DNA of 47,859 nt, from the NCBI GenBank assembly GCA_025062195.1, contig JANXAS010000023.1, forward strand, positions 1 to 47,859. Reading direction: 5' to 3'. The stretch is from Armatimonadota bacterium. Its GTDB lineage: Bacteria; Armatimonadota; Fervidibacteria; Fervidibacterales; Thermosaccharophagaceae. Each line of letters opens with the position of its first letter. Positions within the stretch are counted from its first letter, which is position 1. The notes below the pieces were generated by a model. The model saw nothing but the letters and a program-made list of their open reading frames with translations. It was not told where the DNA came from and did no database searches. The position numbers and the translations under genes are program-made. Positions 1 to 47,859 of the stretch are shown here, in pieces.

Positions 1-274
1 GCCAAATTGGCTCGCCAGTTTCGGCACTCAAAGCATACAAACTTCCGTTGTGCGTCGCCACGAAAACTTTGCCGTCGTAAACGATAGGCTCAACGCAAGT
101 GCCAATTCGTTCGTTGACGAAGTGGCGAACCCAAGCGAGTTGAAACGGCGGGCGAATTTGAGTGTTGACGAAACCGGTGCGTTGAAGGTTGCCCCGTAAA
201 GTTGCCCAGTCACCAAAACAGAATTTGGCTGGAAGCAGAAAAAAAGCCGCCACTGAAACCATTAGTCGCCACAC
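1..274 (-). CDS. Exported PQQ-like beta-propeller protein (N-terminal part, cut by window edge)
   Basis: The reverse strand is open from a GTG at 274 to the window edge (91 codons), behind a GAGGTGAT ribosome site with 5 nt spacing. The product starts with a short hydrophobic leader (about residues 3-17, MVSVAAFFLLPA) that reads as a signal peptide. It continues GDWATLRGNLQRTGF, the usual opening of PQQ/quinoprotein-like propellers. The first complete blade repeat includes YDGKVFVATHNGSLYALSAE followed by TGEPIW, the classic aspartate/glycine-rich PQQ repeat. Such proteins are periplasmic or surface beta-propellers; most members with this repeat are not proven quinoproteins, so the enzymatic role is open. 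The C-terminal remainder lies outside the window. Confidence 0.75.
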   Translation of the reverse strand, partial: MWRLMVSVAAFFLLPAKFCFGDWATLRGNLQRTGFVNTQIRPPFQLAWVRHFVNERIGTCVEPIVYDGKVFVATHNGSLYALSAETGEPIW

Positions 275-365
275 ATTTATCACCTCTGAGCCGAAGCGAT
301 ATGTAGCGTAAACTGCCAATTTTAGATAACATGAGCCGAAATTCGCTCATGCAGTAGCCTGACCC

Positions 366-398
366 TACTATGCAACAAAAACTTTTGAGCAAAGAGCG
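366..398 (+). repeat. Isolated right end of the MITE family
   Basis: The stretch ending ACTTTTGAGCAAAGAGCG matches the right terminus of the mobile repeats at 19743-19843 and 35391-35561 (consensus ending TTTTGAGYAAAGAGCG). No matching left end or target duplication was found next to it, so it is a solo or decayed end just downstream of the small gene at 406-747. Confidence 0.5.
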
Positions 399-405
399 TT
401 AAGAC

Positions 406-747
406 TCATCTGCAGCTGTGATTTTCAACCAACTTAGCAGCTGACTTTGCCATCAACTCTGCACCCAAGAGCAACTCTTGGCGCTTGTCATCGGCTATGG
501 CTTTGTAGTCCTCAACCACAAGCTTGCATGCCACGAGTGCCTCATAAGCTCTCTCAAGCGCTTCTTGCAACGGTTGTGGAAGGAACACCGAGGTGACGAT
601 GTTAGATAATCTTTTGATGCGCCTCTGTAGGGACGCACGATGACGCTTGTCACCTTGGAATCCCTTAACCTCTTCCACAATCGTTTGCACCTGTTTAACC
701 GCTTTTAATGCTGCCCTTTGCTCTTTGCTCAGACGAAACTTTGGCAA
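406..747 (-). CDS. Small charged protein of unknown function (113 aa)
   Basis: I do not recognise this gene. It starts at a TTG (747) behind GGAGG with 9 nt spacing and overlaps the end of the DGC-type gene upstream by 53 nt in another frame, which suggests translational coupling. The product opens MPKFRLSKEQRAALKAVKQ and is rich in Lys, Arg, Glu and Ala with long predicted helices (RRIKRLSNIVT, ALERAYEALVACKLVVEDYK). There is no signal peptide or membrane segment, so it is probably a small helical cytoplasmic protein. Its position as last gene of the DGC pair suggests a shared role with them. The same frame stays open further upstream inside the DGC gene, but that part is a shadow because the ribosome site and protein-like composition begin at 747. 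Confidence 0.55.
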   Translation of the reverse strand: MPKFRLSKEQRAALKAVKQVQTIVEEVKGFQGDKRHRASLQRRIKRLSNIVTSVFLPQPLQEALERAYEALVACKLVVEDYKAIADDKRQELLLGAELMAKSAAKLVENHSCR

Positions 748-1246
748 CCTTGCGCACCTCCGAAAGGAGAAGGTTATCAACCGTCTCAACGATCTTCTCG
801 GCAAGCAACTCAGCTGCCCTTTGACCAATCTCTCCGAGGATGTAATTGCTTTCTCCGCTGAGATCAATTCCAGCTTGGCGGAAGAATTCATGAGCATAAA
901 TGACAGCATCCGGCTCCTTGCCGTAGCGTTGGCACATCCTTGAACCACACGCATATGGACATGCCTCAATTGCGACAACTGGATAAGAAAGCACATAGAT
1001 GACATCCTCTTCGGCGCCGACAAATAGCGCTGGTGCACACCCGAGAACCGTCACCTTTGGGCGCAGTTTCTCGGCAACAATGTAACAAGCCTGCCTGACA
1101 GCAGTCCCGATAGCATCTTCCAAACCCAAACATGGCATGAGGCAAACTTTTAATCCCCTGTCGGCAATCGCCCTTATCAAGCACGGGCATGTGCGCCTAA
1201 CAACTTGGTTCCTTTTTCTGCTCGCTTGATTCTTCATCTTGCCCAC
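695..1246 (-). CDS. DGC-type putative zinc-binding protein, second paralogue
   Basis: The product (about 183 aa) has the layout of the DGC domain family (putative zinc-binding, four conserved cysteines): KVCLMPCLGLEDAIGTAVRQ near the N-terminus, then an acidic residue followed by a cysteine cluster (EACPYACGSRMCQRYG) in the middle, and a helical C-terminus. The start is taken as GTG at 1246 because it follows AGGGGTGA, the same ribosome site that precedes the neighbouring paralogue. It overlaps that gene's end by 50 nt; the frame is open to 1285 and an ATG at 1237 is also possible. The family's function is not established; some members sit near selenium or metal genes. It differs from its neighbour by having extra cysteines (MCQRYG) and replacing the Asp-Gly-Cys with Glu-Ala-Cys. 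Confidence 0.7.
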   Translation of the reverse strand: MGKMKNQASRKRNQVVRRTCPCLIRAIADRGLKVCLMPCLGLEDAIGTAVRQACYIVAEKLRPKVTVLGCAPALFVGAEEDVIYVLSYPVVAIEACPYACGSRMCQRYGKEPDAVIYAHEFFRQAGIDLSGESNYILGEIGQRAAELLAEKIVETVDNLLLSEVRKVAKVSSEQRAKGSIKSG

Positions 1247-1712
1247 TTGATTCACCCCTGTAATTGGCGATAAGCTCGTCAACAAGCTTGATCACCTCAT
1301 CTGCGATTGCTTCAACAACCTTCATGCCCTTTTCGGAATAGCGGCTACGCTGTTCTCCCTTCAGCGATAAGCCATACTTTACACAAACCTCAGGGATGTA
1401 AATTCGCCCAATGACTTTGCCACCCACCTTTGAAGGCTTGATGATGCCTTTCTCAACCTTCTCATCATACACGCCGCTCGCACACTTTGGTCTACAGCCG
1501 TCAATCAAGATGAGCGGATATGAATTAGCATCACTTACAGCCCTCGGATACTCAACACCCAATGTAGCAGCACCCCAGACGATAATTCTATCGGGACGAA
1601 TTTGCTGCGCACGCAATGCAGCAAGCCGTGCTGCCGTTGAAACAAGCATACCAATGCCATTGCATGAAACTACAACCACCTTCAGCCTTGAATGTTCAGA
1701 TGTTCCCACCAA
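1197..1712 (-). CDS. DGC-type putative zinc-binding protein, first paralogue
   Basis: A 171-aa protein with the DGC signature: VVVVSCNGIGMLVSTAARLA at the N-terminus, then LILIDGCRPKCASGVYDEKV, which contains the literal Asp-Gly-Cys motif and a following cysteine. A further Cys lies in EVCVKYGL. The C-terminal tail (GESSGQDEESSEQKKEPSC) is acidic and probably disordered. The start is TTG at 1712 behind AGGGGTG; the next codon, GTG, could serve as well. This family is annotated as putative zinc-binding from its cysteines; its biochemistry is unknown. It lies downstream of mrdA in the same direction. Only a mobile repeat at 1750-1960 separates it from the end of the 68-codon frame, so the pair probably once belonged to the trp/mrdA transcript. 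Confidence 0.75.
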   Translation of the reverse strand: MVGTSEHSRLKVVVVSCNGIGMLVSTAARLAALRAQQIRPDRIIVWGAATLGVEYPRAVSDANSYPLILIDGCRPKCASGVYDEKVEKGIIKPSKVGGKVIGRIYIPEVCVKYGLSLKGEQRSRYSEKGMKVVEAIADEVIKLVDELIANYRGESSGQDEESSEQKKEPSC

Positions 1713-1749
1713 TGCTCACCCCTGTAGCAGTCAGAGCTGAAATTGCCCT

Positions 1750-1960
1750 CCCTCTTTACTTCAAATGTTGTTGGAACGCTTTTTAAAAACCATGCTATGA
1801 GCTTTAGCCCATAGTCGCTGATGAATTCCCTGAGCGCTGCCTTTAGACGGCGGTTAATTCTCACCGAATGAATTCGGCGCTCAGCCTTTTCGTCATCAAC
1901 CACTGGCTAAAGCCAGCGGTATGGATGACCAAGCGCCACCAAACTTTGCAGTAAAGAGCG
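1750..1960. repeat. MITE copy 1 with terminal inverted repeats and 8-bp target duplication
   Basis: A 211-bp non-coding element. Its left end CCCTCTTTACT and the reverse complement of its right end, CGCTCTTTACT, match at 10 of 11 positions; weaker inverted similarity continues for about 30 bp. It is flanked by ATTGCCCT (1742-1749) and ATTGCCTT (1961-1968), a near-perfect 8-bp target duplication. Inside are four hairpins in the order Y then X: 1794-1813 (CTATGAGCTTTAGCCCATAG), about 1836-1853 (GCCTTTAGACGGC core), 1862-1880 (ACCGAATGAATTCGGCGC) and 1900-1919 (CCACTGGCTAAAGCCAGCGG). An apparent open frame across it (1682-1903, minus) is only the repeat read through. Confidence 0.85.
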
Positions 1961-1967
1961 ATTGCCT

Positions 1968-2174
1968 TTAAGTTTCATCGTGACTTATCGGCAAGAAAAA
2001 CTGACCAGCTGAAGCACCGTTTTCATCGGTGAATTTATGGCGTGCTCTAAACTTGCCCACCCATTCACCACGCTCTTTTCGCTCCTTGAAAGTTTTGTGG
2101 ACAATGTGGAGTGCAAGCTCAGCTATTACACGCCTTCTTTCTGCCTCAGCTTTGGTGGCAATACAATTTAGCTT
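1968..2174 (-). other. 68-codon open frame in phase with the mrdA stop codon
   Basis: Directly after the TGA of mrdA (2175-2177) the same frame stays open for 68 codons to a TAA at 1968-1970. The translation looks like real protein, not noise: charged and helical at first (AEAERRRVIAELALHIVHK, then FKERKERGEWVGKFRARHKF), ending ASAGQFFLPISHDET. No ATG, GTG or TTG occurs in frame near its beginning; the first plausible initiators are an ATT at 2162 or a GTG well inside. Possibilities are readthrough of the mrdA TGA, a short gene with an ATT start, or a separate gene whose start was lost by a frameshift (a GTG in another frame overlaps the mrdA stop and opens VKAKLY). I recognise no family. Confidence 0.4.
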
Positions 2175-3959
2175 TCACCAACGGATATAACTTGTGCGTT
2201 CCCTTCTTTCAAACCACCATCGCATTTCAACTAACACCTGTTTCATTATTGGAACTGCCACTTCGCCACCATGTCCGCTCGCTTCAACGATAACAGAAAA
2301 GGCAACCTTTGGCGAGTCAATTGGCGCATAGCCTATGAACCATGCATGTGGCTTTTCACCGCGCCTGTGCTGCGATGAGCCAGTTTTGCCAGCAACACTT
2401 ATAGGTGAGTTCACTAATGCTCTCGCAGTCCCACCATTGCCATAAACTGCACACTGCATGCCATACCTTATTGGGGTTAATGTTTTCGGATTGATAGACA
2501 GTTTGCTTAGCACAAGTGGCTCATAGCGCTTGATGATTCTCCCAGAACCATCCTCAATTGATAAGAGCAAATGCGGTCTATAAACGATACCACCATTTGC
2601 TATTGCAGCTGCAACAATGCACATCTGCAACGGCGTCGTTAACAAGTAGCCCTGTCCTATAGCGTAGTTTGCTGTATCGCCATCATACCATCTCACGCCA
2701 TATCTGGCTTTCTTCCAAGATGGCGTTGGAACTAACCCACTTCGCTCACCGGGAAGGTCAATTTTGCAATTCCTCCCGAGCAAAAACATATTCGCATACT
2801 TGCTCAACCTCTCAGGTCCAACGAGCAGTCCCACTCGGTAAAAGTAAGTGTCACAAGATTGCCCGATTGCTCTCACAAGGTCAACGGTGCCATGCCTGCG
2901 CCAACATCTGAAAAACCTTCTCCCGACACGCAAACCGCCATTGCATGTGAACTTAGTTTGTGGCGTTATAACTCCGCTTGAAAGCCCAGCAAGCGCCGTT
3001 ACAAGTTTGAATGTTGACCCTGGCGGATAGCACCCACCGATGGCTTTGTTTTGAAGTGGATGTGACCTGTCTGTTCGGAGTTTATGCCACTCACTTTTGG
3101 TCATCCCGTTTGAGAATGAATTGGGTGAGAATGATGGCGAACTGCACATTGCCAGTATGCTTCCGTCGTTAACATCCATAACTACAATTGCTCCGTGTCG
3201 TCCTTTTAATGCCGCCTCACAAGCCATCTGCCAACGAAGGTCAAGCGTCAGGCGCAATGTCTTTCCGGGGCGTGCCCGTATCTCGGAAAGTTTGCGCACA
3301 AGTGCCCCGGCAGCATCCACCTCAACTAACTTGTAACCCTTCTTTCCCTGCAAGAATTTGTCGTAGACTTTCTCCACGCCGCTTTTTCCGACCCTATCGC
3401 CCGGCAAAAGTTCGTGACGCTCCTTCAACACTTCCTTACTAACCTCACCGATATACCCGAGCACATGAGCTGCGAGTTTATCATACGGATAGCGTCTTAT
3501 TGGGACTTCTTCAATGGTCACACCGGTCATGGTGTGCATTCGTTCAAGCGCTTCAATCAAGCTCTTTTTATCCAAGCCTCTTTTTATGGCAACTGGCTCA
3601 AAGCCCCTGTAGCGGCTATCGCTTACGAGTTCAAGGATCTGTTTTTCTGTCTTGCCGCTTAGCTTAGATAGCAAATGAAGCGTTCCATCTGACACTTCAA
3701 ACTCGGCTGGTATGACGCACAAGTTGTAGGAGATGGTATTAGTGGCGAGCACATTCCCATTTGAGTCAACTATGAGACCCCTTGGGGGATGAATGACTAC
3801 AGAGCGCACCCAGTGACGACGGGCACGCTCATCGTAATATGATGCCTGAAGTATTTGCAGATACCAAAGGCGGGCAGCAAACACGAGAAAAATGACAGCG
3901 AGCAAAATCTGAATGGCGTTTATTCTTCGCTGCAAAGCATCGCTGAAGCGCCCGTTCAC
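2175..3959 (-). CDS. mrdA: Penicillin-binding protein 2, peptidoglycan DD-transpeptidase
   Basis: A class B PBP of 594 aa, the elongation-specific transpeptidase that crosslinks peptidoglycan in the periplasm with RodA and MreBCD. It has one membrane anchor (about residues 13-30), the dimerisation/pedestal part with the R-G-x-I/L-x-D motif (PPRGLIVDSNGNVLAT, 58-73), and a C-terminal transpeptidase domain. The domain carries STFK (Ser315 nucleophile, Lys318), SCD (368-370, the PBP2 variant of SxN) and KTG (525-527) followed by the HAWFIGYAP motif. The start is GTG at 3959 behind GGAGG, overlapping the cyclase stop by 4 nt (GTGA), so the two are translationally coupled. rodA and mreBCD are not in the window. 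The protein ends shortly after the domain at YIRW, but see the in-phase frame that follows. Confidence 0.95.
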   Translation of the reverse strand: MNGRFSDALQRRINAIQILLAVIFLVFAARLWYLQILQASYYDERARRHWVRSVVIHPPRGLIVDSNGNVLATNTISYNLCVIPAEFEVSDGTLHLLSKLSGKTEKQILELVSDSRYRGFEPVAIKRGLDKKSLIEALERMHTMTGVTIEEVPIRRYPYDKLAAHVLGYIGEVSKEVLKERHELLPGDRVGKSGVEKVYDKFLQGKKGYKLVEVDAAGALVRKLSEIRARPGKTLRLTLDLRWQMACEAALKGRHGAIVVMDVNDGSILAMCSSPSFSPNSFSNGMTKSEWHKLRTDRSHPLQNKAIGGCYPPGSTFKLVTALAGLSSGVITPQTKFTCNGGLRVGRRFFRCWRRHGTVDLVRAIGQSCDTYFYRVGLLVGPERLSKYANMFLLGRNCKIDLPGERSGLVPTPSWKKARYGVRWYDGDTANYAIGQGYLLTTPLQMCIVAAAIANGGIVYRPHLLLSIEDGSGRIIKRYEPLVLSKLSINPKTLTPIRYGMQCAVYGNGGTARALVNSPISVAGKTGSSQHRRGEKPHAWFIGYAPIDSPKVAFSVIVEASGHGGEVAVPIMKQVLVEMRWWFERRERTSYIRW

Positions 3960-5872
3960 CTCAGCCCCTCCAGTTGAAAAACGAAGACGGGCTTCCTTCT
4001 CCCAGATACAGTTACAGGACCAAGCTCCCTCACGATAACCCTGTCCCTTACAAGCTCATAAGTTGTGTCACTGAGCAATATCTGGTCTCCAATAGCCATC
4101 TCCTGAAGGCGCTTTGCCACATTTACAGTGTCACCAACGGCTGTAAACTCAACTCTCACCCTCTCTGAGCCAATGTAGCCGACTATTGCATCCCCTGTGT
4201 TTATCCCTATCCCAACGGTTATGAAGCGCAAGCCCATGCTGCTTTTCCCCCTCGCAAAATCAGCAACTGACTGCCTCATATCCCATGCAGCCTTGACAGC
4301 ACGCCACGCATCATCCTCGTGGCTCTCCGGCGCACCAAAGAATGCCATCACGCCATCGCCCAAGAACTTGTCCACAGTCCCCTCATACTGGAATGTGATT
4401 GAGGCAAGCAACGGAAGGAAAGCATTCAACAAGTCAACAACTTGCTCTGGTGTGAGCCTTTCGGAAATGGTTGTAAAGCCATGCATGTCAGCAAAGAGCA
4501 CTGTTATCCTTTTTCTAACACCGCCGCTTACAAGCGAAGCTGGATTGTCCATTATCCTATCGGCAACATGCCTTGGGAGCACACGATATAAAGCCTCGCG
4601 GCGCCTTGTTATCTCGGTTATATCATCAGCCATTAAGACTGCACCAATGGCGTTGTTATGCTCATCCTTCAACGGTGCAACACGAGCACTCAAAATTTTT
4701 GTCTGCCCAAACTGGTTAATGTATTCAAGCTCAACACCGGACGCGCTCTCACCAAACTCAAGCGCTTTCTCAATCAACCCAACGAGGCGCGGGTTGAAAG
4801 CGCCTCCAAGCACATCCTTAAAATGCATTCCAATGGCTTGCGCAGCCGGAAGACAAAATATACGCTCAGATGCCGTATTGAATGTCGTTATATGACCCTC
4901 TGAATCAAGTGCAACCACACCAACATTTACGCTCTCAAGCAAATTGCGCGTGTAGCTTGAGACACGCTCACATTTCAACCTCCACTGCCAATACCTTATT
5001 CCCATCCCGGCAAGCCTTACAAGCAATTCGCATGTTTTGAGCAAACCATTTGCGACCTCTTCCGAAACACACCTCGCAATAAAGATGCCAGCTACAACAC
5101 CACTAATCACTACTGGTGCTATAACTGCGCACTCAACATCCTGAGAGAGCAATCCATGCAGGCGAGTGAATGGGTAGCTTAGACCGCCCTTGAATGAAAC
5201 CACTCTGCAACCCTGTTGTGCTATTTCGGAGAGCGCATCTGCCGTCAACTTGCCAGCGCTCTTTAAAAGCCATTTGCCCACATCGCCTATAACCTGAAGT
5301 GAAACAATGAATGGCTCTGCTGGTGCCTCGGCAATCTCTGGTATGCTGAGCATTTCGGAGCGCACAAGGAAGGCACACTCACTCACGCCAGTCAAATTGC
5401 TAAACAGCTCGGACAGCGAGCGCAGGTAACCCGACGGTGATTGAGAGGCATTCAGCGCCTCAATGGCATCCTTGGTAAGCCATCCGAGTGTATCTTCCAT
5501 AGCGATGCCATGCGCCGTTTGCTCTTTCGCCTCCGCCTCAACATGAGTTTCATAAGTTACTAACTCTTTCTCATCCTCATGCTCAATCACTGTTGGGAGC
5601 AAATGAAGCACATCCTCAATTACCAAGCGCACATTTTTCGCCGCGTTGAAGGCATACAATTCCGCATCGCCAATCCTGCGAACTACACCCAAATCGCCGA
5701 GCGCACTGAGGGCTTCCGCAATCGTTCCCTCATCCTCACCCGTCCATTGAGCCAACCCTGATGGTGTATCTATCACATGCGGGTTGCGAATAAAGAATTC
5801 AAGCAGCCTGCGAACTGAGCTTGTCGCAGCAAGCCTCCCAAGCGCCTGACGAAGCTCATCATCTGAGCACAT
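3956..5872 (-). CDS. Class III adenylate/guanylate cyclase with winged-helix-like, GAF and PAS modules
   Basis: A soluble signalling protein of about 638 aa. The first 90 residues look like a winged-helix fold (VRRLLEFFIRNPHVIDTPSG, then LSALGDLGVVRRIG). Next come a linker, a GAF-like domain (about 150-300) and a PAS domain (LLESVNVGVVALDSEGHITTF through the DDITEITRR end, about 310-430). The C-terminal class III cyclase domain has both metal aspartates (FADMHGF and FLGDGVMAFFG), the purine-selecting Lys in TVDKFLGD and Thr in EFTAVGDTVN, and the transition-state Asn/Arg in NVAKRLQ. Lys with Thr/Asp points to cAMP. No membrane segment is visible. The start is uncertain: ATG at 5872 has GGTGG at 5 nt, while ATG 5884 or TTG 5896 would lengthen it. 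It sits 35 nt after trpB. Confidence 0.9.
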   Translation of the reverse strand: MCSDDELRQALGRLAATSSVRRLLEFFIRNPHVIDTPSGLAQWTGEDEGTIAEALSALGDLGVVRRIGDAELYAFNAAKNVRLVIEDVLHLLPTVIEHEDEKELVTYETHVEAEAKEQTAHGIAMEDTLGWLTKDAIEALNASQSPSGYLRSLSELFSNLTGVSECAFLVRSEMLSIPEIAEAPAEPFIVSLQVIGDVGKWLLKSAGKLTADALSEIAQQGCRVVSFKGGLSYPFTRLHGLLSQDVECAVIAPVVISGVVAGIFIARCVSEEVANGLLKTCELLVRLAGMGIRYWQWRLKCERVSSYTRNLLESVNVGVVALDSEGHITTFNTASERIFCLPAAQAIGMHFKDVLGGAFNPRLVGLIEKALEFGESASGVELEYINQFGQTKILSARVAPLKDEHNNAIGAVLMADDITEITRRREALYRVLPRHVADRIMDNPASLVSGGVRKRITVLFADMHGFTTISERLTPEQVVDLLNAFLPLLASITFQYEGTVDKFLGDGVMAFFGAPESHEDDAWRAVKAAWDMRQSVADFARGKSSMGLRFITVGIGINTGDAIVGYIGSERVRVEFTAVGDTVNVAKRLQEMAIGDQILLSDTTYELVRDRVIVRELGPVTVSGRRKPVFVFQLEGLR

Positions 5873-5907
5873 CACGACCACCATCCGCTGACTCAAACGA
5901 GCTTACA

Positions 5908-7137
5908 TCAATCAGCCTGCAATGTTTGCTCGCTCATCCCGAGAGCTCTCATCACAACCTCAACATCCTTATCGCCACGCCCCGATAAGCACACAATGAC
6001 GATATCATTGCTCCTGAGTGAATGCGACAGCTTGACCAAATATGCTATGGCATGTGCTGGCTCAAGCGCCGGCAATATACCCTCAGTCTCGGCGAGCAGC
6101 TTGAAGGCATCCAACGCCTCTTCATCTGTTGCGGCAACATATGTTGCTCTGCCCGTAGCTTTCAGGTAGGCATGCTCCGGACCAACACCCGGATAATCCA
6201 AGCCAGCTGAGATGGAATGCGTCGTGCGTATTTGACCATGCTTATCTTGAAGCACGAAACTGTATGCGCCGTGCAAGACACCCTCAGTGCCAGCAACAAG
6301 AGTTGCAGCATGCATTCCAGTCACAATTCCCTTGCCAGCTGCCTCCACTCCGATAAGCTTAACACCCTCATCCGGTATGAATGGGTAAAAGATGCCGATT
6401 GAATTGCTCCCACCACCAACGCACGCAATGACATAGTCTGGGAGCCTGCCTTCAATTGCGATGATCTGTTCCCTTGTCTCACGCCCAATAACTGATTGGA
6501 AGTCTCGCACTATCATCGGGTATGGATGTGGACCGACAACAGAGCCGATAACATAGTGTGTGTTGCGGACATTCGTCACCCAATCTCGCATCGCCTCGTT
6601 GATAGCGTCCTTAAGCGTCCTGCTTCCAGAGCAAACCGGTATGACTCTCGCTCCAAGTAAACGCATACGAAAGACATTCAACGCTTGCCTCTTCATGTCC
6701 TCTTCGCCCATGTAAATATCGCACTCCAGCCCAAGCAACGCTGCAGCTGTTGCAGTGGCAACGCCATGTTGACCGGCGCCCGTTTCAGCAATTAGCCTCC
6801 TTTTGCCCATGCGCTTCGCTAACAGCGCCTGCCCAAGAGTATTGTTTATCTTGTGAGCGCCGGTATGGCATAGGTCCTCGCGTTTTAGATAGACCTTCAA
6901 ACCGAGTCGCTCGCTCAACCTGCGAGCAAAGTAAAGTGGCGTTGGGCGCCCGGCATAATCCCTTAGCAGGCTTTCAAGCTCCGCCTGAAACTTCGGGTCA
7001 GACTTTGCAGCCTCATACTCCTCGCACAGCTGTTGCAAAGGATAAACAAGCGTCTCTGGAACATACATACCGCCATACTTCCCAAACCTTCCTTTAGCAT
7101 CTGGCAGCGCAACCTTTGTCACAGTCAATTCAATCAC
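5908..7137 (-). CDS. trpB: Tryptophan synthase beta chain
   Basis: Makes L-tryptophan from indole and L-serine as a PLP enzyme in the cytoplasm, normally with TrpA. The 409-aa length and the whole sequence are typical: [15 protein letters not shown] at the N-terminus, the PLP lysine (Lys96) in [22 protein letters not shown], the phosphate-binding [10 protein letters not shown], and the end [14 protein letters not shown]. It is of the standard TrpB1 type by its N-terminus. The start is a GTG at 7137 that overlaps the trpC stop (GTGA), so expression is coupled. No trpA lies downstream, which is unusual for a trpB of this type; it must be elsewhere in the genome. Confidence 0.97.
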
Positions 7138-7928
7138 TCCCCATAAAGGTTTAGCCCGAGCAGTTCATTCATCTTCGCAATTGGATCGCCGGAACGCATC
7201 AACGCTTCACCAACAAGCATTGCATCAACGCCGGCGTCCTCAAGCAAGCGCGCATCCTCCCTGCACCTTATTCCGCTCTCAGAGATGACGATGATGCCAT
7301 CCGGAATAAGCTTCCTCAAGCGCAGCGTTGTGGATATGTCAACTTGCATCGTTTTGAGGTCGCGGTTGTTCACTCCAATTATGTTCGCCCCGCATGAGAG
7401 CGCAATATCAACCTCCGCCTCATCATGCACCTCAACGAGTGCATCCATGCCATATTCTCTTGTGAGCGAGATAAGCTTGCGAAGTTGATGGGTCTCCAGT
7501 GCCGAGACAATCAGCAAAACCGCATCAGCACCATATGCCCTTGCTTCAACAACCTGATACTCGCAAAGTATAAAGTCCTTACGCAACACCGGCTTGCTTG
7601 TGACTTCCTTTGCAAGCCTTAAGTGCTCAATGTGCCCGCCGAAAAAATTCTCCTCGGTAAGCACGGATATAGCTGCAGCAGGTGATGCCTCGTAAATGGA
7701 GAGCAATTCTTTTGGCTCAAACTGCTCCCTTATGATGCCAGCGGATGGTGATGAGCGTTTCAGCTCAGCAATTAGCTTTATGCCATTGGTGCGTTTTATT
7801 GCTCTCGCAAACGATCTCACCGTTGGAGCTAAATCCAAAAGCTCAAGCAATTGCTTAAGTGGCACCTGTGCCGCAGACCTTTCAACCTGCTCACGCTTCG
7901 CTTCCAATATGCGATGCAAAACCGACAT
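7134..7928 (-). CDS. trpC: Indole-3-glycerol phosphate synthase
   Basis: Closes the indole ring of tryptophan (CdRP to indole-3-glycerol phosphate, CO2 and water). It is a single-domain TIM barrel of 264 aa, not fused to TrpF. Signature segments are [17 protein letters not shown] (catalytic Glu and Lys at strand 1), [24 protein letters not shown] (second catalytic Lys), [20 protein letters not shown] and [11 protein letters not shown]. The ATG at 7928 is chosen because AGGTGAGG precedes it by 6 nt and because IGPS proteins usually begin with the helix [14 protein letters not shown]; the frame is open to 7940. It overlaps trpB by 4 nt and lies 76 nt after trpD. Confidence 0.97.
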
Positions 7929-8004
7929 TGTAACCCTCACCTTATAATGGGGTGTGAAAAAGCGTCAAGTTGAAGCCAGCTGGATGCAATTGCTCCAACT
8001 GACC

Positions 8005-9033
8005 TCACACACTCACCCTTTTGCTGAATTGGATTAGACCGTTGAGGCAGCGAATAGCTCTTCCGCTATCTATTGCCTCTTCGGCGAGCTTAATGCCATC
8101 ACCAATATCTTCACACAGCTCACCCGCAATAATTCCAAGGGCGGCGTTGAGTAAAACTGCTTCTCTCGGGCAGCCGCGCACATCCCCATTCAGTATCCCG
8201 AGCAACAGCCTTACGCCATCCTCTCTGCTATTTATGCGCAACTCATTTAAACTGCCGCGCCCAAACCCAAATTCCGCCGGCACCAGCTCGTATGTGTGCA
8301 CATCACCGTAGCGCAGTTCGCTGATGAGGGTAGGAGCACACGGTGAAACTTCGTCCAAGCCATCATGTGAGTGAACGACGAACGCCCTCCTTAAGCCCAA
8401 GCTGCATAACACTTTGGCGAGGGTCTCCGAAAGGTGTGGCGAGAATACACCCATTGTCTGCCCAGTGATGTTTGCCGGGTTTGTCAGCGGACCAAGGATA
8501 TTAAAGACGGTTCTAATACCAAGCTTTTGCCTTATGTGCGCTACATTCCTCATAGCCGGGTGAAATAGGGGCGCAAATAGGAAACCAATCCCGACCTCCT
8601 CAATGCACTGCTTGACCATTTCAGGCGGCATATTCAGGTTGTAGCCAAGCTCCTCAAGCACGTCGGCGCTGCCACATTGGCTTGTAACGGACCTGTTTCC
8701 ATGTTTAGCCACAGCCACACCCGCACCGGCAACAACGAATGCAGCTGCGGTTGAAATATTGAACGTGCGCGCACCATCACCGCCAGTGCCACATGTGTCA
8801 ACCAATGGTTGCCTGTCAATTTGGATTCGCAAAGCTTTATCTCGCATTGCCCTCGCAAAGCCAACTATCTCTTCAATGCTTTCGCCGCGCATTCTCAAGG
8901 CTGTAAGCAATGCTGCAACTTGCACATCTTGCGCCTCTCCGCTGATAACCTGCAACATGACCTCGTATGCTTCATCGGAACTCAAATGCTCATCATCAAC
9001 GATGCGCTTAAGTGCACCGGCAACATCTATCAC
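8005..9033 (-). CDS. trpD: Anthranilate phosphoribosyltransferase
   Basis: Transfers phosphoribosyl from PRPP to anthranilate, the second committed step of tryptophan synthesis. The 342-aa protein has the family landmarks: DTCGTGGDGARTFNIST (PRPP pyrophosphate loop), KHGNRSVTSQCGSADVLEEL, LFAPLFHPAMRNV, and FNILGPLTNPA, plus DGLDEVSP, the acidic metal site. The start is GTG (9033) with GAGGTGA upstream; an ATG overlapping it is followed at once by TGA and is a decoy. It is the first gene of the trpD-trpC-trpB-cyclase-mrdA train. A trpG domain is not fused, and trpE/G are not nearby. Confidence 0.97.
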   Translation of the reverse strand: MIDVAGALKRIVDDEHLSSDEAYEVMLQVISGEAQDVQVAALLTALRMRGESIEEIVGFARAMRDKALRIQIDRQPLVDTCGTGGDGARTFNISTAAAFVVAGAGVAVAKHGNRSVTSQCGSADVLEELGYNLNMPPEMVKQCIEEVGIGFLFAPLFHPAMRNVAHIRQKLGIRTVFNILGPLTNPANITGQTMGVFSPHLSETLAKVLCSLGLRRAFVVHSHDGLDEVSPCAPTLISELRYGDVHTYELVPAEFGFGRGSLNELRINSREDGVRLLLGILNGDVRGCPREAVLLNAALGIIAGELCEDIGDGIKLAEEAIDSGRAIRCLNGLIQFSKRVSV

Positions 9034-9471
9034 ATGCTCTCACCTCGTTTCCAATTTTCCAAAAGCTGCAAAGTTGGTGTCTGAGAGTAAGCCAATGTGC
9101 TGCTGGAAACTTCGCCCGTGAAATAGCTGACCCTCAAAGTCTACAGCGAGAGGGGTTTGAAAAACTACTCCACTTGAACAGAGCACATGATGATAAAAAC
9201 TTGCAAACTCAGTCACATAATAGTTTAGCTTACTCGGCAACTGTCAAGCTGCAGGCGGAAATAAAAGCGCTAAAACGGTCCTGAAAAGATTTGACGGATA
9301 GTTGCGTCCAAAAATGTAGAGCGCACCTTAACAGCCGAGAGCCGTAAGCTTAGCCAACTTTTCAAAATGTTTACCGCACCGCCATTTGCGCGATAAAATG
9401 CATAGGCAGTTAATATGGTTAACTGTGGAGCGTGCTTTCAATGGCATTTAAAGGCTTGAGGTGAAGAAAGA
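9034..9471. other. 438-bp divergent intergenic region between trpD and the SNase-like gene
   Basis: This holds the start signals of two divergent transcripts. On the minus strand a TTGACA/TATTAT pair lies about 180 nt before trpD (listed separately), giving a long trp leader. In that leader I see no run of Trp codons, no T-box consensus and no clear terminator hairpin with a U-tract. On the plus strand the SNase-like gene has GAGGTGA 7 nt before its ATG; no convincing promoter was identified. Confidence 0.4.
9217..9247 (-). promoter_or_regulatory. Candidate sigma-70 promoter of the trp operon
   Basis: Reverse strand: perfect -35 TTGACA (9242-9247) and a good -10 TATTAT (9217-9222), but with a 19-nt spacer, longer than the ideal 17. 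Transcription would start near 9210 and leave a leader of about 175 nt before the trpD GTG. Confidence 0.5.
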
Positions 9472-10857
9472 ATGAAAATCAGTGAAATGAGGAAGGCTGC
9501 ACCGCTGTCATGCGTTTGGCTAATAGCGTTAATGGTGCAGTTAGCATTGGCACAGCAAAGGGCAGGCGTTTATAAATGTCTTTCAGTTGAGGCTCCAAAC
9601 ACGCTGAAGTTTGAGAAGCTGGGAACGGTCACACTCATCGGGGTCAAATCACCAGCTGCAGCCGACCCGGGATTTGAGAGTGCAATGCAAGTTGTGCGAC
9701 GATATGCAGAGGGCAAATCGCTCAAGGTTGAGCCTTGTCCCATCCGACCAAAAGATGATGAAGGAAAGCTTCGCGCCATCGTTTACTTCCGTGAAGCTAA
9801 CACATGGCACAACTTGAATACAAAGCTTCTTAGGGCTGGCTATGCGATGCTGCAAAGTGAGGAACGCTGCCATGTGAATGTTAAAGCATGGGTGAAGTTT
9901 GTTGCACAGGCACAATCGCAAGGAAGAGGGCTATGGGCAAGGTTGCAACCTGAGCGTCAGATTGAAACTGACTATGTTATGGCATTGCATGGCTTGAGAG
10001 TAGCGGAAACTGTTGCGAGGGCGCCGAGAGCTTACATAGGTGTTGGTCTTCTTCCGGCAACTCCAGAGAGGATGAGCAGGGTGGGCGAAGCTTTGCTCCC
10101 ACTTGGACCCGCTTTGAGAGAATCATATCAAGCGCTTGGAAATATCACTTCAACAGAGTATGTGCAATTACGCACATTGGTTGACGCCAGGGAAAGATGC
10201 CTTACGCTTGAGAATGCATTGCGCACCGGCGTCCCAATTAGGGCTTTAAATCCGAGGCGCTTGATGGAGCTCTTCATTGAGCGAGATTTGCCAGCACCAA
10301 CAAATGCGCTTACCGCACCTGTGCGAGATGACAGAGGACGAACAATTTGGGAGGCGATGCAACAGCTCTATTTGACCGATGCGCGCGAGCCGCTTCACGA
10401 AATACTGTTTTGGTTTCCCGGAGTGCAAAGTCAGTTTAGGAACAGGCTAATAGCCCTTGGCGCACAACTTGTCGGCGGTCCAATGCAAGCAGCACCAACT
10501 GGGGTTGCAGCACCGATGGGAGCACCACCAGGTGGGATGCCGGGTGCACCACCAGGTGGAATGCCAGGTGCGCCAATGGGTGCACCACCAACAGGGCTTG
10601 GTGCAGCTGGTGCTCCAGCTGCAGCTCCAGCAGGCGGATTGCAATCATATTACGAATTGCTCGGAAGGATAAGGGCAAGGCGAGTTGAGCCTGAAGAGGC
10701 ATGCTTGCTTATGCTCGCCTTAAGGACATACCGCAGGGAGTTCCTTGAGGACGAAATTGATAGGGCAAAGAGACGCTACGAGAAGGCTGTTGAGCAGCAG
10801 CGCAAATTTGAAGCCTTCATGCAAAGGCAGCTTCAAAGGACCACAGTTGGAAGGTAA
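9472..10857 (+). CDS. Exported protein with a degenerate staphylococcal-nuclease (SNase) fold
   Basis: A 461-aa protein with a signal peptide (LIALMVQLALAQQ, cut near residue 28) followed by an SNase/Tudor-SN type OB domain (about 30-155): KFEKLGTVTLIGVKSPAA, GKSLKVEPC, LRAIVYF, LNTKLLRAGYAML, and QGRGLWA at the end. In active SNases the first motif reads R-L-x-G-I-D-x-P-E; here Arg, Asp and Glu are replaced (VTLIGVKSPA), so nuclease activity is doubtful. The middle (155-330) is helical without a known family. Residues about 335-390 form a Gly/Pro/Met/Ala-rich repeat linker (GAPPGGMPGAPPGGMPGAPM), and the C-terminus is a charged helix (ELLGRIRARR to the end). The start is ATG with GAGGTGA. 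A catalytically dead, periplasmic binding or scaffold protein is my inference. Confidence 0.75.
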   Translation: MKISEMRKAAPLSCVWLIALMVQLALAQQRAGVYKCLSVEAPNTLKFEKLGTVTLIGVKSPAAADPGFESAMQVVRRYAEGKSLKVEPCPIRPKDDEGKLRAIVYFREANTWHNLNTKLLRAGYAMLQSEERCHVNVKAWVKFVAQAQSQGRGLWARLQPERQIETDYVMALHGLRVAETVARAPRAYIGVGLLPATPERMSRVGEALLPLGPALRESYQALGNITSTEYVQLRTLVDARERCLTLENALRTGVPIRALNPRRLMELFIERDLPAPTNALTAPVRDDRGRTIWEAMQQLYLTDAREPLHEILFWFPGVQSQFRNRLIALGAQLVGGPMQAAPTGVAAPMGAPPGGMPGAPPGGMPGAPMGAPPTGLGAAGAPAAAPAGGLQSYYELLGRIRARRVEPEEACLLMLALRTYRREFLEDEIDRAKRRYEKAVEQQRKFEAFMQRQLQRTTVGR

Positions 10858-10917
10858 GGATAAGAACGAGTATTGGAGCTAAGCGGTGCATGATTTTACC
10901 GATGGATGAACTGGTGG

Positions 10918-10962
10918 TGAGCAACGAACTTCAAGCCAATGAGATTATTGGCAAGATGCTCA
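10918..10962 (+). other. Two-tier hairpin between the SNase-like gene and rpsO
   Basis: TGAGCA (10918-10923) pairs with TGCTCA (10957-10962). Inside it GCCAAT (10935-10940) pairs with ATTGGC (10947-10952) around a 6-nt loop. It lies upstream of the rpsO promoter. It could be part of the SNase-like gene's 3' end, but no U-tract follows, so it is not a standard terminator. Confidence 0.35.
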
Positions 10963-10975
10963 TTATACTGCTGCA

Positions 10976-11003
10976 TTGCGTGCAAGTCTGCACCACATAT
11001 AAT
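10976..11003 (+). promoter_or_regulatory. Promoter of rpsO-pnp
   Basis: A perfect -10 TATAAT (10998-11003) with a weak -35 TTGCGT (10976-10981) and a 16-nt spacer. The start would be near 11010, about 95 nt before the rpsO GTG. Confidence 0.6.
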
Positions 11004-11020
11004 GGTAACTTTATCATAAG

Positions 11021-11104
11021 CCTCAAGTGCGATCAGCCCGCGAGAATCAAATTTCATGCTGGTCAAAATGAGGTATCCTTGAGACTGTGAGGAGGGATGT
11101 CAAA
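11021..11104 (+). promoter_or_regulatory. Candidate S15 autoregulatory leader
   Basis: Between the promoter and rpsO, CCTCAAG (11021-11027) can pair either with TGAGG (11069-11073) or with CTTGAG (11078-11083), two mutually exclusive stems just before the GGAGG ribosome site. S15 is known to regulate its own mRNA through structured leaders of several unrelated shapes in different bacteria. That this leader binds S15 is inference. Confidence 0.35.
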
Positions 11105-11449
11105 GTGCCTTTGAGCAAATATGAGAAGTGGAGAATCATCAAGCAGTGGCAGCATAGCCCTGATGATACAGGTTCGCCAGAAGTCCAAATTGCGATTTTG
11201 ACCGAACGAATAAACAGGCTAACAGAGCACCTGCGCCAACATAGGAAAGATGTCCACTCAAGGCGCGGTCTAATCCTCATGCACAGCAAGAGACGAAGGC
11301 TGCTTCGCTATCTCGCAAAGAGGGACATAAATCGCTACCGAAGGGTCATTGAGGGGCTGGGCATAAGAGACTTCTTCGGGATACTGCGCAGCCAGCCATC
11401 AACACAAATTGAAGGGGCATCGCAAGCTCAACAAGAAACAACACAATGA
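11105..11449 (+). CDS. rpsO: 30S ribosomal protein S15 with C-terminal extension
   Basis: S15 binds the 16S rRNA central domain and bridges to the 50S subunit. The core is typical: [71 protein letters not shown]. The GTG at 11105 is preferred over the in-frame TTG/GTG upstream because it follows GGAGG with 9 nt spacing and gives the usual Pro-Leu-Ser-Lys N-terminus. The protein is 114 aa; the usual S15 is about 88-89. The excess is a Gln/Ser/Thr-rich tail after LGIRD, probably disordered. The rpsO-pnp order is widely conserved. Confidence 0.97.
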
Positions 11450-11517
11450 AACGACTTGAATAAGATGGGATGAGCACATAAGATCCCTCTAATCTGATGT
11501 GGGAGGCAATGAGCAGA

Positions 11518-13719
11518 ATGGCGTTGCAACCTATAAGTGAGACGATTGAGTTTGCCGGCAGAGAACTCTCAATTGAAACCGGCATCCTTGCACCACAGGC
11601 AAGTGGTGCCGTCACAGTGCGGTATGGTGATTCAATGGTTTTAGTCACAGCGGTCGCCACAGAAGAGGCAAGAGAAGATATTGACTTCTTGCCACTCGTT
11701 GTTGACTTTGAAGCGCGCATGTATGCTGCGGGGCGCATCCCGGGACACAGGTTTTATCGTCGTGAAGGTCCGCCATCAATCGCCTCAATACTTGCAGCGA
11801 GGTTGATTGATAGGTCAATTCGCCCACTCTTCCCTAAGGGCGCATGCAACGATGTCCAAGTGATCGTAACGGCACTCGCTTCAGACCTTGAAAACCATCT
11901 TGACATCCCTGGGTTGATTGGAGCAAGCGCTGCACTGTGCATCTCCGACATACCATTTGATGGACCGATTGGTGCAGTCAGAGTCGGCTTGATTGATGGT
12001 GAGTTCGTCATCAACCCAACATATCAACAAATGCAGGTTAGCGAGCTTGACCTTGTTGTTGTTGGGACAAGAGAAGCCGTGGTGATGATTGAAGCTGGGG
12101 CAAAACAAATCCCCGAAGAGAAGATGCTTGAGGCAATAAAGCTTGCCCATGATATCCTTCAGCCAATCATTGAAGTCCAAGAGAGGCTTTGCAGGCATGT
12201 CGGTAAGCCAAAGCGAGAGTTGAAACTGCGCTTGCCAAATGATGAACTTGTGCGACTCATTAAGGACAGGTATGGCGAGCGAATAACAGAAGCGCTATGC
12301 ATACGAGAAAAGTTGAAGCGGGAGTCTGCTTTGACGAAATTGCTCCAAGAAATTCAAACGGCTCTGGTTGCCGAGTTCCCAGAATTTAGCGAGCAAGTGA
12401 AGCAATCATGCAATGCTGCAATAAAAGAGTTGGTAAATGAGAGAACCGTCAAGTTGGGTGTGCGTGCCGATGGTAGAAGGCTCGAGGAAATGCGTCCCGT
12501 CTCATGCAGCGTTGGCATATCACCGAGGGTGCATGGAAGTGGCTTGTTCATTCGTGGTGAGACACAGGTCCTAACAATCGCTACACTTGGCGCAACAACC
12601 GACGAAATGTGGGTTGATAGCCTGATGGAAGAGGAAGTGACAAAGCGCTTTATGCATCAATACAATTTCCCACCATACAGCGTTGGCGATGCCAAACCAC
12701 TCAGAGCACCATCAAGGCGAGAGATCGGGCATGGCGCACTTGCCGAGAAAGCACTTGAAGCGGTAATACCGCCTGAGGAAGAATTTCCATACACAATCAG
12801 GCTTGTCACAGAAGTGTTAAGCTCAAATGGCTCAACATCAATGGCATCGGTTTGTGGTGGGACACTCGCATTGATGGACGCTGCCGTTCCAATATTGGCA
12901 CCAGTGGCTGGAATATCAATCGGCTTGATGAGCTACAACGGGATTGATGTGCTACTAACCGATATTCAGGGTATTGAGGACGCACACGGAGAAATGGATT
13001 TCAAAATTGCTGGGACAAGGAATGGTATAACGGCAATTCAACTTGACTTAAAACGAAAAGGGCTTTCGCATGAATTGATTGGAAGGGCTTTTGAAATGGC
13101 AAAGGCTGCTCGGTTAGAAATATTGGAAATAATGGCACAGGTCATTGACAAGCCACGCCCTGAAGTCTCGCCATATGCACCGAGAATAAAAGTGGTGCAT
13201 ATTCCGTCGGACAAAATTGGTGACCTTATCGGACCACGAGGCAAACACCTGAAGCAAATTGAGCTTGAGACGGCTGCCAAAATTGAGATTGAGCCAGATG
13301 GGACAGTTTACATAACATGCCCAGATTCGGAGAGAGCCGAGAAGGCTGAGGCTATGGTCAGAAGCTTTGTCCAAGAGCCAATTGTAGGCGAAACTTACAA
13401 GGGCAGAGTAACTCGCCTTGGACCATCCTATGCTTTTGTTGAAATACTTCCCGGAAAGGAAGGTTTCATCCATGTGCGTGACTTGACGACACAGAGAGTC
13501 TCATCAATTGCCGATTTGTTGCGCATCGGCGACGAACTTGAAGTGTGTGTTGAGAACATAGACAATGAGGGAAGGATTAAGCTACGCCTCAAAGAACCAT
13601 TGCAGCCACAACCAATAAGATGGCAATCATCAACGATACAAAAGCCGCACACTCGTTTTTATCGCCCCACATCTCAAAGACGCCCAACGCAAAAAAGAGA
13701 AGAGCAACCCGACAGATAA
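11518..13719 (+). CDS. pnp: Polyribonucleotide nucleotidyltransferase (PNPase)
   Basis: Degrades RNA 3'-5' by phosphorolysis and can add tails; it acts in the cytoplasm, often in the degradosome. About 733 aa with the full layout: first RNase PH domain (LSIETGILAPQASGAVTVRY), the alpha-helical linker, second RNase PH domain (GVRADGRRLEEMRPVSC, GETQVLTIATLG, EVLSSNGSTSMASVCGGTLA, DIQGIEDAHGEMDFKIAGT), KH domain (KIGDLIGPRGKHLKQIE) and S1 domain (GETYKGRVTRLGPSYAFVEI to LKEP). A short basic tail follows. Three ATGs compete: 11497 lacks a ribosome site, 11509 is too close to GGAGG, and 11518 has it at 11 nt, so I chose 11518. It lies 68 nt after rpsO. Confidence 0.97.
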   Translation: MALQPISETIEFAGRELSIETGILAPQASGAVTVRYGDSMVLVTAVATEEAREDIDFLPLVVDFEARMYAAGRIPGHRFYRREGPPSIASILAARLIDRSIRPLFPKGACNDVQVIVTALASDLENHLDIPGLIGASAALCISDIPFDGPIGAVRVGLIDGEFVINPTYQQMQVSELDLVVVGTREAVVMIEAGAKQIPEEKMLEAIKLAHDILQPIIEVQERLCRHVGKPKRELKLRLPNDELVRLIKDRYGERITEALCIREKLKRESALTKLLQEIQTALVAEFPEFSEQVKQSCNAAIKELVNERTVKLGVRADGRRLEEMRPVSCSVGISPRVHGSGLFIRGETQVLTIATLGATTDEMWVDSLMEEEVTKRFMHQYNFPPYSVGDAKPLRAPSRREIGHGALAEKALEAVIPPEEEFPYTIRLVTEVLSSNGSTSMASVCGGTLALMDAAVPILAPVAGISIGLMSYNGIDVLLTDIQGIEDAHGEMDFKIAGTRNGITAIQLDLKRKGLSHELIGRAFEMAKAARLEILEIMAQVIDKPRPEVSPYAPRIKVVHIPSDKIGDLIGPRGKHLKQIELETAAKIEIEPDGTVYITCPDSERAEKAEAMVRSFVQEPIVGETYKGRVTRLGPSYAFVEILPGKEGFIHVRDLTTQRVSSIADLLRIGDELEVCVENIDNEGRIKLRLKEPLQPQPIRWQSSTIQKPHTRFYRPTSQRRPTQKREEQPDR

Positions 13720-13815
13720 TCAGCCTCACTCTGCAGATAATCAGCTTCAACTTCGCACTACCAAGCCAAGCTCAAAGCTGAGTGCAAGGTTCTGAATTCA
13801 AAATTTGCTTTAGAG

Positions 13816-14037
13816 GGCAAGGCTACCGCCAAGCCAAAAGTGAATGCAAGGCACAAAGTTCAAAAGTTCAAAATTCACTTTCGGAAAGCAAGGCTACTGC
13901 CAAGCCGATTAATGGTCGCAAAGTTCAAAGTTTATTTTCATAGGGCGAGGCTGCCGCCGAATCGAAAAACCTGCGTGCCGTGTAGGGGCAAAGAAAGCCT
14001 GTCCGGAAAATTGGGAAGGCGATGCTCCTGCTGAGCC
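13816..14037 (+). repeat. Tandem array of four degenerate Z hairpins
   Basis: Four copies of a 20-nt imperfect palindrome: GGCAAGGCTACCGCCAAGCC (13816-13835), AGCAAGGCTACTGCCAAGCC (13887-13906), GGCGAGGCTGCCGCCGAATC (13944-13963) and GGCGATGCTCCTGCTGAGCC (14018-14037). They are spaced 57-74 nt apart. The first three are followed by related AAGTTCAAA-type spacers. Single Z copies recur at 19190-19218 and 19645-19673. Confidence 0.7.
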
Positions 14038-14216
14038 AAAAAGCTTTTGAGAGGATATCTCCGCCATCTAAAGACGGCGCTAAGAGAATTCGTCAACGAC
14101 TATGAGCTAAAGCCCATAGCATGGTTTTGAAAAAGCGCGCTTTGTTACATGCCACCGGCTTTAGCCAGTGGTTGATGACGAAGCAAATAAGCGCCGAATT
14201 CATTCGGTGAAGTTTT
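14013..14216 (-). repeat. X-Y-Z composite repeat, inverted copy
   Basis: The reverse strand aligns along its whole length with 19477-19673. It carries hairpin pair X (ACCGAATGAATTCGGCGC and CCACTGGCTAAAGCCGGTGG), then an identical stretch including GCATGTAACAAAGCGCGC, then hairpin pair Y (CTATGGGCTTTAGCTCATAG and a GCCGTCTTTAGATGGC core), then Z. By eye the identity is close to 90 percent. This copy and the 19.5-kb copy face each other around the two membrane-protein genes. Confidence 0.8.
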
Positions 14217-14467
14217 CTTGTTATGCAAATGCTCATTCACTTCAACGCAGTAAAAATACAACCTTGTCCATTGTCTGTCGGAATTAATTTACAAACTATC
14301 ACAATTGCGCTATGAGATAGAGTGTGTGGATTAAGCTATTTCGCTTTTAGCATAGCGACTCATTAGTGTGGGCGCAAAATGTAAATGCCATTGCATCACC
14401 GATAAGGTCTGCAGTAGGGAGCGAATCACGACTTTTGCCCAAATTTGCCATCATTTAGGGAACAATT

Positions 14468-16024
14468 TCAATACCCCCACACAAGCACATACTCACGAAG
14501 TGCAACTACAATTATTGCTTGAAGAAGGAACACGACTAACAATCGGTGGCGGAATTCGCACCATTTATGCGATTGTAAACACCATGTTGCATGTGGTATT
14601 AAACAAGGCATTAGGAACATCCACATGCGTCCGGATTCCCCACGCACCTTCCCGGATAGGTCAAGCGCTATGAAAGTTAGCAAGAAAGCGGCAGAAAAAC
14701 AATGCAATGGCTCAACCTTTCGGCTTCGTTTTAACCTGATAAAGTCCTTGACAATACCCTCTGTGAATAGCCAGACAAGGGGCAATCCAGAAAAGAGGAA
14801 AAAGTCAATAGGACTCCACAATAACCATTTCCAATAAGTGCGAGCTGGTGGTCCTGCATACAACTCACTCCTAAAGGCATCAGAAACTAAAAAGGTTGCC
14901 AACAAATTGAAACGAAAGAGCAACCAAAATAAAAGGAAAAGTAAAAGCATTGCCCCAAGCATACAGCAGAAAAATGCGGAAAAATTTCGGAATTTCTTGG
15001 AAAAATTCTCATGGGCTGCAATTATCCGAAACCAAACATAAAGCGTAACGAGTAATAGGATAACCACAAGCCCCATGTTACAAAAAATCCCAATACCCAA
15101 AACCAATCCAACAAAAGCAGACCACATACTTGCTGATGCTGTCCTTCTGTCCAATAACGAATCTATTGCTGCTTCTGCCAAACAGAACACTGCTAAGGTT
15201 ACTGCAGGATAAAGTTGATCAACACTTGGGGCAAAGAGAGAAAAACTGGGGATTACTGGAAATAATATGACCGAACCAATTGCTGCCTCAATGCCAACTA
15301 TCCTTCGGACGAAGTGGTAAAGCGGGATTACAGCCAGACTACCCATAGCACACAGAGTTAAACTTATCCAGAATGCCACTGCAACATTTTCGGGTTGAAT
15401 CCAACCACCCCAAAAATTTTGAAACAGATTTGCCGCTATATGGCAATTAATCCCAGAACCGATGAAAAGCGCAACATCAGCAACATCCATCGCAAATGAA
15501 GAGTGAGCGAAAATTTTATGAAATAACCAATGGAGAATCACAGGTCCTGGAGCTTGCGTTTTAGCATGACTGATTAACCATGGCATTTTCTCGTGATAAT
15601 CAGCCAACAAATTAAGAATGTCTTGGTATTCAACAGCTGTTTGATAGTAACTATTTGATGCTGGATTTAAAATGAGTGAGGTGACTTGCGATGGTCCGTC
15701 AGGATGCATATACATGATGCACACCGTCAATGAGAATGCCAATATTGCGGGCAAAATTTGGGAAGATTTTGGGAAGCCATTGTGGCTGATGCAAACCCTT
15801 TTTATGGCAACAAAACCAAAAATGCCTAACAGCAAAATTGGGCAAAATGGGTAAAGGATTTTGTAACCGCTGTTCAAACGCTTAAGCATCCATTGCCATT
15901 CTCCGGGAACACCTAACGGTGCAATACCAGCCATTAACGCCACTATAAGACCAAAGGTAGCCAAAGCAATACCGAACGCAGGCCAGAAATGAGCTAAATT
16001 CTCCATAAACTGCCGATCCCTCAT
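14468..16024 (-). CDS. Polytopic membrane protein, GT-C glycosyltransferase-like
   Basis: About 518 aa with roughly a dozen hydrophobic spans and short loops. A long second periplasmic-type loop holds HPDGPSQ and SHAKTQAPGPVILHWLFHK. The latter resembles the T-H-P-P-G-P loop seen in GT-C/PMT-like (family 39-type) membrane glycosyltransferases, which use polyprenyl-phosphate sugars. I cannot assign a substrate. The ATG at 16024 (GTGGTGGG at 4 nt) is chosen; the frame is open to a TTG at 16069. A promoter lies at 16085-16112. The gene and its neighbour at 16379 are visibly AT-richer than the flanking operons, which may reflect membrane composition or transfer. A role in surface polysaccharide or glycoprotein decoration is inference. 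Confidence 0.6.
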   Translation of the reverse strand: MRDRQFMENLAHFWPAFGIALATFGLIVALMAGIAPLGVPGEWQWMLKRLNSGYKILYPFCPILLLGIFGFVAIKRVCISHNGFPKSSQILPAILAFSLTVCIMYMHPDGPSQVTSLILNPASNSYYQTAVEYQDILNLLADYHEKMPWLISHAKTQAPGPVILHWLFHKIFAHSSFAMDVADVALFIGSGINCHIAANLFQNFWGGWIQPENVAVAFWISLTLCAMGSLAVIPLYHFVRRIVGIEAAIGSVILFPVIPSFSLFAPSVDQLYPAVTLAVFCLAEAAIDSLLDRRTASASMWSAFVGLVLGIGIFCNMGLVVILLLVTLYVWFRIIAAHENFSKKFRNFSAFFCCMLGAMLLLFLLFWLLFRFNLLATFLVSDAFRSELYAGPPARTYWKWLLWSPIDFFLFSGLPLVWLFTEGIVKDFIRLKRSRKVEPLHCFSAAFLLTFIALDLSGKVRGESGRMWMFLMPCLIPHATWCLQSHKWCEFRHRLLVVFLLQAIIVVALREYVLVWGY

Positions 16025-16084
16025 ACTGCCCACCACTTCGCATAACTCAGCCGTTGCATGTTTGAACAAGTTTTGTGCCCTAAA

Positions 16085-16112
16085 GTTATAAAAGCATTCA
16101 CATTGTGTTCAA
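16085..16112 (-). promoter_or_regulatory. Promoter of the GT-C-like gene
   Basis: Reverse strand: -35 TTGAAC (16107-16112), 16-nt spacer, -10 TATAAC (16085-16090). The transcript would start near 16078, leaving about 54 nt before the ATG at 16024. Confidence 0.5.
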
Positions 16113-16176
16113 GTTAAGCCCAATAAAGTTGAACAAGGTTTTATAGCACAAGAAGTTTTTAATCATGTTTTCCAAT

Positions 16177-16250
16177 CCATGCTATGGGTTTCAGCCCATA
16201 GTTGATGACGAACCTTTGAGCGCTAACTTGAGTTGGCAAATTTTCGCTCA
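16177..16250 (+). repeat. Solo Y module
   Basis: Begins CCATGCTATGGGTTTCAGCC with the hairpin CTATGGGTTTCAGCCCATAG (16182-16201). It continues GTTGATGACGAACCTTTGAG and ends in a decayed second hairpin (GCGCTAACTTGAGTTGGC). The X half is missing, showing that Y can exist without X. Confidence 0.6.
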
Positions 16251-16378
16251 ATTATAGTTGAAATTGTTTCGTGGGGCGGACGAAAGCCCTCCAGAAATAT
16301 AGCCCCAAAATCATCAGTTCGGGTGTATTTCATCCACCTATACTTCAACTGCGTAACTCCCAATTGATTAAAACCGGG

Positions 16379-18835
16379 CTAATTTTTGGCCAAGAAGAAG
16401 GAAATTATCCCAAAAAACATCGATATAGCCAGCAAGGAAAAGAAAATCCCTATCTTCACTGAGCTGGGCAAGAAAAGCATTAAAATAGTGTGGCTGCCAT
16501 TTGGGGCAAAAACTGCCCTCATAACGCAGTTAGCCGAATAAATTTGGAGTTGCTTCTTGCCGTTTAGGAATGCTTGCCAACCGGGGTAAAATGGGTCGGA
16601 AAGAATAATTAGCACATCATGCGAACTACTATATGAAATGATAACTCTTTCTGGATGGTGCTCCACCAATCTACAAGTGCCTGAATCTGCGGTGTTTTTG
16701 GTTGGAGAAGGCAAAAAAGTTTTTTGGGGAAGCTCTATATAGCTTAAGCGGCGAGGGTCAAAATTCGGGTTTTTAACGAGGAGCTGATAGGCTTCCCAAC
16801 CATCTTTGACGATTTTAAAGGAATCAGCAAAGAAAACTCTATGAAAGGCATGAGGGTTAAAGTATAAATGCGTTAGAGGATGAAGGCTTGGAATACGCTT
16901 TAGAGAGTGGTCATAAATTGGCAAAATGGAACCAACATACTTGACTCCCATTATGTTGAGCCATGGTTTTATTTCTTTAAGTGTCTTTCCGGGTTCATAA
17001 AGCAAATAAAGCCGCCTTTTTAACGGCAAGTTGCCACCAAACCCTCCACCCAAGTCATCCACTCTAAACATAGCTGGGATGTTAGATGGCAAAAGTTCTA
17101 AAACAACGCTAACGGCAATTTGGCGCCATTGTTCTTCAGTAAACCCTATAGCAGATTCTCCAGCCTGAAACCTTTTCATAGGCACCTTCACTCTGTATCC
17201 GAATCTGCGCGGGAAATCATCCCCTCCCTTTTGGGATTTTATATACGAAACTGACTTTGGTGTCTGAGTAACCAAAGGCACTGGGACAGTTTCCTGATAC
17301 TCCATGTGGTGAGAAAGCCTATGATAATCAAGGAAACAAACAATCGCCATTAATATTAAAAAAGCTTGCCTATTCTTATATTGAGGCACAAGGCGAGATA
17401 TAATAATGATTACTGCAAAAGATATTGAAGCTAACGCTATCATACCAACTTGCCCCCATTGTTCCTCCCAATAGGGACTTTGAGGGGCTTTAATCGTTTG
17501 TCTTGTATGAATGTAGACTGTTATGAAAGAAATTACCGGTATAATTAGCGAAAGTCCCAGAAGAATCATTTGGCGAGGTTCAAACAGCTTCTTAGCGTTT
17601 GTGGATTTTGAGCGGATAAACGCCTCTGCACCTAAGCCTGAAAGACATGCCAAACCGAAGCAATAAAGTAGCATAAAGCGAGCCGGACTTCTAAAGGCAG
17701 AAAAGCCCGGAATCAATTGGTATAAAATTTGATAAATTGGGTTTGCCTTTCCGAGAGCTAATAAGAAACTTATTACACACACTATTGCCCAAAAGCATGC
17801 CCATCCACTGAAACGAGATGAAAGCAGAGCATAAATGGAGAGAAGAATGGGTATCACACCCACATACGTTGTGAAAATTGCGAAGGAAAAGTTTTCAATC
17901 TCGGGTCGGTCATAAGCCCCATAAAGCGTGGGGAATAAGTTGGTGAGCAAAAAATGCTTTATTGGGAGAGAGCCAGAAGTGACAAACTCATAAGGAGCCT
18001 TCATAGGGCGATCGCCTAATGGAATCAATTCCAAAGTTGGCAGTAATTGTGCAGATGAAAGCAATGCACCAAAGCACAAGCTGAGAAAGAAGAGCAAAAT
18101 CGTTTTAGTTTTGACCGATTTATTTCCCCCAAATTTCTGCAAACTATAAGTTGGGACGCCTGAGGTATCATAATTTGGCGAGAGCTCATGAGCAGCTTTC
18201 TGCGCAAATAATGTAAAGAACAGGTAGCCAATCAAGAGCCAGAATGTATAATAAGCATATTGAACTCCGCCACTAAGAAACTGCAAAGTTATGCATGAAC
18301 CCATCATCAAAAACAGCACTATGCTCCCCCTCTTTTTAGCTTCATCATAGAGAAGCAAAGCTAAGGGCATCCAAGGCAATGAAAGTAAGTATATTTGAGT
18401 GCCCACATGAGTTTGAACAAATCCGCCAAAAGTGAAAACGAAAGCTGATAGAAAAGCACAAATAGGTTGGATTGACATGCTTCTTCGGGCAAAAATGTAT
18501 GAAAATGAAGCTGTCAAGAAAATGTGCAAGACTATTATACAATTTAGGGCAATTGGGGGCGGAAAAATAAGATAAAGGAGATGAAATGGGTAAAATACGG
18601 CTGATTGAACATCAGCCAAGAATGGCACTCCACCGAAAAGATGAGGGTTCCAAAGTGGTAGTTCACCATTAATTAGTCGTTCGCGAGCATAAATCCTCAA
18701 TGGGTAATGATAAAATCCAGTGTCACCAGCCATCAGTGTATGATTAAAAAGGATGAGATGAGGGAAGAAAACAAGGCAACAAAGACATATAGCCAACATT
18801 GCCAAAATGTCGTTGTTTAGACATTTCACTACCAT
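16379..18835 (-). CDS. YfhO-family polytopic membrane protein
   Basis: About 818 aa with many membrane spans in the first 530 residues and a large soluble C-terminal region before a last membrane pair. The N-terminal loop GDTGFYHYPLRIYARERLIN followed by GELPLWNPHLFGGVPFLADV, then FYPFHLLYLIFPP, is characteristic of YfhO-type proteins. These belong to the GT-C fold and are linked in Firmicutes to glycosylation of lipoteichoic acid or other surface polymers. The Asp in GDTGFYHYP is the likely catalytic-type residue of the first loop. The substrate here is unknown; with the GT-C-like gene downstream it probably forms a surface-glycan pair. The ATG at 18835 follows a weak GAG site; a GTG at 18838 is an alternative. 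Confidence 0.8.
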   Translation of the reverse strand: MVVKCLNNDILAMLAICLCCLVFFPHLILFNHTLMAGDTGFYHYPLRIYARERLINGELPLWNPHLFGGVPFLADVQSAVFYPFHLLYLIFPPPIALNCIIVLHIFLTASFSYIFARRSMSIQPICAFLSAFVFTFGGFVQTHVGTQIYLLSLPWMPLALLLYDEAKKRGSIVLFLMMGSCITLQFLSGGVQYAYYTFWLLIGYLFFTLFAQKAAHELSPNYDTSGVPTYSLQKFGGNKSVKTKTILLFFLSLCFGALLSSAQLLPTLELIPLGDRPMKAPYEFVTSGSLPIKHFLLTNLFPTLYGAYDRPEIENFSFAIFTTYVGVIPILLSIYALLSSRFSGWACFWAIVCVISFLLALGKANPIYQILYQLIPGFSAFRSPARFMLLYCFGLACLSGLGAEAFIRSKSTNAKKLFEPRQMILLGLSLIIPVISFITVYIHTRQTIKAPQSPYWEEQWGQVGMIALASISFAVIIIISRLVPQYKNRQAFLILMAIVCFLDYHRLSHHMEYQETVPVPLVTQTPKSVSYIKSQKGGDDFPRRFGYRVKVPMKRFQAGESAIGFTEEQWRQIAVSVVLELLPSNIPAMFRVDDLGGGFGGNLPLKRRLYLLYEPGKTLKEIKPWLNIMGVKYVGSILPIYDHSLKRIPSLHPLTHLYFNPHAFHRVFFADSFKIVKDGWEAYQLLVKNPNFDPRRLSYIELPQKTFLPSPTKNTADSGTCRLVEHHPERVIISYSSSHDVLIILSDPFYPGWQAFLNGKKQLQIYSANCVMRAVFAPNGSHTILMLFLPSSVKIGIFFSLLAISMFFGIISFFLAKN

Positions 18836-19112
18836 CACTCTCGGCTTTTCGGCATTTTTACAGCGAAGTCAACAATCCATGTCACCATTATGACGCGCTC
18901 TCATGACCTCGTAGTATCACGGGAGTTATGCAGTAATGTTGTTTTGTGTGGGCAGATATTAGTCTCCCGATAAACACAATAATTACGCAATTGATGGTGT
19001 TTTGCCTGGGCTGATGATATTCCAGCAAAATAGCCATTAAAATGGGGCAATTGATAAACCACCTTTATTAGGGGCTTTAGCCCAAAAAGATTTTTATAGT
19101 TCGCTTATAGTT

Positions 19113-19330
19113 CGCTCTTTGTTGTGAACATGTTGATTAGGTTCGTAGCATAGCGGCGTAAAATCAGCACATAGTCCTGTTGGATAATCAGCTTTTTGGC
19201 TCGGCAGTAGCCTTGCCCTCCCAATCCTCCGTCACAATTTTTTCCCAACTCGGAGGGCAAGCCTACTGGATTGCCAACTTTTTCTTCAAATTTTGTTGGT
19301 TCGTAGTAAGGCACGAAGCGGAGTGCCGTC
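19113..19330 (+). repeat. Cluster of two MITE left-end fragments around a Z hairpin
   Basis: 19113-19157 begins CGCTCTTTGTTGTGAACATG and continues GTTGATTAGGTTCGTAG, matching the left end of the element at 35391. 19190-19218 is a Z hairpin (AGCTTTTTGGCTCGGCAGTA followed by GCCTTGCCC). 19291-19330 (TTTTGTTGGTTCGTAGTAAG then GCACGAAGCGGAGTGCCG) is a second left-end fragment in the same orientation. This looks like insertion of elements into one another followed by decay. Confidence 0.55.
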
Positions 19331-19377
19331 AAATAAGTGCAAGTAGAACTGAACTATAGCATCGCACTTTGCACCAA

Positions 19378-19467
19378 CTTAACGCCACTTCGCCTTCGTG
19401 GCTAACTACGAACTTAACCGCATTCTTAACGCCACTTCGCTATCGCTTCGTGGCTAACTACGAACTT
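19378..19467 (+). repeat. Direct tandem duplication of a MITE-internal segment
   Basis: CTTAACGCCACTTCGCCTTC followed by GTGGCTAACTACGAACTT (19378-19415) is repeated at 19425-19467 with a 7-nt insertion (TATCGCT). The unit is the reverse complement of the TAGTTAGCCACGAAGCG segment inside the element at 35391. Confidence 0.6.
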
Positions 19468-19476
19468 GGAAAATTC

Positions 19477-19673
19477 TCGCCGAATGAATTCGGCGCTCAT
19501 TTTGTTTCGTCATCAACCACTGGCTAAAGCCAGTGGCATGTAACAAAGCGCGCTTTTTCAAAACCATGCTATGGGCTTTGGCTTATAGTGGCTGACGAAT
19601 TCTTGAGCGCCGTATTTAGACGGCGGTGATATTCTCTTCAATAGCTTTTTGGCTCGGCAGTAGCCTTGCCCCA
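19477..19673 (+). repeat. X-Y-Z composite repeat, forward copy
   Basis: X: GCCGAATGAATTCGGCGC (19490-19507 region) and CCACTGGCTAAAGCCAGTGG; spacer GCATGTAACAAAGCGCGC; Y: CTATGGGCTTTGGCTTATAG and GCCGTATTTAGACGGC; Z: GGCTCGGCAGTAGCCTTGCC. Same order as 14013-14216 but in the opposite orientation; the MITEs at 1750 and 23230 carry Y before X instead. Confidence 0.8.
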
Positions 19674-19742
19674 TGAAGCAACTCTGAATTCAGAACTCTG
19701 TATTCAAAATTCAACCTGGCTTGGTAGTGCAAAAAAGTGAAA

Positions 19743-19843
19743 CTGATTATATGTCAGGTATGGTGCGGTATTGTTGCCTTACTTTGCACTACGCATCACT
19801 CCGTGCCTTTACTGCGAACCAACAAACTTTTGAGTAAAGAGCG
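19743..19843 (+). repeat. MITE right half
   Basis: Matches the right half of the 35391-35561 element: GTCAGGTATGGTGCGGTATT, then TTACTTTGCACTACG, the CCGTGCC segment, and the end CAAACTTTTGAGTAAAGAGC plus G. No target duplication is seen with the left fragment at 19113. Confidence 0.65.
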
Positions 19844-19944
19844 ATGGCACAAATTGGAGATTGCAAGCTACAGATGGAAAGCTGATTCAACCTCACTATT
19901 GATGCACGCATTGTGCCCAATAAAATGTTCACGCCACCAACTGA

Positions 19945-21486
19945 CTACCCTAATGACCTTCTAATTTGACCTGCCTCCACGATGTAGCGCTGCAAACGCT
20001 TTTCATCACCACCATGTCGCCAAAGGCGATAGATGCTTGAAACCAAGTTGCGGTGTAAGTAGTGGTCAATATTTTTCGGTCCAAACTCTAATCCGAACAT
20101 GCGTTGGCATATCTCAATGTCCTCACGAATCTTGCTCCACAGGTTGGACTCTTTCTCCAACAAATCTAAGTTCTCCCAACAGAGAAAACCACCGGCTTGT
20201 TGAAGGTCAAATTTAATGTTACGGTAGTAGCGGAACAATATGTCAAGCAAACCCTTCTGCTCAGCTTGTATTAATCCTCTACCAACCCCGAAGAACTCTG
20301 GTGGGATGCCAAGCGAGTATAATACCGCCGTAAATGGTATAGCGCGAGGGAGAACTTTACCTCTCACACCCCTCGGATAACCGAACAAGCCTATGTGCAA
20401 CATCCGTTCTCTTCGGGAGGGGATAAGGGGTGCCAGCTCATTGATAAGTTCCGCTATGCCTTCAACTATCTCCTGGTATTGCTGGGTGAAAATATTGGCG
20501 AGTTGTATCAACTTCTCTTTATCGCCTTCCTGCCAACGCGGCTTTGAACCCCATTGGAAGCGAAGTGAGGAGTTCAGCTCTTGTATGGCTCTTTCAACAG
20601 CCTCCTTGGGATAGTCGTATCTGAACGCCGACTGTATCGTGACAGTTCGCACACCACTATACTCCGCTAAGAAAAGTTGTGCCGTAAATGGTGAAAGACC
20701 ACCTCTAAACGGCAAGCATCCAACACCAATTATTGGATAAACGGGTATACCGCTTTCCTCCTCAAAGTCAGCGAATTCGCACAAAGCGCTCTTTGCAGCT
20801 AAAACCGCCGTTACAATGCCGCTGTTCAAAGCAGGGTCAGATCTGGCTATGAAAGCTCGTATGTAAGGTGGGTCATCGCCAAACTTTTCCCTGTGTAACC
20901 CTAGATAATCATCCAGCAAAGTTTTGGCGTTTATGAGCAACTCGGGTATCTCAATCAAAGGTATGACTTGAAGCCTATATATCGGGCGAGCATTAACAAA
21001 TATCTGCCGTTCCCAATTGGCTGCAATTTCAAAAGTCTCCTGAAGATAAATCAACTTCCGGGCTTCATCGCACATTGGCAAAATGACCTCAAACAGCGGT
21101 GGAGAAAACATGTTAAGGTCGTTTGCGAGTTCGTCCGCCGTAAGAATGCTCATGTAAGCTCTCACCAGTCGGTAACTTCGCTCAAGCCAGATGTTAGGTA
21201 AGCGAAAAGTTAGAAAGACATCTCTACCCAATTGATGCTGCTGGAAGAAGTCAAGATGCTCACTGTAAAGCCTGTCAACAACGGCTTCGTCAACAAATTT
21301 CCCCTCCCAGTCCCACATGTATTCCTCGCAGCCCAATTCGGCAAAGTCAAGGTAACATTCGGAAACCTCGTCATAGGAACCGATGAAAGCATTTCCATCA
21401 GCTTTCCAGTATGGCGGCGAAGCATTGTCGGGATGCTGAGTCGCCATTGTTACAGGTATCCTTCGCTCAACAACATATTCGCTCAT
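19945..21486 (-). CDS. ppcA: Phosphoenolpyruvate carboxylase, archaeal type
   Basis: Fixes bicarbonate onto PEP to give oxaloacetate, an anaplerotic step. The sequence is of the short archaeal-type family (about 500 aa), not the roughly 900-aa bacterial enzyme. Evidence includes RRIPVTMATQHPDNASPPYW at the N-terminus, FAELGCEEYMWDWEGKFVDE, VFLTFRLPN, AFIARSDPALNSGIVTAVLA, GVGCLPFRGGLSPF and the C-terminal IPFTAVLYSLGIPPEFFGVG. Start: ATG at 21486 behind GGTGGTGAG; the frame is open to 21534 but without a ribosome site. The product is 513 aa, normal for the family. The gene stands alone between two repeat-rich gaps. This family is mostly archaeal with scattered bacterial cases, so transfer is plausible. 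Confidence 0.93.
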   Translation of the reverse strand: MSEYVVERRIPVTMATQHPDNASPPYWKADGNAFIGSYDEVSECYLDFAELGCEEYMWDWEGKFVDEAVVDRLYSEHLDFFQQHQLGRDVFLTFRLPNIWLERSYRLVRAYMSILTADELANDLNMFSPPLFEVILPMCDEARKLIYLQETFEIAANWERQIFVNARPIYRLQVIPLIEIPELLINAKTLLDDYLGLHREKFGDDPPYIRAFIARSDPALNSGIVTAVLAAKSALCEFADFEEESGIPVYPIIGVGCLPFRGGLSPFTAQLFLAEYSGVRTVTIQSAFRYDYPKEAVERAIQELNSSLRFQWGSKPRWQEGDKEKLIQLANIFTQQYQEIVEGIAELINELAPLIPSRRERMLHIGLFGYPRGVRGKVLPRAIPFTAVLYSLGIPPEFFGVGRGLIQAEQKGLLDILFRYYRNIKFDLQQAGGFLCWENLDLLEKESNLWSKIREDIEICQRMFGLEFGPKNIDHYLHRNLVSSIYRLWRHGGDEKRLQRYIVEAGQIRRSLG

Positions 21487-22037
21487 TTGCTCACCACCCA
21501 AAATACGAGTTTGCTCCAGCAAGGCTGGATTCAAAATACGCCCTTATGAGCATATGAGCAGTTGATAAAGATAACCGACATTGCCACCTTGCACCGTGAG
21601 CCATAAAAATATGCTAATCAATGATGCAACAAAAACGATGCCACACTACCACCACATAACATTTGACCTATGTAGCCTCAGAGGTTGCCCCCTAAACTGC
21701 ATTTAAATTTCGCCGCCAACAGGTGGCGACACTACATTGTGAGAGTTTTTCATCTCGTGATTCAAATGGCAGTCACGCTTTATCTCTTGAATAGACGCCT
21801 TCCTATAACAGCGAACTTAATCACGGCGCGTCTTCAAACATTATCCAAGCTATTTGAACTTATCTTCGCCGAAGCATTCAGTTTTAATGATAGCAACACT
21901 CGCCTATAAGTTTTGCCGGCGGCATCCCAAACCTTTTCCTCCAAACAACCGAAAGGTAGCCCTCATAAGTTACCTAAACCAGCAGCGCGTATGAGACTCA
22001 CCCTATAAATTCAAGACATCATTGCCAGTTACAAAAT
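21487..22037. other. 551-bp gap upstream of ppcA
   Basis: Contains a short CCAGCCTTGCTGG hairpin (about 21515-21527, in the ppcA leader) and a family-3 repeat at 21694-21791. From 21792 to 22037 I see no feature. No confident ppcA promoter was identified. Confidence 0.45.
21694..21791 (+). repeat. Family-3 dispersed repeat, copy 1
   Basis: Nearly 100 bp matching 46541-46643: TTTAAATTTCGCCGCCAA, an imperfect GTGGC hairpin, GTGAGAGTTTTT, TCGTGATTCAAA, and CTTTA...CTTGA. It is non-coding and has no relation to the X/Y/Z modules. Confidence 0.7.
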
Positions 22038-23108
22038 TCACACCCTCAACCACCTTCGGTAAACCTCTTCACAAAGTTGAACATCAATTATTGCGTCTTC
22101 ACCGGGCGAGCGAAACGGCTCGCCAGTTTGAAGGCAATGAACGAAGTGCTCGGCTTCTCGCTTGTATGACCATGACCATCGCTCTTTCGGGAACGGATGC
22201 AAATACTCATGTCTGTCGCCACCAATGTAAATCTCAACTTTGGCAGGCTGACTGCGCAAAAGCAATGGTGGCGACCACATATGAACCCAGCCTCGCTCAA
22301 AATAGACTTGTGTATGTTCATCCCAACTGTGATGGCGTATTGAACCACTCTCAAGCACAACCCTGATGCCAGCTACGCGCAATACAACTACCCCAGTGTA
22401 GCCGTCATCGTCAAAATCAACCCAAATAACTTGAGCGTCGCTGCCAGCATCAAGCAGCCAACGGGCAAAGTTGAATGCATGAACATATTGTTGCATGAAG
22501 CCAATGTAGCGTTGAAGATGCTCATCGTGCATCCACGACGGCTTAACAAAAGGTGGTTGCGGAACTGGTTCATCAGTTGAGATGAAAGGTGTATCAAGCC
22601 CACAAATCCAATCACCACCAAAGTAGTGAATGCGAACAAGCTTGATAGAACCAAGTTCACCAGTTTGACGAAACTTTGCTATCCACTCTTTCGCCAACTC
22701 ATAACCCGCATCGTAGCGCTTCATGTAAGCGACCATCAAAGGCGCCCCACTTTTTTGTGACGCTTCCAAAATCCGTTCTGCCTGTTCAACGCTGACAGCC
22801 ATTGGCTTTTCCATGAACACAGGTTTGCCCGCAAGCAACGCATCCCTTGCTATTTCGCCTTGGGCAGCAAAATGCGCCGACACTGCGACAGCATCAACCT
22901 CCGGGTCGGCGATAAGCTCGGTGTGATAGCGATAGACTTTCAAGATACCAAATTGCCTTGCAACTGCTTCGCCAAGTCTTTGTCTTGCTTCTGCCAAAGC
23001 GACAACTTGACAGTTCGCTAAGCTCGCAAAGTTGGGTAAGTGAACTTTCTGAGCCATGAAACCAGCCCCAACATAACCGAGACGAATAACTTCTCTAACT
23101 TCTCCCAT
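22038..23108 (-). CDS. Gfo/Idh/MocA-family NAD(P)-dependent oxidoreductase
   Basis: A 356-aa two-domain dehydrogenase of the glucose-fructose/inositol dehydrogenase family. The N-terminal Rossmann fold shows RLGYVGAGFMAQKVHLPNF (G-x-G-x-x-A type dinucleotide loop) and ends in the family motif FMEKPMAVS (EKP, Lys catalytic). The C-terminal alpha/beta domain has the large open sheet (LGSIKLVRIHYFGGDW through the end). Substrate is not predictable from sequence; sugars, inositols or sugar amides are typical. Start ATG at 23108 with CAGGTGATG about 5 nt upstream. It stands alone between repeat-bearing gaps, with no sugar transporter or isomerase next to it. Confidence 0.88.
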   Translation of the reverse strand: MGEVREVIRLGYVGAGFMAQKVHLPNFASLANCQVVALAEARQRLGEAVARQFGILKVYRYHTELIADPEVDAVAVSAHFAAQGEIARDALLAGKPVFMEKPMAVSVEQAERILEASQKSGAPLMVAYMKRYDAGYELAKEWIAKFRQTGELGSIKLVRIHYFGGDWICGLDTPFISTDEPVPQPPFVKPSWMHDEHLQRYIGFMQQYVHAFNFARWLLDAGSDAQVIWVDFDDDGYTGVVVLRVAGIRVVLESGSIRHHSWDEHTQVYFERGWVHMWSPPLLLRSQPAKVEIYIGGDRHEYLHPFPKERWSWSYKREAEHFVHCLQTGEPFRSPGEDAIIDVQLCEEVYRRWLRV

Positions 23109-23691
23109 CGCACATCACCTGCTTCTTTTTCTTCGGCTCTTTGCTGTAAGCTTTGGCGGTGCAGCAACATAAGTGTGCTGCTCCCGACCAGCATCACACA
23201 TCGTCGGCTATGGAAGTCAAAAACGAGAATGCTTCTTTACTTCCAATGCTGTTGGTGAATGCTTTTCACAACCATGCTATGGGCTAAAGCCTATAGTCCC
23301 TGATGAAACCAATTAGCGCTGCCTTCGGACGGCTTTGAAAATTATCGCCGAATGAATCCGGCGTTCCTTTGCTCCGTCATCAACCACCAGCTAAAGCCGG
23401 TGGCATGTGCAGCAGAGCACAAACAAACTTTGTAGTAAAGAGCGAACGAGAAAATCTATAGCGGTCGCCATTCACAGGCACCAGATGTTCCAATGTTCCA
23501 AACTACAGCTGCAGACTATACACAACGCTATCAAGTTTAAAACCCAACAATATTTCACGGCTAAAGGATTTCCATCCGAAGCCTTTTCTCACCTACTCAT
23601 GTTCTGTTTTTAAAGCCCTTCTCAGTTCCTTGTGAGCTACGGGTCAAACATTTCGCTCACTTTGCTCGCACCGCTCCGGCAACGGTATCTG
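23109..23691. other. 583-bp gap holding MITE copy 2
   Basis: The MITE occupies 23230-23444. The flanks show no other feature. The end of the symporter gene, just inside the coding region (23694-23708), has the palindrome GGCTCCTAAAGGAGC, which might act in termination, but no U-tract follows. Confidence 0.5.
23230..23444. repeat. MITE copy 2 with perfect 8-bp target duplication
   Basis: A 215-bp element flanked on both sides by AACGAGAA (23222-23229 and 23445-23452). Left end TGCTTCTTTACTTCC; right end, reverse complemented, CGCTCTTTACTACAAAGTTT. Internal order Y then X, as in copy 1: CTATGGGCTAAAGCCTATAG, a GCCTTCGGACGGC core, CGCCGAATGAATCCGGCG, CCACCAGCTAAAGCCGGTGG. It is alignable over its full length with 1750-1960. 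Confidence 0.88.
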
Positions 23692-24918
23692 TCAGGCTCC
23701 TAAAGGAGCTTCAACACTGCTTTGCTTTTCAAAATTCATTGCCCTTTGGACGACAGAGCACCCAATGATGTCGCCAAGGACATTTATGGTTGTTCGGAAC
23801 ATGTCAAGGAATCTGTCAATGGGCAATATGAGTGCTATACCTTTGAGGGGCAACCCAACAGATTGAAACACAAATGGCATTGTGACCAATCCACCAGCTG
23901 GAATCCCCGCAGCACCGATAGCAGCGAGGTTGGCGGTGATGAATATGAGAAGTTGCTGAGTGAAGGATAGATGGATACCGTATACCTGAGCGACAAAGCA
24001 GGCTGCCACAGCTTCGTAAAGTGCAGTCCCATCCATGTTGATGGTTGTTCCCAATGGCAAAACAAAATTGCGAACCTCGCTGTGAACACCGGCGCGCTCA
24101 GCGCACTCAAGCGTCACTGGCAAAGTGGCAGAACTTGAACTCGTTGAGAACGCAGTTAGCAATGCTGGCATGAAGTGGCGAAGATAACCGAACGGATGGA
24201 CGCGCGCAAAAAGGAGAGCTAAAACCGGCAGTGCAAACAGCCCGTGAATTGCTAACCCGAGAATAACGGTGAACGCGTATTTAGTCAGCGGAAGAAAAAC
24301 AGCCAAACCAAACTCAGCAGCAAGTCTAACAGCCAACCCAAAGACACCAACTGGAGCTACTGAGAGCAACCAATGGACAACGACCATCGTAACTTGCAGG
24401 ACTGAGTTTAGAAGCCGTTGGATAGGCTCGCCAACATCTTTTGCGCTTAGCAAAGCTGCACCGGTCAAAAGCGAAAGAAATATGAGGGCAAGCATCTCGC
24501 CCTTTGCGAGGGCTTCAATCGGATTGGCTGGAATGATGTTCAGCACAAGCGTTTTCAATTGCAATGGCGGTAGCTGTGGCGGCTTACCATCTCCAATTGG
24601 CAAGCCAGAGCCGGGTTGGATGACATTGACAAGCGCTAAACCAATCATAACGGCGATGGCATTGGTAACAAGGTAGTAAACAACTGTCCAACAACTGAGC
24701 CGAGATAAGCGAGCGATATCACTCAACTGGGCTACGCTTAAAGCGAGCGAACTGAAAATGAGCGGTATGACTACCATACGCAGTGCTCTTAAGAAAAGGT
24801 CACCCAATAAGCCACTCAGTTCAATCGGCGGTTGCCATCCCAATGATTTGAAGGCAAGCCCAACGCAGATGCCAGCCACAAACCCAATAAGAATTCGGAC
24901 TGCTAAGCTGCCCCCCAT
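23692..24918 (-). CDS. Dicarboxylate/amino acid:cation symporter (DAACS family)
   Basis: Secondary transporter taking up glutamate/aspartate or C4-dicarboxylates with Na+ or H+. The 408-aa length and about eight membrane helices plus two hairpins fit. Signature segments are the serine-rich hairpin loop (FSTSSSSATLPVTLECAERA), PLGTTINMDGTALYEAVAAC with the NMDGT cation-site motif in TM7, GIPAGGLVTMP (hairpin 2) and DRFLDMFRTTINVLGD in TM8 with the substrate-binding Asp/Arg region. Start ATG at 24918 with GAGG at 4 nt. It is divergent from the TPR gene. With PEP carboxylase nearby, a C4-acid link is possible but not shown; the Arg in DMFRTT would suit acidic amino acids or dicarboxylates. Confidence 0.93.
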   Translation of the reverse strand: MGGSLAVRILIGFVAGICVGLAFKSLGWQPPIELSGLLGDLFLRALRMVVIPLIFSSLALSVAQLSDIARLSRLSCWTVVYYLVTNAIAVMIGLALVNVIQPGSGLPIGDGKPPQLPPLQLKTLVLNIIPANPIEALAKGEMLALIFLSLLTGAALLSAKDVGEPIQRLLNSVLQVTMVVVHWLLSVAPVGVFGLAVRLAAEFGLAVFLPLTKYAFTVILGLAIHGLFALPVLALLFARVHPFGYLRHFMPALLTAFSTSSSSATLPVTLECAERAGVHSEVRNFVLPLGTTINMDGTALYEAVAACFVAQVYGIHLSFTQQLLIFITANLAAIGAAGIPAGGLVTMPFVFQSVGLPLKGIALILPIDRFLDMFRTTINVLGDIIGCSVVQRAMNFEKQSSVEAPLGA

Positions 24919-25052
24919 ATCGCCTCACGCTCCTATCTCATCGCGAAAGCGACATGATGAATAATAGCGTAAAGCGCACCCTCAAAAGCGCGCAGCTGCC
25001 AAACACGCAAAGTGTATCTCTTATGGGAAATTAAACTTGCGGGGTGATCGCA

Positions 25053-25940
25053 ATGAGGCGCAGACTGCGCAAGTTGGCTAATGCATATGCGTGCTTCCTC
25101 ATTGCAATTCTTTTCATCATTGGCACCTTCCCTTTGGTGAGTTCTGAGCGGGGAGAGCATAAATGCATTCAAGCGATGCGTTCGTTTGCCACAAATGTGT
25201 TTGGCATATTCAACCGCTTGAACGCATCAAGGCATGTGCGTGCTGCTGAAAGGATGCTAAGCGAGGGCAATTTGAGTGGGGCTGAGGCACACCTTCAAAA
25301 TGCGCTTAAGCTTGACCCAAAGAGCTTCGCTGCATACCTGCATCTTGTCACTTTGCATCTTATCCGAAAGGATGTTAAGGGCGCTGACGAAGTGTTAAAG
25401 CGAGCCAAAGCTTATCTGCCAACAGAGCAACTCAGCTATCTTTACACCACAGCTGGAGACTGCTGTGCTTTTTTCGTGCCGATGGATGTGAAAGTCATGG
25501 AGCGTTATTATCGTGAGGCACTCAAGTTATATCCGAAGAACGCAACGGCTCTAAACAACTACGGCTATGCGTTGGCAGAGAGAGGCATTAAGCTTGACGA
25601 AGCCGAACGGATGATAAAGAGCGCTTTAAAGCTTGAGCCAAATAATGCTGCGTTCATAGACAGCTTAGGATGGGTCTACTACAAGCAGGGGCGGTATGAT
25701 GAAGCAGTTAAGTGGCTTGAGAAAGCCGTCGGTCTCCAATCAAACGATGCGGAGTTACGCTATCACCTCGGTATGGCTTACATTGCAGTTGGAAGAATTG
25801 ATGAGGCACGCTTGCAGCTTGAGGAAGCATTGCGCATCAATCCGAAACATGTAGGCGCAAATGAAGCATTGAAGGAGTTGGAGAGGGAGCAAGAAAAGAT
25901 AAGGCAAAGAGAAAAAGAGCCAACGGGTGAGATGGCGTAA
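25053..25940 (+). CDS. Exported or membrane-anchored TPR protein
   Basis: A 295-aa protein with an N-terminal hydrophobic segment (NAYACFLIAILFIIGTFPLV) serving as signal peptide or anchor, then about six tetratricopeptide units. Examples are AERMLSEGNLSGAEAHLQNA, ALNNYGYALAERGIKLDEAE, FIDSLGWVYYKQGRYDEAVK and LRYHLGMAYIAVGRIDEARL. The pattern DSLGWVYYKQG is typical of periplasmic TPR proteins in diderms. The ATG at 25053 is preferred (GGGGTGAT at 5 nt) over the GTG at 25044. It is probably a protein-protein adaptor in the periplasm; partner unknown. phosphopentomutase follows after 35 nt on the same strand. Confidence 0.8.
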   Translation: MRRRLRKLANAYACFLIAILFIIGTFPLVSSERGEHKCIQAMRSFATNVFGIFNRLNASRHVRAAERMLSEGNLSGAEAHLQNALKLDPKSFAAYLHLVTLHLIRKDVKGADEVLKRAKAYLPTEQLSYLYTTAGDCCAFFVPMDVKVMERYYREALKLYPKNATALNNYGYALAERGIKLDEAERMIKSALKLEPNNAAFIDSLGWVYYKQGRYDEAVKWLEKAVGLQSNDAELRYHLGMAYIAVGRIDEARLQLEEALRINPKHVGANEALKELEREQEKIRQREKEPTGEMA

Positions 25941-25975
25941 GCGCAACGAAATTTTGATGGCGGGGATGAATTTAA

Positions 25976-27178
25976 GTGAGTGTGTCCCACTCAAAATTGT
26001 CGGAAAGGCGCATAATAGTGCTCTTGCTTGATGGTGTTGGGATCGGTGAACTGCCAGATGCCGCCGAGTATGGTGATGAAGGCAGTGATACTCTCGCGCA
26101 TATCTGCGAGGCTGTTGAATGGCTCTCACTGCCAAATCTGGAAAGAATGGGCATGGGAAACATCAAGCCACTAAAACGCATCAGGCATGTCAAAGAGCCG
26201 CTTGCATCTTACGGCATGATGGCTGAATTGTCAAAGAGCAAGGATACGCTTGCGGGACATTGGGAACTTATGGGCTTAGTTACAGAGAAGCCATTCCCGA
26301 CATACCCAAAAGGCTTCCCAAGCGATCTCATAAGCGCATTTGAAAGGGCGATAGGAAGAAAGGTGCTCGGCAACAAGCCGGCATCTGGGACAGTGATAAT
26401 AGAGGAGCTCGGCGAGTTGCACATGATAACTGGCTTTCCAATAGTCTACACATCCGCAGATAGCGTCTTCCAAATTGCTGCCCATGAAGAGATCATCCCG
26501 ATTGAGGAACTTTACGAGATGTGCCGCATCGCGAGGCGCATGCTTGTTGGTAAGCACAATGTCGCAAGAGTGATTGCACGCCCATTCGTTGGGGTGCCGG
26601 GTGCCTTCCAAAGGACGCCGAGACGAAAGGATTTCCCGATTGAGCCACACGGCAGGACAGTGCTTGAAGAGGCGTTTGATGCCGGATTGAAGGTGATAGC
26701 TATCGGCAAAGTTGGCGAGATGTTCTCTATGCGTGGAATAAGCGAAAGCATACCGACGGAGTCAAACGAACACAGCTTGGATGTGCTAAGGCAGGTTGTG
26801 CGGGATAAAATAGGCAACATCATTTTTGCGACGCTCGTTGACTTTGACACCAAGTATGGGCATCGCAATGATGTGTATGGCTTCGCTAAAGCGTTGATGG
26901 AGTTTGATGAAGAGTTGGGAAGGCTTATCACGCAGCTTGATGAGAGCGAGCTACTAATAATCACAGCCGATCACGGAAACGACCCAACAACGCAGAGCAC
27001 CGACCATTCAAGGGAGTATGTGCCATTGCTTGTTTACAATCCGAGAAAGCCACACGGCAAGCCATTGGGCACAAGGAAAACACTTGCAGATGTAGCTGCA
27101 ACAATTGCGGAGGCATTTTCACTTCCCAAGCCAAGCGTAGGCGAAAGCTTCCTTAGAGAGGCAGTGGGCGAATTTTAA
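25976..27178 (+). CDS. deoB: Phosphopentomutase
   Basis: Interconverts (deoxy)ribose 1- and 5-phosphate in nucleoside salvage. It is a metalloenzyme of the alkaline-phosphatase superfamily, 400 aa as usual. Visible residues are the metal Asp19 in LLLDGVGIGELPDA, the phosphorylated Thr91 in KDTLAGHWELMG, VDFDTKYGHRNDVYGF, and the metal-binding ITADHGNDPTT and STDHSREYVPLL. The start is GTG at 25976, with a GGGGATG site about 8 nt upstream. It is not accompanied by other nucleoside genes here; the downstream neighbours are an SDR and lipA. Confidence 0.96.
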   Translation: MSVSHSKLSERRIIVLLLDGVGIGELPDAAEYGDEGSDTLAHICEAVEWLSLPNLERMGMGNIKPLKRIRHVKEPLASYGMMAELSKSKDTLAGHWELMGLVTEKPFPTYPKGFPSDLISAFERAIGRKVLGNKPASGTVIIEELGELHMITGFPIVYTSADSVFQIAAHEEIIPIEELYEMCRIARRMLVGKHNVARVIARPFVGVPGAFQRTPRRKDFPIEPHGRTVLEEAFDAGLKVIAIGKVGEMFSMRGISESIPTESNEHSLDVLRQVVRDKIGNIIFATLVDFDTKYGHRNDVYGFAKALMEFDEELGRLITQLDESELLIITADHGNDPTTQSTDHSREYVPLLVYNPRKPHGKPLGTRKTLADVAATIAEAFSLPKPSVGESFLREAVGEF

Positions 27179-27181
27179 GTG

Positions 27182-27313
27182 TTAGAGCAAATTAAATTCG
27201 TCCAAAGCAGCTTCCGGCTCACCATCCGTTAACGCCTTTGCAATCTCTTGCTTTAGGTGCGCTATCTTCACCGATGCCCTATGAACATGCCGGAAGGTGG
27301 TGGAAGAAAGCAT
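27182..27313 (-). CDS. Possible 43-aa small ORF or gene remnant
   Basis: In the deoB-SDR gap the reverse strand is open from an ATG at 27313 to TAA at 27182. The translation is HVHRASVKIAHLKQEIAKAL followed by TDGEPEAALDEFNLL after a short Ser/Thr start. It is amphipathic and protein-like, but no ribosome site precedes the ATG and I recognise no family. It may be the C-terminal end of a lost gene. Confidence 0.2.
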   Translation of the reverse strand: MLSSTTFRHVHRASVKIAHLKQEIAKALTDGEPEAALDEFNLL

Positions 27314-27357
27314 ACAAGATAAACCGCAAAAGCGCCGTGTAGAGTGGTGATGCCAAG

Positions 27358-28125
27358 ATGCTCTTTAGCGAGGGGGCGTTTAATGGCAAAGTGGCAATAG
27401 TTACTGGCGCCGGAAAGGGCATAGGAAGAGCCATAGCGATGTTGTTTGCGAGTTTATCATCGTCTGTGGTCATAGCCGACATTGATAGGGATGCAGCTGC
27501 ACGAGTTGTCAAAGAAATTGAAAGCAGCGGTGGAAGGACGATATCCGTTGTTTCGGATGTAACCAAGCCAGGTGATGTCCAACGAATAGTTGATGAAGCG
27601 CTGTTGAACTTTGGCACCATCCACATACTCGTCAACAATGTTGGGATATATCCAAGGCACGAGCTTGAGCGGATGAGCCTTAAGGAGTTTGATTCTGTCA
27701 TGAAGGTTAATTTGTATTCGGCATTCCTCTGCTCAATGGCTTGTGCCCCGATAATGAAAAAGCAAATGTGGGGCAGGATAATTAATATTGCTTCAGCTCG
27801 CCTTTGGGTTCCAGATCACGGGCTGCTTCACTATGTCACATCAAAGGGGGCAATGGTCGGATTAACAAGAGCACTCGCACATGAACTTGGCGAGTATGGA
27901 ATAACCGTTAACGCTGTCGCACCAGGTGGTGTCGCAACTGAGGATGAGACGCAGGCGGATGAGGAACGAAGGCAGTTCATTCGGAATCTTATCGCGGCAC
28001 AAAGGATAAAGCGCAGATTGCAGCCTCAGGATGTGGCTTACCTTGTGGCATTCCTTGCATCTGAGGAGGCTGGCGCAATAACTGGTCAGACAATACTCGT
28101 TGATGGCGGTTGGGTGATGAGATAG
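27358..28125 (+). CDS. Short-chain dehydrogenase/reductase (FabG-like)
   Basis: Classical SDR of 255 aa. The Rossmann loop is VTGAGKGIGRAIA; NADP(H)/NAD choice may follow VIADIDRDAA, where Asp at the end of beta-2 favours NAD(H). Structural NNVG appears in LVNNVGIYPRHE, and the catalytic Ser-Tyr-Lys are in INIASARLW and HYVTSKGAM. The end TGQTILVDGGWVM is typical. It could be a 3-oxoacyl-ACP reductase-like enzyme or a sugar/alcohol dehydrogenase; the context with lipA hints at acyl metabolism but does not prove it. lipA follows after about 10 nt. Confidence 0.9.
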   Translation: MLFSEGAFNGKVAIVTGAGKGIGRAIAMLFASLSSSVVIADIDRDAAARVVKEIESSGGRTISVVSDVTKPGDVQRIVDEALLNFGTIHILVNNVGIYPRHELERMSLKEFDSVMKVNLYSAFLCSMACAPIMKKQMWGRIINIASARLWVPDHGLLHYVTSKGAMVGLTRALAHELGEYGITVNAVAPGGVATEDETQADEERRQFIRNLIAAQRIKRRLQPQDVAYLVAFLASEEAGAITGQTILVDGGWVMR

Positions 28126-28135
28126 TGAGGTGCTA

Positions 28136-29026
28136 ATGATGAGCGAACATCACAACGCCGCATACGAGCCATTGCCACATTGGCTTAAAGCAAAGCTGCC
28201 AAAGAAGCCTTACACAGCCGACATGAAAGCTATGCTGCGCAGCTTCGGTTTGCACACAGTCTGCGAGTCCGCAAGATGCCCAAACATAGGCGAATGCTTT
28301 TCACGCCGCACAGCCACATTCATGATACTCGGCGATATCTGCACGCGCTCATGCAAGTTCTGCGCTGTCAAAAGTGGTGTCCCAACGCCAGTTGATGATG
28401 ATGAGCCGAGAAGAATTGCCCTCATGGTCAAGGCTTTAGGGATAAGGCACGCAGTCATAACATCGGTGACAAGGGATGACCTTGTAGATCAAGGCGCAAG
28501 ACATTTTGCGGCAACCGTCACGGCGATAAAACAGTTATGCGAAGGCGTTACGGTTGAGGTGTTAGTGCCGGACATGAGGGGCAGAAAGGAACTTGTGAAG
28601 ATAGTCGTTGAGAGCGGACCGGATGTTTTCAACCACAACATTGAAACCGTTAGACGACTGCAAAGGCTCATAAGACCACAGGCAGATTATCAGCGCTCGT
28701 TAAATGTGCTCAAGATGGCAAAGGAGTTGGATGACAGGATCATCACGAAGTCCGGCATAATGGTTGGGCTTGGTGAGAACGACGACGAAGTTATTGAGAC
28801 AATGAAAGACCTGCTTCTCTTCGGCTGTGATATAGTCACCATTGGGCAATACCTTCAACCGACAAGGCATCACTATCCAGTGATGAGGTATGTGCCCCCA
28901 GAAATATTTGAACGCTACAGCGAGATTGGAATGGCTATGGGCTTCAAGGCTGTCATCGCAGGACCGTTCGTTAGGAGTTCGTATATGGCAGAATTTGCTC
29001 TAAAGCTTGCAGCAACAAGCCGTTGA
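28136..29026 (+). CDS. lipA: Lipoyl synthase
   Basis: Radical SAM enzyme inserting two sulfurs into protein-bound octanoyl groups to make the lipoyl cofactor of 2-oxoacid dehydrogenases and the glycine cleavage system. Both clusters are seen: the auxiliary cluster Cys in CESARCPNIGEC and the SAM cluster CTRSCKFC. Other family segments are FMILGDICTRSCKFCAV, NHNIETVRRL, KSGIMVGLGE, IGQYLQPTRHH and the C-terminal RSSY (auxiliary-cluster Ser). About 296 aa. The ATG at 28136 or 28139 follows GAGG; the GTG at 28130 overlaps that site and is less likely. lipB is not nearby. tamB follows after 87 nt. Confidence 0.97.
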   Translation: MMSEHHNAAYEPLPHWLKAKLPKKPYTADMKAMLRSFGLHTVCESARCPNIGECFSRRTATFMILGDICTRSCKFCAVKSGVPTPVDDDEPRRIALMVKALGIRHAVITSVTRDDLVDQGARHFAATVTAIKQLCEGVTVEVLVPDMRGRKELVKIVVESGPDVFNHNIETVRRLQRLIRPQADYQRSLNVLKMAKELDDRIITKSGIMVGLGENDDEVIETMKDLLLFGCDIVTIGQYLQPTRHHYPVMRYVPPEIFERYSEIGMAMGFKAVIAGPFVRSSYMAEFALKLAATSR

Positions 29027-29113
29027 ACCAACATAGCATGGTGATTGAGCGCCAAACGATGCCTGCAAAATCGTCGGCAAGCACAGGCGCAAAATACGCT
29101 GCAGGTGAGAATC

Positions 29114-32100
29114 ATGAAGGAGTGGATGACATCACAGCGCGCACTCAGCGGAAGAATAGTGGCATTGGTGCTTATCATGCTCTATGTGCTGCTCATGCTA
29201 ATTGCAGCCATCTTTGCGATCCGCAAACTCATCCCCACGGACAAGGAAATCTTAGCGCTCATTAAATCGCAGCTTGAATTTAGCACGGGCACAAAGGTGC
29301 ACATTGGGAAGGTGAGCGGCAGTCCGTTCAAATCCGTCAGGCTGCACGATGTGCGCGTTGGTGAAGAAAAAATCTCGCCAACTGGCGCTATGCTCACTTG
29401 CGAGCGCATTGACATAAAACTCAACTTGCCGGCTCTCCTCAACGAACGCAGCATGCAGGATGAATTAATACGCCAAATTGAACTACACTCCCCTACACTG
29501 CACCTGCACAGGGATGCACAGGGCATTTGGAACTTCCAAAAAATCTTCAAGCCAAAGAAGCCAGCACGCCCGCCAGCATTCGCTATACGCCTAACTGCAA
29601 TTAACGGAAGCATTATTTACGAGGATGAGACTGTAAAGTTAGCCTCTGGGAGAGCAATGAAACTGGAGTTGCACAGGGTGCACGCAAAAGCTGTATTCCA
29701 CCCCAAGCCGACGACTGTGCGCCAACAGCCGATACTTGAATGGGAGCTAACTGGCGTCAGCGATAAATATGCTGTTCGCCGTATATCAGCGAACGGCGTT
29801 GTAGCTCAAGGCGGCATGATGCATGCACTGTTCAAAATCACAGCGCAAGATGTGACGCCTCAGGACTTGCCGATTAAGCTCACAGAGCTAATACGACGCC
29901 AAATTGAGTGGATGGGCGGGAAGGCATCCGTTAGTCTAATTGCCGACTTCAGTAAGGGCGGACGGGACGAAAAACTGAAAACATCGCTTAAATTGACATT
30001 CGTGGCGCACCAATCATCCATAAGGCTAAAGGGAGCGATGGCAGAACCATTCTCGGCAACAAGCATCAGCGGCAGCGCAAACATAGTGGCACATGGAGGG
30101 AAGCTAATCAAAGGCGGCATAATCGCGCATGCCGTAGATAGCGAAGGGAAATTTGGGAGTGCAAACATTGAGTTGGCTTACTCTTGGGCGCAGATTTACA
30201 GCCGCATAACTCTGCTCAATGCAAGCTTAAGGTGGCTCCAGGACGAGCTTGAGAAGTCGCTCAAGATGCCATATGGGCTGTGCATCCATTCCGGGCGGGC
30301 TGAGCAAATTGATGTGACACTGAAGCGCAGCCCGGGCAAGCCGATGAACATAGAAGCGCGCCTGAAAGCTTCAAACCTTCTCATCTCCACATCCCTTTTG
30401 AAATGCCCAACAAATGCTCTCAAGCTGGATTTGCAATGCTATCTCACAAATGCGCCGAAGCGTGCTCCGACTGGGAGAGCAATATTGAATGTGCTTCTTC
30501 CACCAATTGATGGTGCTCCTCCGGCAAGCATAAGCGCACGAATTAACGCTTGGGCAAACATCTTCAGCGGAAGAATTGCCATAGCTAACTTGAGCGCAAA
30601 GATGCTTAACATTTTGCGTGACGACCTTTTGCCCTTTACCGGAAAGCTCACCGATGGTCTGCTGAACATGTCCTTCTCGCTATATGCGCCAAAGGATGAG
30701 CGTAAAGGCTGGCTTGGCAGCCAGATTGAACTTTCGGATGTGTCTATAAGACAGCTAAGGGTCAAGGGGTTGCCACAATGGGATGAGCTGTTTCCTGACG
30801 GGGCAGATTTTCAACGCGTCCACGGCTCTGCAAGGTATAGCGATGGCATGTGGCAAATAATCGGCTTGGGTTTCTCGCACAGGGATTTTGATGCGGCACT
30901 TGAGGGTGCGATCTCGGAAAGACCGCTTGCATTCAGGTTGGCAGCGAAGTTGTTTGGGGTTAACCTAAGCTCGGCATGGAGGGCAATAAGGCAAATCCTT
31001 ACGAAAGGCAACCTATATCGGCAACTTGATTTGGATGCAGTGCCTAAGGGTCAAATCAATCTCCAGATGCTCGGCACAAGGAAGATGCTCATAGGTGGAA
31101 TTGAGATTGACGCGCCAAGCGTGCATCTTTCAGGGGAAGGAATTGGTAGCGCTTCCATCTCATCAGTTAGCCCGTCGGTCCAATTCGCATACATTCGTGA
31201 CAAACCGCCTCGCCTCACAGCGCACATTAGCTTTCAAGAGGCTTTTGTGAGAGATGCCCATTACGGAGCTGATAGGTGGGCTGACATTGAGAGGCTTGAT
31301 GCCTCAACACCGGTTGAGCTTCTTGGTATAGCCCGCCTGTCAAAGGTGACATTACAACTTGGTGATGAAATGCGTGCACGCTCAAGCGTGAATGTGAAAC
31401 AGATGCGCCTTGGGAAGTTGATTCTAAGCGATGTGCAATTTGAGATTGATGTATGCGGCAGGCGAATTGAGTTGAACAAGGTTAAGGGCAAGCTTGCCGG
31501 CGGCGCAGTTATCGGCGGAACCGCTGCAATTGAACATATTGGTGGCAAGGAGATTGAGAGGGCTGACTTCGCATGCACTGTTGAGCGCATAAGGCTTGCG
31601 CATGTTTTAAACCACTTGGATAACGGCATGCTGCCGCCATCCATATTCATTGATGGCGTTGCCTCTGGGAGGCTGTCAATCTCACTTGACGATGCGCAAT
31701 TGGGCATCGCCTATATCGGGGAAATTGAGTCGCCAACGCTTGCATATGAGGGTGCGAATGACGATGCCGCCAGCAGAGGCGCTTGCGCTATCGCCTCAGC
31801 CAACCTGAATGGCAATTCTGCACAGTTGCAGATGCAGCTTGAACTTGCGCGTTTGAAGAAATCATACAGGTTAAGCGGTGGAACACTTGTGGCATCTCTT
31901 GACAGGGGGCGCGGGCGCATAATGGCAGGCGATGGCAAACTCGTTGATTTACCTTTGGCAAGTGCCTTTGCGAGGGCTAAGTTTGACAGGGCTGTTGCCG
32001 ATGTCACGGAAGCACAGTGCATCGCATGGGACGCAAAATTGAGGGGGCGGGCGAAATGGGATTCAGCCAATGACGAACTTCAGGCGCAAGTTTTATTCAG

Positions 32101-35100
32101 CGAACTCAACCTCAGTGAACTCAATGACCTGCTTGGCGAACGCATTTCCGGTCGCTGCGACGGTCTTGTCACATTCACTAAAGCCCGCTCAGAGCAACAG
32201 CTGGAGGCACAACTGAATGCGTGCAATTTGCGCCTGCCAATTAAAGTGAGCACCGATGGTGGGTCAAAGCGGAAAGAAAACGAAAAGACTAAATTCATCA
32301 GGTTGCCATACATGAGCGCCAACATGAGGTGGGATGGGGAAAAGCTTGAAGTCAAATCTGCCAAAGTTCATTATGCCGATTCAGAGTTTGAAGTCTACGG
32401 CTCGGTTGAAGGATTTAGCGATGGTCTGAAGAAAGCCAGAGCCAACTTGAGGGCGTATGCAAGAGCTGTTGATATTGGGAGGGCGCTTTCGGAGTTTGGT
32501 GTGGATGCTGATTTTGAAGGGGTCGGAAATGTTGAAGCGCAAATTGCAGGTATACTTGCATCGCCGACGGTGAAGGCGTCAATCAATGTGCCACTGCCGC
32601 TGGTGGCGGGAATGGCATTTGAATGGATGGATGGCCATGTGTTTTATGATGCGTCGCTAAAAAGCGCCATTGCATCACCGCTGCGTCTTCGTGTAGCTGA
32701 TAGCGAAGCCATAATATCGGCGAAGGTGAGCGACATCTTCAACTCCAACAAGCTTGATGGCGAAGTGAGCGCAGAAAAACTTCGCCTTGCCTGGTTGCTG
32801 AGGCAGGTTGCCCCAAAGGTGAGCATTGAAGGGTTTGTAAAATCAATCGCTGGCTCAATTTCTGGGACATTGACCAACCCATCACTGAATGCGCGGCTAT
32901 CAATTGAGGATGCAAAGTTTCATGGCACGGTGATCGGCGATGGTGATGGGCGTATAATACTTAAGCGCCTCGGGAAGGATGAATACTCTGTCAATGCGCT
33001 ATTTGAAATGAAGCCGCGGCACGGCAACGCCACCTTAAACTTATCGCTCACGAAGCTAAACGAAAAGCTGAGTTTGAGCGCGAGCTGTGACGGCGATGGA
33101 CTGCAATTAGCATGGGTTGAAGGGTTACTGAACTCGCTCAGCGCTTCGCTCAGGGCTCAGGGTAAGAAAGTGCCAACAGTTGATGAGGCAATCAAAACAG
33201 TTTCAAAGCTCCCCCATCCGTTGAGTGGTGCGCTGAAACTTGCGGCAGCTTACTTGAGAGATGGAGATGAGCAGCGTTGGCGAATTGAGTGCGCCATACC
33301 GAAATTGCACATGGGACGAAGCGGACCATATGGGTTATGGGCGAAATTGCACGGCGATGCTTCGCAAAGGCATATTGAGGAACTGCGCATAGCTCATGCC
33401 GATGCTGCTGCAACATGTTCTGGTGTTGTGGACAAGGATGGGAGCATGAATCTGAAGGCGAGCCTAAACAAGCTGCGCCTCTCATCGCTCTCTCACTTCC
33501 CAAAGCTTCGCCTTCCCATAGATGCAACAGTCACTGCAAGCGCTCTCATTTTTGGCTCGCTGGATGAGCCCAAATTGGATATCACTGGCGAGGCAGTTGA
33601 TATGCGTTACAAGGATTTGCGCATTGAGCGCATGAAGTTCAAGTCGGTGAGATACCAAGATGATAAGCTCCTTGCTGAGCGCGGCGATTTGGTCATACAG
33701 CAGTCTGGGCACTCAATTTTGCTTTGGGGTAAGTTGCCACTTAAGCTGCGGGCAAAAGCACCAAAGGAAGCACTTGATGTTCATATGCAGCTCATTGGGG
33801 CACCGATAACATTATGGCAATCGTTTCTAATTCCAGTGGATGAGGCAAGCATTGGGCATTTCAACATTGACATGCATCTTGGCGGTGTATGGGAGCTGCC
33901 GATGCTCTATGGAAAGCTCACCGTGAGCGCACCCAAACTTTGCCTGATGAACGGCAGGGCAACGCTCAGCGACCTCAATGTGGACATTGTTGCTGATGGC
34001 AGGAGGGCAAAGATTGAACAGTGCAGCATGAACTGGAACGGCGGGAAGATAACAGTGGATGGCTACATTGAACTTGGGAAAGAGGCACTCGCATCGCCGA
34101 TGGCTAACAAAGCCGATTTGAACATAAGTGTGAGCGATGTGCCATTGGCTTTCGGGGGACTAATTTCGTTAGGGAGGCTGAGCGCATCGTGGAGATTGCA
34201 AAGCTTAGCCGATAGCAATGGACTTGCTTTGCAGCTTCTGAGCGCTTCGTTATCGGATCAACCACAAGCTATAAGGGCAGATGGATTTGCGCAATGGCAT
34301 TCTGCTCTATTAGCTTCTTGGGAAGCGCTTAAGCCATCTCAACTGATGCGCAGATTGATGCTTGCAAATTGCAACTTCAATGTGTATCTGAACAAGCTTC
34401 GCCTTCGCCTGCGTGACGCATTTGACGGCTATGTGAGCGGCAGGCTGCGCTTGATGAACCGAGAACCGTTGCCCGAAGGATTCAAGCTGAGTGAAATTGC
34501 TGCGGTTGAGGATTTGAAACATTACATTCCCGAGGGTATGCCGACGCTCACCGGATTTTTGACAGTGCACGATGGCATGATGCGCGGAGTCCCGAGAGTT
34601 GAAACTGGGGCTCGCATTAAGCCGATCGGGCTGGCAATGCCCGCGATTGATGTCACGCTCAACCTTGGTAACGGTGTTGAATTGCGAAATGTGCAAATCA
34701 GCGCCCCACTGCGCGGTCAAGTGAGCATCAAGGGTTATCCAAACTCACCCAACATCACCGGAAGATTGTATGCCAATAGGGGTGTGCTTCGTCTGCCGGG
34801 TGGCGTCCTGAGATTGACGATTGCTGATATACAAATCAGCGCCTTACCGGATAGCGAAGCCATGACGATGCGAAGTTTCATAAACCTGAATGTTGAAGCG
34901 AGGGGGAGAATGGGCAGCTATGAAGTGACAATGCGCGCCTCAGGTCCGTTAGGTGGTGCTGGTGAAACAAGGTGGGCAATGGTCAAATTTGCTTCAACAC
35001 CACCATTGGCTGAGGAAGAGATTGCAAGGCGCCTATTGGGGATAAACCTGCCGAAGGAATTGGGCGAAGATGCATATAAGTCACTCGTTGAGACGATAAC

Positions 35101-35383
35101 GCCGACACTGCAGAGAGCGTTTGCATCAACAGTTGGCGGTGGATTGGCACAGGCACTCGGTCTGGAGCAAATAACAGTTGAGCAAGAGGAAGGTGGCAGG
35201 CAGCGCTTGGGCATTGGCGCAAGAATTTCCCCGAGCCTTTACATACGCTGGTATCAGGGGTTGGCTGGACAAGGAAGCGCAATTGAAGTTGAGCAATGGC
35301 TGAACAGATGGGTCTCATTTGTTTGGCGGCAAGATGAGAGGCAAAGGAACGAGTTCAGAGTGCAAGTGCACTTCCAGTTTTAA
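29114..35383 (+). CDS. tamB: TamB/DUF490-type giant envelope protein (intermembrane bridge)
   Basis: 2089 aa, larger than E. coli TamB (1259 aa). One N-terminal membrane anchor (LSGRIVALVLIMLYVLLMLI region, about residues 12-38) is followed by an AsmA-like start (IKSQLEFSTGTKVHIGKVSG, LHDVRVGEEKI). Then comes an enormous run of alternating beta segments with many GxxxxP and AxGxV turns, as in the TamB/VPS13-like lipid-transfer groove. The conserved C-terminal TamB domain includes PNITGRLYANRGVLRLPGGV, STPPLAEEEIARRLLG, LAQALGLEQITVEQ and the final aromatic VQVHFQF. TamB works with Omp85 proteins and transports phospholipids to the outer membrane. The ATG at 29114 follows CAGGTGAG; the frame is open to 29045. 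An Omp85 gene (bamA) lies 0.8 kb downstream. Confidence 0.92.
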   Translation: MKEWMTSQRALSGRIVALVLIMLYVLLMLIAAIFAIRKLIPTDKEILALIKSQLEFSTGTKVHIGKVSGSPFKSVRLHDVRVGEEKISPTGAMLTCERIDIKLNLPALLNERSMQDELIRQIELHSPTLHLHRDAQGIWNFQKIFKPKKPARPPAFAIRLTAINGSIIYEDETVKLASGRAMKLELHRVHAKAVFHPKPTTVRQQPILEWELTGVSDKYAVRRISANGVVAQGGMMHALFKITAQDVTPQDLPIKLTELIRRQIEWMGGKASVSLIADFSKGGRDEKLKTSLKLTFVAHQSSIRLKGAMAEPFSATSISGSANIVAHGGKLIKGGIIAHAVDSEGKFGSANIELAYSWAQIYSRITLLNASLRWLQDELEKSLKMPYGLCIHSGRAEQIDVTLKRSPGKPMNIEARLKASNLLISTSLLKCPTNALKLDLQCYLTNAPKRAPTGRAILNVLLPPIDGAPPASISARINAWANIFSGRIAIANLSAKMLNILRDDLLPFTGKLTDGLLNMSFSLYAPKDERKGWLGSQIELSDVSIRQLRVKGLPQWDELFPDGADFQRVHGSARYSDGMWQIIGLGFSHRDFDAALEGAISERPLAFRLAAKLFGVNLSSAWRAIRQILTKGNLYRQLDLDAVPKGQINLQMLGTRKMLIGGIEIDAPSVHLSGEGIGSASISSVSPSVQFAYIRDKPPRLTAHISFQEAFVRDAHYGADRWADIERLDASTPVELLGIARLSKVTLQLGDEMRARSSVNVKQMRLGKLILSDVQFEIDVCGRRIELNKVKGKLAGGAVIGGTAAIEHIGGKEIERADFACTVERIRLAHVLNHLDNGMLPPSIFIDGVASGRLSISLDDAQLGIAYIGEIESPTLAYEGANDDAASRGACAIASANLNGNSAQLQMQLELARLKKSYRLSGGTLVASLDRGRGRIMAGDGKLVDLPLASAFARAKFDRAVADVTEAQCIAWDAKLRGRAKWDSANDELQAQVLFSELNLSELNDLLGERISGRCDGLVTFTKARSEQQLEAQLNACNLRLPIKVSTDGGSKRKENEKTKFIRLPYMSANMRWDGEKLEVKSAKVHYADSEFEVYGSVEGFSDGLKKARANLRAYARAVDIGRALSEFGVDADFEGVGNVEAQIAGILASPTVKASINVPLPLVAGMAFEWMDGHVFYDASLKSAIASPLRLRVADSEAIISAKVSDIFNSNKLDGEVSAEKLRLAWLLRQVAPKVSIEGFVKSIAGSISGTLTNPSLNARLSIEDAKFHGTVIGDGDGRIILKRLGKDEYSVNALFEMKPRHGNATLNLSLTKLNEKLSLSASCDGDGLQLAWVEGLLNSLSASLRAQGKKVPTVDEAIKTVSKLPHPLSGALKLAAAYLRDGDEQRWRIECAIPKLHMGRSGPYGLWAKLHGDASQRHIEELRIAHADAAATCSGVVDKDGSMNLKASLNKLRLSSLSHFPKLRLPIDATVTASALIFGSLDEPKLDITGEAVDMRYKDLRIERMKFKSVRYQDDKLLAERGDLVIQQSGHSILLWGKLPLKLRAKAPKEALDVHMQLIGAPITLWQSFLIPVDEASIGHFNIDMHLGGVWELPMLYGKLTVSAPKLCLMNGRATLSDLNVDIVADGRRAKIEQCSMNWNGGKITVDGYIELGKEALASPMANKADLNISVSDVPLAFGGLISLGRLSASWRLQSLADSNGLALQLLSASLSDQPQAIRADGFAQWHSALLASWEALKPSQLMRRLMLANCNFNVYLNKLRLRLRDAFDGYVSGRLRLMNREPLPEGFKLSEIAAVEDLKHYIPEGMPTLTGFLTVHDGMMRGVPRVETGARIKPIGLAMPAIDVTLNLGNGVELRNVQISAPLRGQVSIKGYPNSPNITGRLYANRGVLRLPGGVLRLTIADIQISALPDSEAMTMRSFINLNVEARGRMGSYEVTMRASGPLGGAGETRWAMVKFASTPPLAEEEIARRLLGINLPKELGEDAYKSLVETITPTLQRAFASTVGGGLAQALGLEQITVEQEEGGRQRLGIGARISPSLYIRWYQGLAGQGSAIEVEQWLNRWVSFVWRQDERQRNEFRVQVHFQF

Positions 35384-35390
35384 TTCTGCT

Positions 35391-35561
35391 CGCTCTTTAA
35401 CAAAAACTCTGTTGATTAGGTTTGTAGTTAGCCACGAAGCGAATGCGGGGCGCATAAAATCAGTGTGAGGTGCAGTATTGCTGTCTTACTTTGCACTCAT
35501 TACGGCACTCCGCTTCGCTCGGTGCCTTACTATGAACCGACGAAATTCTGAGCAAAGAGCG
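35391..35561. repeat. MITE-like element with different interior, upstream of the sigma gene
   Basis: 171 bp bounded by CGCTCTTTAACAAAAACT at the left and, reverse complemented, CGCTCTTTGCTCAGAATTTC at the right. Inverted similarity extends about 50 bp (TTGATTAGGTTTGTAGTTAG against GTCGGTTCATAGTAAGGCAC). The X and Y hairpins are absent, yet the termini match those of 1750-1960. A clean target duplication was not found. It fills almost the whole tamB-sigma gap. Confidence 0.65.
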
Positions 35562-35628
35562 GTGTGGTTTTAGTTGTGTGGAGAATGACTTGCAGCTCGC
35601 TTTGTGCCCATATGGTGGTGCGAAGCAA

Positions 35629-36204
35629 ATGCGAGGTTGGTTTAGGCGCGGGAGCGCCGAAAACTTTGAATCCATCGTTGAGCAATATTATGAGAAGGTG
35701 TTCAGGTTGGCATATCGCATGCTGCAAAGCTATGAGGAAGCTGCAGACGTAACGCAGGATGTCTTTCTGCATGCTTATCGTGGCTGGAGTGGCTTTCGCG
35801 GTGAGAGCCAAGTTTACACATGGCTTTATCGCATCACCATCAACATGTGTAAGAACAGATTGAAACAGCTGCAGCGCATCAGAAGGCACGAGACACAAAT
35901 TATTTTGACGGGTGAGCAAAGCGAGGGCGATGAGGGCGAGGAAACACACTTGGTTGAGCCCGAGGATTTTTCCAACTCGCCCGAAACCGCTGTAGGAAGA
36001 AAGGAGCTTCGCGAAGCTATAGAAAGGGCACTAAATGAACTCCCACTTGACTACAGGATGCTCATAACACTGCGGGATATTGAGGGGCTGTCATACGAAG
36101 ACATTGCAAAGATACTCGGATGCACAATTGCTGCCGTTAAGGCAAAGCTCTTTAGGGCAAGAACACACCTAAGGGAAAAGCTGCGCCCATACCTTGAGGA
36201 ATAA
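35629..36204 (+). CDS. ECF-type RNA polymerase sigma factor (RpoE-like)
   Basis: A two-domain group 4 sigma factor of 191 aa from the ATG at 35629 (GGTGGTG 8 nt upstream). A GTG at 35578 would give 208 aa. Region 2: FESIVEQYYEKVFRLAYRML, DVTQDVFLHAYRGW, TWLYRITINMCKNRL. A Glu-rich linker follows (GEQSEGDEGEETHLVEPE). Region 4: ALNELPLDYRMLITLRDIEG, LSYEDIAKILGCTIAAVKAK with its helix-turn-helix, LFRARTHLREKL. It sits 9 nt before bamA in one operon, which suggests control of envelope assembly. No anti-sigma factor is recognisable in the window, and there is no membrane segment here. Confidence 0.93.
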   Translation: MRGWFRRGSAENFESIVEQYYEKVFRLAYRMLQSYEEAADVTQDVFLHAYRGWSGFRGESQVYTWLYRITINMCKNRLKQLQRIRRHETQIILTGEQSEGDEGEETHLVEPEDFSNSPETAVGRKELREAIERALNELPLDYRMLITLRDIEGLSYEDIAKILGCTIAAVKAKLFRARTHLREKLRPYLEE

Positions 36205-36213
36205 GGAGGGAGA

Positions 36214-38097
36214 GTGGAAATGGCTCATACCATCAAGCTGAACAGGTGGCGATGTGAGGAGCGAATTAAAACGAGCGGCTTTTCAAAGTGTTTGCTCATA
36301 CAACTTTGCTCCCTAATTCTTTGTCTTTCAGCCTGTGATATTGCGCTATCGCAGGCAAGGGAGGTCGCCGAGATACGCGTTGTAGGGCTGAAGCAAATCC
36401 CGTCCGAGAATGTTCTACTGACGATGTCGGTAAAGGTCGGCGATATCTTGACTGAAGAGGATTTGCGAGCTCGCCTCGCAAAAGATATGGACAGGATTTG
36501 GCAGCTCGGTTTTTTTGCCCGCCGTCCGGATTACGATTTTGAACTTGACGAGCGTGGTCGTTGGATTATCACCGTAAGGCTTGTTGAACATGCGGTTGTT
36601 AGGGAGATCGTGATTGAGGGCAACACCGCTATATCAACCGAAGAGCTAACATCAACCATCTCAACCAAGGTTGGGCAAATACTGAATGAGGCTGTGTTGG
36701 CGAGGGACATTGACCGAATAAGGGAGCTTTACAGGGGCAAGGGTTTCCTTGCTGAAGTTGAGGCAGTTGACTTTGATGACGCAACTGGAAGGCTAACACT
36801 TAAGATAGCCGAGGCGTTCGTGACCGGTATAAAGTTTGAGGGTTTGAAGAAAACGAAGGAGAAAATTCTTCGCATGGCAATTCTCACCAAAGTTGGAGAC
36901 CTGTTTAACCGTGAACGCCTCTCGGAAGATTGGAGGCGGTTGAATGATCTTGGGCTTTTCAAAAGCGTTGATATTGAGCCAAGGCCTGACGAACAAGGCA
37001 GTGGCATCGTTGTCACTTACAAGCTTGAGGAGCAGCGCACTGGCATGGCGAGTGCTGGAATCGGAGCGAGCTCCCGAGGTGAATTTGTTGGATATGTGAT
37101 GCTACAAGAAAACAATCTTGCCGGATTGGCACAGCGCCTCAGGCTGGAAGCCGAGTTCTTTGAGCGCAGGACTTGGGGCATCTACTACGAACGCCCATAC
37201 ATGAATAACCGAGGATTAATGATGTCAGCACACATCTACGACACTCGCTTTTACAGGGAGCCAAGGGCAGCATGGTTGATCGTCCCGCAGCAATGGACAC
37301 TACAAGATGTTCTCTTCACCGAGGAGAGGCGCGGCATAAGGGTGACGCTTAGGCAACCGAGAAGCCGTGAGGATGACAGAACTTGGTATACCTTGGGCTT
37401 GCGGAACGAGGATGTATCATTTACGCAAAGGGGTTATGTTGGAGGCATCCTTCAGGAGATAGGACCGACGCGCTCTCAAGGAAGAATAATGGCATTGCAG
37501 TTTGGCTATGAGAGGGATACAAGGGATATAAGATTTGATCCGTCAAAGGGGCAGCATGCCATCTTAAGCGTTGATCTTGCCACAAAGGTGCTCGGCGGAG
37601 AACACAGCTTTGCAAGGGCCGGTTTTGAGTGGCGCTTCTACAGAGCTGTTGGGAGGGGCATTTTGCCAATTACAAAGGAGCAGCGCGTCCCTAAAAATGT
37701 TTTTGCCGCAAGATTTATGTTGGGCACATCACTCGGTAGCCCGCCAGTATTTGAAAACTACTTCGTAGGTGGCTCGGAGAACTTGCGTGGTTATAGCATT
37801 GATAGGTTCGTTGGGAAGCACCAAGCTGTGCTCAACATGGAGTTGCGCCATAGGCTCAATCGCAATGTGCAAATTGTTCTTTTTGCTGATGCCGGAGATG
37901 CATGGGGTGGGCAGCACTCAATTGATTTTGAAGCCGCTGCTGCTGGCAGAAGGAAAATACGGGAGTCAATAGACCTCAAGTATGGCTACGGAGTTGGCGT
38001 GAGGTTCATTACACCACTCGGATTGCTCAGGTTTGATTATGCAATTAATGACGAGGGGAAAAGCAAGTTCCATGTGAGCGTTGGACAACTCTTCTAA
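36214..38097 (+). CDS. bamA: Outer membrane protein assembly factor BamA (short, three POTRA domains)
   Basis: Omp85-family insertase folding beta-barrels into the outer membrane. 627 aa (E. coli 810). A signal peptide (LLIQLCSLILCLSACDIALS, cut near residue 47) is followed by three POTRA domains: about 50-118 (VAEIRVVGLKQIPSENVLL), 120-195 (VREIVIEGNTAISTEELTS) and 196-275 (VTGIKFEGLKKTKEKILRM). The barrel spans about 280-627. It has the Omp85 signature ENLRGYSIDRF (the V/L-R-G-F/Y loop motif), FADAGDAWGG and a C-terminal aromatic, VGQLF. GTG 36214 (GGAGG at 4 nt) or ATG 36220 may start it. E. coli BamA has five POTRAs, so the complex here is simpler. No BamB-E genes are seen. Confidence 0.93.
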   Translation: MEMAHTIKLNRWRCEERIKTSGFSKCLLIQLCSLILCLSACDIALSQAREVAEIRVVGLKQIPSENVLLTMSVKVGDILTEEDLRARLAKDMDRIWQLGFFARRPDYDFELDERGRWIITVRLVEHAVVREIVIEGNTAISTEELTSTISTKVGQILNEAVLARDIDRIRELYRGKGFLAEVEAVDFDDATGRLTLKIAEAFVTGIKFEGLKKTKEKILRMAILTKVGDLFNRERLSEDWRRLNDLGLFKSVDIEPRPDEQGSGIVVTYKLEEQRTGMASAGIGASSRGEFVGYVMLQENNLAGLAQRLRLEAEFFERRTWGIYYERPYMNNRGLMMSAHIYDTRFYREPRAAWLIVPQQWTLQDVLFTEERRGIRVTLRQPRSREDDRTWYTLGLRNEDVSFTQRGYVGGILQEIGPTRSQGRIMALQFGYERDTRDIRFDPSKGQHAILSVDLATKVLGGEHSFARAGFEWRFYRAVGRGILPITKEQRVPKNVFAARFMLGTSLGSPPVFENYFVGGSENLRGYSIDRFVGKHQAVLNMELRHRLNRNVQIVLFADAGDAWGGQHSIDFEAAAAGRRKIRESIDLKYGYGVGVRFITPLGLLRFDYAINDEGKSKFHVSVGQLF

Positions 38098-38182
38098 CTG
38101 ACTTTAACGAAAGACACATAGATTGGTTTTTTCCACGGGGTGGATTTGTGGGATAACACAGCCAACCGATGCGAGCATTTTA

Positions 38183-38251
38183 CCTCAGCAAATGAGCAGC
38201 AGCTGTTGATGCTGAGGGCAAGATGAATTGCCGCGCAGCCAAAGCATCAAC
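38183..38251 (+). promoter_or_regulatory. Leader with two mutually exclusive stems before the first OmpH gene
   Basis: CCTCAGCA (38183-38190) pairs perfectly with TGCTGAGG (38210-38217). Alternatively GTTGATGCT (38205-38213) pairs perfectly with AGCATCAAC (38243-38251), enclosing a GGCAA/TTGCC inner hairpin. The two stems share bases 38210-38213, so only one can form. It lies in the 228-nt bamA-ompH gap. This is a switch-like geometry; function is inferred. Confidence 0.45.
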
Positions 38252-38325
38252 GCTATAGAGGGCGATTGAGCCATTAAGTTTGATTCCTTTTACAAGACAC
38301 ACCTCCAAAGCAGGGGGGAGAGACA

Positions 38326-39114
38326 ATGAGAAACCATAGCACAGGTAGAGGGGTTTATTTGGTGAGACAATGTCCGCCGAAAGATGCTGTGCGCAGCAGA
38401 GGCTTTGGTATGTCAGCTGCGATTTTCTCGGCAGCTGCTTTGTGCCTCTTTGCGAGCCTATCGCTATCGGGTGAAGCTGGGCAGCAAACCAAACTTGTGA
38501 TTGCCGTCGTAAACATGGATAAGCTGCTGAGCGATTATGTCGCCTACCAAGAGGCAAACAAGAAATTTGAGGCTGAAGTTGCATGGCGGCAGGAAATGCT
38601 CGTAATTAGGGAGATGCTCAAGCACGATGAATGGCGCGAGCTTGATAACCTTGAAGCGCTCGCGAGGGAAGGAAAGTTAACGGAGAAGGGCGAGAAGAGG
38701 TTGGAGGAACTGAAGCGTGTTTCTAATGAGAGGCGAGACATGCTGAAACTGCTGATGGCAAAGAAGCTAACCGAGGAGGAAAGGAAACTGCTTGAGGAAC
38801 TTCAGGGGATAATGCGTTCAAACGAGGGCGAGTTGCAAAAGTTGCGCGATAAGTATGAGGCAGACCTCGACAGGATTCAAAGGTTTTACCTTGAGCGTTT
38901 TGGGAAGGAGATAGCTGAGGCTATTAAGACGGTGGCACAACGCTACGGTATAAAGCTCGTCATAGCCAAAAGAAGCAACGGCGGTGGGCAAATACTGTTT
39001 GATGAACTTGTCCTATACGCTGACCCGACGCTTGAAATAACTCAACAGGTGCTGAATATACTTAACGCTAAAGAAACGCGCCCACCTGAGACCAAAGAGC
39101 AACCAAAGAAGTGA
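38326..39114 (+). CDS. OmpH/Skp-like periplasmic chaperone, first paralogue
   Basis: 262 aa. A signal peptide with an unusually long N-region (about 28 residues) precedes MSAAIFSAAALCLFASLSLS. The mature part starts with the OmpH hallmark LVIAVVNMDKLLSDYVAYQE, then a long coiled coil (about 85-190, with LTEKGEKRLEELKRVSNERR and LTEEERKLLEELQGIMRSNE), and returns to the beta body with AEAIKTVAQRYGIKLVIAK, LFDELVLYADPTLEITQQVL, matching the Skp layout of tentacle helices on a trimeric beta body. Skp holds unfolded outer-membrane proteins for BamA. ATG at 38326 follows GGGGGGAG. The C-terminus is a Lys/Pro/Glu tail. Confidence 0.82.
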   Translation: MRNHSTGRGVYLVRQCPPKDAVRSRGFGMSAAIFSAAALCLFASLSLSGEAGQQTKLVIAVVNMDKLLSDYVAYQEANKKFEAEVAWRQEMLVIREMLKHDEWRELDNLEALAREGKLTEKGEKRLEELKRVSNERRDMLKLLMAKKLTEEERKLLEELQGIMRSNEGELQKLRDKYEADLDRIQRFYLERFGKEIAEAIKTVAQRYGIKLVIAKRSNGGGQILFDELVLYADPTLEITQQVLNILNAKETRPPETKEQPKK

Positions 39115-39149
39115 GCTTACAATCTCGGGTATAAATCGGGGGGAGTAAA

Positions 39150-39866
39150 ATGAGAGTGAGCAGCACAAGCGAGCATAAGCTAAAAAAGCACGGCGAAAAG
39201 TTGTTGACGCTTATTTGTGCGCTTTGGAAGCCATTAGCTATAGGCTTCGTCATTGCCGGCATAGCTTGCGCTTTTGGTTCGTTTGTTTCAGCGCAGGGCG
39301 AGTTTAAGGTAGGCGTGATCAAGATGCAGGCGCTTCAAAGGGACTTCGGTGAATACCGAGAAGCAATGGAGCGCCTTGAGGAGGAGAGGCGTTCATACGA
39401 GCGCCAACTGGCTCAGCTTCGTTCCTACCCGCTGCTCACCGCAACGGAAATTGAGGAACTTTTAAAGCTGAGTTTGAAGGAACGACCGAGCGAATCCGAG
39501 CAGCGCAGGCTGCTTGAATTGCGAGGGTTGCACGCGCAACGCACCGATGAGTTTCAGCGTCTAAGCGCAGCACCGTTTGAGAACTTGACGCCAGCGCAGC
39601 AACAACGCTTGAAGGAATTGCGAACCATAGCGCAAGAGAATGCCAGCAGACACAGCAAGCTCGCTGAGGAGCTCCAAAGGAAGCTCAACAGCCTGAGTGA
39701 ACAAATGCGCAACCACATTGACAGACGCATACGGGAGACGGTCGCACAGGTTGCACACGAAGAGGGCTTTGATATGGTGTTTGACCGTGAGGCAGTTTTA
39801 TTCGTGCGCGGAAAAGTGGTTGACATCACTGCACAGGTTTTGAAGCGTTTGAATGAGGGCAAGTGA
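39150..39866 (+). CDS. OmpH/Skp-like periplasmic chaperone, second paralogue
   Basis: 238 aa. A signal or anchor segment (LAIGFVIAGIACAFGSFVSA) ends in a likely cleavage site, followed by EFKVGVIKMQALQRDFGEYR, the OmpH start. The coiled-coil arms span about 70-190: EAMERLEEERRSYERQLAQL, LTPAQQQRLKELRTIAQENA, ELQRKLNSLSEQMRNHIDRR. The return strand is VAQVAHEEGFDMVFDREAVL, ending VVDITAQVLKRLNEGK. It lies 35 nt after the first paralogue and 11 nt before the third. The arms are Glu/Arg/Gln rich. Duplication of skp next to bamA is known in several diderm phyla; three in a row is more unusual. Confidence 0.82.
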   Translation: MRVSSTSEHKLKKHGEKLLTLICALWKPLAIGFVIAGIACAFGSFVSAQGEFKVGVIKMQALQRDFGEYREAMERLEEERRSYERQLAQLRSYPLLTATEIEELLKLSLKERPSESEQRRLLELRGLHAQRTDEFQRLSAAPFENLTPAQQQRLKELRTIAQENASRHSKLAEELQRKLNSLSEQMRNHIDRRIRETVAQVAHEEGFDMVFDREAVLFVRGKVVDITAQVLKRLNEGK

Positions 39867-39877
39867 GGTGCAAATTG

Positions 39878-40972
39878 ATGCGTGCGCTTGTTTCATGCAG
39901 GCTCAGTCTAATCGTGCTCATTTGTGGGGCGTGTTGGGTGGGGTGCAGCGTTAGCATGTGCGAGACAGGTAGCTCAAAAATTGCCTATGTTGATGTGGAG
40001 CGCTTGATGCTCTCACACCCTATGAGTGGCGAACTTATACGATTAATGAGCGTGCCTAAGTGGCTCGTAATGGACATGAGGGCTACTTCAGAGCAACTGC
40101 CGCGGGATGAAACTCATGAGCGGATAGGTGAGGATGTAACTCGTGAGTTTAAGATACCCCTGGGGAAGATACCTGAGCCAAATGAGCCAACAATTCAAAC
40201 TGCACGGGCTGATTTAAGCCTGCTCAAGCGCTCAGCGGAGTTACTTGCAAAAGTTGTTGAACAAATGCAAGGCGAAACAAGAGAGCAAATAGAGTTGCTG
40301 ACGGGCATCAAGAGGGCAGAGCTGAGGGAAGAATACATCATGCGCACACAACTCCTTCTTGAGCGGCAATCTCCGAAGCGGACAAGAATAAGGGTGCGCC
40401 TGCTCAACCCCTCGTTAAGTGAGAAAGAACGCTCAGCACTCATTGCTGAGGAAGAAAGGCTTAACGCCGAACTTGAGCAGCAGCTCATTAAACTCAGGCA
40501 GCAACTTGACGAACAGCTGCGTAGTTGGAGGTTGAGCTTGGAGCGTGAGGCGGACGAGCAGCTCTGCCGCCTGAAGGGAAACATTAACGAGATGTTGAAT
40601 GAATCAATTCGTGTGCTTCAGCACGAGCCCGAAAAACCGCGATGGCTCAACCTTCGCGAACTATGGGATGCTTTCTCCCCAAGAGACATAGAGCCTATAG
40701 CGATGGTCATGCCGCAAAAGAGACTTGCTAACAACGAGCTTGAAATGCAAGCGCAGCGGAATCGCCTTTTAGAGAATGCCACCGGATTAACAAGACATGA
40801 GTGGATGAACAATTGGCAGACTGCCTTGAGAAGGTGTGTCATTGAATTTGCGCGCATGTATGCGCTGCAGCATGGCTTTAAGATGCTCGTCACAGAGAGG
40901 AGGAAAGACGCAACGGACATAACGGACCAAGTTATTGCATCGCTTCAACAAGCCATAACACAAAGGCGATGA
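39878..40972 (+). CDS. OmpH/Skp-like protein, third and largest paralogue
   Basis: 364 aa. The N-terminal hydrophobic segment LSLIVLICGACWVGCSVSMC ends with several cysteines, one of which could be a lipobox cysteine, though the consensus is poor. The mature part begins KIAYVDVERLMLSHPMSGEL (OmpH-like beta strand) and ends FARMYALQHGFKMLVTERRK, then DATDITDQVIASLQQAI, which fits the Skp return strand. Between them lies a much longer insert than in the other two, with a coiled coil (about 185-270: ALIAEEERLNAELEQQLIKL, RQQLDEQLRSWRLSLEREAD). ATG at 39878 (GAGGTG 8 nt upstream) is preferred over the GTG at 39863 that overlaps the previous stop. lpxD follows after 19 nt. Confidence 0.7.
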   Translation: MRALVSCRLSLIVLICGACWVGCSVSMCETGSSKIAYVDVERLMLSHPMSGELIRLMSVPKWLVMDMRATSEQLPRDETHERIGEDVTREFKIPLGKIPEPNEPTIQTARADLSLLKRSAELLAKVVEQMQGETREQIELLTGIKRAELREEYIMRTQLLLERQSPKRTRIRVRLLNPSLSEKERSALIAEEERLNAELEQQLIKLRQQLDEQLRSWRLSLEREADEQLCRLKGNINEMLNESIRVLQHEPEKPRWLNLRELWDAFSPRDIEPIAMVMPQKRLANNELEMQAQRNRLLENATGLTRHEWMNNWQTALRRCVIEFARMYALQHGFKMLVTERRKDATDITDQVIASLQQAITQRR

Positions 40973-40991
40973 ACTTCCACGGTGAGGTATC

Positions 40992-42047
40992 ATGCAGCGT
41001 CGCAATGTTGGGGTGACACTTGGCGAACTCGCAAAGCTTGTGAATGGCACTGTGGTGGGTGATGAAGGTGTCGTAATTTGCGGTTTGAGCGAAATTGAAT
41101 CGGCAACGCAAAATGACCTTGTCGTAGCTATGGATAGGCGCTGTGCGGATGCCGCTTTTAAAAGCAACGCTGCAGCTGTGCTTGTTCCGCGCGGGTTGGA
41201 AAGCGAGGAAAAGCCATGCATTGTCTGCGAGCATCCAAAATTGGCTCTCGCCGCAATTGCCGAATTGTTCTCTGCAAAGCGCTTTTACTCACCCGGTGTG
41301 AGCAGGCTCGCTATCATTGACGAAACAGCGAAGATAGCCAAAGGCGTTTCCATTGCCCCATTTTGCTTCATCGGACCAATGAGCCGAGTGGGCGAAGGGA
41401 CGATAATTTACCCATTCGTGTATATTGGTGCAGATGTAAGCATAGGCTGCAACTGCCTCATATACCCCGGAGCAGTTATTTATGACGGTGTGCACATTGG
41501 TGACAGGGTAATAATACACGCTAATGCCGTTCTGGGGAAAGACGGCTTTGGATTTGTCTGGGACGGAATGGCACACAGGCGCATACCGCAAATTGGCGGA
41601 GTAATAATTGAGGACGATGTTGAGATAGGAGCTAATTCTTGTGTTGACAGAGCAACGCTCGGTGTGACGAGGGTGAGGAAAGGGACAAAGATAGACAACC
41701 TTGTGCAAGTGGCGCATAACTGTGATGTTGGAGAGCACTGCATACTTTGCGGGATGTCTGGCTTGGCTGGCAGCGTGAAAGTCGGTAAGGGTGTAATAAT
41801 TGGGGCGCAAGCCGGAATAAAAGATCATGTTAGCGTTGGGGATGGCGCGATAATAGCTGGCAGAGCTGCAGTGGCGAAAGATGTAGCTTCAGGTGAGACG
41901 GTTTCAGGCTACCCAGCAAGACCACACAGAGAGGCGTTGGTTGTGGAGGCACTTACGCATCAGCTGCCGAAGTTCCGCGAGGCATTGAAGAAACTTGAGA
42001 GTGAGGTTACAGAAATTAAGGCTCTACTGCTCCAGCTGAAGATGTAG
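40992..42047 (+). CDS. lpxD: UDP-3-O-acylglucosamine N-acyltransferase
   Basis: Adds the second acyl chain to UDP-3-O-acyl-glucosamine in lipid A synthesis, at the cytoplasmic face. 351 aa: the N-terminal uridine-binding domain ([38 protein letters not shown]) is followed by a left-handed beta-helix of hexapeptide repeats (about 110-315, such as [20 protein letters not shown]). The catalytic His is in [13 protein letters not shown], with [11 protein letters not shown] before it. The C-terminal helix [20 protein letters not shown] forms the trimer cap. ATG with GGTGAGG at 5 nt. The bamA-skp-lpxD order is the classical one of Proteobacteria and shows the cell makes lipid A. Confidence 0.95.
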
Positions 42048-42063
42048 GAAGCGAGGTGGCACA

Positions 42064-43884
42064 ATGACAGCAAAGCGGTGCGCCGCATGCGTGCTTCTAT
42101 CACTTATCACAACAAAATTGCTGCTACAAGAGATAGCCGTTACGCAGTGTGTAACGACATCGCTCAATTTGCGTTTGCGCCAAATGCCCATTGACGGATT
42201 GAGCTGCGTTGAGTTGCTCTCGGGCGAAAATGTCGTCCTCCGTATAAGGCATAAAAGCGCACTTGAGTGCAATGCCATCGCAAGGAAACTCCTTGACACA
42301 CTTCACTCAGCTGTGCTGTCTTTGGCAACGGAAAAGGATGTTAGTGTGCAAAGGGTCAAAGGCGGATACAAGGTATTAATCGGTGATGCGGAGGCAATCT
42401 TAATTGACCATGTTATTGCTCGCAACTCGCGCAGTCTTGTGGATAAGCTCGCCAATATAGTCGCTGAGCGTTTGAAAGATTTGCTCAGACGCCCATACTT
42501 AGCGGTCCCAATTGATGAAGTGACGATCGGCGTCGGTGAGACAAAGATAATCGCCATCCTTGGAACGGCTGATGGGCAGTGGAGAGTGAGCGTCGCCCCT
42601 CACGATGTTGCGTCGGTATCTTTTGATGCCACTACCAAGATGCTGCGTCTGAGCGCTTTCAAAGCCGCTGATGGGAACGCCATTGTGAGCTGCGGCAATG
42701 CAAAGCTTACACTGCCAATTCGCATTAGAGCGCGTGCTGCAAGGCTACTTCGTTCACCCATTGCAATAGCCACCGATACAGCACCAGTTGAGTTTACCAG
42801 AGAGGCAGCTATTAATGCCATCTTGAACTCGGTTGAACGGATGCCTGGGGCGCAACTTCGCTTTGAGCTGTTGGGCAAGCCCTCAAATGATTTTCCGGAT
42901 GAGGTGCTGATAGCCCGGCTAAAAGCATATGGAGCGGAATACCTGCCGTTGGATGCTAATGCTGCGATTCGCATCCTGCGCATACCACCGATGAGGGAGA
43001 GTGCTGCAGCGCTATTAGTCAGCAACGAACCGGAACGCATCCACACCGAACAGGTTCTTAGTGCGGGCATGCTGCCAAATACGGGAAAGCCAATTCGCTT
43101 GCTCTATCATCATGTGAATGCCAGTGGCGAAACTCTTTGGCTTCGCCTTGAGCTGTTCAACACATCCGAGAACGAAGCGCAAATAATGGCGCAGTTTGCG
43201 CATGCCGGCCCGATAACGGACGAAATACATTCTGGATACACGGCTGTCAGCATGTTCCTAAGGAGATGGTTTGATGGTGCTGCGTTCGTTCTTGAGCTGC
43301 CACCACGCTCCATTTATGTGCTCTCAGAGTCTGCAATGCCAGCTGGCACTACAATAACAGGTCTGTGGGAAATCACGCCGGTTGTGGGGGGTAGCCTCGG
43401 ATACCAAATCAGAGCTACAAGGGAACGATCGCAGTGGAGAATCATACCGCTGACAGCCCCCATAGCCAGAGACATACCAATTAAGGCAAGACAATTTGCT
43501 GAGCCAATGAAACTTATAACTGCAAGACACACTGTCGGTAGCGACTGGGCTTTTATACACATCGGGCGTGAACCAATTCGTGGCTTGGATAAGGAACACC
43601 TTCATGGTAACTATGGCGTCATTTACCGAATCACCGTTGAAGTGGAAAACAACAAAGATACAATCTCCACATACGAGCTTGCGTTCATGCCAAACGCTGG
43701 CATTGCAAGGTGCGCCGCAATTGTTGACGGCGAGTTTGTGAGTGCGCCTTTAATTCGTCCATCCATGGAGTTCGTCCTTAAGAGGTGGCAGATACCGCCG
43801 ATGAGAACCAATCGCCACGAAATTTATATAATGCCATTGCCAGCTTCATACTATCCCGTTAGCCTCATCCTGCGTTCCCCGTGA
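42064..43884 (+). CDS. Exported protein of unknown function at the end of the envelope operon
   Basis: I do not recognise this 606-aa protein. It has a possible signal peptide (CVLLSLITTKLLLQEIAVTQ). An N-terminal region (about 35-150) has two alternating hydrophobic/charged halves (GENVVLRIRHKSALECNAIA, RSLVDKLANIVAERLKDLLR). An Ig-like stretch (about 155-235: IDEVTIGVGETKIIAILGTA, VASVSFDATTKMLRLSAFKA) could be a Big2 or pilus-N-domain type fold, recalled only from pattern. A C-terminal beta-rich half (340-600) reads like a carbohydrate-binding or jelly-roll fold (IRLLYHHVNASGETLWLRLE, EIYIMPLPASYYPVSLILRS). ATG with GAGGTGGC, 16 nt after lpxD, so it is co-expressed with outer-membrane biogenesis genes. 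Confidence 0.6.
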   Translation: MTAKRCAACVLLSLITTKLLLQEIAVTQCVTTSLNLRLRQMPIDGLSCVELLSGENVVLRIRHKSALECNAIARKLLDTLHSAVLSLATEKDVSVQRVKGGYKVLIGDAEAILIDHVIARNSRSLVDKLANIVAERLKDLLRRPYLAVPIDEVTIGVGETKIIAILGTADGQWRVSVAPHDVASVSFDATTKMLRLSAFKAADGNAIVSCGNAKLTLPIRIRARAARLLRSPIAIATDTAPVEFTREAAINAILNSVERMPGAQLRFELLGKPSNDFPDEVLIARLKAYGAEYLPLDANAAIRILRIPPMRESAAALLVSNEPERIHTEQVLSAGMLPNTGKPIRLLYHHVNASGETLWLRLELFNTSENEAQIMAQFAHAGPITDEIHSGYTAVSMFLRRWFDGAAFVLELPPRSIYVLSESAMPAGTTITGLWEITPVVGGSLGYQIRATRERSQWRIIPLTAPIARDIPIKARQFAEPMKLITARHTVGSDWAFIHIGREPIRGLDKEHLHGNYGVIYRITVEVENNKDTISTYELAFMPNAGIARCAAIVDGEFVSAPLIRPSMEFVLKRWQIPPMRTNRHEIYIMPLPASYYPVSLILRSP

Positions 43885-44057
43885 TGGTATACGAGGGCGC
43901 AAATTTCGGGTCGGTAATGAGCGAGTGGTGGCGCACAAGGTGCATCCGCAAAATGGGCGGGCTTAATCCAACAAAATTTTTATAACCTCGCGCCAAACAC
44001 TGCTTCATCACATCAAATTGGAGCGCTGTGAAACGCATATTTGACCTTAGGCAAAGC

Positions 44058-45125
44058 TCACTTTCCCACAGCTGTGCCCCATAGAACCTGCATTGAGCCA
44101 GCAATTTTAACTTCAACAGACATAGTGACATTCTCGCCCTTCTCACCCTTTTGCTCCTTCTCAATTAAGCCCTCTTCCTGCAGCAACTCCTTTGGCACAT
44201 CTGCGCTCTGCTTGAAATTGGCATCAAATTTGAGCTCAACTTGAATTATCGTTCCATCGGTGATGTCAAACTGCCCCTCTCCCTCAATTGTGAACATACC
44301 GCTATCAATTCTTGCCTTCACGGGTTTCCTAACCTGAGGGAGCTGTGTGAGCGTCTCAACATCCTGCACTTCCGCTTTTGAACTTACGCTTATGTTTGCT
44401 ATCTGGTGGTTGGTGGCTTCGTCAGCATGCGTGGATTCAAGTTTGAACACAAAGTTGACAGGCAACAGGCGTTCAATTATGACAATCGGCATATCCACAC
44501 GGCGCTCCCAAGTCTCACCAACTGCAACTGGCTCATCCGGAAGCAGCGGCGGCATGTTTGCGAAAAACTGCTGCGGGTCAAAATTCGGTATGATGAATTG
44601 AAGCCTCTCAAATCCAACTGAGGATGTAACTTTTCCATTGGGCTGCATCGTAAACATAAGCGGTCCAAAAAGCAACCTGTGAATGCGCTTTCGCTGCTCC
44701 TCTGGCAGGGCATTGGTGTCAACCTTGAAGTCACCTATGCCAAAAACTATTCTCCCTTCGTCAACCATCATCGTGGCTTTCTGCCCAAACATTATCCCGT
44801 CAAGCTTAATCTCCCTAACTTTAAGCTCAATCAATCCCTCACCATCTGCGCCCACTAACTTAACTGTTTCGGTGAACCTACTGTCTCCATTCACTACGAT
44901 GTCGCTCTCAATCGTTCTTCTTCCGGCGCCATTCATCACGAGTTGCATCTGACCGACTATGCTGGTTTTCACATGAATGATTCGCTCCTTGCCCTGCTTG
45001 AAGTTAATGCGCAAGCTGACCTTCTGATTCGCCTCCCCAGCTAAGACGCACACCAACTGAAGTAGCGCCAAAATTGCGCCAGCCATCGTTGCAGTAAGCA
45101 GCCGATTATAGTTTGCATTTGGCAT
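44058..45125 (-). CDS. Exported protein of unknown function (355 aa)
   Basis: An N-terminal signal peptide (LLTATMAGAILALLQLVCVL, cleaved near AGE) is followed by an all-beta, charged protein without membrane segments: SLRINFKQGKERIIHVKTSI, MVDEGRIVFGIGDFKVDTNA, LLPDEPVAVGETWERRVDMP. The pattern (conserved GETWER, repeated beta strands, a final mixed region VTMSVEVKIAG) resembles secreted DUF6263-like proteins, but I hold this only as a weak recollection. The start is taken as ATG 45125 with GGGGGTG at 9 nt; a GTG at 45137 lies inside that ribosome site. It is convergent with the envelope operon (173 nt gap without a clear terminator) and follows the GHMP kinase gene after 91 nt. Confidence 0.65.
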   Translation of the reverse strand: MPNANYNRLLTATMAGAILALLQLVCVLAGEANQKVSLRINFKQGKERIIHVKTSIVGQMQLVMNGAGRRTIESDIVVNGDSRFTETVKLVGADGEGLIELKVREIKLDGIMFGQKATMMVDEGRIVFGIGDFKVDTNALPEEQRKRIHRLLFGPLMFTMQPNGKVTSSVGFERLQFIIPNFDPQQFFANMPPLLPDEPVAVGETWERRVDMPIVIIERLLPVNFVFKLESTHADEATNHQIANISVSSKAEVQDVETLTQLPQVRKPVKARIDSGMFTIEGEGQFDITDGTIIQVELKFDANFKQSADVPKELLQEEGLIEKEQKGEKGENVTMSVEVKIAGSMQVLWGTAVGK

Positions 45126-45216
45126 CTGCAAATCCACCCCCGTTGAAATCTGTGTTTGCTTTAATGACCAAAATTATATTGCCTCATTTTGAGAGCTGCG
45201 GCAGTCTTTGAGAGCC

Positions 45217-46305
45217 TTACAAAATCCTTCTTGCGCCGGGATCAACTTTGACGATGTATGCTCGTCCCCCAACGCTTTCAATTGCTTCGGCAACTTCCTT
45301 CTCCCTCCCGGGAGCATACGCAAACATACACCCACCACCGCCGGAGCCGTTAATCTTACCGCCAAGAGCTCCAGCCGAAATTGCGGCGTCAATCATAGCG
45401 TCAATCTTTCTCGTTGAGACGCCCAAGCCATCTCGCAGATGCGCCTGATGCTCAAGCAGCAGCCTGCCGAGCTCCCACTCGTCAAATTCCCCTTCCCTCA
45501 ACATTTCAAGCGCTCGGAGGCATATGTCACGGTTGTAAACATTTGCAACCACCTTTCGCCTGAAGCGCTCTTCAAGTTTGCGTGCATATTGCAGAATGAC
45601 CTCCGTTGGTGTTGTCCTGAGGTCAAACCCATCAATCCATTGTGAGAGCTGTCTGATGCCGTAAAGCACATCCTCCTTTGAGGAACGGAGGATATCAAGC
45701 GTTTGCTTCCTCTCAAGCGAATCGCCAAGCACCAAGCCCGTGAGCTTGACCGGGAGACGCTCAACACTGATCGGCTCTTTGCAATCAATGTGCAGTGTTC
45801 CGCCGAGGCTGCTCGTGTAGTGATCCATCATTCCTCCCGGCTCCTTGAACTCAATCACCTCAGCCCTGTGGGCAAGTTTTGCCACCTTGACTGTATCATC
45901 GGCATCATGTGAGCCAGAGGCGATCAAAAGGAACTTAGTCCAAGCGATGACGAGCGCTGAAGAACTTGATGTGCCAGCGTTTATTGGGATGTTGCCGCGA
46001 ACCTCAACATCGTAACCGCATGGCAACTCGTAGCCCTCTTTCAGAACGACATTCAGGCACGAACGAATATAGTCCCGCTGTCTCCTGTATACGATCGGAT
46101 GCGTGATGTCTATCACATCCACCTCGCCTATGTCGGGCATGTTTATGACGAACAAATTATCGCTCCTTCTCCTCCCGTAAATGCGAATGTGAAGATCAAT
46201 GGCGCAGGAAATTACTCGCAATCCGAGGAAGTCCTGATGCTCACCAAAGAGGCATATTCGCCCCGGAGCTACAACTTCAATTTCGCTTTCAGCAAACATT
46301 TCCAT
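45217..46305 (-). CDS. GHMP kinase, galactokinase-like
   Basis: A sugar or small-molecule kinase of about 362 aa with all three GHMP motifs. These are APGRICLFGEHQDFLGLRVI (motif 1, galactokinase-like G-E-H-x-D), NIPINAGTSSSSALVIAWTK (motif 2, the glycine/serine phosphate loop) and LGGKINGSGGGGCMFAYAPG (motif 3). The catalytic Asp is probably in PGGMMDHYTSSLGG. GEHQDF instead of GEHTDY and the absence of the N-terminal galactokinase signature suggest a substrate other than galactose, such as another hexose, a heptose phosphate or a glucuronate-type sugar. The ATG at 46305 has GAGG at 9 nt; 46299 is also possible and the frame runs to 46332. No Leloir-pathway gene lies near. Confidence 0.85.
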   Translation of the reverse strand: MEMFAESEIEVVAPGRICLFGEHQDFLGLRVISCAIDLHIRIYGRRRSDNLFVINMPDIGEVDVIDITHPIVYRRQRDYIRSCLNVVLKEGYELPCGYDVEVRGNIPINAGTSSSSALVIAWTKFLLIASGSHDADDTVKVAKLAHRAEVIEFKEPGGMMDHYTSSLGGTLHIDCKEPISVERLPVKLTGLVLGDSLERKQTLDILRSSKEDVLYGIRQLSQWIDGFDLRTTPTEVILQYARKLEERFRRKVVANVYNRDICLRALEMLREGEFDEWELGRLLLEHQAHLRDGLGVSTRKIDAMIDAAISAGALGGKINGSGGGGCMFAYAPGREKEVAEAIESVGGRAYIVKVDPGARRIL

Positions 46306-46451
46306 CGCCCCCATCCTCGGTAGTGTGAACACTGTAATGGTGCATTGGGAGAGCGAAACGATTGAACAACTGATGAGCTACCTTCCTCTTTAGAGTTTGC
46401 CAGGAGCCTCACCCTCCCAACTTTCGCCATCATTTACAAGTTAAGCACTAT

Positions 46452-46507
46452 TGCCGAATGAATTTGGCGCTAATCAGCTCGCCGTTAACTGTTGGCTAAG
46501 GTCATGT
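46452..46507 (+). repeat. Decayed solo X module
   Basis: GCCGAATGAATTTGGCGC, then the GCCGTTAACTGTTGGCTAAG segment and GTCATGTC, recognisable as X (GCCGAATGAATTCGGCGC ... ACTGGCTAAAGCCAGTGGCA) with several substitutions and a lost second arm. Confidence 0.5.
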
Positions 46508-46540
46508 CATTTTCACTTTGCAGCGTTGGGGCTTGTCCAA

Positions 46541-46643
46541 AACGACAGTTTAAATTTCGCCGCCAAAAAGTGGCAACGCCACACCGTGAGAGTTTTTTTC
46601 GTTTCGTGATTCAAAAGCGGTCGTATCGCTTTAGCTTCTTGAG
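46541..46643 (+). repeat. Family-3 dispersed repeat, copy 2
   Basis: Partner of 21694-21791: GTTTAAATTTCGCCGCCAAA, GTGGCAACGCCACACCGTGA, GAGTTTTTTTCGTTTCGTGA, TTCAAAAGCGGTCGTATCGC. Roughly 75-80 percent identical by eye, in the same orientation. Confidence 0.7.
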
Positions 46644-46964
46644 ATGGTGTCAAGGGCACAGATGTGCACTGACAACTTTTTAAGCTAATAGCGGCACTGA
46701 AGACCAAAGCGCCAGTGGCTTAGCAGCCAATATACATCCAACTGAGTAACCTCTTTCCGTGCCGAACAAATTTTTGGCGGCACTCCACACCGTTTCGTGC
46801 CCTACCGACCACGAATCTTCCAGCATCACATACAACCCGCTCACTGCCGCATTGCCTTTGCAGCTCTATCCAATTTGGCATTATGTGTCATTTTGTAATG
46901 CAGCACGATGGCTGCGATGCGAGCGATAAACCTCTTCGCTATCCCTTTTAGCGGGGTGAGAAAA

Positions 46965-47462
46965 ATGGAGTGCGAGCACAGGCACGAGATAACTTGGGTC
47001 AAGCAGATGGAGAGCACCATAAAAGCATTCGGACACCGAAATTGGGTAGTCATCGCTGACTCTGCCTTCCCGATGCTTTCTTCAACCGGCATAACTACTC
47101 TGGTAACAGATTCAGACCACATTGATGTTTTGAGGGGCGTTCTTGAGTGCATCAACTCTCATTCTCACATACGCCCTGTCATTCACCTTGATGCCGAACT
47201 TCAACATGTTGAGGAGCAGGATGCACCCGGGATAATAACGCTGCGCCAGCAACTCAATCAATTGCTAAACGGATTGGATGTCCGCCGTGAGCCGCACATG
47301 GAATTGATAAGGAGGATGAACGACACTTCAAACATGTTTCAAATCCTTGTTCTCAAGACGAACATAACCCTCCCTTACACGACCATCTTCATAGAACTTG
47401 ATTGTGGCTACTGGGATGAAACAAGGGAAAGCCAACTTCGCCAACGCATGGGGCAGCTATGA
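46965..47462 (+). CDS. RbsD/FucU-domain protein
   Basis: A 165-aa protein starting at the ATG at 46965 (GGGGTGAG 5 nt upstream); the frame is open to 46908 but the ribosome site decides. It resembles the RbsD/FucU sugar-mutarotase fold: AFGHRNWVVIADSAFPMLSS corresponds to the G-H-x-x-x-I-V-I-A-D-A family motif, with His and Asp kept. IRPVIHLDAELQHVEEQDAP and TNITLPYTTIFIELDCGYWD match a subgroup known from planctomycete-like genomes. RbsD and FucU interconvert pyranose/furanose or anomers of ribose and fucose. The substrate here is unknown and no sugar transport genes adjoin it. It is convergent with the ClpP-type gene (54 nt gap). Confidence 0.75.
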   Translation: MECEHRHEITWVKQMESTIKAFGHRNWVVIADSAFPMLSSTGITTLVTDSDHIDVLRGVLECINSHSHIRPVIHLDAELQHVEEQDAPGIITLRQQLNQLLNGLDVRREPHMELIRRMNDTSNMFQILVLKTNITLPYTTIFIELDCGYWDETRESQLRQRMGQL

Positions 47463-47516
47463 TGAGCCAGACGATGCGGCGCAGCGATTTTGGCGGGTCA
47501 CTTGGCAAAGCCGTCT

Positions 47517-47859
47517 TTATGATATGCCTCCTTCAAGCTCGTGGACCGAAGCTATGATCCTCCCTACAAGCCCATATTCCAAAGCCTCCTGAGCAGTGAG
47601 CCAAAAATCCCTATCGGTATCAATCGTCACCTGCTCAAGTGACTTACCCGTTTCGGCTGCAACGATGCTGTTATAGCGCTCCCTCAAGCGGCGCAACTCA
47701 CTTGCGCTAATGGCAATATCCGCCGCCACGCCTATAACGGTTGTCATTGGTTGATGCAGCAGGAAGCGACAATGTGGGAGAGAAAAACGCCTCTCCTTCG
47801 GGGCGGCAAGGAACGGCAATATAGCAGCGCTCGCACACAAGCCTGTGCAAACAGTCCTA
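47517..47859 (-). CDS. clpP: ClpP-type serine protease, C-terminal part (cut by window edge)
   Basis: The proteolytic chamber subunit of Clp proteases, or a paralogue. The frame enters from the window edge at TVCTGLCASAAILPFLAAPK. The Ser in C-A-S-A-A fits the nucleophile position (family G-x-A-A-S-M). The catalytic His is in RFSLPHCRFLLHQP and the Asp in DTDRDFWLTAQEALEYGL. The C-terminal helix handle is ISASELRRLRERYNSIVAAE. Compared with standard ClpP, the segment after His reads MTTVIGVAADIAIS instead of the usual glycine-rich Q-G-x-A-x-D-I, and Ala replaces Met after the active Ser. This suggests a divergent second ClpP rather than the housekeeping copy. About the first 90 residues lie outside the window. 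Confidence 0.85.
   Translation of the reverse strand, partial: RTVCTGLCASAAILPFLAAPKERRFSLPHCRFLLHQPMTTVIGVAADIAISASELRRLRERYNSIVAAETGKSLEQVTIDTDRDFWLTAQEALEYGLVGRIIASVHELEGGIS

Follow-up and report, generated by a model that had tools for sequence, protein, structure and literature searches.

A 211-bp repeat between mrdA and a DGC-domain gene of an Armatimonadota bacterium is very probably an IS1595-derived MITE

On the minus strand of contig JANXAS010000023.1 of an Armatimonadota bacterium (GenBank assembly GCA_025062195.1), mrdA and the first of the DGC-domain genes are separated by a gap that holds a 211-bp repeat. What is this repeat, what moved it there, and does it influence the genes on either side? 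We addressed these questions for the whole 47,859-nt stretch of DNA under analysis (positions 1 to 47,859 of the contig, termed the window). The initial annotation had described a MITE at this site, and its coordinates, termini and flanks proved exact to the base. The features of the locus are:

1197 to 1709, minus strand: first DGC-domain gene (PF08859), GTG start
1682 to 1903, minus strand: 73-aa ORF leaving the element across the DGC start, judged incidental
1719 to 1725, minus strand: AGGGGTG ribosome site of the first DGC gene, about 16 bp past the left duplication
1742 to 1749, no strand: left target duplication copy, ATTGCCCT; read from the sequence, 7/8 bases as in the right copy
1750 to 1960, no strand: MITE of 211 bp, type A (CTTTAG hairpin interior)
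1750 to 1775, plus strand: left terminal inverted repeat (TIR), 20/26 pairs with the right end
1795 to 1814, minus strand: terminator-like hairpin, then GGTTTTT, in the mrdA/DGC direction; T run in few copies
1935 to 1960, minus strand: right TIR
1961 to 1968, no strand: right target duplication copy, ATTGCCTT
1968 to 2174, minus strand: 68-codon frame plus stop, lacking an ATG, GTG or TTG start, probable relic of a DNA methyltransferase C-terminus
2175 to 3959, minus strand: mrdA (PBP2) gene

The element ends in CCCTCTTTACT and AGTAAAGAGCG, both of which lie within the 26-nt imperfect inverted repeat. None of 20,000 mononucleotide shuffles reached the observed pairing of its terminal bases, and the left TIR agrees with the pattern of the family at 24 of 25 positions. 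The element is short, carries TIRs and has no transposase gene; its only ORF of at least 60 aa has no Pfam match. Its insertion added 219 bp to a co-directional intergenic gap and disrupted no recognisable gene.

The element is one of many dispersed copies with defined ends. A blastn search against its own genome (3.42 Mb, 170 contigs) returned at least 57 matches, a lower bound with 40 of 219 candidates scored. The 25-bp end pattern CGCTCTTTACTNCAAANNTTGTTGG is found 245 times in the same genome when up to three mismatches are allowed, evenly on both strands, while the reversed control gave no match. The genome of this hot-spring bacterium holds more than 100 related copies. At up to two mismatches the end pattern is restricted to three of 291 Armatimonadota genomes, namely that of the window and two incomplete genomes from another family of the same order. 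It is absent from G001, which is 96% complete and belongs to the same genus as the two other-family carriers. No TIR was found in viral contigs and no element in plasmids and phages, and none of the papers searched dealt with MITEs or insertion sequences (IS) in this group. On a crude ORF-based gene map 59 of 66 elements are intergenic, and 45 of these 59 lie in co-directional gaps, which is near expectation; on this map insertions show no bias with respect to gene orientation. The position of the element within a train of genes is therefore ordinary.

The two flanks of the element had been taken as a target duplication. Across the genome of the window and two related genomes we paired 51 elements by end position and sequence only, blind to the flanks. 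Their flanks agree at a mean of 5.33 of 8 positions, compared to 2.40 ± 0.19 when the right flanks are re-dealt, and 22 of the 51 show seven or eight matches, as against 0.9% in shuffles. The duplication is exactly 8 bp long: lengths of 4–6 and 10–12 bp give little or no signal, lengths 7 and 9 mere spill-over of the 8-bp signal. The duplicated targets are A/T-rich at their edges. As scored, 17 of the 51 have four or fewer flanking bases alike, indicating that some pairs are wrong, rearranged or decayed; one of these 17 (L023) reaches 8/8 once its end is shifted by one base. The initial annotation had named, as evidence against an insertion, copies of the 211 bp elsewhere without duplications; most complete copies do have them, and both the MITE and its insertion with an 8-bp target duplication are supported by the TIRs and by the family-wide duplication.

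Empty sites were found for sibling copies. When the flanks of one element with a type-B interior (L166:7625-7805) are joined, the match to several copies of a dispersed repeat continues through the junction, and the best sister repeat, L159:2441-2521, holds ATTAAGGT once and thus represents the empty site. A second type-B element (L167:1819-2019) is nested in a type-A copy, and its flanks, once joined, align with type-A copies over almost their full length. No such site was found for the mrdA-DGC locus in the genomes searched, whose closest mrdA is about 50% identical.

Which transposase moved the element? A search of the window's genome with PF12762 revealed one IS1595-type transposase, on contig C128 (L212). 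Inward-facing family TIRs lie at positions 10636 and 11816 of L212, on either side of the PF12762 / NCBIfam IS1595 domain, the left one matching at 22/25 positions and the right one with two mismatches. They thus delimit an IS of 1181 bp, nested MITE included. Its catalytic part matches the NCBIfam IS1595 model with an E-value of 8.7e-14, under the NCBIfam cut-off score, and the Pfam model with 1.5e-11, over the Pfam cut-off. The N-terminal zinc part matches PF12760 (E 0.046) and NF050000 (E 0.0021) weakly, both under their cut-offs. A type-A MITE with a perfect 8-bp duplication, AACACTTT, is nested in the transposase gene (10925-11135), and when its flanks are joined without it the protein aligns, with no gap where they meet, to an intact IS1595 transposase encoded by a different Armatimonadota genome. 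The joined transposase contains internal stops, and the L212 IS is therefore dead; its outer flanks, AACTCCTT and CATTTTGT, disagree. No intact autonomous copy was found among 159 sampled TIR ends, covering about 0.8 Mb of partly overlapping stretches. Moreover, G004 has a remnant of a related transposase (69% and 64% over short pieces), and CGCTCTATACTCCAAA lies about 110 bp past its end.

The shared TIRs around the IS1595 copy, the nested MITE and the G004 end together argue for an IS1595-derived MITE, and the element has an 8-bp duplication and shares its TIRs with an IS that encodes a DDE_Tnp_IS1595 transposase. IS1595 members usually produce 8-bp duplications and possess a zinc finger (PMC8101967). 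Their eukaryotic relatives, termed Merlin, have TIRs with a terminal GG (PMC8101967), unlike the TIR of the window's family, which starts with CG. Judged from its sequence, the 211-bp segment is very probably a non-autonomous MITE that a DDE transposase of the IS1595 family mobilised in trans and inserted at an 8-bp target. The common ends suggest that an IS1595 lineage of the L212 type probably supplied this transposase. The enzyme would have bound the terminal repeats of about 25 bp (CGCTCTTTACTNCAAANNTTGTTGG), and when the element entered its 8-bp target in the mrdA-DGC gap those eight bases would have been duplicated. The family is now decayed.

It is very unlikely that a transposase outside the IS1595 family moved the MITE, and that the TIRs around the IS1595 remnant reflect coincidence or the ends of nested MITEs. 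TIRs are dense in this genome, the IS1595 copy is a wreck, and transposase fragments with a PF01609 domain also lie close to MITE copies. However, both IS ends face inward and lie near the gene, which by a rough estimate from the TIR density is expected by chance about once in 50000 such genes, and the right end is seen again in G004, about as far away. The G004 insertion sequence with PF01609 appears to have different ends (CTATAGTTTTGCAT). With these differing ends the PF01609 fragments were rejected as the partner; one G004 copy is itself split by MITEs. Searches with PF00872 and PF01610 gave no match, and PF13546 gave only a sub-threshold fragment, at a PF01609 remnant on contig C84.

Beyond the TIRs, inspection of the MITE interior revealed no evident similarity to the IS, and the MITE thus did not arise from the IS by simple internal deletion. 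The family TIRs enclose at least two main interiors: type A, that of the window's element, consists of four hairpins, and type B of one long palindrome with a variable centre. Further interiors and composites exist. One or more TIRs lie nearby in 64 of 84 classified type-A clusters and 57 of 74 type-B clusters, although adjacency to a single TIR is not a strict criterion at places with many TIRs. Another module, C, stands mostly alone (34 of 42 clusters); in the sampled stretches of G000 it is a common short repeat, GGCTCGGCAGTAGCCTCGCCCT, mostly independent of TIRs. A 282-bp element with family ends (L009:44-325) is flanked on either side by AAAATTTT; its interior, type D, is also rich in hairpins but differs from the others.

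Such interiors raise the question of whether the element is a structured or regulatory RNA, for example a riboswitch-like leader of the DGC gene, and not a transposon copy. The predicted fold is indeed very stable on both strands (z-scores of -7.1 and -7.5), and four hairpins are common to the copies. However, an alignment of 22 copies shows two compensatory pairs, compared to 2.6 in shuffles, and its covariation score is below the shuffled mean; there is no Rfam match; other members that share the TIRs enclose unrelated interiors; and the copies are diverging from a shared ancestor that was palindromic. The type-A helices are kept through sequence conservation and not through compensatory change. 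Given this missing covariation an RNA gene was rejected, and a structured or regulatory RNA is extremely unlikely. It is hardly credible that the element is a palindrome of the REP/BIME kind, mobilised by a Y1 transposase (RAYT or IS200/IS605); such palindromes have single-strand hairpin ends and leave no target duplication. The hairpin-rich interior, and the occurrence of some interior modules without TIRs, would suit it, but the 8-bp duplication is strong and length-specific, and the TIRs are terminal, paired and also present on the IS1595 copy.

The IS1595-derived family appears to be old. Among the full-length pairs examined the highest identity is 93.2%, and the element at 1750-1960 has 85% identity to the consensus, which argues that the burst is old; the element itself is apparently old and inactive. 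It is possible, if doubtful, that one IS1595 lineage mobilised several MITE subfamilies having only the 25-bp ends in common and enclosing unrelated long palindromes, some of them built from other repeats of the genome, and that these spread between two bacterial families of one order, with none in a near-complete genome that shares its genus with two of the carriers. If so, the interiors would be exchangeable cargo chosen for their palindromic structure.

Did the insertion split an operon? The initial annotation had proposed that the genes formed one contiguous operon before the insertion. It had placed the TAA of the 68-codon frame, once the element is removed, about 48 nt before the AGGGGTG site, and this distance is about right, since joining the flanks gives a few tens of bases. 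The frame continues in frame after the mrdA stop, and searches outside the genome gave a single relative, the C-terminal portion of an N6/N4 DNA methylase of 295 aa in G002, with identity at 25 of 39 residues. Since it lacks a start codon and matches a methyltransferase C-terminus, it is probably a gene relic, as far as can be read from the sequence. The mrdA-DGC gap minus the element measures about 245 bp. Moreover, in the two relatives that we read, G001 and G004, the genes beside mrdA differ from those of the window and the DGC gene does not lie next to mrdA. With a gap of this size, a startless methyltransferase relic and a DGC gene apart from mrdA in G001 and G004, the single operon is unsupported.

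The element is also unlikely to be a transcription attenuator that split a former mrdA-DGC operon. The gene strand does carry the terminator-like hairpin (1814-1795), and the ribosome site of the DGC gene is intact outside the element. However, the T run is absent from most copies, such hairpins occur near shuffle expectation (two found, 0.6 expected), the gap was already about 245 bp long with a gene relic inside, and insertions are unbiased by gene orientation. Operon and regulatory readings thus are speculative: the element is most likely a neutral spacer, and its putative hairpin would at most weaken read-through into the DGC gene. Immediately downstream of mrdA in G004 (L176, contig C111, 1953-2319), a double type-A MITE lies within the IS ending in CTATAGTTTTGCAT; two lineages therefore have MITEs close to mrdA, though not at the same place.

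Elements of this type are well known; what is new is the probable transposase and the unrelated palindromic interiors within one family. The closest likeness, by description, is the IS1595-family MITE of Haloquadratum walsbyi (partner ISHwa6, 165 bp, inverted repeat of 25, direct repeat of 8; PMC3852290), with which our element has in common the parent IS family, TIRs of about 25 bp, the 8-bp duplication and a resemblance between MITE and IS that is mainly at the ends. That MITE, however, is archaeal and has seven copies, whereas this bacterium has more than 100 TIR-bearing elements with several interiors. The IS1595 insertion sequence ISApl4 has A/T-rich 8-bp repeats, a DDE domain and mostly intergenic insertions (PMC12561309), as seen here for duplications, partner domain and insertion sites, but it is autonomous and has 14-bp repeats, while the window's element lacks a transposase. 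MITEPye1 of Paracoccus yeei is likewise small and TIR-bearing, has duplications and is predicted to form a long stem-loop, and its transposase is presumed to act in trans (PMC11578231); it belongs, however, to the IS1182 family and has one to three chromosomal copies. For this Armatimonadota lineage a MITE family is now defined, together with its probable parent IS, the exact signature of its insertion and the empty sites of sibling copies. The host itself is probably little affected. In genomes of this kind, intergenic repeats rich in hairpins should not be taken for RNA genes, nor the mrdA-DGC gap for an operon.

Elsewhere in the window, a weak pair of family ends (20/25 each) lies 171 bp apart at 35391-35561, with flanks that do not match. 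A composite at 19380-19843 combines a type-B module with half of a type-A core and a single family end on the minus strand (19819-19843). Finally, a second type-A copy, 78.5% identical to the consensus, occupies positions 23230-23444 and is bordered by a perfect 8-bp duplication, AACGAGAA, at 23222-23229 and 23445-23452.

Follow-up and report, generated by a model that had tools for sequence, protein, structure and literature searches.

The window, the 47,859-nt stretch of Armatimonadota DNA analysed here, carries on its forward strand a run of genes for outer-membrane assembly with an ECF sigma gene in its midst:

28130..29026, + strand, lipA-like radical SAM gene (Pfam Radical_SAM 89 bits, LIAS_N 33 bits)
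29045..35383, + strand, tamB, 2112 aa (C-terminal Pfam TamB match of 62.8 bits; N-terminal AsmA and DUF748)
35384..35577, + strand, gap between tamB and the sigma gene, the position of an autoregulatory promoter in 12 other families
35578..36204, + strand, ECF sigma gene (Pfam Sigma70_r2 62.5 bits, Sigma70_r4_2 69.5 bits)
36214..38097, + strand, bamA (Pfam Omp85 122 bits and three POTRA domains; TIGR03303 221 bits)
38326..39114, + strand, first ompH, a Skp-like chaperone (Pfam OmpH 57.7 bits)
39150..39866, + strand, second ompH, a Skp-like chaperone (Pfam OmpH 61.6 bits)
39863..40972, + strand, exported helical ompH-like gene, so named by position
40992..42047, + strand, lpxD (TIGR01853 334 bits)
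42064..43884, + strand, exported protein with no family assigned, at the end of the run, with counterparts in this position in five other families

With tamB, bamA and ompH adjacent, the run belongs to the outer-membrane cluster type. The lipA-like gene, 18 nt ahead of tamB, is probably the upstream part of the tamB transcript. The original prediction had the sigma gene leading the operon, a view refuted by tamB, which precedes it on the same strand at a distance of 194 nt. From the sigma gene to the final exported gene, the intergenic gaps measure 9, 228, 35, -4, 19 and 16 nt. The 9-nt spacing before bamA was thus seen as described, with a GGAGG for bamA (36205-36209) immediately 3' of the sigma stop codon. 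The start of bamA may be the GTG at 36214 or the ATG at 36220, and that of the sigma gene is ambiguous, lying anywhere from 35578 to 35629. The predicted gene list (ECF sigma, bamA, three ompH copies, lpxD and an exported protein) holds for all but the third ompH, since the Pfam search with the 39863-40972 product gave no match; in many relatives, unassigned ORFs of ~290-500 aa occupy the counterpart position between ompH and lpxD. The 600-aa product of the last gene was modelled by AlphaFold2 as beta-rich domains (mean pLDDT 86), and a PDB fold search with this model returned no convincing match.

An Rfam search of positions 27000-45000 returned zero families, and a sigma-70 promoter scan stayed at chance level. 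The gap between tamB and the sigma gene contains a 23-nt GC-rich palindrome-like stretch, GGCACTCCGCTTCGCTCGGTGCC (35504-35526), which is not a standard terminator since no T-run follows on its 3' side; no second copy was found in the window or in the other loci scanned. On the opposite strand, an exported protein at 44058-45137 has a sub-threshold match to DUF6263.

The sigma factor has the two domains of an ECF protein, Sigma70_r2 at residues 33-100 and Sigma70_r4_2 at 145-198. Its best NCBIfam model is RpoE (TIGR02939), at 156.4 bits against a cut-off of 236.15, which places it outside the E. coli-type equivalog. The linker between the domains is short and ordinary, with SLD and D130 conserved, and the suggestion that an unusual linker acts as the regulator is not needed.

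ECF sigma factors are usually, although not universally, co-encoded with their own anti-sigma. The genome holds 11 sigma-70-type genes, and its ECF sigmas on contigs C91, C94, C99 and C104 each have a zf-HC2 gene directly behind them. For the bamA-linked sigma, no anti-sigma family was found in the gene run or in the genes just upstream. An anti-sigma of the RseA type was considered and rejected, as the RseA_N profile found nothing above its cut-off in the whole genome.

To assess the conservation of this arrangement, 60 relatives from 28 other families were searched with the sigma and BamA proteins and the neighbourhoods were inspected; a few genomes could not be judged for adjacency because of contig ends. 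The sigma gene adjoins tamB and/or bamA on the same strand in 48 loci, the window included, from 26 families, usually with tamB on one side and bamA on the other, so that the adjacency expected by the original prediction is conserved. Recurrence in 26 families means that the gene order is not chance. None of the 48 loci has an adjacent anti-sigma, in line with the earlier remark that no such gene was visible. In families f15 and f18 the sigma core starts 13-47 nt past the tamB stop, a distance implying that the genes are co-transcribed or that the promoter lies inside tamB; in f16 one extra gene separates tamB from the sigma gene. The sigma gene is missing from this place in two families, f13 and f4 (7 genomes), where tamB and bamA, or in one case just bamA, are present. 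Downstream, the run continues as lpxD-lpxC-fabZ-lpxA-lpxB in many relatives.

The bamA-linked sigmas form one clan. In a quick tree that set them against further ECFs from inside and outside the phylum, a single branch (SH-aLRT 98) splits the 48 from the rest, two very long Lachnospiraceae rows being the exception to a clean split. A narrow search of the loci of related sigmas in other phyla revealed no sigma-bamA adjacency. As a separate observation, family f5 (G045 L141:6415-9537; also G007, G021, G034 and G054) has a second, shorter Omp85 gene behind an S26 signal peptidase gene, in a locus divergent from another ECF sigma gene with a zf-HC2 match near it.

Dyad counting upstream of the sigma genes yielded no pattern above shuffles and was abandoned; a signal emerged once AAC and TGTC, 16 nt apart, were treated as a single motif. 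In the 350 nt preceding the sigma core, AAC-N16-TGTC occurs in 14 loci from 11 families, compared with a mean of 0.64 loci (maximum 3) in 100 shuffles and 0 on the reverse strand. Most of these sites lie 15-53 nt past the tamB stop. The flanks, which were not part of the search, are conserved as well: a G at -2 of AAC in 10/14, and AA after TGTCY in 12/14 and 11/14. The full motif, (G)AAAC-N16-TGTC(T/C)AA, matches the known ECF promoter type with AAC at -35 and a GT-containing -10 (PMC8103513).

We then scored sites by a weight matrix with spacers of 15-18, trained on the sigma-upstream sites only. Twelve families (f3, f6, f10-f12, f14, f20-f22, f26, f28 and f29) reach 15-22 bits in the tamB-sigma gap, where shuffles average ~5, and autoregulation of the sigma is implied there. 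Sites of at least 14 bits precede 16 of 48 bamA-linked sigmas versus 1 of 30 other ECF sigmas (p 0.0016, a value which, like our other motif p-values, overstates independence because the rows are related by descent). The single other ECF sigma, in G042, has a good site of 17.3 bits, and promoter specificity may therefore be shared; the other ECF sigmas of the window's own genome reach only 11.7 bits at best.

The window itself departs from this picture. Its tamB-sigma gap holds no motif (best score 2.5 bits), and the best score in the cluster, 13.1 bits inside the tamB coding sequence, is near background. The motif is likewise absent at the sigma gene of f2, f5, f7-f9, f15, f16, f18, f19, f23-f25 and f27. 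The autoregulated circuit proposed for this locus was thus borne out in part: an ECF-type promoter stands in the gap of 12 relative families, but the gene in the window lacks one. Nor was the shared ECF motif found at either place proposed for it, upstream of 35578 or within 38098-38325.

Outside the cluster, the genome contains one substantial zf-HC2 gene without a sigma neighbour, at C106:24086-25570 (495 aa; L171:10087-11574). Its zinc-finger domain is of class I, scoring 48.8 bits for zf-HC2 against a cut-off of 22.2, and by hydropathy only it has a membrane segment (peak 2.64 at residue 173) and a periplasmic part, a 303-residue tail. A further zf-HC2 match, on C118, was discarded as an anti-sigma gene, being a 45-aa open frame. 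An alignment-based search found about 20 full-length relatives of the C106 protein in ~20 of the 60 genomes. Nineteen of these proteins are built alike, with a pair of CxxC modules spaced 75-82 residues from each other, then a membrane helix and a tail of 160-300 residues. The gene went unrecognised in the majority of genomes that have the sigma, and none was found in the seven sigma-lacking genomes, detection being patchy. In G024 (f19), one such gene, L204 on C32, lies beside a different ECF sigma gene, with which it perhaps forms another sigma/anti-sigma pair built along these lines.

These orphan zinc-finger genes carry the same promoter motif. A matrix scan of 1.24 Mb of loci gave 45 matches of at least 14 bits, which beyond the sigma genes mark the orphan zinc-finger genes of the own genome (19.0 bits), G001 (19.5), G004 (19.8), G005 (21.2), G019 (16.7) and G055 (18.6). 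Overall, a site of at least 14 bits lies 53-210 nt before the zinc-finger core in 12 of 20 genomes, with near misses in f11 and f20 and no site in f15. Among ~890 control genes from these loci, such a site precedes two (Fisher 2e-20, kinship ignored), and the matrix shuffle rate is 0.0013 per 250 nt. The strict form, GAAAC-N16-TGTCYAA, occurs once each in the own genome, G005 and G019, always before the tandem zinc-finger gene; in the own genome this site, GAAACCACTTCAAGGCTCAAATGTCCAAG, is 82 nt before the C106 gene.

In seven families (f1, f2, f10, f15, f20, f23 and f28), the zinc-finger gene is followed by a gene for a product of 700-1230 aa with predicted long antiparallel strands, whose nearest folds in a low-confidence model are outer-membrane barrels. 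The top Foldseek matches are LptD and TonB receptors (model pLDDT 54, TM about 0.2); the LptD profile PF04453 has no match in the own genome, and the Pfam profiles of FecR, plug and TonB receptor domains match neither member of the zinc-finger/barrel pair. The C-terminus of the unlinked zinc-finger proteins ends in or next to an aromatic residue in 13 of 18 cases, versus 2 of 21 sigma-linked zinc-finger proteins (kinship ignored), with ends such as ..LGIQW, ..LGVSW and ..VVRVEF; those of f11, f20 and f26 do not fit. From its domains and its promoter, the unlinked zinc-finger protein is the probable anti-sigma of the bamA-linked sigma. The guess of the original prediction that the anti-sigma is distant thereby gains support.

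Genome-wide, the motif is not enriched (11 sites, 22 for the reversed control), and the background is equal in the seven sigma-lacking genomes. The regulon must then be small, and single motif matches are weak. Several fall at suggestive places. The own genome, where lpxC-fabZ and lpxA-lpxB lie on a contig other than that of lpxD, has a 17.7-bit site between fabZ and lpxA (L218:1501-1526; G000 C22:53210-53235). In G008, a 19.2-bit site at 8428 precedes a degP/htrA-type protease gene (L256:6540-8243). Two ompH genes have sites, in G027 (19.0 bits) and G016 (14.7 bits), and G016 has another, of 21.2 bits, at a LolA-like gene with an outer-membrane gene. The lpxA-lpxB, degP/htrA, ompH and LolA-like sites fit sigma-E biology; as weak single sites, we do not claim them as a regulon.

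The sequence itself establishes the order of the genes and how widely it is kept, the motif with the positions at which it stands, and the domain composition of the proteins. On this basis we consider it fairly probable that the locus encodes a sigma-E-like envelope-stress circuit in which the sigma gene lies within the BAM operon and that of its anti-sigma elsewhere. Mechanistically, the position of the sigma gene between tamB and bamA would lead to its production together with the outer-membrane assembly machine. The sigma would be bound and restrained by the unlinked anti-sigma, whose two cytoplasmic zinc-finger modules would be joined through a single membrane helix to a long, proline-rich periplasmic tail, and whose gene would usually be co-transcribed with that of a large outer-membrane barrel. 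Faltering outer-membrane assembly would be the stress, signalled by the tail or the barrel, and the freed sigma would read the motif, transcribing from (G)AAAC-N16-TGTC(T/C)AA promoters. In many families the genes transcribed would include that of the sigma, bamA and those following it, while transcription of the anti-sigma/barrel operon would provide negative feedback. In the own genome, the motif is visible at the anti-sigma locus and perhaps at lpxA-lpxB, and the sigma gene has no feedback site. A more specific version, in which the OMP-like C-terminus of the tail is read by BamA or a protease, such that the sigma of the bamA operon is released once barrels fail to assemble, is an unlikely extension.

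The main alternative is that the sigma has no dedicated anti-sigma: transcription of its gene as part of the tamB-bamA operon would be its only control, it would amplify envelope genes in a house-keeping role, and the zinc-finger/barrel operon would be just another of its targets. The lack of an adjacent anti-sigma in 48 of 48 loci and the failure to recognise the tandem zinc-finger protein in most of the genomes with the sigma speak for it. We regard it as unlikely, though with some real chance of being right, because a sigma-less zf-HC2 membrane protein under a common motif is what a split pair is expected to look like, and other ECFs of the genome do use zf-HC2 anti-sigmas.

Alternatively, the motif could be recognised by another ECF sigma, whose targets would then include both the zinc-finger gene and the gene of the bamA-linked sigma. 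ECF promoters of the AAC...GTC type do resemble one another, and one other ECF, that of G042, has a good site. The bias of upstream sites toward the bamA-linked sigmas (16/48 against 1/30) makes this improbable, as does the lack of a site at the own genome's other ECFs, whose anti-sigmas are linked. Ordinary synteny, that is, an ECF captured once in an old tamB-bamA cluster and kept with no special role in outer-membrane control, would draw on the antiquity and wide spread of the TamB/BamA/Skp cluster (PMC5007114) and on the richness of the phylum in ECFs (PMC4959169). We find it highly improbable: operon order is poorly kept in Chthonomonas (PMC4959169), yet tamB-sigma-bamA is kept in 26 families, the tamB-sigma gap has its own conserved promoter, and a locus for an anti-sigma-like protein and an outer-membrane barrel bears the same motif.

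The proposed circuit, with the sigma in the BAM operon and the anti-sigma elsewhere, matters since the sensing of outer-membrane damage is hardly known outside Proteobacteria. Here the operon of the essential outer-membrane assembly machine keeps its own sigma across a phylum (26 families, with f13 and f4 lacking it), and the motif makes the regulon and the probable unlinked anti-sigma directly testable. Catalogues in which sigmas and anti-sigmas are paired by proximity in the genome, such as a distance of up to 10 genes (PMC7406223), would overlook such split pairs. Among open-licence papers, we found no description of a sigma inside the TamB/BamA/Skp cluster, nor of a sigma-E-like factor whose tandem zinc-finger anti-sigma is unlinked.

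Compared with known systems, the run of tamB, bamA, ompH copies and lpxD resembles the TamB/BamA/Skp(OmpH)/Lpx cluster known from many phyla (Antunes et al. 2016, PMC5007114), whose main text does not mention a sigma; here one lies between tamB and bamA. Class I zf-HC2 anti-sigmas share with the C106 type an N-terminal HxxxCxxC-type module, one membrane helix and a periplasmic part. The present proteins differ in having two modules 75-82 residues apart, a tail of 160-300 residues, an often aromatic C-terminal residue and, with one exception, no adjacent sigma gene. FecI/FecR/FecA signalling also employs an inner-membrane anti-sigma with a long periplasmic part, encoded beside an outer-membrane barrel, but here the sigma is elsewhere, and with no FecR, plug or TonB-receptor match the system falls outside that class. 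Outside Proteobacteria, the sigma-E of Fusobacterium nucleatum has a regulon that includes skp and bamA and a motif shared with its own gene, whereas the passages of that account considered here describe neither a sigma in the bam operon nor an unlinked tandem zinc-finger anti-sigma (PMC11005410). With E. coli RpoE/RseA (ECF02), the circuit shares an RpoE-like sigma, the promoter type (AAC in the -35, GTC and an A-rich -10), implied autoregulation in many families, and bamA, skp and lpxD nearby as in the sigma-E regulon. However, the sigma here sits inside the tamB-bamA operon with no rseA adjacent and no RseA_N above cut-off, and the probable anti-sigma is unlinked, has two zinc-finger modules and is paired with a barrel gene, which suggests that the outer-membrane stress circuit of these bacteria is wired differently from that of E. 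coli.
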